Shown piece by piece: positions 1 to 64,000 of a stretch of DNA of 64,000 bases. This stretch comes from Armatimonadota bacterium. GTDB lineage: Bacteria; Armatimonadota; UBA5829; DTLH01. Both the position numbers and the translations under genes were made by a program. Every line of letters begins with the position of its first letter. Positions within the stretch are counted from its first letter, which is position 1. Location: positions 1 through 64,000 of the forward strand of contig JAKPFN010000147.1 of assembly GCA_029551395.1 (NCBI GenBank), in the 5' to 3' direction. The notes under the pieces are model-generated. The model had not been told where the DNA came from. It worked only from the letters and a program-made list of their open reading frames with translations, and made no database searches.

Positions 1-390
1 ATTAATGTGGTAGTACGAATTGCATCCCTTGCAGTTAAAGACTATTTGTTGCAGGTATCGATGCCACAACTGTCAAAATATGTCAGTTGTTTGGTTCATT
101 AGCATATGTGTATTCGAATTAACAACATATATGCGATTCTACATAGCAGGTTAGCTTATAAATAAACATATGTCAATACTGAAACTGCAGAATATACTAA
201 TAAAATCTATAAACTGGTAATTATAACAGGTAAACCCAACCACACTGTAAGAGATAGACAGGAATGTTCTTGTATAACGGCCAAGCACGTCGATTTTAGG
301 CCAACAGGCAGCCAACAAAAGCTGCTCTTAAAGACCACAAAAAGCACCAGGTCTCAAGAATTGTCTATCGTCTCGATGTTTTTCATAAAG
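1..390. other. Left-edge intergenic stretch, no gene seen
   Basis: This stretch is AT-rich and I see no convincing coding frame in it. The ORF track entry at 361..609 runs antisense over the terminator and the end of the first PEP-CTERM gene and is a shadow. No RNA gene or repeat was recognised. Confidence 0.5.
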
Positions 391-425
391 AAGAAACCGG
401 CCACCCAAAGTGGCGAGTGGCCGGT
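391..425 (-). terminator. Rho-independent terminator after the PEP-CTERM genes
   Basis: On the minus strand a 9-bp perfect stem (ACCGGCCAC / GTGGCCGGT) is followed by TTCTTCTTTAT. It sits about 50 bases past the stop of the last PEP-CTERM gene and fits an intrinsic terminator for that transcript. Confidence 0.85.
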
Positions 426-477
426 CAGGATTCGGTTTTTCGGATGTTGTTCTTCTAGTCAGTTTTTGGCCTTAACT

Positions 478-1005
478 TCATGGCCTCTTTCTGCGGAGAA
501 CAGCAAATACTCCTCCAAGTCCCAAACATGCCAGACTCGCCATGGATGCAGGTTCAGGAATAACCATTCCAAGGCTTACACCAGATGCGTTTCTGGCACC
601 GCCAAATAGCGATACATCAACCGTACCTGGGGCATAGACAGATTGGAAACCGAATGAGATTGGACCTTCAGCAGGCATAACATACCCACTGTTCCAGAAC
701 AATGAGTCGCTTCCATCCGAAGCAGGATTTACGAAGTTTTTATCGTTCCAAGCGTTGGTGAATGCAAATTTGCCCAGGTTCTGCACACTGAATCCAGTGA
801 TAGGGCGTGAAGAGTTGGTAATTTCAATCGTATAGGTATACTCCCATACAGTCCCAGTCCAATTGGATTCAGCATGTAGAGGGATGACAGTACCCGTATT
901 TTGCAGGGGTACTACATCGCCGACAAGGTCCGTATCCATAGTGACTGCACCAGCGGCAGCAGCCATCATCAATATAGCTATAACCCCTACTATGACCAAA
1001 CGCAT
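478..1005 (-). CDS. PEP-CTERM sorting-domain protein (paralogue 1)
   Basis: This is a 175-residue exported protein. It has an N-terminal signal peptide (MRLVIVGVIAILMMAAAAGA), a beta-rich middle, and a C-terminal PEP-CTERM tag: the motif VIPEPAS, a hydrophobic helix, then RRKRP. In this family the tag is recognised by an exosortase in the inner membrane, and the protein ends up on the surface or in an exopolysaccharide matrix; the middle has no known enzyme activity. The start is supported by AAAGGAGGG ahead of the ATG. The gene lies 36 bases after the second paralogue, so the two are probably co-transcribed, and the terminator at 391-425 ends the unit. It is the most diverged of the three copies. 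No exosortase gene is in the window. Confidence 0.85.
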   Translation of the reverse strand: MRLVIVGVIAILMMAAAAGAVTMDTDLVGDVVPLQNTGTVIPLHAESNWTGTVWEYTYTIEITNSSRPITGFSVQNLGKFAFTNAWNDKNFVNPASDGSDSLFWNSGYVMPAEGPISFGFQSVYAPGTVDVSLFGGARNASGVSLGMVIPEPASMASLACLGLGGVFAVLRRKRP

Positions 1006-1041
1006 ATCATACCCTCCTTTCGGGAGGCATATTCTTAAACA

Positions 1042-1575
1042 TTATCTTCGACGCCTCCATATTGCAGAAACACCAGCCAACATTCCGGCAAGTGTTAGAA
1101 TTGACCCTGGTTCGGGAATGACAGCGTTACTCATGCCAATGGTCATCCCGCCAGCGCTTTGTCCACTGTCTACGGTCAGTGCATAGACTGGGATAACCTC
1201 CGGTTGGTACTCAGAGTCATAACTGAAAGTGATAGTCTGTCCAGGTGTAAAATATCCTGAAAGCCAATCGATCGAGTAAGCCTGTGGATCATAAATGGGA
1301 TTCAGGAACGTTCCACTGTTTGCTGCATTGGTGAAGGCAAGCTGTCCTGGATTTTCCACCTGGAATGTCTTGATAATTCCACCTACAGTGGAAGACGTAT
1401 ACGTCAGTGTGTAGGTGTAGTGCCAGACAGTGCCGGTCCAACTGGCATCAGCAGACAGGTTAAGCGTACCTATGGTTCCGGTAAGTATGGTGTCTTTGTG
1501 TATGTCTGCTAATGCGGGGACGGCTATCGCGATGCATAAAAACGCGATCAACAAAACATTTCTCATATGCAACAT
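1042..1575 (-). CDS. PEP-CTERM sorting-domain protein (paralogue 2)
   Basis: This exported protein of about 177 residues has a signal peptide (MRNVLLIAFLCIAIAVPALA) and a C-terminal tag VIPEPGS, hydrophobic helix, RRRR. The ORF track begins at 1599, but I place the start at the ATG at 1575 because AGGAGG lies eight bases upstream of it. The central region shares the stretch TVGGIIKTFQVEN and a WTGT.W.YTYTLTYT block with the 1815..2354 gene, so these two are recent duplicates. The expected fate is exosortase-dependent anchoring at the cell surface or in the matrix; the molecular role of the central domain is unknown. Confidence 0.85.
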   Translation of the reverse strand: MLHMRNVLLIAFLCIAIAVPALADIHKDTILTGTIGTLNLSADASWTGTVWHYTYTLTYTSSTVGGIIKTFQVENPGQLAFTNAANSGTFLNPIYDPQAYSIDWLSGYFTPGQTITFSYDSEYQPEVIPVYALTVDSGQSAGGMTIGMSNAVIPEPGSILTLAGMLAGVSAIWRRRR

Positions 1576-1612
1576 CCTCTCTTCCTCCTGGTTCGGCAAG
1601 TCCGTGCTATCG

Positions 1613-1618
1613 ATTATA
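1613..1618 (-). promoter_or_regulatory. Possible -10 box for PEP-CTERM paralogue 2
   Basis: A perfect TATAAT lies on the minus strand about 38 bases ahead of the proposed start at 1575. No good -35 hexamer stands at the usual distance, so this is a weak call. Confidence 0.35.
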
Positions 1619-1814
1619 TTTACGTCCCCATCCTTTGGGCTCGCTGCTTATATTACAGCAGGTCACTGCTCCTCGGCTGTATATTCCCGTAAACACGACA
1701 GCACAGACTAAATGATGAGCAAAACACCCATCAAAAGATAGCACCACAATCAGGTAAACCACTGCTGATCTGCCTGATTAAACAATAGTATCCCGCTCCT
1801 GGTCTAATAACCGA

Positions 1815-2354
1815 TTACCGTCTCCTACGCCGCAGGCTGAACAAAGCTCCACTAGCCATAGCGCCAAGCACTGCAAAAGAGCCGGGTTCAGGTACCATTG
1901 TATCCGACATTCCTAAAGTCAACCCACCTGCATTCTGCCCTGCGTCAACTGTCAGCGTAAAGGTCTGTCCTACTTCTGGCACATACAGTGACTCATACGA
2001 GAATACGGCAGTCTCGCCAGGTGCCAGCCTTCCATTGATCCAGTCAAGCGAGTAAGCCATCGGATCATAGGCTGGATTCGTAAAGCTAAGGCTGTTGTTA
2101 CTGTTCAGGTAGGGAACCTGATAAGAATTCTCCACCTGGAATGTCTTGATGATTCCACCTACAGTCGATTGGGTGTAGGTAAGAGTGTAGGTGTATTGCC
2201 AGATGGTTCCCGTCCAATTGGCTTCTGCATGCAGATCTAGAGTGCCTATTGTTCCAGTAAGCTGAGTGTCATAGGTAACAGCGTGGCAGCAGACTGACCC
2301 GGCTAGTAGGAGTACTGCAATTACAGTTATAGCCCTGAGCTTTGAGGCTCTCAT
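1815..2354 (-). CDS. PEP-CTERM sorting-domain protein (paralogue 3)
   Basis: This exported protein has about 179 residues, a signal peptide (MRASKLRAITVIAVLLLAGSVCCHA), a beta-rich centre and a tag VPEPGS, hydrophobic segment, RRRRR. The ORF track starts at 2375; the start at 2354 is preferred because GGAAAGGAGGGA stands directly ahead of it. The central part is closely similar to paralogue 2. It is the first gene of the set and has a near-consensus promoter upstream. Established knowledge: such tags mark substrates for exosortase. The function of the mature protein cannot be read from the sequence. Confidence 0.85.
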   Translation of the reverse strand: MRASKLRAITVIAVLLLAGSVCCHAVTYDTQLTGTIGTLDLHAEANWTGTIWQYTYTLTYTQSTVGGIIKTFQVENSYQVPYLNSNNSLSFTNPAYDPMAYSLDWINGRLAPGETAVFSYESLYVPEVGQTFTLTVDAGQNAGGLTLGMSDTMVPEPGSFAVLGAMASGALFSLRRRRR

Positions 2355-2496
2355 AAAGAAATCCCTCCTTTCCAATATGGTGTGACTACCACCGTTAAAG
2401 AATAACGGCGAACCATTTCGGCGCCTTCATCTAAACTATGGAAGACTGCCTTTAGTAGACATCAGCACATCACAGGATGAGCTAACTTACTGATTA

Positions 2497-2525
2497 ACCA
2501 TACCCCATGTATGCTCGCCTGTCAA
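2497..2525 (-). promoter_or_regulatory. Sigma-70-type promoter for the PEP-CTERM genes
   Basis: On the minus strand a perfect TTGACA (2520-2525) is separated by 17 bases from TATGGT (2497-2502), which fits a housekeeping promoter. Transcription would begin near 2490 and leave a leader of about 135 bases before the gene at 1815..2354. The rest of 2355..2762 shows no gene or RNA that I recognise. Confidence 0.7.
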
Positions 2526-2762
2526 TAGGGTAGACTAATATAATTCAAAAACAGGTAATTGTACTAGTATCTAAAACAAATGAGGCATATTACTGAATGA
2601 TAATATTCACTCTATCCTCACTTCTTTGTCCGACACAGAGTATCAATCCTCGCTTGATAATACCGCAATTCATACAGTTTTGCGTTCCGTGCTGCCTCAA
2701 AACGCTGATTTCAGCACCTGTTCTACTGGACTGTCACTTTTTGACAATAAATGGATATATGA

Positions 2763-3194
2763 CTATAGTGAATGCAGTTCTTCTCCTCTAAGTATCCGCA
2801 TTCCACCTTCCTGCAGGACTGTGATAGCATCTTCAACCGGTTCAATTCTAAAGACAACTATCGCATGATCCCCAGAACGGCCAACAAAGGCGTACATATA
2901 TTCAATGTTTAGATTTTTTGCAGCCAATATGTCAATAACTCCCGCGAGGCCGCCAGGACGATCTGGGATTTCAACGGCCAGCACCTCAGTCCTTGCTACT
3001 GTGAACCCATTGTCAGTAAGAACCTGGGTAGCGAGGTCAGGATCATTGACGATCAACCTTAGAAGGCCGTAATCGATTGTATCTGCTATTGAGAGTGCTC
3101 GAATATTGATATTGTTATCAGCTAGTGTCCTTGTGACATCAGATAATCTGCCTGATTTATTCTCTAAAAACACGGAAATCTGGTTTACTCTCAC
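2763..3194 (-). CDS. Double ACT-domain regulatory protein
   Basis: The product has 143 residues built of two ACT modules (about 1-70 and 72-143). The first begins [19 protein letters not shown] and the second contains [20 protein letters not shown] domains bind amino acids or related small ligands and control a partner enzyme. The start codon overlaps the stop of the CoA ligase gene by four bases (ATGA), a strong sign of translational coupling. This ligase-plus-ACT pairing recurs in anaerobes and archaea with aryl-acid activation genes. Inference: it senses an aromatic amino acid or aryl acid and tunes the ligase. No DNA-binding region is present. Confidence 0.85.
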
Positions 3195-4501
3195 TGGTTC
3201 AAATCCCTCCTGTCAATCACTCTCTTTGCTTTGCCTTCACTTCTTGCTATTGTTTTGGGTTCGACGAGTCTTATTTTGAGCGATATTCCAAGCAGACTTT
3301 CGAGTTCTGCTACGATTGCCCTTTCTATCGCTTCGAGTTTGCGAACTTCGTCTGAAACCATCTTTGGAGAGACCTCTACCCAGACCTCCAATTGGTCCAT
3401 GCGGCCTTTCTCTCTATCGACAACAATCAGATAATGCGGTTCCGTTCCATCTATCTCCATCAGGATACTTTCGATCTGGCTGGGGAAGACATTGACGCCG
3501 CGGATTATCAACATATCATCCGTGCGGCCAAGCACACGATGCATCCTTCTGAAAACACGCCCGCAGCCGCAGTTATCGCTAAAAAGATAGGTAACATCCC
3601 TAGTCCGATATCTAATAAGCGGCAGCGCTTCTTTCGTGAGGGATGTGAATACTAATTCACCTTTATATCCATCCGGCTGTCTTTCTCCAGTCTCAGGATC
3701 TATGATTTCCGGGTAGAAATGGTCTTCTGATACATGCAGTCCGGCTTTTTCCATACATTCGTAGGATACTCCAGGCCCCATTACTTCTGAAAGCCCGTAG
3801 ATATCCAGTGCATCTATATGAAGCTTCTCTTCTATTTCTCGACGCATGTTCTCGGACCAAGGCTCAGCGCCAAAAAAACCAGCCTTAAGCGGCAGTTTAG
3901 AGGTATCGATTCCCTGCTCTGCAGCCGATTCGCCCAGAAGAACAGCATAAGATGGAGTGCAACATAAAACAGTGCAGCCAAAATCCTGCATTATCTGCAA
4001 CTGACGCTTGGTATTACCGCCTGAGATTGGGACTACGGAAGCACCAATCTTTTCTGCACCGTAATGTGCCCCAAGTCCGCCTGTAAACAGCCCATAACCA
4101 TAAGCGTTTTGGACTATATCACCTTTGGTCGTGCCGCCAGCGCTCAGCGTCCTTGCCATAGCTTCAGACCAGACTCCGATATCGTTTTCTGTATATCCAA
4201 CAACGGTCTGTTTTCCTGTTGTCCCAGAACTTGCATGGATGCGAACAACCTGCTCAAGCGGAACAGCGAACATCCCAAACGGATAGTTATCTCTGAAATC
4301 CTCTTTTGTAGTAAATGGAAGTTTGGTAATGTCATCAATAGATTTGATATCTTCGGGGTTGACTCCGGCAGCATCAAGTTTCCTGCGATAAAACGGCACA
4401 TTATCATATGCAAATCTTACAGTATTTTTTAACCGTTCCCCTTGAAGCTCTCGAAGCTCATCAAGACTCATACATTCAGTTTTTTTGTCCCAGAAATACA
4501 C
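3191..4501 (-). CDS. paaK: Phenylacetate-CoA ligase family protein
   Basis: The product is 436 residues, the usual PaaK length. Adenylate-forming motifs are in order: SSGTTGKQ (nucleotide loop), [29 protein letters not shown], and [20 protein letters not shown], the hinge into the C-terminal domain. The family converts phenylacetate or another aryl acid plus ATP and CoA to the acyl-CoA in the cytoplasm. No ring-epoxidase (paaABCDE) genes are nearby, so aerobic phenylacetate breakdown is not supported. With the ACT partner, salvage or fermentation of aryl acids from aromatic amino acids is more likely. The exact substrate is not shown by the sequence. Confidence 0.85.
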
Positions 4502-4791
4502 AGACTATAACTCCTAACAACTGGCTATACTTTTATCTTATATATGATAGCTGAGGTTTCCTGCTCAATAGGAATACGTGCATCATTAATTTGGTGTGTC
4601 AGAAATGTCGAAAAGCCTAAACAAATATATACTGAAACATCTTAGGCTGTTTAATCCTCTTAGGGTAAAATGTCTTTCGTTTCTTTACCTCACCCAACTA
4701 TTCATCGTTCTCAGGATGCAGGGCCAATTCATCTTCTTTTACACTATTAAAGGCAGCATAGATTATAATGTCTGCTGGGTATAGATGAATT

Positions 4792-5742
4792 ATGAGACTC
4801 TTCCAAAAACTTCGCAGCCATAACCGATTACTGATAATCAATCTTGTTTTTCTACTGATAATAGTATTGATTGAAAGGTTTCCAGGAGAGCGGTGGTGGC
4901 CGACTCTGGTTTTAATCTATTCGCCTCAACAGATTTTAGTTATTCCGTCTGTTTTATTAGCTGCATATTTTATTCGATTCAAGAAATGGAGCGCTGCAAT
5001 CATCACGATATTACCTGCTGGTCTTATCCTAATGATGCTCTTAGGCGCTCCAATACAAAAAAATACATCTGATAACCCATCCGATCTGCGGATTCTGACT
5101 TGGAATCTGTATAGAGGTCAGGCAGGACCTTCACTCCCTGAAATGGTCACACATGTCTGGCCGGATGTGATTTGCATTCAAGAAGGCACCCCCTGGTCGC
5201 GGAAACATCTTGAAAAAATGCTGGACAAGCCGCAATTTCGCGGATGGTATTCTACTGAATGTGGTGAGTTGATTATTCTCAGCAGGCTGCCTATGAAACG
5301 GCTTGGAACGACACATTCAGCGCTGTGGGCCTCAGTAGATGTGAATGGCGAGGAAGTAGTTATCATAAATGCACATTTCACAGCACCATTTGATGCAAGG
5401 ATATCCGACCTGGTAAATCCAGCGAAACTCAATGGAGCTGTAAGATTGCGAAATAAGCAAACATCGCAGATTTTGGATCAACTACCTACTGACAAACCTG
5501 CTGTGCTGTGCGGAGATCTGAATACACCGCCGAATTCAGCTATCTACAGGATATTGAAGAGTGAGATGATCGATGCATTTATGGAAACCGGCAGCGGCTT
5601 TGGACTCAGTTATTATCGAAAACTGCCGTTAGTGCGAATCGATCATATAATGGTAACTCCAAACATAACACCAGTTAGATGCTGGATGCCAAAAACAGCG
5701 GTATCGAACCATAAACCAGTATGTGCTGATCTGGATATCTAA
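4792..5742 (+). CDS. Membrane-anchored endonuclease/exonuclease/phosphatase-family protein
   Basis: The 316-residue product has two or three N-terminal membrane segments (about 13-30, 38-60 and 65-85) and then an EEP domain. The catalytic landmarks are visible: LTWNLYRG, the metal-binding glutamate in IQEGTP, DLNTPPN, the aspartate-histidine pair in RIDHIMVTP, and SNHKP near the end. The family hydrolyses phosphoesters, from nucleic acids to phospholipid headgroups. The membrane anchor places the catalytic part at the membrane face, so a lipid or extracellular substrate is likelier than DNA repair. It is convergent with alr, which ends 11 bases away. Confidence 0.8.
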   Translation: MRLFQKLRSHNRLLIINLVFLLIIVLIERFPGERWWPTLVLIYSPQQILVIPSVLLAAYFIRFKKWSAAIITILPAGLILMMLLGAPIQKNTSDNPSDLRILTWNLYRGQAGPSLPEMVTHVWPDVICIQEGTPWSRKHLEKMLDKPQFRGWYSTECGELIILSRLPMKRLGTTHSALWASVDVNGEEVVIINAHFTAPFDARISDLVNPAKLNGAVRLRNKQTSQILDQLPTDKPAVLCGDLNTPPNSAIYRILKSEMIDAFMETGSGFGLSYYRKLPLVRIDHIMVTPNITPVRCWMPKTAVSNHKPVCADLDI

Positions 5743-5753
5743 TCAGATTCAGA

Positions 5754-6965
5754 TCAAAAATCAGCAATTTCTTTAGCATCACGGTTGGATACAGAAGCGC
5801 AGACTTCTTCAGTACTTTTACCAACATAGACTCTCGGCACACGTTTTCCGATAGAGGTTATAACATCATGCGGGATCGTTCCGAGCATTTCAGCAACTTT
5901 CTCGACAGAAAGAAAATCGTATCCGCCATCAAGAAGCACGACCTCATCGCCTACCTCTACGCCTGGAACATCTGTCACATCGATCAATGTCTGGTCCATA
6001 CAGACTCGGCCAATAATAGGGGCACTTTGTCCTCTTACAGCAACCTCACCGCAATTCGACAACCCCCGCTCATAACCATCAGCATAACCGACAGGTATAG
6101 TGGCGACCTTTGTTGTTCTCTTAGTAATGAAAGTCCGGCCGTAGCTGATAGTTTTGTTCGGCGGCAGGTCTTTCATAAAGATTATCCGAGTGCGGAATGT
6201 TAGGGCCGGTTTCAAATCCAGGCATCTAGTCACTTCAGCAGACGGATACCATCCATACATAGCTATCCCAGGTCGGACAAGATCCAAGTGTGCATTCGGA
6301 TATTCAATCACTGCTCCACTGTTAGCAGCGTGAGCGAATGCAGGGACTATTCCTCTTTCATTCAATTTTGATAAGATGCCTTTGAATATCCTGATCTGCT
6401 CTTCAGTAAACCTTCTATCTCTCTCATCAGCCGATGGAAAATGAGTGAATATACCATCAAGATCAAGAGATGGCAATCCTGTAAGGGCAGTCACCAAATC
6501 AACAGCATCATCTGCCTGACAGCCTATTCGGCCCATACCTGTGTCTACTTTGATGTGAATATGAGCTTTAATCTCACGTTTTGCCGCCTCTGCAGCAAGA
6601 TCACATGCAGAAGCAAGGTCACATACAGTGGCAGATATTTTTCGGGCTATTATTTCTGCAGATGAATCAGGAGTCGAACATCCAAGAATCAATATTGGTG
6701 CCTCAATCCCGTGATCACGCAGTTCAACAGCTTCTTCTACGCTGGCAACACCGAGCATATCTGCACCAGCAGATAGCGCCGCCTGACTGACTTTAACGGC
6801 ACCATGTCCATAACCGTCTGCCTTTACAGCCGGCATTATCTTGACTCCAGGCCCCACGAAGCGTCGAATCGCTCGAATATTATGGGCAATAGCGTCAAGA
6901 TCGATTTCTGCGTACGTTGGTCTATGTATTCTCAAACTCTTATCCATAAAAACTGAGGTAGTCAC
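5754..6965 (-). CDS. alr: Alanine racemase
   Basis: The product is 403 residues, slightly longer than typical. It interconverts L- and D-alanine with pyridoxal phosphate in the cytoplasm and supplies D-alanine for peptidoglycan. The cofactor lysine is at about residue 48 in AVKADGYGHG. The second catalytic base is the tyrosine of TISYGRTF, and RVCMDQTLIDVTD is the conserved C-terminal active-site segment. The track start is a GTG with only a weak ribosome site; the ATG six codons later (MDKSLRIHRP) is an equally good start. The last 20 or so residues (STEEVCASVSNRDAKEIADF) extend past the usual end and are unlikely to matter for catalysis. Confidence 0.93.
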   Translation of the reverse strand: MTTSVFMDKSLRIHRPTYAEIDLDAIAHNIRAIRRFVGPGVKIMPAVKADGYGHGAVKVSQAALSAGADMLGVASVEEAVELRDHGIEAPILILGCSTPDSSAEIIARKISATVCDLASACDLAAEAAKREIKAHIHIKVDTGMGRIGCQADDAVDLVTALTGLPSLDLDGIFTHFPSADERDRRFTEEQIRIFKGILSKLNERGIVPAFAHAANSGAVIEYPNAHLDLVRPGIAMYGWYPSAEVTRCLDLKPALTFRTRIIFMKDLPPNKTISYGRTFITKRTTKVATIPVGYADGYERGLSNCGEVAVRGQSAPIIGRVCMDQTLIDVTDVPGVEVGDEVVLLDGGYDFLSVEKVAEMLGTIPHDVITSIGKRVPRVYVGKSTEEVCASVSNRDAKEIADF

Positions 6966-7104
6966 TTTATCTTACGTGGATTAGTGGTCAGAAGTTTACT
7001 CACTGGTTCCAACAACACAAAGTCTACCGCTTTTTTGCCTTCTCGTGCAAGGATAATGCTGATATTGAAATTGAATATTATATGTATTTTAATCCGAGCG
7101 ATAC

Positions 7105-7995
7105 CTAAAACCTATTTCCCGTTATTGTAACGAAGAATTGCCAGATCAGTTCCGTTGCGCTTACCTTATTGCTCTGTTTACCTGCAATTCGCTCGTTTAA
7201 CAAAGGTTTCCCTCCAGGCCAGTGATGCCCTAATCCATCAACAATATAAAACAACACCTTTGCATTATCTTTGCATTCTTCGTAGGATATCTTTCTGATG
7301 CCGCTATGATAATATTGGATGGATGGTTCACAACCGCATGTTAACATCTCTGCCCATCTGGTTACAGCGTCCGATATGGATGGTTTATACTCTTTACCCC
7401 ACCAGGGAGTCTCTACTTCACCACCATAAAGAGGATTGATCGGGTCATCAACACCTGCGATAGCAATCAACGATACCGGATGGAGTAGAGGTTGAGGCTT
7501 CATCCATAAATGACCGGATACAGGTGCGATAGCTGCAATCTTGTCCGATAATTCCACGCCCAGCCGATAGCTCATTGAAGCACCATTCGAGAACCCAGCG
7601 ATAAAGATTTTGCTGCTATCTATAACATACTTAGACTCCAGCGTATCGATTAACTTACGAATGAAGCCGGTATCATCAATATTATGGCTACCTGTATGCG
7701 CTCTACCTGAACCATCGTTCCATACCTGAGGATTTCGTAAGAAACTTGGAGGTAATAATGGATCAGCTCTTGTTGCATCAGGAAATACAACAAGAAAACA
7801 TTCTTCATCAGCTACTTTTGTCCAGCCAGTGCTATCAAGCGCGCCAAGAGCAGTATGACCCGCACCATGAAGCATAATCACTAAAGGAACCGCTGCAGAT
7901 TTATCATAAGAAGGCGGTATGTGTATGATGTAATGACGTTCCACACCATCTATCGTTATTGATTGATACTGATTCCCTCCACGATTAATCTGCAA
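7105..7995 (-). CDS. PHB depolymerase/LpqC-type esterase (alpha/beta hydrolase)
   Basis: The product is 296 residues. It has the alpha/beta-hydrolase oxyanion segment VIMLHGAGHT, the nucleophile elbow GFSNGAS, and a likely catalytic histidine in DGLGHHWPGG, the tail pattern of polyhydroxybutyrate depolymerase and feruloyl esterase-like proteins. There is no signal peptide, so it is predicted to be intracellular, unlike most PHB depolymerases. The start is a TTG preceded by AAGGAG. The ester substrate cannot be named from the sequence; a plant-derived or polyester ester is likely. Confidence 0.8.
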   Translation of the reverse strand: MQINRGGNQYQSITIDGVERHYIIHIPPSYDKSAAVPLVIMLHGAGHTALGALDSTGWTKVADEECFLVVFPDATRADPLLPPSFLRNPQVWNDGSGRAHTGSHNIDDTGFIRKLIDTLESKYVIDSSKIFIAGFSNGASMSYRLGVELSDKIAAIAPVSGHLWMKPQPLLHPVSLIAIAGVDDPINPLYGGEVETPWWGKEYKPSISDAVTRWAEMLTCGCEPSIQYYHSGIRKISYEECKDNAKVLFYIVDGLGHHWPGGKPLLNERIAGKQSNKVSATELIWQFFVTITGNRF

Positions 7996-8141
7996 TGATT
8001 GATCTCCTTACTTAAGCCTTTTGCTTTACCTGTATGATTATCAATACGGCAGTTTCGGGCTAGAACTGCACGGGTACGACAATAATAGTAGACCAGTTAA
8101 TCGAGAATGTTAAGTAGCAAAGTAAAAATTGAGGTAAGACC

Positions 8142-8378
8142 TTGAGTCCATATTATAGCATTCGAAGCAGCAAGCCTGGATTCTGGCCGATGGCGTTTTT
8201 AGTGTTGATTATGATAATGCTGGTGTTGGCAATAGGATTCTCCCGCTACGGGACTATACCAGCACCGGGCCCTGTTCAGCCGGAATATCCAGCATATAGG
8301 CCACCTGAACATGCCGATAGTCCGTATAAATCAGTCCCATATTCTCCCGGAGAACAAAGCAATCCAGTGACACATTAA
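8142..8378 (+). CDS. Small single-pass membrane protein, MSPY type A
   Basis: The product is 78 residues. It begins MSPYYSIRSS, continues into one transmembrane helix (about 17-36), and ends in a proline- and tyrosine-rich tail. The start is a TTG with GAGGTAAGA upstream. The following gene also begins MSPY, with a similarly placed single helix and a Pro/Glu-rich tail, so the two look like an ancient tandem pair. I recognise no family. The predicted topology leaves the low-complexity tail on one side of the membrane, probably outside. Real coding is supported by the ribosome sites and the shared N-terminus. Confidence 0.6.
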   Translation: MSPYYSIRSSKPGFWPMAFLVLIMIMLVLAIGFSRYGTIPAPGPVQPEYPAYRPPEHADSPYKSVPYSPGEQSNPVTH

Positions 8379-8414
8379 GTGCTTGATTATTATACAAGAC
8401 TAAGGTGATGTATT

Positions 8415-8765
8415 ATGAGTCCTTATACATTGAGAAGTGAAAGAGACGAAGCGGCATTCTGGGGAGTGTTCTTCATAGTCCTGCTGCTGGTTGTGGCAAT
8501 TTTGTTGATTGCTTACTTCACCTGGTTGCGGCCAAATCTCCAGGATAGAGCAGCAGAACGGACCAGAGTGACTGTAGAACGACAGAACCGGCCATCAGCT
8601 ACACCAGAAGCAACCGGGCAATCGGAAGAGCAAAGGGTACCTGCAGAACAAACAGAACCGGGAGTCTCTGATGAGCCTAAAGCACCTGGCGCAGAAGGTC
8701 CTTTAGGTCCAGCTTCACCAGGAGAAACAGGCAGTGAAGGTTTACAGGAAGATCAAACCCGTTGA
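8415..8765 (+). CDS. Small single-pass membrane protein, MSPY type B
   Basis: The product is 116 residues. It begins MSPYTLRSERDEAAFWG, has a hydrophobic helix at about 16-37, then a long disordered tail rich in Glu, Pro, Gly and Thr. The ATG has AAGGTGATG upstream. It lies 36 bases after the type A gene and is probably co-transcribed with it. It stops two bases from the stop of the convergent nitroreductase gene. No family is recognised. The acidic Pro/Gly-rich tail suggests a periplasmic or wall-spanning spacer. Confidence 0.65.
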   Translation: MSPYTLRSERDEAAFWGVFFIVLLLVVAILLIAYFTWLRPNLQDRAAERTRVTVERQNRPSATPEATGQSEEQRVPAEQTEPGVSDEPKAPGAEGPLGPASPGETGSEGLQEDQTR

Positions 8766-8767
8766 TC

Positions 8768-9793
8768 TCACGCTACAACAACATCATCAAGGGAACGTCT
8801 GGGCGTAAGTCTGGGTTCTGAGCCATAACCTAACCTAAGCAGAATCTGCGGAAAACCGTCTACACCAATATTATCTCGCAACACTGGTCTAAGTTCTTCT
8901 GCTTCAATCGGCTGGTTTAGATAACCTGCATAGATCTCTTCTTTGCGAGCTACTAAAAGCAATCGTTGTAGTGCCTGACCTGCCGTAATCCAATCATGAG
9001 GTGTATCGCCAGGAGTTCCCAACACAGCAGCCAAGGGAGCATTTAACAGTGTCTTTCTGTCCTTAGCCCCTTGAGATTTTCCAACATTTAACTTTCGTAT
9101 CAAGAATGGAGCGACAGTCGAAGCCAGATTTCCCAAACCAAAAGCATAACCAGGGATACCGTCAGGAGCGTTAGATTTATTTGGCCTGAGCCACTCAACA
9201 AATTCTTCTCTAAAATCCGGCCGGGATAACAACAGTTCATCTCCCTTTGCCACCAGATCAGCTACAGCTTGTTTTTCGTCCTGACCAATAACATGCAGCC
9301 AGGCCCCTTCTGACTCAACAGCGGCCACTAGTTTAAAAACCACTGATTCAGGCACATTAAGGTTCTTGAAAGGTAGCCTATGGGTTCGACGTTTTGGGAT
9401 TATGTTGAATATCTGCTGGTCCTCATCTGTTGGATGATATTGACCACCAAGACTTACCACAGCTACAAGGTTCGCGTTCTTCGAGTCCGGTAAGATTTCC
9501 ACATGATCCTCGTAGCCAAAATATCGGATAGCTGCCCGAAGGTTAAATAATGCAGCAGCACAACTTATAAACAATTCCCGGTGTTCCGGGTCAACCTCCG
9601 GCAATTCCCTGCCACGGTCTGCATAAACCTCTATATGGCTGTTTGTAATCTTGAATATCCATGGCTGTGTGTTATGACCTGATGGAGCAAGAATGGCATA
9701 ACGGAGCATAAACTTCAGCTTTTCGATTTCACTGCCATCGGCAGGATAATCCTCTCTTGAGACATTCCAAAGATCAAGCGGATTATGTGTCAT
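8768..9793 (-). CDS. Acg-type nitroreductase family protein
   Basis: The product is 341 residues, the length of the two-lobed Acg subfamily rather than the roughly 200 residues of classical nitroreductases. The hallmark near the N-terminus is MLRYAILAPSGHNTQPWIFKI; later segments include PKRRTHRLPF and HDWITAGQALQRLLLVARK. Classical members reduce nitro compounds or quinones with FMN and NAD(P)H. Acg itself binds FMN without clear turnover, so the role here may be flavin storage or stress protection. AGGAGG lies 11 bases before the ATG. Confidence 0.8.
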   Translation of the reverse strand: MTHNPLDLWNVSREDYPADGSEIEKLKFMLRYAILAPSGHNTQPWIFKITNSHIEVYADRGRELPEVDPEHRELFISCAAALFNLRAAIRYFGYEDHVEILPDSKNANLVAVVSLGGQYHPTDEDQQIFNIIPKRRTHRLPFKNLNVPESVVFKLVAAVESEGAWLHVIGQDEKQAVADLVAKGDELLLSRPDFREEFVEWLRPNKSNAPDGIPGYAFGLGNLASTVAPFLIRKLNVGKSQGAKDRKTLLNAPLAAVLGTPGDTPHDWITAGQALQRLLLVARKEEIYAGYLNQPIEAEELRPVLRDNIGVDGFPQILLRLGYGSEPRLTPRRSLDDVVVA

Positions 9794-9854
9794 AACAGGT
9801 CAAATTCCTCCTACCTGATTCCTACCCCAACAAGCATCAAAGCTCACACACCAC

Positions 9855-9893
9855 ATAAAAAAATAGGGTCAGTGCCTTATGAGCCTGACCCTA
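9855..9893 (-). terminator. Rho-independent terminator of the metzincin-like gene
   Basis: On the minus strand the 9-bp stem TAGGGTCAG / CTGACCCTA is followed by a run of T residues (TTTTTTTA). It lies just after the stop of the 9916..11943 gene and separates it from the nitroreductase gene downstream. Confidence 0.9.
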
Positions 9894-9915
9894 GCTGCTT
9901 CAATATAAATTGATT

Positions 9916-11943
9916 TTAATGTTTCACTTTATACTCCCCGGCTAAATATACCCTTTCATCTCCCTTTACCTTTACAACAACTGGAATTTCTGCCTTTTCA
10001 GTCTGTCCCCCAGCCCAGGCTGTGTTGAATTCAGTCACGCAAGTAAATCCGTACATTTCCTGGTTATCTTTCTTTACTATTATTAGAAAGACGCCATTAA
10101 GGCCAACTACATGTATAGGCCCAAATGGATTGTCACTGAGAACACAACCGGTTTCTGTTGTATGTCTTCCGGCAGGTCGGTTTTTAAGTGCAAAGCGGCC
10201 TTTGCTGTCAGTCTTGCCTTTATGTACAGGTTTATTCTCGATAACTCGCAGTTCAGTCTGGAAAACTTGTATCTCTGCATCTGTTACGAGTTGGCCTTTT
10301 TCATCGTAGATCACAAGAGCAGACTGCTTAGGCATACAGTAGAGATATTCCCCGAAGTAACCACGCCGCTTGCCTTTTGTAACATTTAACCCTTGGACAT
10401 TGCTTGGAGAGTATAAGCTAAATAACCTTCCCAAATTAGGATGAGGGTCGGTTTCGCCTCCGCCCATAATTCCTCTATTCAAATAGCTATAACCTACACC
10501 ATTAACCTTGTTATCCGTAGGTTCAGTAATGAACTGGTAATCATCGATCAATCCTATCTGATGAGAGAGTTCATGCAGCCATGCATCATCAGGGCTTCCG
10601 ATATGGTTGAGATACTCATGTATCCCACCACTTCCTTTTCCCCAGGGATTATCATAAGCAGTCAAACCACGACCACCATCACATTCAAAATCAGTCTCAC
10701 CAACTCTATAAGGACCGCCGCCAAGCGCCACCATCTCGCCATCATCAACGTATTCCAGCTTACCCATCGCAACACGCTGAGTGATACCATCAGGCGCAAA
10801 ATCGTATTTTGAATACTCAAACAACCTGTTCATATACATCAACTGGCCCTGAAGCCAATCTTCACAGGACCTGGAACCAAACATGTTATACTTCGTTTCC
10901 ATCTGACTGAGCGCACCACGCTCGATCATAAACCTGTACATCAGCGCATTGGTCCTGATTGTAAGCTGGTCGTTATAAGTACAGTAACTCTCGCCATTCG
11001 GGATTATTTTGAAAGTCAGATCATGGTCTGCAGGATCCCATTGCCATTTCCAATCATAAGAAACCTTTTCACGTGGTTTCAGATCAGGAATATCACCCGA
11101 GGCTACTTCTTTACCATCAAGTATCCATACATATTTGCCGCCAAGCGGTCTTTTACCTTTGTTCTGGACGACAGCGGTAAATGTTACGCTCTCACCGAGG
11201 TCTGGTTGATGTTTAACATCCGGGTTTTGACAGATACCTATCTCTACCCTTGGGTTTTCTTTGGTTCGAACGTATTTCGTTACATCATAACGGTCATATT
11301 TGGGATTTCTCTCGATGATCAGAACATCAAGGTCACCTGTATCAGGATTAGGAGGCATGTATGACAGAGGTTCAGACCCAAATTTGACTCCATCAACAAG
11401 TATATGATGCGCACATCCTTCAGGGAATCCACCTCCACTGAAATGTATCTCGAAATAGTCGATATGCTCGATCGATGGGCCTAGAAACCGTGTTATCTCC
11501 CATCCTGGAGCATCCTTCAATGGAATTCTTATTGTCTTCCACTCGCCAGATGTATCACCAGCAAAAATGTGATTATCTTTTGCAGGCTGAATGCGAATAG
11601 TACTGCCATTGCGGTTCCACATATATAGAGTTGGATTCTGCCAGCCTAATTGCATCCCCTTTTGGGGTTTTACTTTAATCTCAAGATACTCTACATTGGT
11701 CAAGTTCCAGTCCGCATCTTTGAAAACAGGAAAAGTGAGATAATGTGTGCTCCAGTTGGAATGGTTTAGTGCTAAAGCAATCTTTCCTTCATTGACATTT
11801 TCAGTTACAGGATTCATTATAGCCAGATAAACACAGTCCATCGCACCACATGACCAAAGCTCTGGCATCTCAGTATAGTCAATCTGTGCCATTACCATAC
11901 CTGAGAACATTAATAGAATTGCCAGTATAAATGTACATCTCAT
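9916..11943 (-). CDS. Secreted metzincin-like protein with CARDB-type domain
   Basis: The product is 675 residues with a signal peptide (cleavage near MVMAQ, residue 19). An N-terminal beta-sandwich (about 30-190) is followed by a CARDB/APHP-like domain (about 230-330: VTFTAVVQNKGKRPLGG). A zinc-protease-like module follows, with HELSHQIGLID at 457-467, the metzincin pattern HExxHxxGxxD, and a possible Met-turn at 492 (IMGGG). A carboxypeptidase-regulatory-like beta domain (about 540-600: VTDAEIQVFQTE, KTDSKGRFAL) completes it. Family knowledge makes this a candidate extracellular zinc peptidase; substrate and activity are inference. It is a single gene with its own terminator. Confidence 0.65.
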   Translation of the reverse strand: MRCTFILAILLMFSGMVMAQIDYTEMPELWSCGAMDCVYLAIMNPVTENVNEGKIALALNHSNWSTHYLTFPVFKDADWNLTNVEYLEIKVKPQKGMQLGWQNPTLYMWNRNGSTIRIQPAKDNHIFAGDTSGEWKTIRIPLKDAPGWEITRFLGPSIEHIDYFEIHFSGGGFPEGCAHHILVDGVKFGSEPLSYMPPNPDTGDLDVLIIERNPKYDRYDVTKYVRTKENPRVEIGICQNPDVKHQPDLGESVTFTAVVQNKGKRPLGGKYVWILDGKEVASGDIPDLKPREKVSYDWKWQWDPADHDLTFKIIPNGESYCTYNDQLTIRTNALMYRFMIERGALSQMETKYNMFGSRSCEDWLQGQLMYMNRLFEYSKYDFAPDGITQRVAMGKLEYVDDGEMVALGGGPYRVGETDFECDGGRGLTAYDNPWGKGSGGIHEYLNHIGSPDDAWLHELSHQIGLIDDYQFITEPTDNKVNGVGYSYLNRGIMGGGETDPHPNLGRLFSLYSPSNVQGLNVTKGKRRGYFGEYLYCMPKQSALVIYDEKGQLVTDAEIQVFQTELRVIENKPVHKGKTDSKGRFALKNRPAGRHTTETGCVLSDNPFGPIHVVGLNGVFLIIVKKDNQEMYGFTCVTEFNTAWAGGQTEKAEIPVVVKVKGDERVYLAGEYKVKH

Positions 11944-12133
11944 TACTGCCTCTTACTCCCTTTTGGATTGATAATTATGGATAATTCAACCACGGCCAGT
12001 CAGGCTGCCATACATCAATGATACTACCAGAAGTCCTCTGAGATAAACACATCCTAGACTCCACGGGTTGAATAAGTCTGCTTCAACGGGTAAACGTTGT
12101 TGATAAATGACTCAAATTTAAGAGGTTTAAGGA

Positions 12134-12775
12134 TTGAAACAGACAACAGGTGAATCAGCAAAACACGCTGCAATGGAGGAACTGAAGACTCGGTCAATGG
12201 GAAAGGTGCCGAATCTATGTGCCCCTGGCCACCCTCTGGTCTGGGGAGAAGGATCTCTAGCAGCTAAAGTGGCAATAGTGGGCGAAGCGCCTGGTGATAA
12301 AGAAGAACAACTAGGCAGACCATTCGTAGGACCAGCCGGAGCGCTTCTTGATAGAGAACTAAAACAAGCAGGACTGGATAGAAAAGATATATGGATCACA
12401 AATGCCGTAAAATGCAGGCCAGTCAAAGAAATCAGCAAGCAGATTGTCAACCGATCTCCAACTGTTCGAGAAATACGAGGTTGGAGTGAGACACTGATGG
12501 AAGAACTGGAAATCATAGCCCCACAAATAATTCTATGCGCTGGCGCTGTCGCTGCAAGAGCGATTATACGTAAAGATTTCGCATTAACTAAAGAACGAGG
12601 CAGGTGGTTCAACGGCCCATTAGGAACAATGGTCATTGCAACTTTTCATCCGGCATATATCCTTCGTCAAACAGGAGAAGATTGGGACAGGACAATAAAA
12701 CTATTCAAATCGGACATAAGGAAAGTAGCAGAAGCCATCGAATCAGGCGAAAAAGAACCAGAAGCGCATATTTAA
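12134..12775 (+). CDS. Uracil-DNA glycosylase, family 4/UdgX-like, with incomplete cluster ligands
   Basis: The product is 213 residues, starting at a TTG with AGAGG and AAGGA upstream. It removes uracil from DNA in base-excision repair if active. Motif 1 is GEAPGDKEEQLGRPFVGPAG, followed by ITNAVKCRP; motif 2 is HPAYILR. The GEAPGD form lies between family 4 and the cross-linking UdgX branch, but the UdgX loop KRRIH is absent. Canonical family 4 enzymes hold a [4Fe-4S] cluster with four cysteines. Here the N-terminal CxxC is reduced to one cysteine (NLCAPGHP), and the cysteine expected after NRxPxxxEI is replaced (EIRGW). Only two of four ligands remain, so the cluster is probably lost. Confidence 0.85.
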   Translation: MKQTTGESAKHAAMEELKTRSMGKVPNLCAPGHPLVWGEGSLAAKVAIVGEAPGDKEEQLGRPFVGPAGALLDRELKQAGLDRKDIWITNAVKCRPVKEISKQIVNRSPTVREIRGWSETLMEELEIIAPQIILCAGAVAARAIIRKDFALTKERGRWFNGPLGTMVIATFHPAYILRQTGEDWDRTIKLFKSDIRKVAEAIESGEKEPEAHI

Positions 12776-12839
12776 AAAGTAGAGATTATTAATTCATGTA
12801 AATGGGTATAAGCATACAGACTCTCAGTTAGATTTATAA

Positions 12840-12860
12840 CATGGGGAATAATTCCCCATG
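12840..12860. promoter_or_regulatory. 21-base near-perfect dyad, operator-like
   Basis: CATGGGGAAT-A-ATTCCCCATG is symmetric over ten bases on each side of a central A. It lies 64 bases after the uracil-DNA glycosylase stop and about 77 bases before the small zinc-ribbon gene. No T-run follows and there is no loop, so it resembles a repressor-binding operator more than a terminator. The regulator is unknown. Confidence 0.45.
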
Positions 12861-12936
12861 AGGCTGCAAAGTGCTTGCTTGGCACAATTATTGCAGCGGA
12901 TTTGGCGGGTGTTGTATTTTGGAAGGGAGCCTGAAA

Positions 12937-13137
12937 ATGACAGTCAAGTGCTTCTGGTGTGGAGCCAGTAATGACAAGGCTTCTGATTACTGCGGGACAT
13001 GTGGACGAAAACTGCAGTGGTCCAGCTTTTTTAATGCGCTGCTGCGCCCATCTGTTGGCTGCCTCGTGAATGACAATCAATCAATATCCAAGGATCTGGA
13101 TCCAGTGGCTGCAAATACTCCTATTATCGCTGCCTGA
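12937..13137 (+). CDS. Small zinc-ribbon protein
   Basis: The product is 66 residues. The first 25 form a zinc ribbon with two Cys pairs, CFWCG and CGTCG, separated by about ten residues (NDKASDY). The tail has no recognisable domain. I chose the ATG at 12937 because GGAAGGGAGC stands upstream; the track start at 12871 has none. Such ribbons act in protein or nucleic-acid contacts, but no specific role can be given. An operator-like dyad precedes the gene. It ends about 80 bases from the convergent GAF gene. Confidence 0.6.
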   Translation: MTVKCFWCGASNDKASDYCGTCGRKLQWSSFFNALLRPSVGCLVNDNQSISKDLDPVAANTPIIAA

Positions 13138-13215
13138 GTAGATATGAATAGACCTATCACACTACCTGATGTAACCTCTCAACACTAAATAATTATTCGT
13201 TCAGACGAACACATC

Positions 13216-14595
13216 TCAGGCAACCAGTTCATGGTATCTATCTGATATGTGATCATGCTTTATACTCTCTATCGCTGGTGATACCGCAGCAGCAATTGTC
13301 TCAAGCAGTCTCATTCTTCTTTCATCTATAGAATATACCTCCGGTAGGAAAATGTTAAGGACACCTATCACTTTTCCCTGATAAGGCAGCGGCACTGAAA
13401 CTGCTATTCCATTGCTCCTGGCAAGAGTTCTCCAAGGCAGGAATTCCACATCGGAAAAGACTTCTCGTACGATCTGTACTTTACCTGTCTGAAATGCGCG
13501 GGCTGTATGACCACTGTGAAAACCAGGTCTGCGTTCCGGTTTGATCGAATAGGAATTGCCAACTGCTATAGATGAATCATCGATTCCGTATATTGCTGCA
13601 AGGGTAAGTTCATCAGCAGCATTATATGGCAGATAAACCGCAACAGCAGATGCCTTGAAGCCTCCTGCTACAACACGCACAAGCGTGGCACACAATTCAT
13701 CCAGATTGCTGGCTCCGACGAGTGACCAAGAGACCTTCTGTAAAGCATTCAAATCTTCCATCCGGCTTGCAGCTCCTCTATGAGCAAATTCATTTTCCAG
13801 ACTAAGCCCGATTACAAGCGCAATAACACCAGCTAACTCCAAACATTTTGTCTGGAGCCATACAGTCTGTGGATTCTGAAAAAATGCCAGCGACATAACA
13901 GAGGCCATGAAAACACTAACAGACCAGTAGCACATCGGGACAGCTATTTCATCTTGCTTGGATCCTGCAAGTGTCTGGGTTTCATAAATGAGCCAAGTGA
14001 GTAATGTCACAGATACAATTGAAGCAGCTAATCGTGGATCAATATTGGTGTTGCGAAGGATTTGGCCTATTTCATCTAACGCGCCGAGACGCCATCCTGC
14101 ATAGATTATGAATGTCAGAGCAATTGCTCTTGCATAACTCCTCCATCCTGTTCGATAACCACTTGCTCTGGCTTTTGACGCTTGAACTCCCATCAAAAGC
14201 AACATTATAGTAAGAGGAAACAACGTAAGCCGTAGTATCTGCAGGTATTCGGATACATTGCTTTTGGTAAGTAAATTTGTGGATGGCCCAATAACAGTTG
14301 TAGCTGTAAGTGCTGCAAAAGCGGCAGTATAGAAGAACCAACTCCTCCATCTGGAGTGTGCCAGCCTCATAAGACAGTGGGTAAAAGTTGTAAAATAGAC
14401 AGCACCAATAGCAGCATAAATACCTGCGTATATCACGGGAGTGATCGTTTTCACAGGCGGTTTGATCATAGTTGCAACCAAACCTATCCCCAAGCATAGT
14501 CCCCAAATAGCTAACCCAATTACCATGCTTATGGAAAGAGCTTTTTTCTTAGAGCCAGGCTGCCCATCATTACCAACATCTGTACAACTGTTCAT
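13216..14595 (-). CDS. Multi-pass membrane sensor with GAF domain
   Basis: The product is about 459 residues from the ATG at 14595, which has GAGGTAG upstream; the track start at 14679 adds 28 residues without a ribosome site. The N-terminal half has seven or eight predicted membrane helices (for example ALSISMVIGLAIWGLCLGIGLVA). The C-terminal part is a GAF domain, about residues 285-440, with VAVYLPYNAADELTLAAIYG and GIAVSVPLPYQGKVIGVLNI. There is no kinase, GGDEF or phosphatase module, so it is a stand-alone sensory or docking protein. The GAF domain would bind a small molecule in the cytoplasm. It diverges from the polysaccharide cluster. Confidence 0.7.
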   Translation of the reverse strand: MNSCTDVGNDGQPGSKKKALSISMVIGLAIWGLCLGIGLVATMIKPPVKTITPVIYAGIYAAIGAVYFTTFTHCLMRLAHSRWRSWFFYTAAFAALTATTVIGPSTNLLTKSNVSEYLQILRLTLFPLTIMLLLMGVQASKARASGYRTGWRSYARAIALTFIIYAGWRLGALDEIGQILRNTNIDPRLAASIVSVTLLTWLIYETQTLAGSKQDEIAVPMCYWSVSVFMASVMSLAFFQNPQTVWLQTKCLELAGVIALVIGLSLENEFAHRGAASRMEDLNALQKVSWSLVGASNLDELCATLVRVVAGGFKASAVAVYLPYNAADELTLAAIYGIDDSSIAVGNSYSIKPERRPGFHSGHTARAFQTGKVQIVREVFSDVEFLPWRTLARSNGIAVSVPLPYQGKVIGVLNIFLPEVYSIDERRMRLLETIAAAVSPAIESIKHDHISDRYHELVA

Positions 14596-14828
14596 AACTA
14601 CCTCGCTGCATAATACTTCTATCGCAGCGCGACAATACCGCTGATCATCACCGATACCATCTATATTGATTTTTGGCAAAAAAATGCTTCAAGCTCATGG
14701 TATTTACATCGGTCGGGCATGTTTTCTGAAGCCAAACAGTGGGTATCTCAATGTGCAGAACACTGGTGGGGATTATTTATTCCCAATTGTTACTTTAGCC
14801 ATGGTCGCAGGCAGTATAAGCTGCTTCT

Positions 14829-15881
14829 ATGCCGGAGGAAAAATTAGTGGAAACACATGTCGAAAACCTCGCTGGTAACTCAGCACCTATTGCTGCAACC
14901 GAAACAATTTCTGTGGTCATCCCACTTTATAATGAACGGGACAGCCTGGAACAACTGTTCACAGAATTAAACAACACTCTGAGGATGATCGGCAGACCGT
15001 ATGAGATCATATTCGTCAATGACGGCAGCACAGATGGTTCAATCGAAGTGCTGCATAAACTGTGTGAAAGAAGCCCTCTTGTTAAGATCATCGACTTTAG
15101 ACGTAATTTTGGCAAAGCTGCTGCTCTTGCCGAAGGATTCAAAGAAGCAAAGGGCGATATCATCTTTACACTTGATGCAGACTTGCAGGATGATCCCAGA
15201 GAGATCCCAAATTTTCTAAGGAAATTATCCGAAGGTTATGATCTGGTTTCAGGTTGGAAATACCATCGGCACGATCCTATTTCAAAGACACTCCCATCTA
15301 AACTATTCAATAAGGTAGCATCGGCAACCACTGGTGTTAAACTGCATGACTTCAACTGCGGGTTCAAAGCTTACAGGAGAGAAGTCATTGAGAATGTTAA
15401 TCTTTATGGCGAACTTCACAGATATATTCCTGCACTGGCATTTGGAAGCGGGTTTAAAGTAGCAGAGATAAGAATCAACCACAGGCCAAGAAAGTTCGGA
15501 AAATCCAAATACGGCATTGCAAGGTTCACTCGTGGCCTGTTGGATCTGCTTACGGTACTTTTCATCACTCGCTATACAAAGAAACCGCTCCATCTTTTTG
15601 GCTCTTTAGGGCTTTCGTTGCTTTTCGCAGGAACGGCAATAAATACTTACCTGGCAATCATTTGGCTCGGTGGAGAATCAATAGGTCGGCGTCCTTTGCT
15701 TATGTTGGGAGTACTCTTGATGATCCTGGGCGTTCAATTCATATCTCATGGACTTCTTGCTGAGATGATTACTCACATGAACAACAATCAGGATTCTTTA
15801 GTATCACGGAAAATTTGCAGGGCTGATGTTCAGGATGACTCACATAACATTCATCACGATGATGCCAAACCCTGGATGTAA
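14829..15881 (+). CDS. Family 2 glycosyltransferase, polyprenyl-phosphate type
   Basis: The product is 350 residues. The GT-A domain shows VVIPLYNERDSLEQLF, NDGSTDGS, the DxD-like DADLQDDP, and RPRKFGKSKYG, a signature of the DPM1/GtrB/ArnC branch. Two membrane helices follow (about 245-300). This branch moves a sugar from a nucleotide donor to undecaprenyl phosphate at the inner membrane, giving a lipid-linked sugar for later transfer outside. It opens a ten-gene plus-strand cluster. The ribosome site is weak (AGGCAG, 13 bases upstream), so the start is approximate. Confidence 0.85.
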   Translation: MPEEKLVETHVENLAGNSAPIAATETISVVIPLYNERDSLEQLFTELNNTLRMIGRPYEIIFVNDGSTDGSIEVLHKLCERSPLVKIIDFRRNFGKAAALAEGFKEAKGDIIFTLDADLQDDPREIPNFLRKLSEGYDLVSGWKYHRHDPISKTLPSKLFNKVASATTGVKLHDFNCGFKAYRREVIENVNLYGELHRYIPALAFGSGFKVAEIRINHRPRKFGKSKYGIARFTRGLLDLLTVLFITRYTKKPLHLFGSLGLSLLFAGTAINTYLAIIWLGGESIGRRPLLMLGVLLMILGVQFISHGLLAEMITHMNNNQDSLVSRKICRADVQDDSHNIHHDDAKPWM

Positions 15882-15924
15882 TTAATTATTTTACCTCATT
15901 AGATAATAAAAGGATCATTATACT

Positions 15925-17067
15925 TTGCGAATAAGTATTGTTGGCCCTTCATTCCCTTTCAGGGGTGGAATAGCGCATTATACTACGCTGCTTTGCAGTA
16001 GTTTAGGAGCCAGACATGAAGTCAGTCTGGTGTCTATGTCGCGATTATATCCCAAGCTGTTGTTCCCTGGCAGAACACAGACGGATACCAGCGAAGTAAA
16101 ACTTGCTATCGATAATGCAGAGCAGCTTGTTGATTCCATGAACCCATTTTCGTGGATTCGGGCATCGAACCGGATACGCGAATTAGCACCTGATCTGGTC
16201 ATTATTCAATGGTGGCATCCATTCTTTGCTCCTGCATTTGGCACAATTGCCCGCAGATGCAGGAAATTCTCCAAGGTAATGTTTCTTTGCCATAATGTGC
16301 TTCCGCATGAACAAACCGGGCCTGTCAGACTGCTGACGAAATTCGCGTTGTCCAGTGGGGATATGTTCGTAGTCCACTCAGAGGAAGACCTGCAGAATTT
16401 GAAGGATTTGATTCCATCTGCAAAGGTCAGAAAAGGCCGGCATCCAACTTATGAAGTGTTCAATCAGCACCCAATCGAAAAGCAGGACGCTCGTGCGGAA
16501 CTCAACTTGAAAGAGGATCAGAAAGTTATCCTGTTTTTCGGACTTATACGCGAGTATAAAGGGCTGAAGTACCTGATTCAGGCAGTACCATCGATCCTTA
16601 CAACTGTGGATATACAACTGCTGATAGTTGGTGAGTTCTACGATGACCGGGAGAAATATATCTCACTGATCAAAGAGCTTGGCATCGAGCATAAAGTGCG
16701 GATTAGAGACGAATACATACCAAACGAAGCTGTCGGAACCTATTTTGCGGCTGCTGACCTTGTGGTGCTTCCTTATATCTCAGCAACTCAAAGCGGCATA
16801 GCACAAATCGCTTACGGATTCGACCGGCCTGTGGTTACAACAAATGTCGGAGGGCTTGCAGAAGCTGTAAAACACGAGAAAACAGGACTTGTGGTGCCTC
16901 CGGCAGACCCAAAAGCACTTGCAGATGCAGTCGTGCAGTTCTTCAAAGAAGATTTGTCAGATAGTTTCGTGCATAACATCAGAGAGTTTCGAGAAGAGTT
17001 CTCTTGGGACAGAATGGTGGAAATCATAGAAGATTTAGCATCCAACAACAATGGAGACAGCAGATGA
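15925..17067 (+). CDS. Family 4 (GT-B) glycosyltransferase
   Basis: The product is 380 residues, starting at a TTG with AAAAGGA upstream. The N-terminal glycine-rich loop GPSFPFRGGIAHYTTLL binds the acceptor side. The C-terminal half has the GT4 donor-site segments FGLIREYKGLKYLIQAV and SATQSGIAQIAYGFDRPVVTTNVGGLAE. This retaining enzyme would add a sugar to a lipid-linked intermediate on the cytoplasmic face. The stop overlaps the start of the next gene by four bases (ATGA), so the two are translationally coupled. The sugar is not identifiable. Confidence 0.88.
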   Translation: MRISIVGPSFPFRGGIAHYTTLLCSSLGARHEVSLVSMSRLYPKLLFPGRTQTDTSEVKLAIDNAEQLVDSMNPFSWIRASNRIRELAPDLVIIQWWHPFFAPAFGTIARRCRKFSKVMFLCHNVLPHEQTGPVRLLTKFALSSGDMFVVHSEEDLQNLKDLIPSAKVRKGRHPTYEVFNQHPIEKQDARAELNLKEDQKVILFFGLIREYKGLKYLIQAVPSILTTVDIQLLIVGEFYDDREKYISLIKELGIEHKVRIRDEYIPNEAVGTYFAAADLVVLPYISATQSGIAQIAYGFDRPVVTTNVGGLAEAVKHEKTGLVVPPADPKALADAVVQFFKEDLSDSFVHNIREFREEFSWDRMVEIIEDLASNNNGDSR

Positions 17068-18038
17068 GAGCACTGGTCACAGGAGCTACAGGGTTCATTG
17101 GCAGTCATCTTACATCCAAACTGATAGAATCTGGGCATAAAGTAAGGGCTTTTGTTCGCCAGACCAATGATAGCAGTTGGCTTGAATCGATCGGCGCAGA
17201 GATTGTTCACGGTTCGCTCATCGACCTTAATGCGGCACAGGAAGCATGTAAAGATGTAGATATTGTCTTCAACCTTGCTGGCCGAATGGGCGGATATAAA
17301 TCTACTGAGCAAGAAATGCGGCTTGTGAATGTTACCGCAGTTGAAACCCTACTGGAAGCTTGCCAGAAAAGTGAGGTTCAGCAGTTTATACACTGCAGCA
17401 CACCTGGAGTAGTAGGGATGGTTGGAATAGCACCAGAATGTATGCCATATAACCCGACTGGTCCTTATGAGCACACAAAGTACGAAGGGGAACGCATCGC
17501 ACTCCAGTACCATGACAATGGCAAGGTTCCTGTAACAGTGGTGCGACCTGACTTTGTATATGGGCCTGGAGACCTTCATAAACTAAAGATGTTTAAAGCA
17601 ATCCAGGAAGGCCGCTTCCCTATCATCGGCAGTGGTAACAGCCTCATTCATCCTACTTATATTGATGATATAGTCAGCGGATTCGAATTAGTAGCTAATA
17701 ATGAAGCAGCCTACGGTGAGAAGTTCAATTTCGCTGGACCACGCCCGGTAACGATAAAAGAGCTTGTTACAACAATAGCAGATAAGCTCAATGTTAAAGT
17801 TACCAGGCTTCGGATTCCAGTACCAGCGGCAAGACTTGCTGCAGTTGGAGCTGAAGTAGCTGCAAAACTGGTATCCAAAGAACCAATAGTGACTCTTTAT
17901 CAGATAAACTTCTTCACCCGTGACCATGCTTCTGACATTTCAAAGGCCAAACAGATTTTAGGATTTCAACCTCAGGTTGATCTCCAGGAGGGCATAAATA
18001 GAACAATCCAATGGTACAAAATACAGAGTCACCTTTAA
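17064..18038 (+). CDS. NAD-dependent sugar epimerase/dehydratase
   Basis: The product is 324 residues from the ATG at 17064; the track start at 17004 lies inside the upstream gene. The Rossmann loop is VTGATGFIGSHL and the catalytic pair is in YEHTK (YxxxK), with a serine/threonine just upstream in HCSTPGVVG. This extended short-chain dehydrogenase acts on a nucleotide sugar, or, as in related hopanoid and sterol enzymes, on a lipid. Its place between glycosyltransferases and DUF362 genes favours sugar modification. The end overlaps the next gene by 28 bases. Confidence 0.85.
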   Translation: MRALVTGATGFIGSHLTSKLIESGHKVRAFVRQTNDSSWLESIGAEIVHGSLIDLNAAQEACKDVDIVFNLAGRMGGYKSTEQEMRLVNVTAVETLLEACQKSEVQQFIHCSTPGVVGMVGIAPECMPYNPTGPYEHTKYEGERIALQYHDNGKVPVTVVRPDFVYGPGDLHKLKMFKAIQEGRFPIIGSGNSLIHPTYIDDIVSGFELVANNEAAYGEKFNFAGPRPVTIKELVTTIADKLNVKVTRLRIPVPAARLAAVGAEVAAKLVSKEPIVTLYQINFFTRDHASDISKAKQILGFQPQVDLQEGINRTIQWYKIQSHL

Positions 18039-19153
18039 TAATACCAGTTGCTATTGCCAAAACCAGTGCCAAATCCGATGATGTAGCCGCAGCCTGCAAT
18101 CAGGTCATCAGTATGGTTGGAGGTCTGGATCATATCATAAAACCAGGCCAAACAGTACTGATAAAGGCTAATATAGTGGCCCCAATCCTCCATGCTGTGA
18201 CAAGTAAAGAGGTACTTATCTCTGTAATCCGTATCATTGAAGATGCTGGTGCAAAAGCAATCGTCGGTGGATGCCCTGGATTTGAATATGATTCCCACAA
18301 AACAATGGAAATCCTGGGATTAGACACAATCAAGAAGTTCACCAATGCACGGATATTAAACTTCGATGATGATGATTTTGCCGACGTACCATTAGACCAT
18401 CATAGAGTTAAGCGGGTAAGAGTCGCGCGCTCAGCAATCGAGTCCGACCTAATAATCAATATTCCAAAGCTGAAACGGCACAAGCTGACCGATGTAAGTA
18501 TCTCGATAAAGAACTGTATGGGGTTACTTGAAAAGAGTAGCAGAAGGGAGATCCATGCAAAGGGACTGGATGAAGGCATTGCAGCTTTTTATGAACTCTT
18601 TCATCCTGCAATGAGTATAGTTGACGGCATTACGGTACCTATATCCGGCGCTGTATACGGTGACTATTTTAATCTGGGAATTGTTGCAGCTTCTACGGAT
18701 ATGCTAGCTCTTGATACTACCCTATGCAGTTTCATTGGCCAAGACCCTCTCAAGGTCAAACATCTGGTGATGGCTGGAAAATACAGCCAACCGAAGCCAG
18801 TAGTGTTAGGTTACAATGAAAATCAAGCTGTTATTAAAGCTACCAACCGCAAAATAAGGCTGAAGGTTTACAGACACCTTTTTGCATCGATATATGCACT
18901 CGATCATTATCTATCTCGATATAGAAACGATAGCTTGATTCCTTGGTTTCATAAAAATTTTGGCATCCATCCTGTAATTCATTGGAAGTTGTGCGATTTA
19001 TGTGAAGCCTGTACATTAGTTTGCCCGGTCAATGCAATCGATCTTAAATCGCGTAGATTAGACTATACGAAATGCAGCAAGATAAGGTGCATGTTTTGTG
19101 TGGATGCCTGTCCACGGGGAGCAATCATACCCAAAAATTTATTTAAAACCTAA
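18011..19153 (+). CDS. DUF362 protein with C-terminal two-cluster ferredoxin domain
   Basis: The product is 380 residues. The N-terminal DUF362 domain (about 35-270) carries GQTVLIKANIV and LINIPKLKRHKLTDVSISIKNCMGLL, both typical of the family. The C-terminal 60 residues form a 2[4Fe-4S] ferredoxin module (CDLCEACTLVCPVNAID and CSKIRCMFCVDACPRGAI). DUF362 proteins are predicted flavo- or iron-sulfur electron-transfer proteins without a settled general reaction. Inside a polysaccharide locus it may feed electrons to the radical SAM enzyme or reduce a lipid or sugar intermediate; that is inference. It is followed by a second DUF362 gene lacking the ferredoxin. Confidence 0.82.
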   Translation: MVQNTESPLIIPVAIAKTSAKSDDVAAACNQVISMVGGLDHIIKPGQTVLIKANIVAPILHAVTSKEVLISVIRIIEDAGAKAIVGGCPGFEYDSHKTMEILGLDTIKKFTNARILNFDDDDFADVPLDHHRVKRVRVARSAIESDLIINIPKLKRHKLTDVSISIKNCMGLLEKSSRREIHAKGLDEGIAAFYELFHPAMSIVDGITVPISGAVYGDYFNLGIVAASTDMLALDTTLCSFIGQDPLKVKHLVMAGKYSQPKPVVLGYNENQAVIKATNRKIRLKVYRHLFASIYALDHYLSRYRNDSLIPWFHKNFGIHPVIHWKLCDLCEACTLVCPVNAIDLKSRRLDYTKCSKIRCMFCVDACPRGAIIPKNLFKT

Positions 19154-19177
19154 GTATTGTGTTTGGAGGGAAAGAAA

Positions 19178-20398
19178 ATGGCAGTTCATCTCAGCGCAGT
19201 GCAAACTTATGATGCTCAAAAGACAAGGGAGGCAATTGAACAAGGTCTCAAGGCAACAGGGGCAAAAGTCGACGGAGCTAGAACCGCTGTTATCAAGATA
19301 AATGTTGTTCAAACTCGCGCGCCTGAGACTGGAATTGTGACACATCCTGTAGTAGCCGAAGCACTAATCGATATTCTTAAAGCCCATGGTGTTATAGATA
19401 TCGCAATTGCAGAGGCTCCGGCACTTGGAGTAGATCCGAGAAAGGCATTCAGAGTATCCGGTTACACGGAACTTTGCAAACGTAAAGGAGTCCGGTTGAT
19501 AAACCTTTTTGATGCGCCGAGAGAAAAAGTAGACATTGGATATGGATATGCGAACTTACCAAATGTCTATGATGATGAAGACCTATCCAAATATGAATGC
19601 GGGTGGATGTCCATTCCAAAAATCATGCTGGAATCCGATTTATACATCAACCTTGCAAAGCTAAAAACCCATAACAGAACGACTGTCACTCTGACAATGA
19701 AGAACCAGTGGGGATTGCTTTCATTCAAAGACAGGCAGATGTATCACCGTATCGGCTTGCATGAACCTATAGTACAGATCGCCAGAGCAGTCCAACCTCA
19801 TATAACTGTAGTTGATGGGATACTGGCGCTCGAGGGCAATGGCCCAATACTCGGTGTTGCCAAACATGCCGGACTCATCCTGGTCGGCACGAACATGGTA
19901 GAAACCGACATAACAGGTGCCAGGCTTATGGGAGCTGATCCTAAGTCGATCATACATCTTCAGCGTGCTGTAGAGCTTGGATTGGGCAATTGGGATGTAG
20001 AAGTTTTAGGGGAAAAGGTAGATAATCTTGCACAAGTATTCGATCCTGCACCGCAGGATGTAAAGAGAAATCACAATTTTTATGTGTGGCGTAACTACAG
20101 AGCATGTCATCTGGATGATGATGCGTTCCACAGTGCGCTGAAAATCGCAAAACGTAATCCGAAATACTGGATGTTCCTTGTAAAACTCGCATACTACTCA
20201 TTCTTCAAAAGGATCGATATTGTTCGCGGGCGAGGCAACAAGATGCCGCAATTCTATAAAGGGCAAAAGATTATCGTAAGTGGAGACTGCGCAAGAGATC
20301 TGCTTGAAAACTATGAAGAGCTGCCTGCCAATGTAATCCACATACCAGGATGCCCGCCTGACCCGGAAGATATCATAAAAGCAGTTATCAAGATGTGA
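19178..20398 (+). CDS. DUF362 protein with PGCPP C-terminus
   Basis: The product is 406 residues from the ATG at 19178, which has GGAGGG nine bases upstream; the track start at 19157 is not supported. The DUF362 core has TAVIKINVVQTRAPETGIVTHP and YINLAKLKTHNRTTVTLTMKNQWGLL. There is no ferredoxin module. Instead the last 45 residues contain GDCARD and IHIPGCPPDPEDI, which resembles the end of NuoB-like small subunits (a GxC and a PGCPPxPE motif that ligate an iron-sulfur cluster). It probably works with the preceding ferredoxin-bearing paralogue as a two-protein redox unit. Confidence 0.8.
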   Translation: MAVHLSAVQTYDAQKTREAIEQGLKATGAKVDGARTAVIKINVVQTRAPETGIVTHPVVAEALIDILKAHGVIDIAIAEAPALGVDPRKAFRVSGYTELCKRKGVRLINLFDAPREKVDIGYGYANLPNVYDDEDLSKYECGWMSIPKIMLESDLYINLAKLKTHNRTTVTLTMKNQWGLLSFKDRQMYHRIGLHEPIVQIARAVQPHITVVDGILALEGNGPILGVAKHAGLILVGTNMVETDITGARLMGADPKSIIHLQRAVELGLGNWDVEVLGEKVDNLAQVFDPAPQDVKRNHNFYVWRNYRACHLDDDAFHSALKIAKRNPKYWMFLVKLAYYSFFKRIDIVRGRGNKMPQFYKGQKIIVSGDCARDLLENYEELPANVIHIPGCPPDPEDIIKAVIKM

Positions 20399-20405
20399 GG
20401 TGCGG

Positions 20406-21887
20406 ATGACACCCAAAGCACCAGCAAAAAACAAGCCAGGTGGGGATAGTCTGGCTCGTGGAACCATAGCGCTCATTAGTGTACAAATAGCGTTTATGGC
20501 AGGCGGATATATTATCCACTTTTACCTTGGCCGTTCTCTTGGCCCGGTTCAGTACGGCGTATTTGGAGTGGTAATTACCTTTCTGATATGGGTCGAGGTA
20601 TCGCTAACCGGTGGATTTCCATATGCAATACGTAAATTCGGTGCAGAAAAGCCTGAATCGATGTCAGCGATTGCCCGTGCAGCAATGCGTGGGCAACTGA
20701 TATATAGTATTCTTTTATGTATCATCGCAGTTGCAGCATCGCCATGGATAGCTGCACTGCTTAGAGATCCCAGTCTTACCGGATTTCTGCGCCTTGCATC
20801 TCTGGATATCCCCATCTTTGCTTTCTACTTTGCATACAATGCTGTATTGAACGGTAAACGGCTTTACAGCAGACAGGCAATAGCTATGTCTATGTATGCA
20901 GTTACAAAGGTGGCGGCAATTATACTGCTGGTAATGCTTGGCTTTGGTATCAAAGGTGCACTCGTCGGGAATATAATAGCATCTGCAGGCGGCCTTATGG
21001 TGGCTTTTTTGCAGGTTGGTAGGCTACAGGAAGCTGAGCCTTATCCTATCCGGCGGCTTATCAGTTATTCTGGCGCAACTGCGACTTTGTCAGTCTGTTT
21101 CACGCTTTTGATCAGCGTGGATGTGTTCATGGTAAAAGCTATGAGCAGCATCTCCGCTGAAGTTGGATATTATACTGCTGCAAGCACTATTGCCCGCGCT
21201 CCATTTTATGTATTTCTTGGTATTTCAATGGCCACATTACCTGTTATATCACGCGCAGCCAGTGAATCAGATAACTCATTGGTAAGGCAGTATGTCAGGC
21301 AGGCATTCCGTCTGCACATGCTGCTGCTTGCACCGATAACAGCGATCATTTCGGGCACTGCAGTCGGGACTGTCGGGCTTCTTTATACCAATCAATATAG
21401 CGAAGCAGGTCCTGTGCTTGGAATTCTCATTACTGCACTCATGATGTTTGGATTTCTCCATACTCTTTACAACGTTATGGTTGCTTATGGGGATACACAT
21501 ACACCTGTATTGGGTACTACAGTGCTGATTATACTTAACGTCCTGGGGAGTGTAGTGTTAGTGCCGAAGATGGGAATCACAGGCGCAGCAGTTGCAGCAA
21601 TCATAACATCCATAATCGGTTTCTTTGTATCCAGCATGATATGCAAAAGAAGGCTTGGTGTCTTCATACCTTTGGGTTCAGTCATAAGAATTGCTTTTGC
21701 TGCGGTTGTGATCTATACAGTGGCTCGGTTCATACCACTGACAGGCATTGAATTGGTCGGGCTATACATTATGCTCTTTTTGCTTTATGGAGTCGTCCTG
21801 GTTGTAACAGGAGAGATAAAACGGATCGATATAGACAAAGTTGGTGCAGCAATCGGTTTATCCAGGAAGATATCAAAACCTGCTTGA
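20406..21887 (+). CDS. Polysaccharide flippase (MOP superfamily), copy 1
   Basis: The product is about 493 residues with roughly 12-14 hydrophobic helices and the family opening IALISVQIAFMAGGYIIHFYLGRSLGPVQYGVFGVV. This Wzx/PST-type exporter moves lipid-linked sugars from the cytoplasmic to the outer face of the inner membrane. I chose the ATG at 20406, with GAGGT five bases upstream, over the GTG at 20400. It starts seven bases after the DUF362 stop. A second, different flippase follows at once, suggesting two export substrates or one recently acquired copy. Confidence 0.85.
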   Translation: MTPKAPAKNKPGGDSLARGTIALISVQIAFMAGGYIIHFYLGRSLGPVQYGVFGVVITFLIWVEVSLTGGFPYAIRKFGAEKPESMSAIARAAMRGQLIYSILLCIIAVAASPWIAALLRDPSLTGFLRLASLDIPIFAFYFAYNAVLNGKRLYSRQAIAMSMYAVTKVAAIILLVMLGFGIKGALVGNIIASAGGLMVAFLQVGRLQEAEPYPIRRLISYSGATATLSVCFTLLISVDVFMVKAMSSISAEVGYYTAASTIARAPFYVFLGISMATLPVISRAASESDNSLVRQYVRQAFRLHMLLLAPITAIISGTAVGTVGLLYTNQYSEAGPVLGILITALMMFGFLHTLYNVMVAYGDTHTPVLGTTVLIILNVLGSVVLVPKMGITGAAVAAIITSIIGFFVSSMICKRRLGVFIPLGSVIRIAFAAVVIYTVARFIPLTGIELVGLYIMLFLLYGVVLVVTGEIKRIDIDKVGAAIGLSRKISKPA

Positions 21888-21902
21888 GAAGAGATCTAAA
21901 TT

Positions 21903-23390
21903 ATGAAGAAACCTCTAGGAAGAAATATAATTACTGGAGTAGGTTGGACTTTTTCCAGCGCCGTTACGGTACGTGCAATGCAGTTTCTTGTGACTGTAGT
22001 GCTTGCACGTTTGCTTGCACCTTCAGCCTTCGGCTTATTCGCCCTTGGCACGATGATCATTACCGCTATTACCCTATTCCGAGACCTTGGTCTGGGGCAG
22101 TCGTTGATTTACCACAAAACAGATGTCCAAAAGAACGCAGAAACAACGTTTTTGATGAGCGCTGTATTCGGACTATTATCCTGGGGCGCTGTATTTGTGG
22201 CAAGTCCTCTGCTTGCCAAGCTGTTTGGAGGTCCTGATCTTATCTGGCCGCTTAGAGTGATGAGCTTTTCTGTCGTCTTGACGTCTCTTGCGACAGTTCC
22301 TTCAGTGCTGCTTGAGAAAGAATTGGAATTCAAGAAACGCGCGTTGCCTGAGTTTGCTATGGGAATATCATATGCGGCAGCGGCGTTGATTCTGGCTGTT
22401 AAAGGGTTTGGTGTCTGGAGCCTTGTTGGCGGTCATTTGGCTATGTCGGCAGCATCATTGATTGTCACATGGCTCGTTGCTGGATGGAAACCTGCAGCAT
22501 CTTTCCATAGAGAAAGCGCTAAGAAGACTTTGAACTTCGGAAAGCATCTAATGGCCGCTTCAGTGCTCTTTCTTGCATTCTTTTATATAGACCATGCAGC
22601 AATTGGCAGATGGTTGGGAGTTACAGCGTTAGGCTATTACAGCATTGCGTTCACTATATGCAACCTGCCTGCTACCAACATCACCCATGTTGTCAACAAG
22701 GTTATGTACCCCACCTACTCCAAGCTCAATGAAGATATGGCTGCACTACGGAAGGCTTATACTCGAACAGTAAAAAGCATCGCAATGCTGTCATTTCCGA
22801 TTGCTTGTTGGCTGTTTATGGCTTCAGAGGATTTTGTATTAGGGTTTTTCGGGCCTAAGTGGAGTCCTGCAATCCCGCTATTCAAGATTCTTGCGCTTTA
22901 CGGGATGTTTCGTTCGATAGGAGCTACAGCCGGAAGCGTGTTTATGGCTGTTGGGGAACCGAAGTGGGTATACAGGCTTAATTTCCTTCAGATAGCAATA
23001 GCAGCTCCTTTGGTTTATCCCGTGGCAATAAAGTTTGGGACTATAGGTGTTGCAACGTTATTTACAGTAGCCTATACCACAGGCACCAGTCTGGCTCTTT
23101 GGAAAGTCGTGCAGATATTAGAAATGACCGTTTGGGAGTACTTTAAGATGTTCCAAAGCTCATTTATTGCATCAGTAGCAACGGTAATTGGGTCTTTCCT
23201 TGTAGCTGCCTTGATATTACCGTCCGGAGTCACAACTGCCATAGGTTCTGCAATACTTGCGCTGGTTGCTTATCCAATCACAGCCATTGCATTAGATAAA
23301 GAATCTTACCGTGCAGCACGATCAATGCTCAGCCCATCTGCAAATCAGGTTTATGCTACAGCTTCAGAGGGTAAAGTCGCTTCTGAATAA
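21903..23390 (+). CDS. Polysaccharide flippase (WzxC-like), copy 2
   Basis: The product is 495 residues with about 14 helices. The N-terminus, GVGWTFSSAVTVRAMQFLVTVVLARLLAPSAFGLFALG, is characteristic of the WzxC/oligosaccharide-flippase branch, distinct from copy 1. Established role: translocation of undecaprenyl-diphosphate-linked repeat units. Fifteen bases separate it from copy 1. No Wzy polymerase or Wzz chain-length gene is recognisable here, so polymerisation is encoded elsewhere or the product is a short oligosaccharide. Confidence 0.87.
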   Translation: MKKPLGRNIITGVGWTFSSAVTVRAMQFLVTVVLARLLAPSAFGLFALGTMIITAITLFRDLGLGQSLIYHKTDVQKNAETTFLMSAVFGLLSWGAVFVASPLLAKLFGGPDLIWPLRVMSFSVVLTSLATVPSVLLEKELEFKKRALPEFAMGISYAAAALILAVKGFGVWSLVGGHLAMSAASLIVTWLVAGWKPAASFHRESAKKTLNFGKHLMAASVLFLAFFYIDHAAIGRWLGVTALGYYSIAFTICNLPATNITHVVNKVMYPTYSKLNEDMAALRKAYTRTVKSIAMLSFPIACWLFMASEDFVLGFFGPKWSPAIPLFKILALYGMFRSIGATAGSVFMAVGEPKWVYRLNFLQIAIAAPLVYPVAIKFGTIGVATLFTVAYTTGTSLALWKVVQILEMTVWEYFKMFQSSFIASVATVIGSFLVAALILPSGVTTAIGSAILALVAYPITAIALDKESYRAARSMLSPSANQVYATASEGKVASE

Positions 23391-23412
23391 CCTGCTGTTA
23401 AAAGGTATAAAT

Positions 23413-24582
23413 ATGACCTCAAAGACTTTATTGACTGATCTGTTTCCTAAAGCAATAAATTTCAAATTGGCTCGCTCAGGTATTACCAAGCCTGGGCCTC
23501 CGATAAATATCACGCTATCCGTAACCAACATGTGCCAATCCCGCTGCAAAACATGCAACATCTGGGAGATGTACCGCAGCGGGTCCGATTATGCACAAGG
23601 TAAATTCTCTGATGAAATGAAGCTTCAGGACTTCGAACGTTTGTTCAAGAGCCTTGGACATGTATACTTCGTCAATATGAGCGGCGGCGAGCCATTCCTG
23701 CGTAAAGATTTCCCTGAGATCGTTCAACTGGCAAATGAACTGCTCACTCCGCATGTAATCCACACTCCCACTAATGCAATTTTGCCTTCACGCATCGAGT
23801 CTATGACTGAAGACATCTTAAAGAGACTCAAGGCAAGCGGCAGAAACGTTATTTTTACGGTAAAACCTTCTTTCGATGGTGTCGGAGACTTTCACGATGA
23901 AATCCGAGGGGTTCCAGGTAATTTTGATAAGCTGCTGGAAACACTGCAAAGGCTCAAGCAGCTTAAGAAACGGTATTCGAATCTGGAAGTAGGAGCTGGA
24001 ACTGTTATATCCAACTTCAACGTCAGGCATATTGCTGAAGTTGCCCGTTATGTTCATACACTGGAACTGGATAGCTACATCAGCGAGATTGCTGAGCATA
24101 GAAGCGAAATGTTCAATGAGGATGATCCCATAACACCTTCTGCTGAAGACTACGAAAAGGCCATCAGAGTCTTCTCAGAGGAAAGCCGCAGACATCTGGC
24201 TGGAGCTGGCAAGCTGGGCAAAACTACCGGAGCATTCAGGTTGATTTATTACGACCTTGTCGTACGCATACTTCGGCAAAAACGCCAGGTGCTGCCGTGT
24301 TATGGCGGCATATCGAATGTCCATATCAGCCCATTCGGCGATGTCTGGCCTTGCTGCGTGCTCGGTTATGAATATTCCTTTGGACGGCTGGCAGATTATG
24401 ATTATGATTTCTGGAAGATCTGGAATTCATCAAGAGCTGATGAGGTTAGAAGCTACATTAAAGCAGGCAATTGCTGGTGTCCATTGGCTAATCAGGCATA
24501 TTCCAATATACTTCTCAGTCCTATAACTATGGCAAAGGTGACTGGCGTCTTGCTCAAGCAGTTATCCAGCCGCAAGGGGTGA
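23413..24582 (+). CDS. Radical SAM/SPASM-type enzyme of the polysaccharide cluster
   Basis: The product is 389 residues from the ATG at 23413; the track start at 23311 lies inside the flippase gene. The radical SAM cluster motif is CQSRCKTC (CxxxCxxC), followed by MSGGEPFLRKDF, the SAM-binding GGEP element. The C-terminal part has a SPASM/twitch-like cysteine set: PCYGG, GDVWPCCVLG and CWCPLANQ. Such enzymes use a 5'-deoxyadenosyl radical and auxiliary clusters on peptides, sugars or lipids. No small peptide substrate gene is beside it, so a sugar or lipid substrate fits better. The two DUF362 proteins are possible electron donors. Confidence 0.85.
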   Translation: MTSKTLLTDLFPKAINFKLARSGITKPGPPINITLSVTNMCQSRCKTCNIWEMYRSGSDYAQGKFSDEMKLQDFERLFKSLGHVYFVNMSGGEPFLRKDFPEIVQLANELLTPHVIHTPTNAILPSRIESMTEDILKRLKASGRNVIFTVKPSFDGVGDFHDEIRGVPGNFDKLLETLQRLKQLKKRYSNLEVGAGTVISNFNVRHIAEVARYVHTLELDSYISEIAEHRSEMFNEDDPITPSAEDYEKAIRVFSEESRRHLAGAGKLGKTTGAFRLIYYDLVVRILRQKRQVLPCYGGISNVHISPFGDVWPCCVLGYEYSFGRLADYDYDFWKIWNSSRADEVRSYIKAGNCWCPLANQAYSNILLSPITMAKVTGVLLKQLSSRKG

Positions 24583-24591
24583 TTATCAGCA

Positions 24592-26967
24592 ATGAAGGAA
24601 AACGGTAGGGCTGGTATTCTTATAATCTTAGTGCTTGCCTTGTTCACATTGTTGATTTACCACGATGTAATCTTCAGGCCGGGAATCATTTTTGGTCAGG
24701 ATACAATCGTGCAGGGTTATCCTCTCAACTGGTATGATGCTCAGGCCATGAAAAACAGCGGTGCGTCTAGCTGGTTTCCGTACATGATGGCTGGGATTCC
24801 TATGACTCCATCTGGGCTGTTTTACCCGACTGATTGGATGCTTCTCGTAATGCCTGTCACCAGAGCTGTTACCTGGCGTTATATTCTGCACACCTTTGCT
24901 GCCGCTGCTTTCATGTATTTGCTGCTCAGAAACTTCAAGAGAAGCACTACTGCTTCTTTGATTGGAGGAGCAGCATTCGGATTCTCCGCATTCTTCATCT
25001 CAAAAGTCTATGCAGGCCATGGCGGCGCTATATGGTCAGGGATATGGATTCCGCTTATACTGCTTTTTCTGGATAAAGCAATAGAATCCCGCCGTGTCGT
25101 TTTTGCTGCGTTAACAGGCGTGGTAATTGGCATACAGATTTTAGGGCAGCATCCTCAGTATGTCTTTTATTCACTTCTGGCGGCACTGTTATATGCAGTC
25201 TGGAGGATTGTGCCTAAACTAACAAAAGAAAAAAGATTGATACTCACCCCGACATATATACTACTGGCAGCCTTGGTAATTGCATTCGCATTTATGATAT
25301 CGGCTCCGCATCTTCTATCATTTGCATATATGACTGCGCTATCTAACAGAGGAGAAGGAACTGGGTATGAGTTTGCATCATCGTTTTCACTTCATCCAGC
25401 ACAACTTATTACTGCCTTTTCTCCGTCTTTTTGGGGATCTCCTGTAAAACACAATTCTACATTCGGAGCGCTTTATTGGGATGGGGCGCTTTTTATCGGA
25501 GTAATCCCATTCCTGTTGGCTGTAATTGCTTTGTTCTTCGTGCGAGAATCACGGGCAAATTACTTTAAAGTATTGGGAGTCTTATCTGTATTGATAGCGT
25601 TGGGCAGCTATACGCCATTCTTCAGGTTGATATATCAAATCCCGGGCTTTGACATGATAAGAGCCCCGAGTAAAATCCTGTTTTTGTACACTTTTGCTGC
25701 TGCTGCGCTTGCTGCGTATGGACTCGATGTAGTTTTTTCTGCTGCATCAAGGCTGCAATCAAGACAGACAGCTATTCAGGCAATAAAAGCTGAGAAGGTT
25801 CTCGCGTATTCATCTCTTGGCTTGCTCGCGTTACTTGCTATATGGGCCGGAGGCCAATCTCCGATATTTGCTGCTGCAGAAGGGATGATCAAATCTACAC
25901 GCACTAATCCCGAGACTGTGCTATCCAAACTCTCAGGGCTTTATGCACTACAGCTTTCCGGACTGGCATGGGCTGCTGTATTATCTGCCAGCAGCGCTTT
26001 AACTGTTACAGCACTACTTCACAAGCTCATAAATATCAAAACGGCTGCAGCAGTTTTAGTAGGATTGGTTTTTGCAGACCTGCTGCTGTATGCTGATCCC
26101 CTGCTCTATACCACAAATGCCAGAAAAGCTTACACCAGCGGAGACAGGATGGCAATCAATATCATCAAAGCAGATAACGATATGTTTCGAGTCCTGCCGC
26201 TCGATACTCAGGCTTTTCAGTATGCCCAGGGGGTTTTCGATAACCTAGAGAGTGTCAATGGCTACTACCCTGTATCTTTAGCCCGATATGCAGCTTATGT
26301 CGGTGCAATTAACAACGAACCACCGTATGCAGATGTCAGTGCAGACATCAGAAATCCTGACTCACCTCTTGTCGGGCTGTTAAACGTTAAATACGTGCTT
26401 TCATCGCGACCGATCAACAAAAAAGGGCTTATCGAAGTCCATTCAGATAAGTCTTATGTTTACTACAACGGCAACTGGAAACCTAGAGCATTCACTGTTC
26501 ATACTGCAAAAGCTGTAGAAAACTCGGAAGCTGCTCTTAGAGAGGTAAAAAACCCGAATTTCAATCCTGAAAAGGTAGTCATTCTGGAAACAACAAAACC
26601 TTTACCTAAGACTTCCGGTGATCCATCTAAGAATAAAATCAAGTATACTAAATATTCGGCAGCCAGTCAGCAATTGCAGGTAGATATGGCGTCTGATGGT
26701 TATTTATTCCTGAGCGAAGTCTATTATCCTTTGTGGAAGGCCTGGGTAAACGGGAAACCAGCGGAAATCATGCCGGCAAACTACCTGTTCCGAGCAATTT
26801 ATATACCGAAAGGCAAGCATGATGTGCGCTTGCAGTATGTTGATACTCCACGTCAGGTTGGGATTCAACTGTTTACTGCTGCGGTTATCTTGCTGACAGC
26901 GATACTTGTTATCGATGTATTACGGCAAAAGCATCGCAAGAATAGCGTCACTGATACAGCTATCTGA
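24592..26967 (+). CDS. YfhO-family multi-pass membrane protein (GT-C-like)
   Basis: The product is 791 residues with about 12 membrane helices and a C-terminal soluble beta region (about 590-745) containing GYLFLSEVYYPLWKAWVNGKPAEI, the recognisable YfhO tail. YfhO-type proteins are GT-C-fold membrane glycosyltransferases that use polyprenyl-phosphate sugars to decorate wall or surface glycans outside the membrane. The GT2 enzyme at the start of the cluster could supply that lipid-linked sugar. It ends the cluster and overlaps the convergent folP gene by eight bases. Confidence 0.85.
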   Translation: MKENGRAGILIILVLALFTLLIYHDVIFRPGIIFGQDTIVQGYPLNWYDAQAMKNSGASSWFPYMMAGIPMTPSGLFYPTDWMLLVMPVTRAVTWRYILHTFAAAAFMYLLLRNFKRSTTASLIGGAAFGFSAFFISKVYAGHGGAIWSGIWIPLILLFLDKAIESRRVVFAALTGVVIGIQILGQHPQYVFYSLLAALLYAVWRIVPKLTKEKRLILTPTYILLAALVIAFAFMISAPHLLSFAYMTALSNRGEGTGYEFASSFSLHPAQLITAFSPSFWGSPVKHNSTFGALYWDGALFIGVIPFLLAVIALFFVRESRANYFKVLGVLSVLIALGSYTPFFRLIYQIPGFDMIRAPSKILFLYTFAAAALAAYGLDVVFSAASRLQSRQTAIQAIKAEKVLAYSSLGLLALLAIWAGGQSPIFAAAEGMIKSTRTNPETVLSKLSGLYALQLSGLAWAAVLSASSALTVTALLHKLINIKTAAAVLVGLVFADLLLYADPLLYTTNARKAYTSGDRMAINIIKADNDMFRVLPLDTQAFQYAQGVFDNLESVNGYYPVSLARYAAYVGAINNEPPYADVSADIRNPDSPLVGLLNVKYVLSSRPINKKGLIEVHSDKSYVYYNGNWKPRAFTVHTAKAVENSEAALREVKNPNFNPEKVVILETTKPLPKTSGDPSKNKIKYTKYSAASQQLQVDMASDGYLFLSEVYYPLWKAWVNGKPAEIMPANYLFRAIYIPKGKHDVRLQYVDTPRQVGIQLFTAAVILLTAILVIDVLRQKHRKNSVTDTAI

Positions 26968-28222
26968 TATATCCGCGCACAATTGCATCTGTCATCCTGG
27001 CTATGCGGACCATCTCCTTTACATCGTGAACTCTGATTATGTTCGCACCAGATGCTACGGATAATGCAACAGTCGCTGCAGTACCTTCCATCCTTTCTTC
27101 AGGTGGCAATCCACCAAGAACGTGCCCTATGGTCGATTTACGGGATGTGCCAACAAGAATCGGTCTTCCGAGACTCTTAAACTCATCCAACCGGCGCAGT
27201 ATCTCCAGGTTGTGTTCAACTTTTTTGCCGAAACCTATACCAGGATCGACAATGATCATTTTCTCATCGACACCAGCATCAACTGCCTCAGCAGTGCATC
27301 TTACCAGATAGTCGGTGATTTCACCCATAAGATCCTTATATGTTGGATCTTTCTGCATATCACGCGGTGTTCCCTTGATGTGCATAATAACCACCGGGCA
27401 GCGTCTTTCAGCAGCAAGTTTCTTCATGTCTGGATCAAAGGTCATACCGCTTATATCATTGATGATGCTGGCACCAGCATCTAAAGCGGCTTGTGCTGTC
27501 GCGGCATGGTAGGTGTCGATAGATATTGGCTTATCAGTCTGTGCTGCAATCTCTTTGATGACCGGAACAACACGGTCTATCTCTTCTTCTGTTGATACCG
27601 GCTCACTGCCAGGCCGGGTAGATTCTCCGCCGACATCTATTATATCTGCCCCCTGCTCTATCATATCCAGCGCATGTTTTACCGCTGCCTGTCTATCCAA
27701 AAAGGTGCCGCCATCTGAGAAAGAATCAGGAGTCACATTAAGAATGCCCATTACAAGCGTTCTTTTATGGAGTTCAGCATACATCCAGCGAATTTTGGGA
27801 TCCGAAATATCTTCGGTAAGCGGAGGAACCGGTCCTTCATCAAACAGTGCAAGAACCGTCTCGATTTCTGCCGCTACATTTGGCCCGGCGATATCATCTG
27901 TAGAAACGGCGCGGACGGCATGACTGAAATGCTTCCGGCTGCCGATGAGAATAACATCGCTCTGCTCTCCCATACCAATCATAGATTCGCGGCTGATTGC
28001 CACATCTCCACCAGCAGATAAAAATGCCTCTTTCAGCACATGCGCCAGTGCTGAATCAACATTATACAGTTTTACAGCATAACACCGCGACTTTGGCAAC
28101 ATCAGCCGAACGCCTTTCTCAGCCGAACCAATCATCAGCAGTTCAGCAGCAAGGTCTTCATCAGTCGTTAAACTCAACACTCGCGGTTTGTGCTTCAACC
28201 CCCGACTCACAGACTCATACAT
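26960..28222 (-). CDS. folP: Dihydropteroate synthase with N-terminal extension
   Basis: The product is 420 residues, about 140 longer than a standalone enzyme. It condenses 6-hydroxymethyl-dihydropterin diphosphate with p-aminobenzoate in folate synthesis. The pterin-binding core begins at about residue 159 with MGILNVTPDSFSDGG, then DVGGESTRPGS, INDISG, MHIKGTPRDMQ, DPGIGFGK and GTSRKS. The extra N-terminal domain (about 10-145) is found with DHPS in some anaerobes and archaea. It has a Rossmann-like pattern of short strands and helices (SDVILIGSRKHF) and no known activity. It stands alone, without other fol genes. Confidence 0.92.
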   Translation of the reverse strand: MYESVSRGLKHKPRVLSLTTDEDLAAELLMIGSAEKGVRLMLPKSRCYAVKLYNVDSALAHVLKEAFLSAGGDVAISRESMIGMGEQSDVILIGSRKHFSHAVRAVSTDDIAGPNVAAEIETVLALFDEGPVPPLTEDISDPKIRWMYAELHKRTLVMGILNVTPDSFSDGGTFLDRQAAVKHALDMIEQGADIIDVGGESTRPGSEPVSTEEEIDRVVPVIKEIAAQTDKPISIDTYHAATAQAALDAGASIINDISGMTFDPDMKKLAAERRCPVVIMHIKGTPRDMQKDPTYKDLMGEITDYLVRCTAEAVDAGVDEKMIIVDPGIGFGKKVEHNLEILRRLDEFKSLGRPILVGTSRKSTIGHVLGGLPPEERMEGTAATVALSVASGANIIRVHDVKEMVRIARMTDAIVRGYIR

Positions 28223-28280
28223 AATTAAAAGACTCCCTCAACCGAACCAGTTAAGCAAATAATCCATACATTCCTGCTTG

Positions 28281-28730
28281 TTATTTAGGGATTATCTGGC
28301 TGAGGCTCATACCCTCAGGCTCCAATCTCAGCATATCCACCAAATTCTCAGCTTCAAGTTCATTTAGTATATCATCCGAGATAATTTCACCTTCATGCAG
28401 GATGATTTTGTTGTCCTTTGAAATAATTTGCGTAGCAGATCTCTTTCCCACGGCAATTTTTCGCTGCTCAGGAGTAAGAATAACAACATTTCCAAATGGT
28501 TTTACAGCAATATCTCTAGCTTGGGCAAACACTTCAGCGCCATAAACATCAGCTAATACTCCCAAATGGTGCAACCTATCGATAACTGCGCTATCAAAGA
28601 CGTCACCAGGGCGCAGGATAATTTCCCCCTGGAAATCTCCAACTGTAGAATGTGACCTTTTGCCTTTGAGCCAATTGATTCTACTTCTATCAAGGACTCC
28701 AAGTGCATCTCCCATTAACATGATTTTCAC
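28281..28730 (-). CDS. Hypothetical protein with internal repeat
   Basis: The product is 149 residues with a good ribosome site (AGAGGTG). I do not recognise a family. It contains two related segments of about 28 residues: EIILRPGDVFDSAVIDRLHHLGVLADV (about 36-62) and KIILHEGEIISDDILNELEAENLVDML (about 106-132). Each is a short beta turn followed by a helix, and a helical linker lies between them. There is no signal peptide or membrane segment, so it is cytoplasmic. It follows folP's start by about 60 bases on the same strand. Confidence 0.7.
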   Translation of the reverse strand: MKIMLMGDALGVLDRSRINWLKGKRSHSTVGDFQGEIILRPGDVFDSAVIDRLHHLGVLADVYGAEVFAQARDIAVKPFGNVVILTPEQRKIAVGKRSATQIISKDNKIILHEGEIISDDILNELEAENLVDMLRLEPEGMSLSQIIPK

Positions 28731-28897
28731 CTCTTTTGGTTTTTAAATCCATGAGCATGGTGCCCTTGAAATCTGCAGTACAAACAAAATAGTCGGCTGC
28801 CAGGTTTGTATCTATTCAAGGTTTACTTTATCACTCTGGCCTGTGTTTTTACATCACATTACTTGAACGCGTTTCAGGGTCTCATTCTTGTAAAGAG

Positions 28898-28918
28898 ATG
28901 CCGAATCAAGTTCGGCAT
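28898..28918. repeat. Short palindromic element in a 325-base intergenic stretch
   Basis: ATGCCGAA-tcaag-TTCGGCAT forms an 8-bp hairpin, followed by GACGG. This pattern resembles short dispersed palindromic elements seen between genes in many bacteria, but only one copy was noticed here. The rest of 28731..29055 holds no gene that I can support. Confidence 0.4.
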
Positions 28919-29055
28919 GACGGATAATTCATCATGGAATCAAATGCGATCAATTGATTTACATGACATAATAACAAAGCGTAGTGGTTCAAGGAGAATT
29001 AGACTAAGAGCAGTTCGATTGATAAAAAGAACGCTAACGGCGTAGTTCTTAACGT

Positions 29056-29325
29056 TCAAGAATCTCCGTGGCATGGTTTGTCACTGCACCGATTTTCATG
29101 TCTACAGCACGGTGATTCACGATTACATTTGGGGTTTTTACAATCACTGGCGTAATCGTTTACATGGAATCCGCTTCCTTTGAACATGATACCTCCGCCG
29201 GTTCCCATCAGTCGGCGAGTCGATCCACCACATTCAGGACAGATTGATATCGGATCATCAGTCATTTTTTGGAAGCATTCGAAATTGTGCCCGCAAGTCA
29301 GGCACTCGTATTCATAAGTAGGCAT
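29056..29325 (-). CDS. FmdB-family zinc-ribbon protein
   Basis: The product is 89 residues. The first 42 form the FmdB ribbon: MPTYEYECLTCGHNFECFQ, then ICPECGGSTRRL, the two CxxC pairs of the fold, and FKGSGFHVNDY closes the conserved region. The tail is unusually rich in Cys and His (CKNPKCNRESPCCRHENRCSDKPCHGD) and may bind a second metal. FmdB proteins were named as putative regulators of formamidase, but their general role is unsettled. It lies downstream of the ferredoxin gene on the same strand. Confidence 0.88.
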   Translation of the reverse strand: MPTYEYECLTCGHNFECFQKMTDDPISICPECGGSTRRLMGTGGGIMFKGSGFHVNDYASDCKNPKCNRESPCCRHENRCSDKPCHGDS

Positions 29326-29340
29326 AATAATAGTAGAATG

Positions 29341-29368
29341 CCCTGGGCACAGGTATACGTACCCAGGG
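29341..29368 (-). terminator. Hairpin between ferredoxin and fmdB
   Basis: CCCTGGG at 29341 pairs with CCCAGGG at 29362, giving a 7-bp GC-rich stem just downstream of the ferredoxin stop. On the minus strand it is followed by CATTCTACTATTATT, a poor T-run. It may act as a weak terminator or a processing hairpin. Confidence 0.4.
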
Positions 29369-29384
29369 GCTAATTCAGATCTCC

Positions 29385-29555
29385 TTACGGAAGCTCAAGT
29401 GCACCATTCGGACATGAATCAGCGCAAACGCCACAGTCGATGCATTCGTCTGAGACTTTGGCTTTCTCATTCTCGATTGCGATCGCGGCAGTCGGGCATA
29501 CTTCTGTGCAATCACCGCAACCAGTGCATTTTGCTTCGTCAACGTTGATGGCCAT
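29385..29555 (-). CDS. Two-cluster [4Fe-4S] ferredoxin, 56 residues
   Basis: This gene is too short for the ORF track. Translating the minus strand from the ATG at 29555 gives MAINVDEAKCTGCGDCTEVC, then CIDCGVCADSC near the C-terminus, ending NGALELP. Both CxxCxxCxxxCP motifs are intact, so it should carry two [4Fe-4S] clusters and act as a low-potential electron carrier in the cytoplasm. AAGGAG stands upstream of the start. Ferredoxins of this clostridial type serve oxidoreductases, radical SAM enzymes or hydrogenases; the partner is not evident here. Confidence 0.93.
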   Translation of the reverse strand: MAINVDEAKCTGCGDCTEVCPTAAIAIENEKAKVSDECIDCGVCADSCPNGALELP

Positions 29556-29601
29556 CCAACTTCTCCTTAGCAGTTATTCATCTGAAATCTGCACCGTTCT
29601 G

Positions 29602-29680
29602 GAGTCTCTATGACTCTCAGCAATCAGGGCTGCGGTATTACTCTATCGAGTCAACCACAGCCCCGAAAACGGGTGTTTTT
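29602..29680. other. Structured intergenic segment with overlapping hairpins
   Basis: Three inverted repeats lie close together: GAGTC-tctat-GACTC near 29602, GGGCTGcGGT (29627) with ACCaCAGCCC (29654), and CCCG-aaaa-CGGG (29662-29673) followed on the plus strand by TGTTTTT. The last two overlap, so they would be mutually exclusive. They lie in the leader of the ferredoxin gene on the minus strand and after the stop of the frameshifted gene. This could be a terminator or a structured leader. No known RNA family is recognised. Confidence 0.35.
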
Positions 29681-29767
29681 CAAGTGCAGATTACACCTGA
29701 GATTGTCGCACGCAGGCCAGGGTGTTGTCAAGTCAATTCACGACTAAAATAGACGTAAGCCACAGCT

Positions 29768-31254
29768 TTATGGCAGTGTAAATTTTGCTCCACTCAGAGG
29801 CTGCCCTGTCAGGTCTGTCATCCGAATATAAAACGCCCAATCACAGGCAACATTATTCAGCTTGACCAGAAATATGTTCTTTCCTTTCTTTAGCTGAACG
29901 TCTATGGTATTCGGTTCAGTGTCAAAAGTACGGTTCCAGGGAGAATCCAATATCAGTTTCCCATCCTGCCAAATCTTCCAGCCTCCATTTCTTTGAGTGC
30001 GAATAACTGCAATCTGCTCTGTATCCGACTCAACTGCGAATGCTGCATAACAGACCTTATCAGGCTCCGTTACCCCAAGAATCCCACCTATGTTTGGATA
30101 CCTACCTGGAGCAGATGCCAGCTTCCAGATTTTCCCTCCAACTTCGCTGTTCAGTTTTGGAGAGCCTTTTGACTCATTAATATATGGATGGTTTAACCCT
30201 CCGTAAGGCTTGTCATCTCCTGGAAACGGGCCGATTACCAGATATTCTCGAACACAATCTGTCAGCCAGGGGTTATTTTCTTTATTGAAGATCGCACATT
30301 CCCGCCAAATCCTTCGGGTAATATGTTCTCTCATCTGGTGTTTATATATCGGCAACTCACCGTCTTCACCTGGTTTCCTCTTAAAACAACCTGTTCCTTC
30401 TTCATAATCTGCACCATCCGAAGTCCAATCGCCAGGGCCATCAGCAGGATAGCCATGCGCCCAGCAAATCGACATCCACACTGCGTGCAACCATTCATGC
30501 AGTTGAAGCTCGCCTGTATCATCTAAACTCCAGCCGCCACCGGTATTGTAGCCGACATAAGTCGCACCTTTGGTGTTCGGTTGGACTCCAAGCAATCAGC
30601 AAGGAAACCAAGCGGCAAACATTCACCTGGTTCACCTTCACCTACACGAGTCTTGACATAAACCATTATCGTATCGACCTCGCCATATTCGACCAGATCG
30701 GTTATAACAGGCATCACAGCATCAGGCCACGGGCAATGACCCCAGTCTTTATCGTTTACAAGAGTATTCAGCGACCTCTCGACTACCATCAATTCCCATT
30801 GAATTCTCAGGTTGCCGTCCGTATAATCCCATACCAGGTCTTCGAAACCTTTCATACCTTTGCGAATCATTTCGACTTCTTCGTCTCTAATGGTGTTAAT
30901 GGTATGGTGCTGTTTGCCATCCTTGTCAGTCCATTTGTAGTCAAGAGTGCGGATAACAAATGCTTTGACTTTCCAAACACCTGCTTTTGCGGGATCAGTG
31001 TTTGGAGCGACTTTGGGTTTGAGTTCAGCGATTTTATTCCGAAGTCCTAAGCGAGTAAGCGCGTCTGTTTTGGTGGAATCCAGAATATTCTCGTAGTGCA
31101 GCAGGGCTGCTGCATAATCCCCTTTTTTCTCTGCTTTGATTGCGGCTGCGCGTTCCTTATTGGCATCAGCAAATGGCACTGGAACTGCAACTGCCCATCC
31201 TGATAACAAAAGTGCCGTAGTTATTACGGCCAGTTTTAACAACTTATAGCACAT
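29768..31254 (-). pseudogene. Secreted HExxH protein split by a frameshift
   Basis: The two track ORFs (30523..31290 and 29768..30595) read as one protein broken near 30590-30605. The first frame gives a signal peptide (start at 31254 with AGGAGG: MCYKLLKLAVITTALLLSGWAVA) and runs to PLGFLAD. The second continues LLGVQPNTKGATYVGYNTGGGW, then LHEWLHAVWMS, an HExxH zinc-binding motif, and a C-terminal beta-sandwich opening YLVIGPFPGDD. The second frame has a stop immediately upstream of its first codon, so it is not a separate gene. A one-base deletion, or a sequencing error, is the simplest explanation. If intact it would be an exported putative metalloprotease of about 515 residues. Confidence 0.7.
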
Positions 31255-31554
31255 TACGAACCTCCTGATAGCTGCCAGGCTAACTCTCATAGAATATCAC
31301 ATTATAAATGAAGAATGAAATATAATTTCTCCGAATATTGATAATCAAATAAGCAGGTATTAATCTTGATTATGCGCGTATCAGATAATCGCTTCAAAAT
31401 GCCACTCAACGCATATGCTGTGTCAATAAGTACAGTTATACTTCATCGACTAAAATAAAATTTCGGCTTTGCAGGTTATATGACAGTAATATGCGAACAC
31501 ATCATTGTATAACAACCAGACAAGCAAGATTCGTTACAGGAGTGGAAAAGCAAA
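31255..31554. other. AT-rich divergent intergenic region, no gene seen
   Basis: This 300-base gap lies between the divergent frameshifted secreted gene and the GH2 gene. It must hold their promoters, but no pair of hexamers stands out clearly. No RNA or repeat is recognised. Confidence 0.4.
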
Positions 31555-33333
31555 ATGTTTCGACCTGAACATCCTAAACCACAATTCAGACATGACCGAT
31601 GGTTAAATCTAAACGGCACGTGGAACTTCGACTTCGATTTTGGCCTGTCCGGAGAAGAAAAAGGCTGGCATGAAGATCCTTCAGGATTAAAGAAGCAAAT
31701 AAACGTCCCATTTTGCCCGGAAAGCAAGTTGTCCGGCATCGAATATACTGATTTTATCCCGGCGGTATGGTACCATCGCTCGTTCACAATCCCTGAGGAA
31801 TGGAAAGGAAGCCATATATTTTTACATTTCGGCGCTGTCGATTATGACTGCAAGGCATGGGTGAACGGAAAACCGGTCGGGAGGCATTACGGCGGCGCAT
31901 CATCTTTTTCATTCGATATTACGGAAGCTTTAGTGGAAGGTGAAAACCAACTTGTCGTCTCTGCACGAGATGATATCCGCTCCGGCATCCAACCCACTGG
32001 GAAACAATCCACACAGTTAAAATCGCATGGCTGCGATTATACTCGCACAACAGGTATATGGCAGACTGTCTGGCTGGAAGCAAGGCCAGAAAGCCATCTT
32101 GAGTGGGTCAAGATAATCCCTGATATCGATAACGGCTGTTTTATCCTTACTCCAACAATCAAAAAGTATAAGAATGGACTTGTCTTCAAAGCCACTCTCA
32201 TTGCAGATGGCAAGGAAACTGCTTCTGTTTCATCGACTGCCGGAAGCGGGGTATCTTCAACGATTGATGTTCCTAATCCCCGTTTATGGAGTCCATCTGA
32301 CCCTTATCTCTACGATTTAAGGCTCGAGCTTATTGATAATGGCAAGATAATCGACACCGTCCACAGCTATGCAGGGCTGCGGAAGTTCCACATAGAAGGC
32401 AATAAGTTCTATTTGAACAATGAGATAATTTTCCTTCGGTTCGTCCTCGATCAGGGTTTCTATCCTGACGGGATTTGGACTGCTCCAAGCGATGATGAAC
32501 TGAGAGCCGATATTGAACGAGCAATGGCTATCGGCTTCAACGGTGCGAGACTGCACCAAAAGGTCTTCGAAGAAAGGTTCCATTATTGGGCAGATAAGCT
32601 TGGGTATCTCACCTGGGGAGAGTATTACGACTGGGGAATGGACTTTGCCAACCCGCAAGCGCTTTACAATCAGCAGAAGGAATGGAGAGAAATCGTTATT
32701 CGGGACATGAACCATCCTTCAATAGTTGCGTGGACACCATTCAATGAATCGAGCGGAGGACATAGAGCAGATCCAGAAGCACACCGTAGACTTGTCTCTG
32801 ACACTTACGATATGACTCACCAACTGGACCCTACTCGACCGGTCAACGATGCCAGCGGCTGGGTTCACGTTATAACAGATATTTATAGTATGCATAACTA
32901 CGAACAAGACCCTGAAAAATTCAGGCAGCATTATGCTGAAGTCACTCCTGATGCTCGCCGTAAGTTCTGCGTGATTATTCCTGCTTTGGATATTGGTTAT
33001 GAAGGCCAGCCATTTGTAGTAGATGAATATGGAGGAACCTGGTGGGACCCGGATGAAGCAGAAAAAGCCTCTGGAACCGACCAGAAAGCCAGTTGGGGTT
33101 ACGGAAACAGGCCTGAGTCAATTGAAGAAGTCTACAGGCGCATCGAAGGTCTTACTGCTGTACTGACTGAACACCCACACATCGCAGGCTTTGCTTACAC
33201 TCAGCTTACTGATGTCGAGCAGGAGAAAAACGGTATCTACACGTATGACCGCAGGTTGAAATTCGACAGCAACCGACTAAAAAAAGCATTCGCTGCTCCA
33301 GCAGCCATAGAAAAAGGCAAATCTAATACCTGA
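31555..33333 (+). CDS. Glycoside hydrolase family 2, intracellular
   Basis: The product is 592 residues without a signal peptide, starting at an ATG after AGGAG. Domains in order are the sugar-binding jelly roll (about 1-170: FRPEHPKPQFRHDRWLNLNGTWNF), the Ig-like middle (about 175-275), and the TIM barrel. The acid/base glutamate is in WTPFNESSG (about 396) and the nucleophile in VVDEYGG (about 490). GH2 enzymes release beta-galactose, beta-glucuronate, beta-mannose or related sugars from oligosaccharides. It resembles the exported 764-residue GH2 at 56088..58382 but lacks its C-terminal domain. The final residues AAPAAIEKGKSNT recur as a scrap at 36613..36660. Confidence 0.9.
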   Translation: MFRPEHPKPQFRHDRWLNLNGTWNFDFDFGLSGEEKGWHEDPSGLKKQINVPFCPESKLSGIEYTDFIPAVWYHRSFTIPEEWKGSHIFLHFGAVDYDCKAWVNGKPVGRHYGGASSFSFDITEALVEGENQLVVSARDDIRSGIQPTGKQSTQLKSHGCDYTRTTGIWQTVWLEARPESHLEWVKIIPDIDNGCFILTPTIKKYKNGLVFKATLIADGKETASVSSTAGSGVSSTIDVPNPRLWSPSDPYLYDLRLELIDNGKIIDTVHSYAGLRKFHIEGNKFYLNNEIIFLRFVLDQGFYPDGIWTAPSDDELRADIERAMAIGFNGARLHQKVFEERFHYWADKLGYLTWGEYYDWGMDFANPQALYNQQKEWREIVIRDMNHPSIVAWTPFNESSGGHRADPEAHRRLVSDTYDMTHQLDPTRPVNDASGWVHVITDIYSMHNYEQDPEKFRQHYAEVTPDARRKFCVIIPALDIGYEGQPFVVDEYGGTWWDPDEAEKASGTDQKASWGYGNRPESIEEVYRRIEGLTAVLTEHPHIAGFAYTQLTDVEQEKNGIYTYDRRLKFDSNRLKKAFAAPAAIEKGKSNT

Positions 33334-33346
33334 TGATTCCATATAA

Positions 33347-33389
33347 TCGAGTAGGTGAAATCGTTGTCAGACTCACCTACTCGATTTTA
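33347..33389 (+). terminator. Rho-independent terminator of the GH2 gene
   Basis: A 12-bp stem (TCGAGTAGGTGA / TCACCTACTCGA) is followed by TTTTAC, 14 bases after the GH2 stop. It marks the end of the resident gene and the beginning of the accessory island. Confidence 0.85.
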
Positions 33390-33558
33390 CATCAGCGATA
33401 ATGTTAGGTTTCTCCAAGTTTTTTTTATTAATCCGCAATCCAGTTCCTGCAAGCGAGAAGTAAAATGCATGATTTTAGATGGATTATCTGGATTGTTCCG
33501 TTCGGCTGCAGAGCTAACTTGGCAGATAACTATTAGCTATTCTATACTCAGCGTTCCC

Positions 33559-34053
33559 TCAGACTCTCTTGTTTTGGCATTCCTGATATTTGCTCAGTAT
33601 CTCTTGCCAACTGGTGAGTTCATCTGACAATTGGATTTCAACACCCTGGGTAGTCCTTAGAACATGTCCACGAATAGACAAACCTCGTTTTATTACAATA
33701 TTAAAATCGTCTATAGCCGATATATCTTTCAGGTGGAGACAAGCCCTTCCGCGTTTCATCAAATCATATACTTGAAGCTCATCTCCCTCTAAACTGTATT
33801 GCCATCTCAGAAAACGGGTAGACCAGGATTGATGTATAAATGCTACGGTTAGTAATAAGGTAACAGCAAACAAGCCCAAGATCCCAGCAACGCGAATTGG
33901 GTAGAAATGTTGAGCTATTCTTTCAGAACCAAGACTGCTAATCTCAGCATATATCTTTACTAAAAGCCAAATTGGAACCCATCCAATTAGAATTGCAAAT
34001 GCCTGATATATCTTAGGAATATCGCGGTAAGGTCTATCATATCCAAATGTCAT
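33559..34053 (-). CDS. Membrane protein, possible RHS immunity partner 2
   Basis: The product is 164 residues from the ATG at 34053, which has GGAGG seven bases upstream; the track start at 34125 lies inside the RHS tip. Two membrane helices (about 17-37 and 58-78) are followed by a soluble beta-rich C-terminal domain of about 80 residues (FLRWQYSLEGDELQVYDLMKRGRACLHLKDIS), which looks like a bacterial PH-type fold. It begins 13 bases after the RHS tip stop. By analogy with RHS systems, where the gene just behind the toxin tip encodes immunity, it is a candidate immunity protein. No homology proves this. Confidence 0.6.
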   Translation of the reverse strand: MTFGYDRPYRDIPKIYQAFAILIGWVPIWLLVKIYAEISSLGSERIAQHFYPIRVAGILGLFAVTLLLTVAFIHQSWSTRFLRWQYSLEGDELQVYDLMKRGRACLHLKDISAIDDFNIVIKRGLSIRGHVLRTTQGVEIQLSDELTSWQEILSKYQECQNKRV

Positions 34054-34066
34054 AACAGTTCCTCCG

Positions 34067-35113
34067 TTAAAACTCGGCAACAGAACCTGCAAAACTGCCA
34101 GATGCTGTCGAATATCCTCCGCCAACTATCGAAAAAAGAACCTCGTCTACAGATCCAGTCCCGCCAAATGCGCCACCAAGTGCACCGGATCCCGCACCAA
34201 GAAGTGCATATAAGAGTATATTACGTCCCTGTGCTGCAGCGACAACACCTCCAGCGATTCCACTTCCTAATCCACCAGCAATGCCACTAGCTAACATTGC
34301 ACCGAGTTTGATACCGATTTGCGCAGCTGCAGATGCTAGATACGGACCACCGAATAAAGCAGCATCTGTAGCAGCAGCACTTGCTATACCACCTATTACA
34401 AAATCACCCCAGTCCCATTGACCACTACTCCAACCGTTAACATATCCCCCGATCAAGAAAGCTGATACGAGTATGATTGCATGAACAGCAAATTTTCCGG
34501 TCAGATCCATGAGATTTGTCGGATTGTTCCTACAGTAGACAAACCAGTTCACTCCATCCTGAGCCGGGTCCTCTGATATAAACCTCCCCAAGCCTGGATC
34601 ATAATACCTTGCCCGCATATAGATAAGGCCAGTGTTACTGTCGGTTGTATGTCCCAGCTTGCCTACGAACTTGTGGCTGCTTGTGCTGCTGCTTCCTCCG
34701 AGGTCATTGCCATAGACATCCAGCCTGTTGACTCCAAGCACTGGAACACAAGGAGTATTATCGGCTTCCATGAGTACTTCCTCGCCTACCTCGGCAATCA
34801 CGCTTCCCAGGCCGTCATACAGGTACCATCTCACCACATGCCTTGATGGATTGCCTGGATCCTCGGCTGTATCATCTCTTCTATACTCTATCCCTCTTGC
34901 ACTGGTGAAATAGGTGGCTATGTTGGAGTTCTCACACCTCTCCCGAACCACAGCCTGACCATCCAGCACATATTGAGTCTCAGGACCACTGCCAACCTGA
35001 CTTGTACGCCTGAGTCCATCAGCCCCGTAGCTGAAGTAACTCGTCTGACCTCCAGATGTACACTGAACAAGCCTGTTCTGGCTGTCCCCCTTAATCGGTT
35101 CATCTGTTTTCGG
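34067..35113 (-). pseudogene. 5'-truncated RHS protein with glycine-rich membrane tip (tip 2)
   Basis: The open frame runs from about 35113 and encodes RHS core without its N-terminus: QNRLVQCTSGGQTSYFSYGADGLRR, WYLYDGLGSVIAEVGE, GLIYMRARYYDPGLGRFISEDP, and NWFVYCRNNPTNLMDLTG, the conserved end of the core. The roughly 170-residue tip that follows is strongly hydrophobic and glycine/alanine-rich (SGIAGGLGSGIAGGV), suggesting a membrane-active toxin. A stop codon lies just upstream and no credible start with a ribosome site exists, so this is a displaced C-terminal fragment. The GTG at 34969 is only the track's formal start. The next gene may be its immunity partner. Confidence 0.7.
34557..34868 (-). 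repeat. RHS core direct repeat, copy A
   Basis: About 310 bases encoding the end of the RHS core recur at 35950..36262 with only scattered differences. Within it, long runs are identical, for example around the codons for LGVNRLDVYGNDLGG. Such a shared stretch ahead of different tips is the usual substrate for recombinational tip exchange. Confidence 0.85.
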
Positions 35114-35151
35114 TTATGCCACCGAACATTCATAACGGGGGAGAAATTCAC

Positions 35152-35406
35152 TCAACTAGAATTGTGGCGATTAATCAATATATTAATCACCATACTAATC
35201 AATAAAAAATACAACGCAAACGTTAATACATAAACACGTGTTGTGTCCCTCATCAACAAAGCTATATCGAGAGAGATAACACTTACTCCTACTGCTATAA
35301 AAACAATTATTTTATCTTTAAATAGTGCCCGTCGCAGGATGAATATTACCAATACAAGTACGTTAGCTGCTATTGCGAACAACATACAAAAAACATTCAA
35401 CCCCAT
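35152..35406 (-). CDS. Small membrane protein, possible RHS immunity partner 1
   Basis: The product is 84 residues with three predicted helices (about 5-24, 31-51 and 57-78) and hardly any soluble part. GGAGAAATGCA precedes the ATG. It lies 96 bases behind RHS tip 1 and 38 bases ahead of the remnant of RHS tip 2. It has no recognised family. Its size, location and membrane nature fit an immunity protein against a membrane-active toxin, but a stand-alone hydrophobic protein cannot be excluded. Confidence 0.55.
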   Translation of the reverse strand: MGLNVFCMLFAIAANVLVLVIFILRRALFKDKIIVFIAVGVSVISLDIALLMRDTTRVYVLTFALYFLLISMVINILINRHNSS

Positions 35407-35502
35407 TGCATTTCTCCAAATGACTCATCGATATTAACTGGTTTGTAATAGTAGCATGCTACACATATATTTATTACTCATAAATCAACAGGATCCATAG
35501 TG

Positions 35503-36285
35503 TTATAACCTTGAGACTTGTTCTGCATAGTCTCCCACTATTGTTCCCGCTAATAATACTGAGTATACAACTGCTGCAGCTACCGCGACTCCTGCAACTG
35601 TGCGTAAACCATGTGCACTTTTTACTATCATTTCACTTACCGCCCAGGAAAGAGCTGCTCCGTACCCAGTAGATAACTGCACAGCAAGCGAAATATCATC
35701 ACGACCGAGTTGAGCAAGACCGAATGCCGTAATTGCAGTGTTAGCCAATCTCGATACTGACAAAGAAACCACTTTTGTCCATTTACCAATTTTGGAAAAT
35801 GCAGCAGCTTGGAGGAGCGCCAACAAAGTGTATACTGTACCTACACCATACCAGAAGGTTGAATGATAAGAAACTAAATTAGAGTGCTTACCATTTGTAT
35901 CCACTAGATTCACCGAATTATTCCCACAATAAGCATACCAGTTCGCCCCATCCCCAGCAGGGTCTTCTGATATAAACCTTCCTATTGCAGAATCGTAGTA
36001 CCTGGCCTGCATGTAGATCAGTCCGGTGTTACTGTCGGTTGTATGGCCAAGCTTGCCTACGAACTTGTGGCTGCTTGCTCCGCTGCTTCCTCCGAGGTCA
36101 TTGCCGTAGACATCCAGCCTGTTGACTCCAAGCACTGGAACACAGGGAGTATTATCGGCTTCCATGAATACGTTTTCGCCTACTTCGGCAATCACGCTTC
36201 CCAGGCCGTCATACAGATACCATCTCACCACATGCCTTGATGGGTTGCCTGGATCCTCGGCTGGAAAAGTAATGCAGGGAAGCAA
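35503..36285 (-). pseudogene. 5'-truncated RHS fragment with hydrophobic tip (tip 1)
   Basis: The frame begins abruptly in the RHS core at AEDPGNPSRHVVRWYLYDGLGSV and continues through GLIYMQARYYDSAIGRFISEDPAGDGANWYAYCGNNSVNLVDTNGK, the canonical core end. It then carries a tip of about 130 residues unlike tip 2: hydrophobic, with several possible helices (VGTVYTLLALLQAAAF, VAVAAAVVYSVLLAGTIVG). Homology to the other RHS copy stops sharply near 36262, marking a recombination boundary. The first eight residues of the track ORF (MLPCITFP) are not RHS. It is a displaced tip, probably not translated on its own. Confidence 0.7.
35950..36262 (-). repeat. RHS core direct repeat, copy B
   Basis: This is the partner of the 34557..34868 repeat. 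The similarity ends at GCCGAGGATCC near 36262, where unrelated sequence begins. Confidence 0.85.
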
Positions 36286-36612
36286 GTGAGAGTATCCGGA
36301 AGTTGTAGGTAATTCAGTTAGAGCCAGTGCTTAAGACAGTGTATCTCCTTTCGAGTGAGCGCAAGACACGCCGAAATGGTACTGCTAAAGCCAAAACTTC
36401 TGACTGTTGCCACACGTTAGCAAGTAGGCAAATATTAGTCAAGTAATTACCTTAGAAATATTTATGAAATTTTGTTCTTGCAGTTACCATATATTAATAA
36501 CACAGATAGAGAATGTCAGTCACCACAACAGTACTTAATCATCAAGATCAAGTCTAGCACCCACTGGACTCTGAACTCATCAACACTGTTTATTAGCATA
36601 TGCCTGCCTCTC
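36286..36612. other. Non-coding filler of the RHS island
   Basis: This AT-rich stretch lies between the broken RHS core and the GH2 scrap. I see no gene, RNA, terminal inverted repeat or integrase remnant. It may be decayed sequence from earlier insertions. Confidence 0.4.
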
Positions 36613-36660
36613 GGATTCGCAGTCCCTGCAGCCATAGAATCAGGCAAATCGAATACATAA
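36613..36660 (+). pseudogene. Duplicated scrap of the GH2 3' end
   Basis: The bases encode GFAVPAAIESGKSNT and a stop, matching the last residues of the GH2 protein at 31555..33333 (AFAAPAAIEKGKSNT stop). At the DNA level roughly four in five positions agree over 48 bases. The upstream part of the track ORF (36472..36612) is unrelated to GH2. This is the far edge of the RHS island, 45 bases from tRNA-Val. Confidence 0.65.
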
Positions 36661-36663
36661 TCT

Positions 36664-36699
36664 ATAAAAAACGAAGGGGCATTCCAGCTGGAATGCCCC
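36664..36699 (-). terminator. Rho-independent terminator of tRNA-Val
   Basis: A perfect 24-base palindrome (GGGGCATTCCAGCTGGAATGCCCC) is followed on the minus strand by TTCGTTTTTTATAG. It lies seven bases behind the 3' end of tRNA-Val. Confidence 0.9.
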
Positions 36700-36705
36700 A
36701 ATCTA

Positions 36706-36780
36706 TGGTGGGCGATACTGGATTCGAACCAGTGACCTCTTCGGTGTGAACGAAGCGATCTCCCACTGATCTAATCGCCC
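36706..36780 (-). tRNA. tRNA-Val (anticodon CAC)
   Basis: The minus strand folds as a full cloverleaf. The acceptor is GGGCGAT / ATCGCCC, with D-arm GATC...GATC, anticodon stem CTTCG / CGAAG with loop TTCACAC (anticodon CAC, reading GTG), T-arm ACTGG-TTCGAAT-CCAGT, discriminator A and an encoded CCA. Its 3' end points toward the RHS island, the usual orientation for tRNA-associated insertions. Confidence 0.96.
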
Positions 36781-36940
36781 ATTACTGGAGTAATTCTATC
36801 GTTCAGAACCCTAAATGTCAAGACTTTGAAAGACAACCGGATTTGACATTACTCTTGCCGTAGAACAGTTCGTCCGCTACAATACTTAAGCAGCCTGCCA
36901 AAGATAAATCCCTTCATAAAGGGTATCTCCTTACAGGTAC

Positions 36941-37603
36941 ATGTATCTTATGGAAGGACGAGAATACTTGGAAAACTTAAAGAAAATAGCTGAAGACATA
37001 CGCGCGGAACTTGATGCCAAGAATGCAGCAAGAGAACAAGCACTAACATTATCACGAGAGATCATCAGACTGTCGGCAAATTCAATCAGAGCCGTCCATA
37101 GAGATGAATTCGATGATGCTCGCGAGCTTATGGACCAGGCGCAAGCTAAGGTAATCGAGTCTAAGAAACTTCTGCAAAACCAGTTGGACATCTACTACAC
37201 AGGTTATGTGCTAGATGCTCAAAAGGAATATGCAGAGTCTGAGCTTACAATGGCTATCGTGCGCAATATGCCTCTTCCCAGCCATCAGGAATTAGGTGTC
37301 GAATGCGCTCCATATCTTAATGGGCTTGGTGAAGCAATCGGAGAGTGCCGCAGGCGGGTACTGGACATCATCCGTCTTGGAGAATTCGAAAGAGGAGAGC
37401 AAATACTCCAGGTCATGGACGATGTGTATTATCTGCTAGTCACCTTCGACTATCCAGATGCAGTAACAGGTGGCCTTCGCCGGACAACAGACATGGTCAG
37501 AGGAGTCCTCGAGCGGACACGCGGCGACCTGACTGTAACGATAAGCCAGAAAGAGCTGGAAGACTCGATAAAAGATGCAGTGAAAAAACTCGCAACCGAC
37601 TGA
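36941..37603 (+). CDS. Translin-family RNA-binding protein
   Basis: The product is 220 residues, almost all helical. It matches the archaeal/bacterial translin pattern: REQALTLSREIIRLSANSIRAVHRDE near the N-terminus, PSHQELGVECAPYLNGLGEAIGECRR in the middle, and MDDVYYLLVTFDYPDAVTGGLRRTTDMVRGVLERTRGDLT at the end. Eukaryotic translin binds RNA and, with TRAX, forms the C3PO nuclease that trims small-RNA passenger strands and tRNA leaders. The stop overlaps the start of cca (TGATG), so the two are translationally coupled. A role in tRNA-end metabolism is a reasonable inference. The ATG at 36950 is an alternative start. Confidence 0.88.
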   Translation: MYLMEGREYLENLKKIAEDIRAELDAKNAAREQALTLSREIIRLSANSIRAVHRDEFDDARELMDQAQAKVIESKKLLQNQLDIYYTGYVLDAQKEYAESELTMAIVRNMPLPSHQELGVECAPYLNGLGEAIGECRRRVLDIIRLGEFERGEQILQVMDDVYYLLVTFDYPDAVTGGLRRTTDMVRGVLERTRGDLTVTISQKELEDSIKDAVKKLATD

Positions 37604-38988
37604 TGAACAAAGACAAGACTCTGCACATTCTTAAGGAAGCAACCAGAAATTCAGTTTATGAATATCGGCTGTATCTGGTAGGCGGAATAGTTAGAGATGA
37701 GATTCTCGGCAGCCCCGGAGAAGAGGATATTGACATAGTCCTGGAAGGTGATGCAACAAAGCTTGCACGTTATCTGTTTAACATCGGAATCACCGACTTC
37801 AAGCCAGTTGTTTTTCCTCGCTTCGGGACTGCTATGGTCTCTATCGAAGGCACACAAGTCGAGCTGGTCAGCGCCCGCAGCGAATCTTATGCTCCTGAAA
37901 GCCGCAAACCTGAAATCGAACTTGCATCTCTTGAACAGGATGTCCTCAGGCGCGATTTCACTATTAACACGCTGATGAAAAACCTCCATACCGGAGAGAT
38001 TCTCGACATCACCGGTAAGGGGCTTAGTGACCTGCGCGAAGGTATCATCAGAACTCCTACTGACCCGGAAGTAACCTTCGAAGATGACCCGCTCCGCATG
38101 CTCAGAGCAATACGCTTTTCTGCCAGGTTTGGGTTTGTTATCGAAGATAAGACTTATGAGGCTATAAAGAATAAAGCTCATCGTTTGTCGATAATCAGTA
38201 AGGAGCGCATCAGAGACGAATTTTCGAAGATGCTTATGACATCAAGAGCAGCGCAGGCGATAGAAACGCTCAGAACTACTGGTTTGCTGGCTCAGTTTGC
38301 CCCTGAACTGCTTGAGATGTACGGTGTCACACAAAACATCTATCACCTGTATGATGTTTGGACGCATACAATGAAAGCTCTTGAGTCTTTGCCCGATACA
38401 GCAGACCTGGCATTGAGGCTTGCAACTCTGTTTCACGATGTAGGCAAACCCAAAACCCGCTCAGTCGATGAAAAATCGCAGGTGCATTTCTACTCTCATC
38501 AACATATCGGCGCTGAGATCACTCACCGTGTATTGAATCGGCTCCGCTATCCAAATGACATAATCAGAAGAGTCACAAAGCTGGTAGAGATGCACCTTAG
38601 AGTTGGTGAATACGATTCCAAGTGGACTAATGCAGCAGTCAGACGACTGATCCGAGATGCAGGGCCTGATCTGGATGCACTTATTACTCTTACCAAAGCA
38701 GATAAATCGGCTGCTAATCCTGCAATGCCTTCTGTTGACTTGGATGAACTAGGGAAACGGATAGAACAGGTCCAGAAACATGTAGATGTCCACACAATAC
38801 GCAGCCCTCTCAATGGACGGGAGATAATGCAGTTGTTGGATATACCTCAAGGCCCATTGATTAAGGAAATAAAGAACTTCTTGATAAATGAGATCATGGA
38901 AGAACGGCTAGCACCTGCAGATAAAGAAAAAGCCGCAGAGCTTGTTCTTAAACAATGGTCCACCCAACGACAAACCAAAGACAACTAA
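37603..38988 (+). CDS. cca: CCA-adding tRNA nucleotidyltransferase with HD domain
   Basis: The product is 461 residues from the ATG at 37603; the track start at 37345 lies inside the translin gene in another frame. The nucleotidyltransferase signature is LVGGIVRDEILG followed by EDIDIVLEGD. RRDFTINTLM and EDDPLRMLRAIRFSARFGF are the conserved head and neck segments. A C-terminal HD domain carries LATLFHDVGKPKTR and HFYSHQHIGAEI. It adds or repairs the 3' CCA of tRNAs, and the HD part may act as a phosphohydrolase. Since tRNA-Val and tRNA-Ser here encode CCA, its main task is repair. Confidence 0.93.
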   Translation: MNKDKTLHILKEATRNSVYEYRLYLVGGIVRDEILGSPGEEDIDIVLEGDATKLARYLFNIGITDFKPVVFPRFGTAMVSIEGTQVELVSARSESYAPESRKPEIELASLEQDVLRRDFTINTLMKNLHTGEILDITGKGLSDLREGIIRTPTDPEVTFEDDPLRMLRAIRFSARFGFVIEDKTYEAIKNKAHRLSIISKERIRDEFSKMLMTSRAAQAIETLRTTGLLAQFAPELLEMYGVTQNIYHLYDVWTHTMKALESLPDTADLALRLATLFHDVGKPKTRSVDEKSQVHFYSHQHIGAEITHRVLNRLRYPNDIIRRVTKLVEMHLRVGEYDSKWTNAAVRRLIRDAGPDLDALITLTKADKSAANPAMPSVDLDELGKRIEQVQKHVDVHTIRSPLNGREIMQLLDIPQGPLIKEIKNFLINEIMEERLAPADKEKAAELVLKQWSTQRQTKDN

Positions 38989-39179
38989 CAGGATTCATCT
39001 ATCACATTTCCTGCTTCCATTTACCTGCTTATCATTTCAGGTCTTTCTTAACTTTACATTCGCCACACCAGACTTTTCTCTTTTCACAATATAAAAAAAC
39101 TGGTGAGATTGCCTGGCAACATAAGAGTAAGAGTTACGTCTTCCGATAATCGAAGATAAATATGTAGCAGGCCACTCAA

Positions 39180-40505
39180 ATGCAGTGTTTTGATGATCGG
39201 AAACTAAGACAATTTATACAGGGAGAGCTTTCAGCAGAAGAAATGCTCTCTACCAGCAAGCACATTCAGAGTTGTCCGGTATGCCGGACTAGACTCACCA
39301 GCAGCAAAACATATCTTAATGCTGTTTATTCAATAAGCGACGTTACACTTGCTTGCGGCGAATGCCCGGATTACGAGATCCTTTCTGCTTTTGTGGAAGA
39401 TAGCCTGCCTCATGAAGCTCATCAACACATTGAACGGCACATTTCTTTATGTGAGTTGTGCTGGAATGATGTTGAGACACTTCAAGCATCAAGAGCAAGA
39501 GCTACACTTGCACCTGAGATTACAGTCCAGCCAGGTCAGTTTGCCCAGCGCCGTTCCTGGAATATATTTGCATGGCCCAGGCTTGCTGCCGCAACTACCG
39601 GCGTCGCAGCCGTTGCAGTTGTGCTTATGCTGTCACAGACAAGTTTAAACAATAAGCCAGCAATCACAAAAGTCGGAGATAGGCCTGCGGTTGTAGCTCG
39701 GGGCAATACGGATGCACCTATAAAAATCGACACTCCCGAACCAAGAGTCACTATATCTAAAGATTCTGAAGAAACCAGCCTGACAACGGCACCTGAGCCT
39801 GATAAACCTACGGCTACCAAAGAGTCTACTTTGACAACTCCTGAGTCGGTATTTGTTGCCGAATTCAAAGATGGCAGCGTTACCGTAGGCCGTTCCAATG
39901 GCAAACTCATGGCTCGCTCCGACGGTAGAGATTTCGAAGTCCAAGTAGCTGCATTGGTCAATCAGAAGCTGAGAGACGGACAAGTGCCTTCCAGCTTCCA
40001 AATGGCAAAGGCTGATGAGGTTCGCGGGCCTCAAGATATTATCAAGATCAAAAGGCTGTCTCCATTGCCCGGCAGTATAGCGCAGAACAGTCCTGAGTTC
40101 ACTTGGGAACCTGTAGAAGGCGCTATGAAGTATCGGGTAGAGATTTACTCGATGGATGGCACAGCAATTCACGAAGCAGAGACAGAAGACACCAGATATC
40201 ATTATGACGGAAAACTCGAAGGCGGAGGCTATAAATGGGTAGTCAGAGTCCGCAGAGGCTTCCTTGCTGACTGGGAATGGTCTGAAGCTGTTCCGTTCCG
40301 GGTAATGTCTCAGAAAGAACTGGACCTTATTGATCAAGCAAAGCGCGATTATCCCGGGTCCCATTTGGTACTTGGCACGATTTATGAATCACTTGGCCTC
40401 AATCATGATGCAGTGAGCGAATTCTCAGCTCTAGCAACCGAGAATCCGAATTCACCTTTAGCAGCGAAGCTTCTTGAAGGTGCCCGAAAGAAAGTTAAGG
40501 AGTAA
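39180..40505 (+). CDS. Double zinc-finger (zf-HC2) membrane protein with FN3-like domain
   Basis: The product is 441 residues. Two anti-sigma-type zinc fingers are visible, HIQSCPVC (about 28-35) and HISLCELC (about 90-97), each preceded by the usual helix. One membrane helix follows at about 135-155 (AATTGVAAVAVVLML). A disordered Thr/Pro-rich stretch leads to a beta domain (about 290-375: LSPLPGSIAQNSPEFTWEPVEGAMKYRVEIY) and a short TPR-like tail. This is the layout of an anti-sigma factor, but no sigma gene is adjacent, so it may control a distant sigma or serve as a scaffold. The next gene is 17 bases downstream. Confidence 0.75.
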   Translation: MQCFDDRKLRQFIQGELSAEEMLSTSKHIQSCPVCRTRLTSSKTYLNAVYSISDVTLACGECPDYEILSAFVEDSLPHEAHQHIERHISLCELCWNDVETLQASRARATLAPEITVQPGQFAQRRSWNIFAWPRLAAATTGVAAVAVVLMLSQTSLNNKPAITKVGDRPAVVARGNTDAPIKIDTPEPRVTISKDSEETSLTTAPEPDKPTATKESTLTTPESVFVAEFKDGSVTVGRSNGKLMARSDGRDFEVQVAALVNQKLRDGQVPSSFQMAKADEVRGPQDIIKIKRLSPLPGSIAQNSPEFTWEPVEGAMKYRVEIYSMDGTAIHEAETEDTRYHYDGKLEGGGYKWVVRVRRGFLADWEWSEAVPFRVMSQKELDLIDQAKRDYPGSHLVLGTIYESLGLNHDAVSEFSALATENPNSPLAAKLLEGARKKVKE

Positions 40506-40522
40506 TTCCTGGAGAGGTCCAA

Positions 40523-41431
40523 ATGAGGCTCGCAATCACTGCCCTGTTAATTCTGTTATTCCTACCAGCGGCTGCCCAGTTGTTCGCTGACACCAGATCC
40601 GGTCTTGTCCAGAAAGTAACAGGCGGAGAGATCGACTGGGAAAATCAGTCAGTTTTAGCAACAGCAGAAGCACTGATGCCAAGTGAAGCTGAAGAGCCTA
40701 ATCGCACGAAAGCTCACCTCAAGGCCAAAGGCAGCGCCAGGACTAAAGCAATAGCCAATCTTCTTGTTGCAATCGATGCCCTTCCTGTTAATTATGCGAT
40801 TTGCTGCCAGGATTTGATGAAAAACGACGACCTTCTCAGACAGGCAATAGAAGGGCTTGTTCATAATGCTGAGATCGTCTCTGACAGGCGCATACAACAG
40901 GCTGGTGAATCTATGGTCGAAGTTACGGCAAGCATCCCGCTTTACGGAGCCTTCGGACCGGGAAGATCTATGCTTCGCTCACTTGTTCAACAAGAGAAAC
41001 AGGGACGCGCCTCTGCACAAGTCAAGGTTGAGACACCTAAACCGTTCATCACAGCAGATGCTCCATCAAATCAAAAAGGACCTTTCAGTTCTCTTATAAT
41101 CGATGCTCGAGGTTTCCGGCTGCAAAAGGCGCTCAACCCAAGAATTCGGAAACCAGATGGCGTGGAAGTCTGGGGAAGTCTGCAACTGGACATGCCTGTG
41201 CTTCCATCAGGCGTGGCTGTATATATGTCATCAGTTGATGATGCCCAGCAACACCCATACTCAGGGAAAAATCCGCTGATAATCCGAGCAGTCGGCAGAG
41301 CTGGTGGGGCGATATTTTGTGACGCAGTTATAACCACTACAGATGCTGATTTGATCCTCAAAGAGAATAAAACCAGCCAATTCCTCGATGATTTCCGAGT
41401 ATTCTTCATCGTGGATGCTGTATCTGAATGA
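40523..41431 (+). CDS. Secreted LPP20-like protein
   Basis: The product is 302 residues with a signal peptide (MRLAITALLILLFLPAAAQLFA). The middle, ARTKAIANLLVAIDALPVN and RRIQQAGESMVEVTASIPLYG, resembles the LPP20 fold found in cell-envelope proteins. There is no lipobox cysteine, so it is periplasmic rather than a lipoprotein. The C-terminal half has a beta-rich domain (FSSLIIDARGFRLQKALNPRI). GGAGAGG precedes the ATG. It is probably in one operon with the double zinc-finger protein. The molecular function is not known. Confidence 0.7.
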   Translation: MRLAITALLILLFLPAAAQLFADTRSGLVQKVTGGEIDWENQSVLATAEALMPSEAEEPNRTKAHLKAKGSARTKAIANLLVAIDALPVNYAICCQDLMKNDDLLRQAIEGLVHNAEIVSDRRIQQAGESMVEVTASIPLYGAFGPGRSMLRSLVQQEKQGRASAQVKVETPKPFITADAPSNQKGPFSSLIIDARGFRLQKALNPRIRKPDGVEVWGSLQLDMPVLPSGVAVYMSSVDDAQQHPYSGKNPLIIRAVGRAGGAIFCDAVITTTDADLILKENKTSQFLDDFRVFFIVDAVSE

Positions 41432-41470
41432 TATAACTACCTCCTGGCGCTTATAGATTTATGATTAGGG

Positions 41471-41476
41471 TATAAT
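41471..41476 (+). promoter_or_regulatory. Possible -10 box for the HTH-MBL gene
   Basis: A perfect TATAAT lies 24 bases ahead of the start at 41501, but the region 17 bases upstream lacks a clear -35. The short distance leaves little room for a ribosome site. Confidence 0.35.
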
Positions 41477-41500
41477 TGGCCTCAGAGGCTTTAGACCACG

Positions 41501-42334
41501 ATGCTTGAAGACGAGTTTGGGGATATAATTGCTAAAGCGCGCGTTGGATTGGGTTACACTGTTGATCAAGTTGCCCACCTTACCAGCCTTTCAAGCCGAT
41601 TCATCGAACGTTTGGAAAATTATCAAGAACAAGCATCTGCTGAACAGGTGCGAGTTCTTGCAGAGGTTCTCTCACTTGATCCTGACAAGCTCATAGATAT
41701 TGTAATCAACGGTTGGGAGCCTTCTCCTGCTGCTTTGCCTCAGGAAAATGCGCTAATTCAAACTATATTCGTTCCTTATGGTTCGTTTGGAGAGAACTGC
41801 TACATCCTGACGTGCCAGCAAACATCAAAATCAGCAGTTATTGATCCAGGCGGAGCAGCAAATGAGATCGTTCATGCAATAAACGAGTCCAACCTTTCAC
41901 TTGACTTGATTCTTTTGACTCATGCGCATGGAGATCACACTGCTGGAATCCCCGAATTAGCCTCAAACTTCTGCGAATTCCGCGTAGTGAGCCATCCTGC
42001 AGATAAGTCTAAAATCCCGTTGATTGACCGCTTGCAATGGCAGGGCGCAAGTGATGATGACCAACTTAAACTCGGAAACTTGGACATACTTGTGCAGTAT
42101 ACACCAGGTCACACACCTGGAGCGCTCTGCTATCAAGTAGATCAGGTTTGCTTTGTTGGAGATACTTTATTCGCCGGGTCGATTGGCCGGCCAGCAAGCT
42201 CAGATATTTACGAAAAGATGCTTTCAGGCATCCGCAATAAAATACTATCACTTCCAAGAGATACAATAATCCTGCCTGGACACGGCCCCATAACCACTGT
42301 AGGTGAGGAAATATCTCACAATCCATTCTTCTGA
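41501..42334 (+). CDS. HTH (XRE-like) and metallo-beta-lactamase fusion, glyoxalase II type
   Basis: The product is 277 residues with two parts. Residues 1-70 form an XRE-like helix-turn-helix (ARVGLGYTVDQVAHLTSLSSRFIERLENYQEQASAEQVRVLAEVL). Residues 85-277 form a metallo-beta-lactamase domain: THAHGDHTAG binds two metals, and TPGHTPG, FVGDTLFAGSIGR and PGHGPITTVGEE are the other ligand segments. The order and spacing fit glyoxalase II-like thioester hydrolases. Fusion to a DNA-binding domain suggests a metabolite-controlled regulator or a DNA-tethered hydrolase. The reading frame is continuous and the linker (GWEPSPAALPQEN) is plausible, so the fusion looks real. Confidence 0.85.
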   Translation: MLEDEFGDIIAKARVGLGYTVDQVAHLTSLSSRFIERLENYQEQASAEQVRVLAEVLSLDPDKLIDIVINGWEPSPAALPQENALIQTIFVPYGSFGENCYILTCQQTSKSAVIDPGGAANEIVHAINESNLSLDLILLTHAHGDHTAGIPELASNFCEFRVVSHPADKSKIPLIDRLQWQGASDDDQLKLGNLDILVQYTPGHTPGALCYQVDQVCFVGDTLFAGSIGRPASSDIYEKMLSGIRNKILSLPRDTIILPGHGPITTVGEEISHNPFF

Positions 42335-42419
42335 GATACACCCAAAGGTTTCCTTCGTTGAATGACATCACAAGTATTGAGGGTAAGTAAACCTTGTGTC
42401 GTCGAGATTGGAGGTCACA

Positions 42420-42812
42420 GTGGAAAAACACTTTCGCATATTAGGATATTTGTTTATTGCCTTCGGGATTCTGGACGCTGTATCTATTCTGGCTATCTGG
42501 TTTAGACCGGATATTCTTAGAATGATAGGAGCGCAACAACCTTCTCCCGGAGGCCCATTGATGACAATTGCAGTGATAGTAGGGCTTGCCATATCTGTTA
42601 TTTATATAGTTGCAGGATGGTCTTTGCTTAACAGGAAAGATTGGGCGCGAACAATCACTATAATCGGATCGATTCTTGCGATATTCGACCTGTTTCCACT
42701 TGGAATAGCGCTTGGAATTTATGGCCTGTGGGCTATGTTTTCTTCTCGTGGCAGAGAGGATTATCCGGCTTATATCCGAGGAGGAACGTCTGAGCAATCT
42801 GCCTCGGGATAA
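42420..42812 (+). CDS. Small multi-pass membrane protein
   Basis: The product is 130 residues from the GTG at 42420, which has GGAGG five bases upstream; the track start at 42396 does not. Three or four helices are predicted (ILGYLFIAFGILDAVSILAIWF, MTIAVIVGLAISVIYIVAGWSLL, TITIIGSILAIFDLFPLGIALGIYGLWAMF). The last fits a common DUF-type pattern in small membrane proteins. No function is recognised. It ends just before tRNA-Sec, which is on the opposite strand. Confidence 0.75.
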   Translation: MEKHFRILGYLFIAFGILDAVSILAIWFRPDILRMIGAQQPSPGGPLMTIAVIVGLAISVIYIVAGWSLLNRKDWARTITIIGSILAIFDLFPLGIALGIYGLWAMFSSRGREDYPAYIRGGTSEQSASG

Positions 42813-42822
42813 TGCGAAGTGC

Positions 42823-42922
42823 TGGCGGGACCGTGTGGGAATCGAACCCACCCAACGCAAGCATTACTTACGTCGCGGCTGGTTTTGAAGACCAGGCGAG
42901 CCACCAGGCCCGAGCCGGCCCC
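42823..42922 (-). tRNA. selC: tRNA-Sec (anticodon TCA)
   Basis: The 100-base minus-strand sequence folds as a selenocysteine tRNA. The acceptor is long (GGGGCCGG against ACGGTCCC), the D-stem has six base pairs with a tiny loop (CGGGCC-TGGT-GGCTCG), and the anticodon stem CTGGT / ACCAG has loop CTTCAAA. A long variable arm pairs over nine bases (CGACGTAAG / CTTGCGTTG). The T-arm is GTGGG-TTCGATT-CCCAC and CCA is encoded. The anticodon reads UGA. The cell must therefore make selenoproteins, with selA, selB and selD elsewhere. No obvious selenoprotein lies in the window. Confidence 0.95.
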
Positions 42923-43059
42923 ATAAGGTAACGTCATTCTACCTGCGGGCTTACTAAAAGTCAACAGTCAGCCGTCATAAAAATTGCAGATGGCATAATG
43001 TAAACCAGGAGGTAATTTATCAGGCGCTGTAGAACTATAAATAGGAGTTTTACAGCGTA

Positions 43060-44220
43060 GTGAAAGACAGACATTTTTCTTTAGCAGTTCCGTGGTTTAC
43101 TGATGCGGCACTTGCCTTGATTCAAACGGCAGTGCCGTTTTTGGCGTTAAGATATTTGGCAACCGAGCTGATGTTAGGGACACTCGGTTACGTTGCACAG
43201 GTAGTAAGATTGCCTATCTGCCTTACTGCCGGACGGTTATCCGAAAAAGTCGGACGTTCCCAGATCATCATTCCAGCGACATTAGTGTTAGCACTCGCTT
43301 GTGTTGGGCTTGCTAATGCATCATCTTATGGCCAAATCGTGCTGTATTATACGATAAGTATTGCGGCGCTGGGAGCTTTTTACCCTCCATTGCAGGCACT
43401 CATTGGAGATGTGTCAAAGCATGGAGAACTTACCAAAAACCTTAGTTGGTTCAATATGGGCTGGTGCCTTGGCGGAGCCAGTGCAGGACTTATCGCAGGC
43501 TGGTTAATCGGCCTTGGTGTCAGCGTTACATTCTATGTAGCAGCAGCTTCTGGTCTTGGTGCTGCCTTGACCTTGATTATTTGGCGAAACAGTCCTAAGC
43601 GAGTTCCCAGGTCAAACAGAAAAACTATTACACAAACCGAAGAACACCACCCTTCCATACTTTTCGTGGCAAGACTGGCTCATTTCACTGGATTCTTCGC
43701 TTTTCCGATAATCCGCATGCTCTTTCCAAAGCTGGGAGTCGAGCTTGGGTGGTCTAAGCCGATGGTCGCAATAGTGGCTGCTATGCTGCTCGTTGGTCAG
43801 GCAGGAGGTATTATTATCACCAGCGCAGGACCGTGGTGGCGCGGTAAGCTATGGCCGCAAATCGCAGCTTTATCTATTACTGTTACATGCTCTGCTATAG
43901 TAGCTGTTATATCCATTCCCATTGTAATCGGCGCCGCATTTTTCGGGATAGGCGCTTCACTTGGCATCGGCTACACTTCTGCGTTATATCATGGGATATC
44001 CTCTCGAAGGGCTATTGGGAAAAATACAGGTATTCATGAATCTCTGGTAGCAGGTGGAAATATTCTTGGTGCGCTCTTTGGAGGCCTGGTTGCTCAACAC
44101 ATCTCCCCAAGAGCGCCTTATGTGCTGCTTGCCGCTTTAGCTGGTGTTTGCCTCCTGACAGCAGTCATTCTCTGGAGAAAAATGATGCGTGAAGAAGCCC
44201 AACCAAACTTTAGAAGATAA
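43060..44220 (+). CDS. Major facilitator superfamily transporter
   Basis: The product is 386 residues with about 12 helices. The loop 2-3 signature is present in a weak form (GRLSEKVGRSQIII), and AFYPPLQALIGDVSKHGELTKNLSWFNMGW is the helix 4-5 segment. The start is a GTG after GGAG, about 14 bases upstream. This secondary transporter would move a small molecule through the inner membrane with an ion gradient. The substrate is not known. It lies between two tRNA genes and has no metabolic neighbours to hint at one. Confidence 0.85.
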   Translation: MKDRHFSLAVPWFTDAALALIQTAVPFLALRYLATELMLGTLGYVAQVVRLPICLTAGRLSEKVGRSQIIIPATLVLALACVGLANASSYGQIVLYYTISIAALGAFYPPLQALIGDVSKHGELTKNLSWFNMGWCLGGASAGLIAGWLIGLGVSVTFYVAAASGLGAALTLIIWRNSPKRVPRSNRKTITQTEEHHPSILFVARLAHFTGFFAFPIIRMLFPKLGVELGWSKPMVAIVAAMLLVGQAGGIIITSAGPWWRGKLWPQIAALSITVTCSAIVAVISIPIVIGAAFFGIGASLGIGYTSALYHGISSRRAIGKNTGIHESLVAGGNILGALFGGLVAQHISPRAPYVLLAALAGVCLLTAVILWRKMMREEAQPNFRR

Positions 44221-44244
44221 ATCACAGCATTTATGCGCGTATTC

Positions 44245-44274
44245 TTGCGATTTTGCTCTTATATATGGTAGAAT
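44245..44274 (+). promoter_or_regulatory. Promoter of tRNA-Ser
   Basis: TTGCGA (44245-44250) is followed after 18 bases by TAGAAT (44269-44274), with transcription expected about five bases before the tRNA. Confidence 0.6.
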
Positions 44275-44285
44275 ACTATGGTCAT

Positions 44286-44379
44286 GGAGAGATGGCTGAG
44301 TGGTCGAAAGCGGCCGCCTGCTAAGCGGTTGTAGGGTCATTAAGCCCTACCCCGGGTTCGAATCCCGGTCTCTCCGCCA
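44286..44379 (+). tRNA. tRNA-Ser (anticodon GCT)
   Basis: This is a class II tRNA with the long variable arm of serine tRNAs. The acceptor is GGAGAGA / TCTCTCC with an encoded CCA. The anticodon loop CTGCTAA gives GCT, reading AGC and AGT. The variable arm is TAGGG-tcattaag-CCCTA and the T-arm is CCGGG-TTCGAAT-CCCGG. Confidence 0.96.
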
Positions 44380-44383
44380 TAGC

Positions 44384-44415
44384 AGCCCCGAGTCCATGGA
44401 TTTCGGGGCTTTTTA
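44384..44415 (+). terminator. Rho-independent terminator of tRNA-Ser
   Basis: The stem AGCCCCGA / TCGGGGCT with a TTTTT run follows five bases after the tRNA 3' end. Confidence 0.9.
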
Positions 44416-44486
44416 CTGATTGAAATGCTTGATCGTCTATTCGACGATTAATTCCGTGCAACGAACAATAGGAGGTCGATTTAGCC

Positions 44487-45521
44487 TTGAGGCTGCACCT
44501 CTGGACAGTTCTAATATCAATAGCTGCTATCTCGCTTCTGTCTGGTGCTTATGGCGCGACGGAGTTAGATAACTACTTCAACCTGCGTAGACAACACCAG
44601 GCCATGAGCCTCAAGATTTCGGAGATTAAAACCAATCCTGAAGCCTATAAAGGAAAGGTCTTCGAATTAAGAGGCAAGCTCTCCGGCACTGCTCGCGGCG
44701 GAGAACAGACACTTTTCATTATCGACTGTGGCGATGGCTGTTATGTTGTAAATGCTGATCCTGACAGTTTCCCAAACCTCAGTGCAGGCAGCAGGATCTG
44801 TATCCTCGCAGAAGTAGGTGAAAACTGCACAATTGCACTTTCAGACCTGAGACTGGTTGCACTGGCTTATGAAAGTGATGTCCTTCTTCGAGAGCAGAAA
44901 GCAATGGAAGCTGAGGCTGCCAGGAAAGCTAAGGAAATAGCCAAACAACAGCAAAAAGAAGCTCAAGCTAAGCTGGACGCACAGCGCAAACAGGCCCAAC
45001 AAAAACAAGCTGCTCAACCAATGGCTGCAGAGCAGATGGTTGCAGCATACAAAAACGCCATCAAGTCTTATAACAAGAAGCTTTCTGATGCTGAAGCAGA
45101 TACCATAGCCCGCAGCATTCTCGCATTTGGAGCTAAGTATGAAGTTGACCCCAGGCTGGTCGTCGCGATAATCCTTGCTGAATCCAACTTCCGCCCTGAC
45201 GCAACCAGTCCCAAAGGAGCAATGGGGCTTGGTCAGCTTATGCCTGGCACCGCAGCCGGTCTTGGTGTCAGTAATGCTTACGACCCTGTGCAAAACATCC
45301 AGGGAAGTGTACGGTTGATTAGAGGTCATCTGGACAAACTGACAGGGAGTGCAGACTGGTCTGAACTGACATGGCATGACTTGGCGCTTGCACTGGCCAG
45401 CTACAATGCAGGGCCAGGCGCGGTCAAGAAGTATGGAGGCGTTCCACCTTACAGGGAGACCGAGCAGTACATCTCCAAAGTGTTCTCCATCTATAAAAAA
45501 CTCTGCGGCATAGAAAATTGA
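44487..45521 (+). CDS. Secreted lytic transglycosylase with OB-like and coiled-coil regions
   Basis: The product is 344 residues, starting at a TTG with GGAGG 11 bases upstream. Signal peptide: MRLHLWTVLISIAAISLLSGAYG. A small beta domain follows (about 45-130: YKGKVFELRGKLSG), then a Lys/Gln/Ala-rich coiled coil (about 140-180). The SLT domain starts near 205 with the catalytic glutamate in ILAESNFRPDATSPKGAMGLGQLMPGTA and ends with LASYNAGPGAVKKYGG. The enzyme cleaves peptidoglycan glycan strands to anhydro-muropeptides in the periplasm. The next gene overlaps its stop. Confidence 0.9.
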   Translation: MRLHLWTVLISIAAISLLSGAYGATELDNYFNLRRQHQAMSLKISEIKTNPEAYKGKVFELRGKLSGTARGGEQTLFIIDCGDGCYVVNADPDSFPNLSAGSRICILAEVGENCTIALSDLRLVALAYESDVLLREQKAMEAEAARKAKEIAKQQQKEAQAKLDAQRKQAQQKQAAQPMAAEQMVAAYKNAIKSYNKKLSDAEADTIARSILAFGAKYEVDPRLVVAIILAESNFRPDATSPKGAMGLGQLMPGTAAGLGVSNAYDPVQNIQGSVRLIRGHLDKLTGSADWSELTWHDLALALASYNAGPGAVKKYGGVPPYRETEQYISKVFSIYKKLCGIEN

Positions 45522-45916
45522 CAGGGGCAACACACGCAAGCATCGGAGCAGCGTTAGGCGCTATAATACGCAAACCTGGTCTTGCCTTTGCTGCTGGAGT
45601 TGTATCCCATATAATTGCTGATATTCTCCCACACCGCGATTGTCCTCCAAAAGTCGAAGCAGCGCTCCTTACTGCCACCCTTGGCTTTATTATCGCTCGT
45701 TATGGAATAAATTCTCCTCAATTCTGGGGCGCGGCAGGAGCAGTCTCGCCTGATTTTGAACATCTTCTCCTTGAGCTGGGGCTGATACGGCCGGAAGATG
45801 AGATATTTCCAACTCATATCGATTATGGTAAATGGCATGGGTCTGAAACTAACGAACGAATCAGCCAGCTATTGACATTTGCAGCCGGCATGTTTATCGC
45901 AGATAAGTCTAAATAA
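45518..45916 (+). CDS. Putative membrane-associated His/Asp-rich protein
   Basis: The product is 132 residues, starting at a TTG that overlaps the transglycosylase stop. It has a pattern of potential metal ligands in hydrophobic segments: ATHASIGAALG, VVSHIIADILPHRDCPP and VSPDFEHLLLELG. This resembles the YdjM-like family of membrane-bound putative metal-dependent hydrolases, but it is shorter. Two or three weakly hydrophobic helices are expected. The specific reaction is unknown, and the overlap suggests co-translation with the transglycosylase. Confidence 0.65.
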   Translation: MTGATHASIGAALGAIIRKPGLAFAAGVVSHIIADILPHRDCPPKVEAALLTATLGFIIARYGINSPQFWGAAGAVSPDFEHLLLELGLIRPEDEIFPTHIDYGKWHGSETNERISQLLTFAAGMFIADKSK

Positions 45917-46018
45917 GTCAGTTTATCCATTACATTGATTTAATAGCATTCTCTATACTTGTGTTAATGCTGATTCTCGGGTATAAACAACCGATAGATA
46001 GTCGGTAGGAGGTCTCTT

Positions 46019-48589
46019 GTGGTTAAACAGGTTTTGAAAAACGGTCTGACAGTACTTATAGAGGAGCGAATCGACAGCCCGATTACTGCAATAGTAACTT
46101 ACGTTAAGACAGGTTATTTCGATGAGCCTGACCAGTTTGCAGGCATCTCCCATGTTTTTGAGCACATGTTCTTTAAAGGGACCACCCGCAGGCCAAACCC
46201 GGAAGACATTGCGAGGGAAACCAAGGCATTAGGCGGCGTTTTGAATGCAAGCACGGGTTATGAAGCAACCATCTATTATGTCACATCGCCTGCAGAGAAC
46301 TTCGAGAAAGCTCTGGATATCCAGTTCGATGCACTCACAGACCCAAAACTAGACCCTGTAGAACTCCAACGGGAAATCGAGGTCGTTATTCAGGAATCCA
46401 GGCAAAAACTGGACAATCCTTCAGCTTTCTCACTTGAAAAAATGTGGGAAATGGCGTTTGATAGGCATCGGATCAGACGCTGGAGAATAGGCCACCCAGA
46501 CCAGCTTCGCGCAATCACCAGAGACGACCTTCTGCGTTATTATAACGAACGTTACGTGCCAGCTAATATCATCCTGTGTGTTGTAGGAGGAGTTGAATCA
46601 GGCATAGCGCTTCAACATATCGAGCGGTTATATTCTGATATTCCAGACAGGAAGCTCATAGAGAATCCATCTCCTGAAGAACCCGAACAAGTCCGCATGA
46701 AGTTTGCTCGGATGCAAAGCGATATCAATCAGAAGCTGCTGCATATCGGGTTCCATGCACCTACGATTCTCGATACGGACTACTACCCGCTTTCTGTGGC
46801 AATAGACATCCTTGGTGAGGGCAGAAGTTCCAGGCTTTATCAGTCTCTTATGGAACGCAGACAGCTTGTGAGCAACATCGGTGCGTTCTACAGCAGTTAT
46901 CAGAGCGTGGGAGTGGTAACACTCAGCTCAGAAGTGTTAGGAAATGATCCATCTCTCGTCACTACGGCTATGTTCGAGGAGATCGAAAAACTCAAAAAAG
47001 AACCTATCCGCCGCGCCGAGTTGGAGAAGATCAAGAACATAATCGAAAGCGACACATTCTTTGAGCAGGAGCAGGTGCTCGGACGAGCAAACAGGCTTGC
47101 ATTCTTTGAATCATTGGGAGACTGGAAACTGTCTGATGAATATCTGGAACTGCTCAGGAAAGTAGAGGCGGAAGATGTAGCGCGTGCAGTGGCACAGTAT
47201 CTGTCAATCGACCGAGCTACAGTACTCGAGTATATGCCAGAAAATGCAGATTTAGCAGAATACGATACTGAAGCACTTTATGAAAAAGCCTCACATGCAG
47301 TCATCCATGTACCGAGCGCGCTCCCTGTTACGACTGTATCCACAGATGGTCACCTAAGGCGGGCTGTTATGCCTTCTGGTGCTACGATAATCACTGAAAT
47401 CGACACAAAAACTCCAGTAATTGGCCTTGCTGTCTACTTTAAAGGTGGAAAGATTTGCGAAACCAGGGAAAACGCCGGGATAACCGAGCTTGCCCTGCGC
47501 AGTTCTCTGAAAGGAACCAGCAGATTCTCTGCAGAAGAGATTGCGCAAAGGCTGGAAAGCCTTGGCACATCTATCGGTACTGTCAACGGCTCAGACTACT
47601 TCGGTTACAGTCTCAGAATACTCGATAAGAATTTTGAGGAAGGTTTGGAACTGCTTTTTGATGTGATAACAGATGCGACATTTCCTCCTGAGGAGGTAGA
47701 AAAGGAAAAAGAGGCGCTTCGTGCAGATATCCGCAGATTACAGGACTCCTCATTCGGTTATGCATCGGACTTGCTGGCAGAAGTAGTATTTGAAGGCCAT
47801 CCCTACGGACTCGCTGATTATGGTTACGATGAAACCGTTTCCGGCCTTACTCCCGAGCAGGTCGCACAGTGGCATAGAACCATTTGTTCTCCTGAAGCTG
47901 CTGTAATTTCGATTGTCGGCAACATACATCTTGATTCTACAACTAAAGCCGTTGAAGGTATGCTGCAGAAATTGACTACACAACCTTCTGCTTGTACAAC
48001 TATTCCAACCACATTCCCTACTGAGATAAAGGAGAATTCGGTAGAACGGGACCGGACACAGACTGCGGCTGCAATCGGCTTCCCTGGTGTGCCTACTGAT
48101 GATCCTGGACGATACGCGCTGGATGTAACCAGTGCGCTTGCTTCAGGACTTGGTGGAAGGCTATTTGCTGAGGTCAGAGGCAGGCTTGGACTTGCTTATG
48201 TTGTGTCTACTGCCAATCTGACAGGCGCTGAAGGCGGCGTGTTTGTCATTTACACAGCAACATCTCCAGAAAATGAGCAGCTTGCCCGTGAAGCTATCTT
48301 CAATGAGCTTCAGAAGCTTAGAGATGAGCCTGCAGAAGTGGAAGAGGTCGAACGAGCTAAGAACTACTTGAAAGGCGCAAGGTTAATAGCGTTACAGACA
48401 TCTGTAGGACGAGCAAGAGAACACGCAGCAAACGAAATCTTCGGCCGAGGACTGAATGGAACAGCAGAATATCTGGAAGGTATCTCCAAAATCACTCCTG
48501 AAGATGTGCTTAATGCCTCCAGGCAGCATTTTACAATCGATAGATACTGCCTTGGAGTCGTCCGTGGAAAACCAACCGTAAGCAAGTAA
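46019..48589 (+). CDS. M16 zinc peptidase, two-lobed single chain
   Basis: The product is 856 residues, a fusion of the two halves that are often separate genes. The N-terminal half has the inverted zinc motif HVFEH (45-49, HxxEH) and the downstream glutamate region REIEVVIQE. The C-terminal half is catalytically silent, with a matching fold (GGKICETRENAGITELALRSSLKGTSRFSAEEIAQRLESLG) but no HxxEH. M16 enzymes such as pitrilysin and processing-peptidase homologues degrade peptides in a closed chamber. There is no clear signal peptide. The start is a GTG behind TAGGAGGT. Confidence 0.92.
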   Translation: MVKQVLKNGLTVLIEERIDSPITAIVTYVKTGYFDEPDQFAGISHVFEHMFFKGTTRRPNPEDIARETKALGGVLNASTGYEATIYYVTSPAENFEKALDIQFDALTDPKLDPVELQREIEVVIQESRQKLDNPSAFSLEKMWEMAFDRHRIRRWRIGHPDQLRAITRDDLLRYYNERYVPANIILCVVGGVESGIALQHIERLYSDIPDRKLIENPSPEEPEQVRMKFARMQSDINQKLLHIGFHAPTILDTDYYPLSVAIDILGEGRSSRLYQSLMERRQLVSNIGAFYSSYQSVGVVTLSSEVLGNDPSLVTTAMFEEIEKLKKEPIRRAELEKIKNIIESDTFFEQEQVLGRANRLAFFESLGDWKLSDEYLELLRKVEAEDVARAVAQYLSIDRATVLEYMPENADLAEYDTEALYEKASHAVIHVPSALPVTTVSTDGHLRRAVMPSGATIITEIDTKTPVIGLAVYFKGGKICETRENAGITELALRSSLKGTSRFSAEEIAQRLESLGTSIGTVNGSDYFGYSLRILDKNFEEGLELLFDVITDATFPPEEVEKEKEALRADIRRLQDSSFGYASDLLAEVVFEGHPYGLADYGYDETVSGLTPEQVAQWHRTICSPEAAVISIVGNIHLDSTTKAVEGMLQKLTTQPSACTTIPTTFPTEIKENSVERDRTQTAAAIGFPGVPTDDPGRYALDVTSALASGLGGRLFAEVRGRLGLAYVVSTANLTGAEGGVFVIYTATSPENEQLAREAIFNELQKLRDEPAEVEEVERAKNYLKGARLIALQTSVGRAREHAANEIFGRGLNGTAEYLEGISKITPEDVLNASRQHFTIDRYCLGVVRGKPTVSK

Positions 48590-48610
48590 TAAAATAGACA
48601 TTAACAAGAA

Positions 48611-48643
48611 AGCCTCGAGTTCATTCACCCGAGGCTTTGTTTT
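48611..48643 (+). terminator. Rho-independent terminator after the M16 gene
   Basis: AGCCTCG pairs with CGAGGCT across a 12-base loop and is followed by TTGTTTTA. The stop of the convergent gene lies just beyond. Confidence 0.85.
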
Positions 48644-48661
48644 ACACATCAATCAGTTATA

Positions 48662-49768
48662 TTAATCAGCATACATTGCGGTCTTGGCTTTCTCGAATGT
48701 TGCGCCGGGAGGAGGAAGTTTCTTTATTGCCTCGTCGTAGTTCACGATGTATTCCCACCAGTTGTTATAGAACCCGTCAGTAACACCCGGATTGTGTGGA
48801 ATTCGGGTCATCCACCATATATGATGGTTCACAATGCCGTCCCAACCGCCGCTCTTTGCATTGAGAAGCTTTTTCTGACGAGGGAGCTTTGGATAGGTCA
48901 GCCAGTCATCAGCATAAGTCCAGACTTCTTTATCATTGTTCCAATCGTAGTCTCCCTTTGAGTTCGGTGCATAATGAACGCTGCCGACTTCCGACTCCCC
49001 AGGAAAATCTTTATCCACTCTAGTAAACTTGACCCACGGATTTTCTCCGTTCTTCTTATGGTCCCAGACTCCTTTGCCAACTGTCAGGGAAAGCACGCTC
49101 TCTATCCTGTGGCAGTAGCTTTCGAGCATTTCGCCTTCACCACGCTCGTAATTCCATCCCATTATCCAGATTGTCTTGCCTACATCAGGTATATCGTAAG
49201 GTCTGTAAAACCAAGGGTTATCTGTCTGGTAAGGAATCTTGTCTCCAGGGGTCTTCCAGTGCAGTTCATCCCAGGCCATATATGGAGCGCCCCACAGCCA
49301 GATCTCGGTGACATCCTTCTCTTTGATCTTCTTTTCCAGGTCGAACTTATTAAAAAGCCACTTGAAACTGGTCATTCCGGGGTTAGCTTTGCTGCGATCT
49401 TTCTCCCACATCTCGAGGAACTCTTCTTCGGTATAAGTGAAGCCGTTACGGAATGTGGTGAAACCGTCGAACTCGATTTTCTCGACAACCTTGTAGTTGA
49501 CATACCCGTTGCTTGCTTTCCGGGCGTCTTCGATCATCTTCTCTGTAAGCACCCAAGGATCAGACCATTTCATGTACTCGTGGAGCTTGACGTTGCCTCT
49601 GGTCTTTAGCACCGGATCGATGTTGATGACGATCACATTGACTGTTTTGGTGCCGATACCCTTTGAAGTTTCTATGGCTGTAGTCTCAGTCTTTTCTGAT
49701 ATGCCGTAATTTGCTATGAGGAAAAGCGCCGCAAGACTTAAACAGACCAGTTTTGTCAGCCTGCACAT
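48662..49768 (-). CDS. Secreted protein of unknown function
   Basis: The product is 368 residues with a signal peptide (MCRLTKLVCLSLAALFLIANYGIS). The mature part contains VIVINIDPVLKTRGNVKLHEYMKW, a Trp-rich region DVTEIWLWGAPYMAWDELHW, and GEMLESYCHRIESVLSLTVGKG. The last is a conserved-looking H/E stretch that I have seen in uncharacterised secreted proteins but not in an enzyme family I can name. It has no HExxH. It is a single gene on the minus strand with divergent typA upstream. No function is assigned. Confidence 0.75.
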   Translation of the reverse strand: MCRLTKLVCLSLAALFLIANYGISEKTETTAIETSKGIGTKTVNVIVINIDPVLKTRGNVKLHEYMKWSDPWVLTEKMIEDARKASNGYVNYKVVEKIEFDGFTTFRNGFTYTEEEFLEMWEKDRSKANPGMTSFKWLFNKFDLEKKIKEKDVTEIWLWGAPYMAWDELHWKTPGDKIPYQTDNPWFYRPYDIPDVGKTIWIMGWNYERGEGEMLESYCHRIESVLSLTVGKGVWDHKKNGENPWVKFTRVDKDFPGESEVGSVHYAPNSKGDYDWNNDKEVWTYADDWLTYPKLPRQKKLLNAKSGGWDGIVNHHIWWMTRIPHNPGVTDGFYNNWWEYIVNYDEAIKKLPPPGATFEKAKTAMYAD

Positions 49769-49877
49769 AAGGTTACCCTCCCGTATCCAACATTATTGGA
49801 GCCTACGGAGCCAAGCCTATTCTACCCCAACTAGATACACTAAAGCAATCAGATTCAATCCAATCATCTTTCTGCAA

Positions 49878-49906
49878 TTGCCCTTAGTCTGCCAAACTGT
49901 TATAAT
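49878..49906 (+). promoter_or_regulatory. Strong promoter for typA
   Basis: TTGCCC (49878-49883), a 17-base spacer and TATAAT (49901-49906) make a good housekeeping promoter. A leader of about 80 bases precedes typA. Confidence 0.8.
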
Positions 49907-49940
49907 ATGTATGTCATAAATCCTGAAAATAATCTGCCAG

Positions 49941-49975
49941 CGGCCGAGTTTCGTCTGATGGAGCTTGGCCGTTTT
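49941..49975 (+). promoter_or_regulatory. Leader hairpin with T-run before typA, attenuator-like
   Basis: CGGCCGAG (49941-49948) can pair with CTTGGCCG (49964-49971), with one G-U pair, and TTTT follows at once. It lies inside the predicted 5' leader of typA, 20 bases before the start codon, and could act as a conditional terminator or a translation brake. Confidence 0.5.
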
Positions 49976-49994
49976 GTCGTGTTTAAGAGCAAGA

Positions 49995-51845
49995 ATGAGT
50001 ATAGCTGAAGTAGATGTAGTGGTCCGGGAAGTCCGGGAGAATATAAGAAATATTGCAATAATCGCTCACGTTGATCATGGAAAGACAACGCTGGTCGATG
50101 TAATCTTGCGTCAAAGCGGTACCTTCAGGCACAATCAGGTAGTCGCCGAGCGCGTGATGGATTCAAACGCTCTTGAGCGGGAAAAAGGTATAACTATCCT
50201 CTCAAAAGTCACCGCAGTCTATTATGATGGCGTAAAAATCAACATTTTCGACACCCCTGGGCACTCTGATTTCGGTGGAGAGGTAGAACGCATCTTGCGA
50301 TCTGTTGATGGCGTGCTGCTTCTGGTCGATGCTCGCGAAGGCCCAATGCCTCAGACCCGCTTCGTTCTGAAAAAAGCTCTTGAGCAGCGGTTGAAGCCGA
50401 TTGTTGTGATAAACAAGATAGACCGGCAAGGTTCCCGTCCATGGGAAGTCATAGACGAGGTTTTGGACCTGTTCATTGAGCTTGGATGCAGTGAGGACCT
50501 GCTGGATTTCCCGTATATTTTTACTTCAGCCACAGAAGGCTATGCAGTCCTTGACCCGAGCCAGCAAGGGAAGGATATAGACCTGCTATTCAAAATGATC
50601 CTGGAACATATTCCTCCTCCGACAGTGCAAGCTGACAGCCCATTTCAGCTTCAGGTCACGAATCTGGACTATGACGACCACCTTGGCAGAATGTTTGGAG
50701 GCAAAATCCTCTGTGGCACTGTCCGGCGAGGAGAAACAGTTGCCATCATCAAGCGTGACGGAACACAGGATAAGTTTGCAGTAACAAAAGTGTTCATCTA
50801 TCAAGGTCTCAAGAGAATCGAGGTCGAGGAAGCGTCAGCAGGCGAAATCGTCCTTCTGGCAGGTTATGAAGATGTACAGATAGGTTCAACTATCGCTGAT
50901 GCAGATCAGCCCAAGGCGCTTCCGCTGATACATATCGATGAACCGACCGTCTCTATGGACTTCATCGTTAACAACAGCCCTTGGGCAGGAAAAAGCGGTA
51001 AGTGGATAACAATGCGCAACCTTTCGAACAGGCTCTACAAGGAGGCCAAGGTGAACGTCAGCCTCAGAGTGGAGCCAACCGACAGCCCTGATTCTCTTCG
51101 GGTGTCAGGAAGAGGCGAACTCCAGCTCGCCATACTGCTCGAGACGATGCGCCGTGAAGGCTATGAAGTCGCTGTCAGCAAACCAAAGGCTATTACCAGG
51201 AAAATCGATGGTGTGCTATGTGAACCGATAGAAGAAGTCACCATCGATGTAAACGATGAAGCTGTTGGAACGATTATCCAGGAATTAGCTGCGAGAAAAG
51301 GCGAGATCATCTCGATGAGCAAGGATGAAACAGGCAATAACCGGCTGATCTTTGAAGTTCCCACACGCGGTTTGATAGGTTTCCGTTCTGACTTCCTGAC
51401 ATGGACAAAAGGCCTTGGGATGATATCTCGCATGTTTAAGGAGTATGGGCCGCACAGGGGAGAGATCGTTACCCGCACACGCGGCAGCCTGATTGTCAAA
51501 GAGACCGGTAGAGCAACAGCCTACGCAATAGCCCCACTCCAGGAGCGGGCCACATTCTTCATCTCACCTGGTGATGAAGTTTATGAAGGACAGGTTGTTG
51601 GAGAAAACTCAAGGTCAGAGGATATGGTTGTAAACGTTACGAAGGCCAAGCACGCCACCAACATGCGGTCATCTACTGAAGAAGCTACAGTGCTTATTAC
51701 TCCACCCAGGCAGTTTATGCTCGAGCAGGCGCTTGCATTCATCGGCGATGATGAGCTGCTGGAGGTTACACCTGATGCACTCCGGTTTAGAAAACGGATA
51801 CTGAATCAGATAGATAGACGGTTGGAGGAACGAAGGTCTCGATAA
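49995..51845 (+). CDS. typA: Ribosome-associated GTPase TypA/BipA
   Basis: The product is 616 residues from the ATG at 49995; the track start at 49965 would overlap the leader hairpin. G motifs are in order: [14 protein letters not shown] (P-loop), [20 protein letters not shown] (G3) and NKIDR (G4). EF-Tu domain II, two EF-G-like domains and the TypA-specific C-terminal domain follow ([31 protein letters not shown]). This elongation-factor relative helps 50S assembly and translation under cold or stress. ywbE follows three bases downstream. Confidence 0.96.
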
Positions 51846-51847
51846 CC

Positions 51848-52042
51848 ATGCCTGTTCCTGACAGAAATGAAATTCAACCCGGTCAGCGGGTGAAGATAGT
51901 GGAGAAGCAAAACCAGCCTACGGGACAGCAGACTGAAGGAGTTGTCTTGCGTATCCTGACAAAAAGCCCTGCTCATCCTCATGGGATAAAAGTAATGCTC
52001 ACTGACGGTCGTGTTGGCCGGGTTCAGTCAATAGTATCCTAG
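51848..52042 (+). CDS. ywbE: YwbE family protein
   Basis: The product is 64 residues, a typical length. It matches the family pattern: REIxxGxxVxIVxKxxQxTGxxTEGVVxxILTxSxxHPHGIKVxL is seen here as RNEIQPGQRVKIVEKQNQPTGQQTEGVVLRILTKSPAHPHGIKVMLTDGRVGRV. It has a small SH3-like beta fold of unknown function. The family is often near translation genes, consistent with typA three bases upstream. Its stop overlaps the convergent nitronate monooxygenase gene by four bases. Confidence 0.93.
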   Translation: MPVPDRNEIQPGQRVKIVEKQNQPTGQQTEGVVLRILTKSPAHPHGIKVMLTDGRVGRVQSIVS

Positions 52043-53151
52043 CTGGATTCGTTAGCGCTGACTAATACTTGACGTTCGGATAAACCTATCAATGCCTCGC
52101 TAACAAGCTCATCCACCAACTGCCTTACCGGCACTACCTCTGAAATCCTGTAAGCATTGCGGCCAGCCATTATAAGCCCGTTCTCATGATCCCCTTCATG
52201 TGCGCTGACTAATGCTGCTGCAATGCAAAATGATGCTTCAGATGGATTGCAAGTCCTAAGACAATGATAGGGACACCTAATCGGCAGTTTTTCCCCTCTG
52301 TTGACGCTTTCCACCAGATTGTTTCTCACAGCACGCCCCGGCATACCAACCGGGCTTTTTACTATCATCATATCTTCCTGTTTGGAATCTATAATCACCT
52401 GCTTGCAACTGTCTGGAAGAGAACACTCATTAGTTGCCAAGAACCTGGTCGCCATCTGTACGCCTTCAACACCTATCTTAAACAATCGCGCAATATCACT
52501 ACCATCAAATATGCCGCCAGCAGCTATTACGGGGATATGTTTTCCTGTCTTCTGCTCGAACTTCTGAGCAACTTTTATTACATCAGAACAGACTTGCTGA
52601 AGAGTACACTCACCCCATCCTGTCACTTCCTCCATATTGAAGCCTAAATGTCCGCCTGCAAGTGCTCCTTCAACTATAATGGCATCAGGTAGACAGTCAT
52701 CCCTGTTCAGCCATCGGTTGCAGACAATCTCAGCGGCACGAGCAGATGAGACTATAGGTATCAAGCACACACCACTGCCTTTAGCAAGAGCCGGCAAGCC
52801 CAAAGGAAGACCTGCACCTGAGGTAATATAATCCACTTTTTCAGCAACTGCGGTTTTGACCAATTCGTCGTAGTTTGTCAGAGCTACCATGACGTTTACG
52901 CCAATGATTCCGTTAGATAGCTTACGTGAAAGGCGGATTTCTTCCACAAGTCCTGCGTTGCTCTCCTCGATGTAAGCGCGGCCTCTGCACTCTCCACGAA
53001 CTAATCCAACGCTGGCAATAGTCCCAGCCATACCACAGTTGGCAACAGCCGACACCAACTTGTGATCTGAACTGCGGACTCCCATACCTCCTAAAATGAA
53101 AGGTGGATCGATTCTAAGATGACCGATTTGAAGGGGCGGTAAAGCTATCAT
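52039..53151 (-). CDS. Nitronate monooxygenase family FMN protein
   Basis: The product is 370 residues. The FMN-binding TIM barrel shows PFILGGMGVRSS at the N-terminus, VEGALAGGHLGF (with the active-site histidine of the family), IPVIAAGGIFDGSDIARLFKIGVEGVQMATRF (phosphate-binding site) and KSPVGMPGRAVRN. A C-terminal Cys motif, CPYHCLRTC...FCIAAAL, marks the anaerobe-type branch, where it probably supports a structural or redox role. The family oxidises nitronates or acts as an enoyl reductase (FabK). The lack of fab genes nearby favours the detoxification role, but FabK is not excluded. Confidence 0.87.
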   Translation of the reverse strand: MIALPPLQIGHLRIDPPFILGGMGVRSSDHKLVSAVANCGMAGTIASVGLVRGECRGRAYIEESNAGLVEEIRLSRKLSNGIIGVNVMVALTNYDELVKTAVAEKVDYITSGAGLPLGLPALAKGSGVCLIPIVSSARAAEIVCNRWLNRDDCLPDAIIVEGALAGGHLGFNMEEVTGWGECTLQQVCSDVIKVAQKFEQKTGKHIPVIAAGGIFDGSDIARLFKIGVEGVQMATRFLATNECSLPDSCKQVIIDSKQEDMMIVKSPVGMPGRAVRNNLVESVNRGEKLPIRCPYHCLRTCNPSEASFCIAAALVSAHEGDHENGLIMAGRNAYRISEVVPVRQLVDELVSEALIGLSERQVLVSANESS

Positions 53152-53635
53152 AATTGTTACTCACAAACTCATATACTATAATCAGGATTTGGATATATTC
53201 AGGCGCAGATAACTACGAAAACCATCTCGATATACATAATAAGTTATATCGATTAGGCTGATGACTTACCTTTACACGAGGTTTTTGACTATGCGCCTGC
53301 TTAATCAATCTCCCGAGGAGGTAAACAGCTCAAAACTGTATCTTGAGCACTCAGCAAACACTGCAAACGGGGGATTCAGTCAGACGCAGAAGGTAGTATG
53401 CAATCTACAGATAGACGAAGACTCCGATGGCAGACGCTTGTCTGTTCATACTGAGTATACCTTTTCGCTCGCTAATATGCAACTATGATAACTTCCCTGC
53501 TTTAAACTCATGAAGGGTATGTATGCTTGCTCGGTGAAGGTTTAAAAGGGAAATAGCAGACAGATTTCGCGTTTCCATAAGCAATTGAGAGCATTCCGTG
53601 CTCATTACAGCATTTCTATTCCAACGGAGGCAGCT
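53152..53635. other. Long intergenic region before GH127 with one weak ORF
   Basis: A plus-strand ORF from the ATG at 53291 to 53488 (65 residues, MRLLNQSPEEVNSSK...) has GAGG nine bases upstream, but its sequence shows no domain, helix pattern or relatives in the window, so I do not call it. The rest is AT-rich. No RNA is recognised. The upstream region of the GH127 gene must contain its promoter. Confidence 0.35.
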
Positions 53636-55993
53636 TTGATAAAAAAGATAGCAACAATCCTTCTGGCAGCGATCCCAGCGATGACAATCGCCTCAGAACC
53701 TATCGTGAATCTGGCACCCGTTACAGTCAAGCAAGTCAGGATTAATGATTCCTTCTGGTCGCCTAAACGAGAAACCAACCGCACTGCATCGATACCTCAC
53801 AGCATTAAAATGCTTTACGATGTTGGTTACATTAGGAATTTTGAACTGGCAGCTCAGGGCAAACGTGAAGGATACTCTGGCCCGATATTCATGGACTCCG
53901 ATGCCTATAAAGTCATAGAAGCCGCAGCTTATTCCCTTGCAACTCATCCTGATCCACAATTAGAAAAGCAGATAGATGAGATTATCGATAAAATCGCTGC
54001 AGCTCAAATGCAGGATGGTTATCTTAACAGTTGGTATCAGGTAAACGCGCCTGATCAACGATGGACAGACCTGCGCAATGCACATGAACTCTATTGTGCA
54101 GGCCATCTGATTGAAGCTGCTATCGCATACTACGATGCCACCGGCAAACGCAAGCTGTTGGATACAGCAATTAAGTTCGCAGACTATATCGACAGTATTT
54201 TTGGCCCAGGTAAACGAATGGGTTATCCTGGACACCCGGAAATCGAACTTGCTCTCATCAAACTCTGGCGGACGACCAATAATGAACGGTATTTTGACCT
54301 TGCACGCTTCATGATAGAAAACCGAGGCCAGAAATATTTTGCCACAGAGCACAATCAACCGTTGGAAAGTTATAATGGCACCTACTGGCAGGATGACCTT
54401 CCGATAAAAGACCAGGCTTATATTGTCGGACACGCTGTTCGCGCAGCATATTTGCTTTGTGGTGCAACTGATGTGGTTGCACGTACTAAAGACCAGGCAA
54501 TTCTGGATGGTATAGACCGTATCTGGCACAACACAACGGAAAAACGGACCTATATTACGGGAGGAATCGGTCCTTCTGCTCATAACGAAGGTTTTACTAC
54601 AGATTACGACCTTCCTAACCTCACCGCATACCAGGAGACCTGCGCATCAATAGCTATGGCGATGTGGAACTACAGGTTGAACCTGCTGTACGGCAATGCG
54701 AAATATGCAGACTATGTTGAAACCGCACTCTACAATGGCATAATCTCCGGCGTGTCTCTCGAAGGTAAAAACTTCTTCTACGTGAACCCATTGGAATCTA
54801 TGGGAAGACATCACCGCTCCGGATGGTTCGGCTGTGCCTGCTGCCCTCCGAATGTCTGCAGGACTCTCGCTGCTGTTGGCCAGTATGCCTATGCAACTTC
54901 AGATGATTCCATCTGGGTGAACCTTTACATACAGGGAGGCGTTGATGTTGAACTTGCAGGCAAGAAAGTATCTTTGGATGTCACTACCGACTATCCTTGG
55001 GATGGCAAGGTTGTCATCGAGCCTAAGATAAGCTCCCCTACCCGCTTCTCTATAAGGCTTCGCATACCTGGATGGTGTGATGGCGCTCAGGCTAAAGTCA
55101 TTGCCGACAATCCCGGCTTACCAAAAGTAGAAAAAGGTTATTTCATCTTCGACCGGACTTGGAAAACAGGGGATTCGATAGAACTCAATTTCCCGATGCC
55201 GGTGCGCCGGGTCGAAGCCAACCCACTTGTTAAGGCAAATAGAGGCTTGCTTGCACTCCAGCGCGGCCCCATTGTCTATTGCTTCGAGGAAATCGACCAA
55301 CCAGTACCGCTTCATGAGCTTTCCATACCTGCCTCATCCGAGTTTGAACCTGAAAAACGTCCTGACTTGCTTGGCGGTGTGGTTGTTCTAAAAGGAACCG
55401 GTGAAACTCCTGCTAAAACTGACTGGACAGGCAGACTTTACCGGACGATGGTTCCTCCAAAGAAGGTTCCAGTATTAGCCATTCCTTACTATGCCTGGCA
55501 GAATCGCAAAAACTGCCCTATGCGCGTCTGGATGCCTACTGCTCTCCTTTCTATAGATGGGCTGGCTGGTCTGGCAGAGGTTACTGCATCATTTACCACT
55601 GATAACTCTAACCCGTGGGGTGCAAATGACGGTATCATCCCTGCATCTTCCCGTGATAATGCGCCAGCACAGATGCACTGGTGGCCGCATAAAGGCAGCG
55701 AAGAATGGGTCTCTTACAAATGGAGCAGTCCCGTGAAGATAAGCCGCGCCAGAGTGTTCTGGTTTGATGACGAACCGCGCGGTGAATGCAGGCTTCCGGC
55801 CTCATGGCGGTTGGAATATAAATCAGGAACCAATTGGCTGCCTGTTGAAGTGAAATCCGACTATCCAATCGAGCTTAGCAAATGGTGCGAAGTCACATTT
55901 ACTCCGGTAACAACATCTGAACTCAGGTTGGTGGTCCAGATGAAAGAAGACTTTGCCGCTGGAGTGCATGAGTGGGAAGTTTTTCCTGATTAA
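53636..55993 (+). CDS. GH127 beta-L-arabinofuranosidase, exported
   Basis: The product is 785 residues from a TTG at 53636 with GGAGG five bases upstream; the track start adds 17 unsupported residues. A short signal peptide (MIKKIATILLAAIPAMTIA) is present. The (alpha/alpha)6 barrel carries the GH127 catalytic set: the glutamate and cysteine of ETCAS (about 334-336) and the two cysteines of CCPPN (about 402), which bind zinc with the nucleophilic cysteine. A C-terminal beta-sandwich (about 640-785) ends in FAAGVHEWEVF. The enzyme releases L-arabinose from plant hydroxyproline-rich glycans. It is convergent with an exported GH2. Confidence 0.9.
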   Translation: MIKKIATILLAAIPAMTIASEPIVNLAPVTVKQVRINDSFWSPKRETNRTASIPHSIKMLYDVGYIRNFELAAQGKREGYSGPIFMDSDAYKVIEAAAYSLATHPDPQLEKQIDEIIDKIAAAQMQDGYLNSWYQVNAPDQRWTDLRNAHELYCAGHLIEAAIAYYDATGKRKLLDTAIKFADYIDSIFGPGKRMGYPGHPEIELALIKLWRTTNNERYFDLARFMIENRGQKYFATEHNQPLESYNGTYWQDDLPIKDQAYIVGHAVRAAYLLCGATDVVARTKDQAILDGIDRIWHNTTEKRTYITGGIGPSAHNEGFTTDYDLPNLTAYQETCASIAMAMWNYRLNLLYGNAKYADYVETALYNGIISGVSLEGKNFFYVNPLESMGRHHRSGWFGCACCPPNVCRTLAAVGQYAYATSDDSIWVNLYIQGGVDVELAGKKVSLDVTTDYPWDGKVVIEPKISSPTRFSIRLRIPGWCDGAQAKVIADNPGLPKVEKGYFIFDRTWKTGDSIELNFPMPVRRVEANPLVKANRGLLALQRGPIVYCFEEIDQPVPLHELSIPASSEFEPEKRPDLLGGVVVLKGTGETPAKTDWTGRLYRTMVPPKKVPVLAIPYYAWQNRKNCPMRVWMPTALLSIDGLAGLAEVTASFTTDNSNPWGANDGIIPASSRDNAPAQMHWWPHKGSEEWVSYKWSSPVKISRARVFWFDDEPRGECRLPASWRLEYKSGTNWLPVEVKSDYPIELSKWCEVTFTPVTTSELRLVVQMKEDFAAGVHEWEVFPD

Positions 55994-56025
55994 ACCTGCG
56001 GATTGGCTTATCAGCGGATAAAAAT

Positions 56026-56065
56026 AGCTTGGTGACAGTGTTTGGTTCTTTACTGTCACCAAGCT
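56026..56065 (-). terminator. Bidirectional terminator between GH127 and GH2
   Basis: A 14-bp perfect stem (AGCTTGGTGACAGT / ACTGTCACCAAGCT) lies between the two convergent genes. Read on the minus strand it is followed by ATTTTTAT, so it mainly ends the GH2 transcript, and it may stop GH127 as well. Confidence 0.85.
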
Positions 56066-56087
56066 GTTATCTCAAAGCATCAAAACA

Positions 56088-58382
56088 CTACTTTGTCGTA
56101 ACCAACAGAGCAGCATCGATATACTGCCCACCTTCTTCTTCATTGCAGTGAATGGCTATGACGTTTTTCCCTGGCTTGATAGCCTTCTTTACAGCCTCGG
56201 TAACTTCGAAGCCGGAGTATCTATCGTTCCAGCCTTCACCTTTCCATATCTGGACTCCGTTCAGATAGACCTCTGTCCCGTTATCATAATGGACAACAAG
56301 GATGGACTTGTCAATCTTCAGGTTGTTGACGGTAAACTCCTGTCTTAGCCAGATGTCCGAGGTAGACCATGGTGTACGGATATAGCTTTCCCATCCGTCT
56401 TTTTCGCCGAATCCTCCATAACCTTTCTGCCAGGAACTATCATTAAACTCAGGCTTAAACCAGTCATCAGTAGGTTTCTCTATTGTGTAGTTCCACTCCC
56501 TGGCAAGAGACTTATCAGGATTAGCACCGACCAGCACTTTCCAGTCCATCGGCTTAGATTCATGCCATGCAAACGGAGGATCTTTCTCATACGCTGCTAC
56601 ACGTGAAGTAATCTTCTTTAGCCTTGCGACGTCGAATTTAGGAGTGCGGTCATAGAAGTAAAGTCCGTTCTTCTCCTGCTCGACATCCGTAAGTTGAGTG
56701 TAGCTGAAACCAAACATATATCGGTTATCAAGAAGCGCGTTGGTAAGACCTTCGTATCTCTCGTAGAACTCTTCCATACTCTTAGGAGCATTACCATAGC
56801 CCCAACCGCCTTCAGCGTCCCAACCAGTACCGCCATACTCACTCACGAAGTAAGGAATAAGCTCCTCATTGTTTCTACTGGTATCGTAGCGAGCTGGAAT
56901 AGCAACTCCCAGTCCGTAGCGGCTCATCCAGCGAGTGCGGAAAGTCTGTGGGTTCTGGTCATAATCATGTCCATCCATCACTTCAGGGTCCGGCAGGCCA
57001 TGAGTCCAACCGCTGGCATCGATAACCGGTCTGGATGGGTCTACTGTCCGTGTCAGGTTGACAACCGTGTTCTGCAACTCGACCATGAACTTGCCGCCGG
57101 ACTCATTAAACGGACACCAACCGATGATAGACGGATGATTTCTGTCACGGATTAGAATCTCGTTCCATTCGTTGACTATTGGCAGGACTACCTCTGGATT
57201 GTCATAATTTGGCCCCCAACTCGGGAATTCACCCCATACCAGGTAGCCCATCTTGTCAGCCCAATAGAGGAACCTTGGCTCGAAAACCTTCTGATGGAGC
57301 CTTGCGCCGTTAAATCCTGCTGCCATAGAAAGCTCTATGTCCCTCTTGAGCGCTGCATCACTCGGAGCTGTCCAGATTCCATCCGGGTAGAATCCCTGAT
57401 CGAGGATTGTTCGCTGGAAGATAGGCTTGTTGTTAATTAGGATAGCCGCGCCTTTTATCGTAACAGTGCGAAGCCCGAAGTAAGAATCAACGCTGTCAAC
57501 TACCTCATTGCCTCTCATCAGCTTGAGCTTCAGAACATACAGGAACGCATCAGTCGGAGACCACAACCTTGTCGTTGAGAGGTTCATGACACACTTATTG
57601 TTCCGCCAGTCAGCAGGACATTTGGCTGTTCCAACTTCTTTTCCGTTGGCGTATGCGGTGGCAGTAAAGGTAAGACCATCATCCGGTCCATCTACATTAG
57701 CCTGAATGAATACCTGCTTGTAGTCAGCCGATGGATCGATGCGAAAATCCTTTATAAATGTAGACCCCACTCCTTCCAGCCAGACAGTCTGCCAGATACC
57801 AGTCGTGCGAGTATACTGACAGCCAACACTTTCCAACTGAGGGCACTGCTTGCCAAGAGCCTGTAGACCGCTCCGGGTATCATCGAAAGCATGGATAACA
57901 ACAGTATTCTTTCCCGGTTTAAGCTGTTTGGTAATATCGAAGGCAAAAGGTGCGCTTCCTCCTTTGTGCTCACCAACAAATGTGCCATTGATATAAACTT
58001 TGGTATACCAATCGCACGCACCGACATGCAGCCGAGTTCGAGGAGACTTCCATGACCCAGGAAGCTCAAATGTGCGGCGATACCATACATTCGTAACGAA
58101 TCCTCGCCGTTCGAGACCTGAAAGCTTACTTTCTCTGCAGAACGGTACAACAATCTTGTCTGGATAGATTACCTGGTTATCCAAAAAGCTGGCTTTGGAA
58201 TCGTCCGTTTCAGCGAACTCCCAGGTTCCATTGAGGTTCATCCACTCAGATCGTTTCATCTGTGGCTGTGGATGTTCAGGCCGTGGTATCTGCTGTGCTG
58301 TAACAGAAATGGCCATACAAAGAAGTAGAGCCACTGTTATTTGAACAGAACTCCCGCAGACAAACTTAAGTAATGTTCTCAC
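56088..58382 (-). CDS. Exported glycoside hydrolase family 2 with extra C-terminal domain
   Basis: The product is 764 residues with a signal peptide (VCGSSVQITVALLLCMAISVTAQQ). The jelly roll begins IPRPEHPQPQMKRSEWMNLNGTWEF, then comes an Ig-like domain and a TIM barrel with the acid/base glutamate in WCPFNESGG (about 427) and the nucleophile in FVSEYGG (about 510). A further sugar-binding jelly roll follows (about 615-760: IWLRQEFTVNNLKIDKSILVVHYDNGTEVYLNGVQIW). It would act in the periplasm or outside on beta-linked sugars. Together with GH127 it forms a plant-glycan unit. The intracellular paralogue at 31555 lacks the last domain. Confidence 0.9.
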   Translation of the reverse strand: MRTLLKFVCGSSVQITVALLLCMAISVTAQQIPRPEHPQPQMKRSEWMNLNGTWEFAETDDSKASFLDNQVIYPDKIVVPFCRESKLSGLERRGFVTNVWYRRTFELPGSWKSPRTRLHVGACDWYTKVYINGTFVGEHKGGSAPFAFDITKQLKPGKNTVVIHAFDDTRSGLQALGKQCPQLESVGCQYTRTTGIWQTVWLEGVGSTFIKDFRIDPSADYKQVFIQANVDGPDDGLTFTATAYANGKEVGTAKCPADWRNNKCVMNLSTTRLWSPTDAFLYVLKLKLMRGNEVVDSVDSYFGLRTVTIKGAAILINNKPIFQRTILDQGFYPDGIWTAPSDAALKRDIELSMAAGFNGARLHQKVFEPRFLYWADKMGYLVWGEFPSWGPNYDNPEVVLPIVNEWNEILIRDRNHPSIIGWCPFNESGGKFMVELQNTVVNLTRTVDPSRPVIDASGWTHGLPDPEVMDGHDYDQNPQTFRTRWMSRYGLGVAIPARYDTSRNNEELIPYFVSEYGGTGWDAEGGWGYGNAPKSMEEFYERYEGLTNALLDNRYMFGFSYTQLTDVEQEKNGLYFYDRTPKFDVARLKKITSRVAAYEKDPPFAWHESKPMDWKVLVGANPDKSLAREWNYTIEKPTDDWFKPEFNDSSWQKGYGGFGEKDGWESYIRTPWSTSDIWLRQEFTVNNLKIDKSILVVHYDNGTEVYLNGVQIWKGEGWNDRYSGFEVTEAVKKAIKPGKNVIAIHCNEEEGGQYIDAALLVTTK

Positions 58383-58774
58383 AACTCCTCCTCTGCAAAT
58401 ATTACTCTGGCAAGTCGGTTACGGCTTGTCCTATACTGCTAGCTTAGCCATATAAACCAAGTGCGTCAAGCTTGGCTACTACTTATTAATGGAACTCAGC
58501 ATTAGATAACGGAAATAACAATCTGTTGTTAGGCTGGAATAAATATTAGTGCCAGTGCATTAACATGTACGACGTAAGCCGATATTCCCAGTTAGGTCAC
58601 AACTGGGCACATCTAAATAGCCTAACCGAGAAGCATCACAAGGCAGAGGATTATCTGACGTGACGGAGATTTTTGCTGGAGGCGAAATAATGTGCAGTAA
58701 AACTTCAATCCAAAGCTGATGAAGAATCACCTCTGGTTGTCTGACAGAAGAATACCGTCATCAAGCACTCTGAA
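58383..58774. other. Intergenic region, no gene seen
   Basis: This 392-base gap lies between the GH2 start and the TPR gene stop. I see no convincing ORF; a GGAGG followed by an ATG opens only nine codons before a stop. No RNA or strong hairpin is recognised. The promoter of the GH2 gene must lie here. Confidence 0.4.
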
Positions 58775-60538
58775 CTATCTTAGCGAGTTTAGCCGCTGCT
58801 GAGCAATCGAGCGCATCACGATATCCGGCATCTCAGCCGCCTTCTTATAGGCAGTCTTTGCACCGATCTGATCTCCTGCTGCAGCCAGATCATCACCCAG
58901 CAGAATCCAATAGTGCTGAGTATCAGGATAAAGCTCCACCAACCGCTTCCGAACCTCTGCAGCAAGCTTGTAGTCACGGTTTGACTCATAAATATCAGCC
59001 AGAATCAGTGAAGGCGCAGCAACCTTTTTAGTCTCGGACTCTTTCTTATACCACTCAGTAAGCTCCTGGAGCATACCTACTCTCCGAACCGCTTCGATTA
59101 TCTGCGCGGAATCCAGAAGAGGGTCAACCTCCAGCCCATTTCGCCACGCTTCCATCGCGCCTTTATTATCACCAAGGTATACCCGGCTGAGTCCAAGCTC
59201 TCGATACCACAACGCTCTATTCTGCGGAAGCTCTTTGATAAGCTTTTCAGCCATCCTCGCACGGCCTTCATGATTGCCGGTGTAAGCATATGCACAGACC
59301 AGGAACTGCATAGCAACCACATCATGAGGATTCTGCTTCAGGGCTGCCTCATATTCAGAGATCCCCTGCCCCAAATTGCCACTCTGCCGATACGTATCCA
59401 CAAGCATCCTTACAGGGTCATAGTAAGCAGGATTCATGGATACCGCACGCTTCAGTTCCTCGATGGCCTTGCGGTAATCTCCCTTTGCAGCATACACATT
59501 TGCCAGGTTCGGGACTACTTGAGAGTTCATAACCGGCGCGGTCCGTGTCAGGTCTGATGCTTTTTGATAGTTCTTAGCGCTTTCATCAAGCTTCATCTGC
59601 TGATGGAGCGCTTCACCAAGTCCCGCAGCCGGAACTGGATCATCAGGAGCCTGTTGAGCAGCCTTACGGAACTCTTCCTCTGCCTTTACGGGATCATTCT
59701 GTTTCAGATAGATATTACCAGCACGCGAACGAGCCTGAGATTCCAACATGCGGTCGTTCATAGCATTCTGATAAGCCTGCAGCGCCAGTGGAAACTGGTT
59801 CTGAGATTCGTAGACATCTCCAAGCCAGAGTTGAGCCTGCATATTGTTCGGGTCTAACTCGATAACCTTCTTGAAATTGGCAATGGCCTCAGCAGGGTTT
59901 ACTATCCTGTTCGCCATTCCAAGGTTGAACCAGGGCTTCACCCAACCTGGAGCTAGATTTGTAGCACTCTTATAATAGCCTATCGCTTCTCCCAACCTGC
60001 CCTGCACCTGGCAGATGTCACCCATCAAGTTCTGCATTATCGAGTTCTCAGGATGGTCAGCAAGATGGCGCAGTATCTTCTGCGACAGGTCCAAACGTCC
60101 AATAACATCTGCTTCAACTCCGGTTACCGAGCCAACACCTACCGGCCCTGGAGATTTTATCCCTGACCGCATCCTTATCTCGGCAGCAGATGCAGCAGAA
60201 CGTGCTTCGACGATTCTTCCCAACTGGGTATACGCGCCCTGGAGAAGCAAATAAGCCGTCGGGTCGTCCGGGACAAGCTTCGTTACTTCCTGGAACTGAT
60301 TCGCTGCATCTTGATACTGCCGGTTTGTAGCCAATACAATCCCGTAAGTCAGCCGATAAACCGGATCATTAAGCTTTTGGTTCACTGCAAGCGATAGTTT
60401 AGGCAGTGCATCCTTGTACTTACCCTGGTTGAAAAGCTTCAGTCCTTCATCCAGAGGATTGGATGATACTCCCGTATCACCAAACGATATTACCGGAAAC
60501 ACCAAAACTAAGATTATTATTGCAATAAGACTTCTCAT
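58775..60538 (-). CDS. Exported TPR protein
   Basis: The product is 587 residues from the ATG at 60538, ten bases after the anti-sigma stop; the track start would overlap that gene. A signal peptide or anchor opens the protein (MRSLIAIIILVLVFPVISFG). About a dozen tetratricopeptide repeats follow, recognisable by patterns such as PDDPTAYLLLQGAYTQLGR, PGWVKPWFNLGMANRI and PYYDPVRMLVDTYRQSGNLGQGISEYEAALKQNP. TPR arrays are protein-docking scaffolds. Being in one operon with a sigma factor, an anti-sigma factor and an STN protein suggests a periplasmic assembly or signalling scaffold. Confidence 0.85.
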   Translation of the reverse strand: MRSLIAIIILVLVFPVISFGDTGVSSNPLDEGLKLFNQGKYKDALPKLSLAVNQKLNDPVYRLTYGIVLATNRQYQDAANQFQEVTKLVPDDPTAYLLLQGAYTQLGRIVEARSAASAAEIRMRSGIKSPGPVGVGSVTGVEADVIGRLDLSQKILRHLADHPENSIMQNLMGDICQVQGRLGEAIGYYKSATNLAPGWVKPWFNLGMANRIVNPAEAIANFKKVIELDPNNMQAQLWLGDVYESQNQFPLALQAYQNAMNDRMLESQARSRAGNIYLKQNDPVKAEEEFRKAAQQAPDDPVPAAGLGEALHQQMKLDESAKNYQKASDLTRTAPVMNSQVVPNLANVYAAKGDYRKAIEELKRAVSMNPAYYDPVRMLVDTYRQSGNLGQGISEYEAALKQNPHDVVAMQFLVCAYAYTGNHEGRARMAEKLIKELPQNRALWYRELGLSRVYLGDNKGAMEAWRNGLEVDPLLDSAQIIEAVRRVGMLQELTEWYKKESETKKVAAPSLILADIYESNRDYKLAAEVRKRLVELYPDTQHYWILLGDDLAAAGDQIGAKTAYKKAAEMPDIVMRSIAQQRLNSLR

Positions 60539-60548
60539 ATCACTTCTA

Positions 60549-61646
60549 TTACGGATAGCTGAACAATGCCGTGTTGCGGTTTCTTTCATCAACGCTGTTC
60601 AGCAAATCGACGCTGGTACATGGCACATCTATCTGTGCTAAGTTTCTCTGCGATATCAGTGACGCAATCCTGACACGCTCAGGCAGGATAGATATATTGG
60701 AATTCAAACAAGTCGATGCAATTGCACCAACAGACTGTGATGTAATACCTCCGGCTGCCAACCCTTTTCCTTCATCAAGTGAAGGCCCGCTGAGTGTCAG
60801 TTTTCCAAGGTCAACACTCTTTTCCGTCTTTGTATCATCTACTTCTTTATTTACTATAGCTCCAGTACTCCTTGACCCGAAAATTTTGGCACCTGAAGGT
60901 GGAATGTCCGAGTCCTTGAATATAGAATCTATATCGATATCTTCGGTCGGCTGCACTGCTGCCATAACCATATCAGATGGTTCTGCATCACCAACCTTAC
61001 CAGGCCCGCCAAAAGCTACATCATCCTTACTCACCTCTGCAGAGAGAGTATCGGCTGGTTTGTCACTATGAACAACAACCGTTTTACTTGATGCACCTAC
61101 TGGTTTGCTATGCTCAATTACTTCACTCTTGGAAGAATAGTCATGCTTTCGTGTAAACACCTCTGTCGGCGCTTTGGCGATCTCTACTGGCGGCGGAATC
61201 TTTTCAACTGTTTTGTCCGGCAATTCTTCATTAGTAAATCTTTCTGGATCTACTAATATGCTTCCTGCGCTGGGTGGTTTTACAGTTACAACATGTGTAG
61301 GCTGCTTACCAACACCAACCCAGTTCATGTTGATAACAACTGCAATCACAACAACAGCCGCAACCGCAGTGCCTGCAAATTGCAGTCCTCTGGCTCGCCA
61401 TGCCATCTGTGTCGGAGTCGGAACTGTGTTGATCTCCCGCTCGATCCGGCTCCAAAGGTCCTGATCAGGTTCCTGAGCTGGCGTTTTGATGCTTCTTATC
61501 GCATCAGATGCCTTCTGCACCAAAGCAAGCTCTTCAGCACATCGCGGACACCGGGCAACATGGTTCTCAACTGCCTTGGATGTCCTCTCGTCCAATGTTC
61601 CTTCTATATATGGTATTAACCGCTTCCTGATTCTGAAGCACAGCAT
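60549..61646 (-). CDS. Anti-sigma factor, zf-HC2 type
   Basis: The product is 365 residues. The N-terminal zinc finger fits the ZAS consensus (HVARCPRC, about 29-36) within RLIPYIEGTLDERTSKAVENHVARCPRCAEELALVQ. One membrane helix lies at about 88-108 (FAGTAVAAVVVIAVVINM), and the remaining 250 residues are an outward, Ser/Thr/Pro-rich low-complexity region ending in a small domain with a cysteine (PCTSVDLLNS). It would hold the sigma factor encoded just upstream until an envelope signal releases it. AAGGAAGTGA precedes the ATG, and the gap to the sigma gene is 13 bases. Confidence 0.87.
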   Translation of the reverse strand: MLCFRIRKRLIPYIEGTLDERTSKAVENHVARCPRCAEELALVQKASDAIRSIKTPAQEPDQDLWSRIEREINTVPTPTQMAWRARGLQFAGTAVAAVVVIAVVINMNWVGVGKQPTHVVTVKPPSAGSILVDPERFTNEELPDKTVEKIPPPVEIAKAPTEVFTRKHDYSSKSEVIEHSKPVGASSKTVVVHSDKPADTLSAEVSKDDVAFGGPGKVGDAEPSDMVMAAVQPTEDIDIDSIFKDSDIPPSGAKIFGSRSTGAIVNKEVDDTKTEKSVDLGKLTLSGPSLDEGKGLAAGGITSQSVGAIASTCLNSNISILPERVRIASLISQRNLAQIDVPCTSVDLLNSVDERNRNTALFSYP

Positions 61647-61659
61647 CTATATCACTTCC

Positions 61660-62451
61660 TTAGGCTGTTTCCAGCCAGTCGAGCTGCCCGCGCAGTTTTT
61701 TACATGCATAATGCAGCCTCGACCAAACCGTCCCCACTGAGCATTTAGTTATTTTTGCTATCTCTTCACATGAATAATCTTCAAAATAATGCAGAATCAC
61801 TACTACACGATGTTTCTCAGGCAACTTTTCAACGGCCAGCCGGACTGCCCGTTTCCGCTCTTCAATCTCCGCAGCATCGGGCGGAAGATCGTGCGCCTCT
61901 GATACCAGAGAGTTCTCGATTCCATTTTCTGTGTCGTCTATTGACATTGCCTGTCTTGTCTTGTTCTTACGCAAGTATTTAATAGCCGTATTAACAGCTA
62001 TACTGTGAAGCCATGTAGAGAAAGCAGACTGCCCGCGGAACCTGCCGATAGACTTGTATGCAAGGATGAATACATCCTGTACCACATCATCGACATCATC
62101 CCGGCTGGACACCATTCTGGAGACGATACCATACACAGCGCGTTGATACCGCTGCACCAACTCACTATATGCTGCTAAGTCTCCATCCCTGGCTCGCATG
62201 ACCAGATCACTATCTGTCTGTTCGGTCCGCCCTGTAAGCGGAGGACTCCCAGTGACTATGGCCTTACCTCTAATTGCTGCAGTTCCTGCGCCTGACTCAA
62301 TTCCAGCTTGAAATTGTTCTGTTCCTGCAGGAGTCTGCCCGTACTCTACATGTTCCATCCGATACTTCGGACTTCCAACCATACTTGCTATTGATTTATA
62401 CGCTAATGTTATAGAATATCCTTCCCATTCATTAGAAGGATGTATCTTCAT
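61660..62451 (-). CDS. ECF RNA polymerase sigma factor
   Basis: The product is 263 residues, long for an ECF factor because of a 75-residue N-terminal extension that may be partly untranslated (the start is uncertain; MVGSPKYRMEHV is an alternative). Region 2 is seen in DSDLVMRARDGDLAAYSELVQRYQRAVYGIVSRMV and DVDDVVQDVFILAYKSIGRFRGQSAFSTWLHSIAVN, and region 4 in KLPEKHRVVVILHYFEDYSCEEIAKITKCSVGTVWSRLHYACKKL. It would direct polymerase to envelope-response promoters. Its ATG overlaps the stop of the STN gene by one base, and the anti-sigma factor follows. Confidence 0.92.
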   Translation of the reverse strand: MKIHPSNEWEGYSITLAYKSIASMVGSPKYRMEHVEYGQTPAGTEQFQAGIESGAGTAAIRGKAIVTGSPPLTGRTEQTDSDLVMRARDGDLAAYSELVQRYQRAVYGIVSRMVSSRDDVDDVVQDVFILAYKSIGRFRGQSAFSTWLHSIAVNTAIKYLRKNKTRQAMSIDDTENGIENSLVSEAHDLPPDAAEIEERKRAVRLAVEKLPEKHRVVVILHYFEDYSCEEIAKITKCSVGTVWSRLHYACKKLRGQLDWLETA

Positions 62452-63218
62452 TATCTACGTATCTTGGGCAAGTTGTTTACGGAATTACTGTCCCATACCT
62501 CACCATACTGTGGGAAGTATCCACTACCCTGATTGTTCCTGTAACCCTGGTCGTAACGGTTGTTATAACCATTTCCATAATTTATTCCATTGTAGCCCAT
62601 TCCGTTGTAACCATATCCGTTGTTCATGCCATTGAACCCTTGATTAAAGTTGCCCATTCCAGGCCCCATATATCCAAGTCCGCCTCCAAAGCCTCCGTAG
62701 AGTCCTCCGATGTTGTTATATTCACGGGAACGAGTATCTTCACCATTCAATATCGCAACTATGTCGTAGGCGTCGACGAAGTTCAAAGGTATCTTCTCAA
62801 GCCGGACTTCTTCCGTAATAGGATCAGATATGTCTATCGAAGGCGGTTCATACTGGCCACCTATAGGCTTTTCAACTTCTTCCCTCTTTGCCACGATATA
62901 AACATCACCTGTCTTCTTCCAGGTGTAGCCTCGTGGAGAAAGAAGCAATCTCAACGCAACATCTACCGGTTGATTATCTATATTCGCTGTTACCATACCT
63001 TGCACTTCAGCAGCAAAAGTGTAATTGACTCCTGCCTGATTGAATATAGACATCAACACGGTTTTGAGATCAGCATCGCGCACGTTGAGCGTTATGCGCT
63101 TCTGGCTGAGAGCCGAATCATTTACATTCTCATCAGTTGTCTGTGCTAAAGCTGGGACAGCAGCCAAACACACTGAAAGCACTGTCAGCAATACCAGCAA
63201 TACATACACTACTCGCAT
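62451..63218 (-). CDS. STN-domain protein with Gly/Asn/Tyr-rich tail
   Basis: The product is 255 residues with a signal peptide (VVYVLLVLLTVLSVCLAAVPALA). The STN (secretin and TonB N-terminal) domain occupies about 40-115: KRITLNVRDADLKTVLMSIFNQAGVNYTFAAEVQGMVTANIDNQPVDVALRLLL. The rest is a linker with SIDISDPITEEVRLEKIPLNFVDAYDIVAIL, a second secretin N-domain fragment, and a tail of Gly, Asn and Tyr (YGYNGMGYNGINYGNGYNN). There is no secretin pore domain. It may dock to a secretin or signal to the co-transcribed sigma system. Confidence 0.82.
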   Translation of the reverse strand: MRVVYVLLVLLTVLSVCLAAVPALAQTTDENVNDSALSQKRITLNVRDADLKTVLMSIFNQAGVNYTFAAEVQGMVTANIDNQPVDVALRLLLSPRGYTWKKTGDVYIVAKREEVEKPIGGQYEPPSIDISDPITEEVRLEKIPLNFVDAYDIVAILNGEDTRSREYNNIGGLYGGFGGGLGYMGPGMGNFNQGFNGMNNGYGYNGMGYNGINYGNGYNNRYDQGYRNNQGSGYFPQYGEVWDSNSVNNLPKIRR

Positions 63219-63310
63219 AAACCATACACCAGCCTTTCATCTGAATTGACCATCCAATTACTTAGACCCTCGATGGCAGGTGTTACTTCAAAATACTTGG
63301 AAAATAAATT

Positions 63311-63347
63311 CAAAAAAGCCCGGTAGATTTTTTAATCCACCGGGCTT
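63311..63347 (-). terminator. Rho-independent terminator of the partial barrel gene
   Basis: On the minus strand the stem AAGCCCGGTGGATT / AATCTACCGGGCTT (one mismatch) is followed by TTTTGAATTT. It lies just after the stop of the gene at the right edge and separates it from the STN gene. Confidence 0.88.
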
Positions 63348-63361
63348 CGATGTAAATCTGG

Positions 63362-64000
63362 TTAGAACCTGATTGTTCTCGCTACAGAAAGCGGTGTATC
63401 GTTGGAAAATGCGAAATCAAAACCAAACAACCCAATACCGGTCGTTAAAGCTTCTCCGCTGTAACCAGCGCGGAGGGCAATCTTCTTATGCGGCTTGAAC
63501 TCCACGCCCAGCCGAAGGTCTCTATCATCACCATAGGCTTGCGTTAAGTTTACCAGGTCAGCTACCAGGAGAGTCCTGGAGTTCGGCTGCATCGCTATAC
63601 CTATACTCCAGATAGTATCCTGCTCTATCTCGCCTAAATCTGGCTTCAACAGGTTCGTAACCACCAAGCCGTAGCTCAATCTGGAAGGATTATCTGTCCG
63701 ATAGATTATTCCGAGGTCAGCTCCAAGCCCGGATTCATCTTTTACCGGCTCATTTGATGTTTGCAGCAGGTTGTCAGGATCAAGAGAACCTGACCAGGTG
63801 ATTGTCCTTCGAAGATACTCTCCACGAACCAGCCTTACACGGGTACCAATCCACAAATCACCTTTACCTGAAGCAAATTTTGGTACCTGGAAACCGAGCG
63901 AAAGAGAAGGCATAGCCAGAGCTTGCTCTATCCAGACTTCTGCCTCCATCTGAGTTGGATCAGTAGGCAAAACACCCGTCTGTGCCCACTGTCTGAAAGC
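63362..64000 (-). CDS. Outer-membrane beta-barrel protein, 3' part (runs off the window)
   Basis: The frame is open to the right edge; upstream of the track start it continues AFRQWAQTGVLPTDPTQME, so the start lies outside. The visible 212 residues have the alternating beta pattern of a barrel (YLRRTITWSGSLDPDNL, SYGLVVTNLLKP, LLVADLVNLTQAYGDDRDLRLGVEFKPHKKIALRAGYSG) and end with an aromatic residue, VARTIRF, as outer-membrane proteins do. It resembles PorV/TraF-like or spirochaete UPF0164-like barrels. It supports a diderm envelope. Confidence 0.75.
   Translation of the reverse strand, partial: AFRQWAQTGVLPTDPTQMEAEVWIEQALAMPSLSLGFQVPKFASGKGDLWIGTRVRLVRGEYLRRTITWSGSLDPDNLLQTSNEPVKDESGLGADLGIIYRTDNPSRLSYGLVVTNLLKPDLGEIEQDTIWSIGIAMQPNSRTLLVADLVNLTQAYGDDRDLRLGVEFKPHKKIALRAGYSGEALTTGIGLFGFDFAFSNDTPLSVARTIRF

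Follow-up and report, generated by a model that had tools for sequence, protein, structure and literature searches.

Why should a gene cluster devoted to surface sugars carry a radical SAM enzyme and two DUF362 proteins, one of which bears a ferredoxin domain? The question is raised by a stretch of 64,000 nucleotides (hereafter the window) that forms part of the genome of an Armatimonadota bacterium (assembly GCA_029551395.1, 3.58 Mb and 98.7% complete), of which it is one of the contigs (JAKPFN010000147.1).

A nine-gene cluster of variant form

Nine tightly packed plus-strand genes, at positions 14829-26967, make up the surface-sugar cluster. The first encodes a GT2 glycosyltransferase with a C-terminal membrane segment (14829-15881; PF00535, 125 bits), similar to the polyprenyl-phosphate sugar synthases of the ArnC/CsbB/DPM type, and its top NCBIfam match is PRK10714 (ArnC) at 200 bits, which is under the family cut-off. 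A GT4 glycosyltransferase (15925-17067; PF13692, 100 bits) and an SDR of the sugar epimerase/dehydratase type (17064-18038; PF01370, 137 bits) follow, the end of the former and the start of the latter being joined by an ATGA overlap. DUF362-a (18011-19153) consists of a DUF362 domain (PF04015, 133 bits) and a C-terminal 2x[4Fe-4S] ferredoxin domain with eight cysteines (Fer4, 38 bits), while DUF362-b (19178-20398; PF04015, 150 bits) ends in a GDCA...PGCPP tail. Next come two flippases of the MOP superfamily, one MurJ/MATE-like (20400-21887; PF13440, 76 bits; MurJ, 60 bits) and one of the PST type that is Wzx/TuaB-like (21903-23390; PF13440, 254 bits; PRK10459, 256 bits against a cut-off of 273). 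The radical SAM enzyme (23413-24582; PF04055, 59 bits; PF13186, 33 bits), which has a SPASM/twitch-type C-terminus and belongs to a glycan-linked subfamily, and a YfhO-type GT-C membrane glycosyltransferase (24592-26967; PF09586, 60 bits) complete the run, which is closed 3' of YfhO by a convergent folP-type gene. Intergenic gaps do not exceed 43 bp, the genes overlap at GT4/SDR and at SDR/DUF362-a, and no terminator-like site was found on the plus strand between the nine genes, which are likely to form one operon. The genes listed in an initial annotation of this DNA are all present where it had placed them and their family matches agree, but the locus extends further than it described, since the run continues upstream to the GT4 and the ArnC/CsbB-like GT2, both of which had been omitted.

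Neither an initiating phosphoglycosyltransferase nor a Wzy polymerase was found among the nine genes scanned with Pfam and NCBIfam. The cluster shares a Wzx-type flippase with Wzx/Wzy loci, but in the absence of these two components it is not a complete locus of that kind. It also resembles the three-component YfhO/CsbB/GtcA system of transmembrane glycosylation (PMC8035078, PMC7389260), in that a CsbB-like GT2 and a GT-C protein of the YfhO type flank the cluster; compared with that system, the cluster adds two MOP flippases, a GT4, an SDR, a radical SAM enzyme and the DUF362 proteins. No GtcA-type flippase occurs among the locus proteins scanned, which include the two MOP flippases instead. 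We regard the locus as a variant form of a glycan cluster.

Conservation in Armatimonadota and in a second phylum

In another genus of the same family (G001) the whole gene order is kept, save that a further GT4 separates the two flippases; by tblastn, DUF362-a shows 49% protein identity and the other genes found show 52-73%. An order shared with a second genus at 49-73% identity means that the arrangement is not due to chance. In a genome of another family (G005), GT4-SDR-DUF362-b share a contig and radical SAM-YfhO share a second one. YfhO follows the radical SAM gene in G001 and G005 as well. The gene order 3' of DUF362-b differs in G005, and no DUF362-a stands between its SDR and DUF362-b genes, nor is there an ortholog-level match in the rest of that genome. 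Among 291 Armatimonadota genomes, orthologs were found in three for DUF362-b, in two for DUF362-a and in four for the radical SAM enzyme. Because DUF362-b adjoins GT4 and SDR in all three of its carriers, it may be functionally coupled in this lineage. In G055, the fourth genome with the radical SAM enzyme, its gene (40-42% identity) adjoins another GT2 with no DUF362-b, and on a separate contig (L077) a DUF362-ferredoxin gene lies between SDR genes, next to a flippase-like frame. Among 28 other DUF362 loci of the phylum, four have a single SDR or GT2 homolog nearby. None is clustered with glycan genes, L077 being the sole exception, and we therefore rejected the idea that DUF362 is a general glycan-locus gene.

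The radical SAM enzyme itself has a CxxxCxxC core (C41/C45/C48) that is invariant in 11 homologs, and a SPASM region (PF13186, above cut-off) whose conserved cysteines are C296, C314(/C315), C354 and C356 alone. It reaches no curated NCBIfam family, and the protein of solved structure closest to it in sequence is SkfB. Such a core and a SPASM-type C-terminus are common to SkfB, MoaA, cytosylglucuronate decarboxylase and tetraether synthase, but the similarity of these SPASM/twitch enzymes to the protein of the window is remote and covers the core only.

A profile of the enzyme yielded 16 matches at E<1e-79 in 284 genomes of a second phylum. The eight closest orthologs are 46-49% identical to the window protein, and their genes are contiguous with GT4 (36-49%), and mostly with GT2 (48-55%) and an SDR; one alignment row (L184) that was out of frame was disregarded. 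GT4 occurs in 8/8 of these loci versus 0/20 control stretches (p=3e-7), GT2 in 6/8 versus 2/20 (p=0.002) and SDR in 6/8 versus 0/20 (p=7e-5), SDR being present in 14 of the 16 loci overall versus none of the controls. The controls are few and come from eight genomes of the same second phylum, and the compared loci lack phylogenetic independence. In the L170 locus the next genes encode a methyltransferase, a DegT aminotransferase and a dehydratase-type SDR, usual enzymes of nucleotide-sugar synthesis. The remaining eight loci (32-38% identity) have an SDR in 8/8 fetched stretches, one of them together with GT2 and GT87 and another with a nucleotidyltransferase and a B12-type radical SAM protein. 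Four further radical SAM loci contributed one GT4 neighbour and two SDR neighbours. The DUF362 profile found no match in 20 radical SAM loci of the second phylum. Judged by sequence comparison, the conserved unit common to the two phyla is GT2-radical SAM-GT4-SDR. Given this linkage and the lack of DUF362 in the 20 loci, the radical SAM enzyme is best regarded as a member of a glycan module that does not require a DUF362 neighbour.

Our literature search returned no functional study of such a radical SAM enzyme in a polysaccharide locus, and among plasmid sequences the enzyme had matches of 24-26% only. A plasmid-borne block of Brachyspira hyodysenteriae, presumably an LOS cluster, is reported to contain a radical SAM gene, a group 1 glycosyltransferase, an NAD epimerase and rfbC (PMC4267127), and the earlier statement that redox genes are not standard in such loci is, as regards radical SAM enzymes, for this reason too strong. 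As in the window, the radical SAM gene there has a group 1 glycosyltransferase and an NAD-dependent epimerase as neighbours in what is presumed to be a surface-glycan cluster; unlike in the window, no DUF362 is listed, and the likeness is one of gene content. The occurrence of a glycosyltransferase-linked radical SAM subfamily in two phyla suggests that radical chemistry is a regular step in the synthesis of some bacterial surface glycans.

The DUF362 proteins and their relation to LarA

AlphaFold2 models of DUF362-b (pLDDT 77) and DUF362-a (pLDDT 71) were compared with the PDB, and for each of them all 18 fold matches at E<0.001 belong to the LarA family (lactate/malate racemase LarA or LarA-like), with a probability of 1.00 and TM-scores of 0.27-0.45; the two models share alignment rows and so count as less than two independent results. 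When the DUF362 sequences were searched against solved structures, ferredoxin domains were the only finds, the relation to LarA being visible by fold alone. Both families have been placed in the same Pfam clan, CL0471 (PMC11770544), so that their kinship was already known. Residues H165, K175 and H190 of DUF362-b, with counterparts H157, K167 and H182 in DUF362-a, are conserved in 25, 25 and 24 of 25 DUF362 proteins, respectively. In a profile alignment they fall on the LarA motif PHxxAGYSGGRK...H, with a spacing that fits His174, Lys184 and His200 of LarA1, of which Lys184 attaches the cofactor and His200 is a nickel ligand (PMC11770544). As far as we have searched the literature, this apparent match to the three LarA residues is new here. 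The DUF362-LarA alignment itself scores poorly in hhalign (probability 2.6%, P=0.018), and it is the predicted fold, not this score, that carries the weight of the relation.

The DUF362 proteins thus resemble the LarA superfamily (PMC11770544, PMC12611868) in predicted fold and in the order and spacing of the cofactor and nickel residues, but they differ from it in having no Lar_N (PF09861) match in either protein, no counterpart of LarA His108 (the aligned position is not a histidine, being A82 in DUF362-b), and C-terminal Fe-S elements. The lack of a His108 counterpart makes a two-histidine racemase mechanism unlikely. The conserved cysteines of DUF362-b in the alignment are 141, 310, 371 and 392, the last two of which lie in the tail. 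This tail had been described as NuoB-like; we found no PF01058 match, only the two-cysteine motif GDCA...PGCPP, and related tails (YCxxC...GDCA...CPP) occur in other DUF362 proteins of the phylum. The label of a redox protein is, for the DUF362 domain, an assumption, and our literature search found no functional work on DUF362. The pair, with its predicted LarA-like fold, is best seen as an Armatimonadota-specific accessory of the cluster.

Genes for the supply of the LarA cofactor were examined as well. In the genome of the window, genes for LarC and LarE enclose a third that resembles larB by position and sequence, and there is one LarA. Across 61 relatives, the presence of LarC is associated with that of DUF362 (43/8/5/5, p=0.03) rather than with that of LarA (p=0.74), these values taking no account of kinship or of how the test was chosen, and 14 of the 15 genomes that are LarC-positive and LarA-negative carry DUF362. 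Such an association fits a published puzzle, namely that about 15% of surveyed genomes have larB, larE and larC but no larA, the users of the cofactor there being unidentified (PMC11796402). Neither LarC nor LarE was found above the curated cut-off in G003, G005 and G007, despite four to six DUF362 matches in each, G005 itself being a carrier of DUF362-b. One contig of G017 holds a DUF362 gene as well as a partial LarE, but a broader linkage of larC or larE to DUF362 was not seen. It is an unlikely proposition that DUF362, a large family, has the LarA fold throughout, binds nickel-pincer nucleotide or a related compound through its conserved lysine, and couples hydride transfer to Fe-S centres. 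If it held, DUF362 would account for some of the missing users, other than LarA, of this nucleotide in larBCE-positive, larA-negative genomes, and in the present locus the pair would take part, next to the radical SAM enzyme, in the alteration of a surface sugar. This side result suggests a test of the question that those larA-less genomes leave open.

Proposed function and competing readings

On balance, and with some reserve, we lean towards an operon that makes a polyprenyl-linked surface glycan, in which the radical SAM enzyme modifies a sugar, the DUF362 proteins performing an accessory redox or epimerising step. The ArnC/CsbB-like GT2 would load a sugar onto polyprenyl phosphate and the GT4 and SDR would supply further sugars. 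By hydrogen-atom abstraction, the radical SAM enzyme may then modify an intermediate, nucleotide- or lipid-linked, at one of its sugars, the reaction being a dehydrogenation, an epimerisation or a deoxygenation. The MOP flippases would export the product and YfhO would transfer a sugar on the outer face, while the DUF362 pair might itself perform redox chemistry or epimerisation of a sugar or sugar acid, a role that is more likely than electron wiring to the radical SAM enzyme. Points that weigh against this scheme are the lack of an initiating phosphoglycosyltransferase and of a Wzy polymerase in the cluster, the preference of SPASM enzymes for peptides or proteins, the constant position of DUF362-b beside GT4 and SDR in its three carriers, and the small number of controls.

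That wiring was the core of the initial annotation, according to which DUF362-a, through its ferredoxin, and DUF362-b could feed electrons to a radical modification of a lipid-linked sugar or of the lipid carrier. Radical SAM enzymes require a low-potential electron, DUF362-a has an eight-cysteine ferredoxin domain, and the genes are adjacent in what is probably one operon, kept in G001. However, the usual donor of these enzymes is a flavodoxin or ferredoxin encoded elsewhere, the fold predicted for the DUF362 domain is that of LarA and not of an electron carrier, and DUF362 is missing from every radical SAM locus searched in the second phylum. The proposed chain is not conserved, because DUF362-a and DUF362-b are rare and the former is missing in G005, where DUF362-b and the radical SAM gene persist, and we consider it quite unlikely. 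What stands of the annotation is a radical modification in glycan assembly, as the radical SAM gene keeps its glycosyltransferase and SDR partners across phyla; its DUF362 neighbours are not co-conserved with it. The same contrast bears on the view that unrelated genes were gathered by chance in a variable polysaccharide island. The DUF362 content of relatives does vary, as does the gene order after DUF362-b in G005, but the order kept across two genera and the recurrence of the radical SAM-glycosyltransferase linkage in a second phylum largely refute this view for the radical SAM enzyme; it is possible for the DUF362 proteins, and very unlikely for the locus as a whole.

Equally improbable is a peptide or protein maturase of the RiPP type whose product is decorated by the glycan genes. 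Peptides and proteins are the most frequent substrates of the SPASM-domain family, and SkfB, as noted, is the best solved relative; but no precursor-sized gene lies between the operon genes, where the gaps leave no room for one encoding a peptide substrate, and the genes that accompany the enzyme in both phyla are those for GT2, GT4 and SDR. Somewhat less remote, though still unlikely, is the reading in which the DUF362 proteins are LarA-like hydride-transfer enzymes acting on a sugar acid of the glycan, with a nickel-pincer or similar nucleotide cofactor on K167/K175. It is consistent with the uniform LarA-family fold matches, with the conserved H165/K175/H190, with the larC, larE and larB-like genes of the genome and with the association of LarC with DUF362 among the 61 relatives, whereas the missing His108 counterpart, the weak hhalign score, the kinship-uncorrected associations and the three genomes with several DUF362 matches but neither LarC nor LarE above the cut-off, among them the DUF362-b carrier G005, argue against it. 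Hydride transfer of this kind could result in epimerisation or, with the Fe-S centres, in a net oxidation or reduction.

As for where such proteins occur, scans of viral contigs gave nothing useful, and a search of a contig collection with DUF362-b recovered two close loci and three remote DUF362 proteins, the nearest being from Armatimonadota MAGs, one of them from groundwater.

DUF362 and the nickel-pincer cofactor

Among the 61 relatives surveyed, LarA, the nickel-pincer lactate racemase, is absent from 15 of the 48 genomes that carry LarC, one of the makers of the nickel-pincer cofactor, and DUF362, a family with a predicted LarA-like fold, is present in 14 of those 15. This occurrence of DUF362 in LarC-bearing genomes devoid of LarA offers a starting point in the search for the cofactor's missing users.

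In the window's own genome, three genes occupy positions 327-3293 of locus L231 on contig C136: those for LarC and LarE and, between these two, one that is larB-like. They are linked neither to any DUF362 gene nor to LarA, which lies on contig C161.

Surroundings of the glycan cluster and related loci

Upstream of the window's glycan cluster, a divergent gene (13216-14679, minus strand) encodes a 487-aa membrane protein, GAF-like by eye, for which NCBIfam gave no match.

Locus L077 of the Armatimonadota relative G055 is a second DUF362-glycan neighbourhood, lacking the radical SAM gene of the window's cluster; at 8822-13030, a DUF362-ferredoxin gene sits amid three SDR genes, with a flippase-like frame adjoining. 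In an unrelated MAG (L073, 8226-13041), a radical SAM-like gene, recognized by eye, is followed by a DUF362-ferredoxin gene and then by a large membrane protein gene. In L182, a locus from a second phylum, the window's radical SAM gene has a homolog that directly adjoins genes for a B12-binding radical SAM protein, a nucleotidyltransferase and an SDR (9555-12932).
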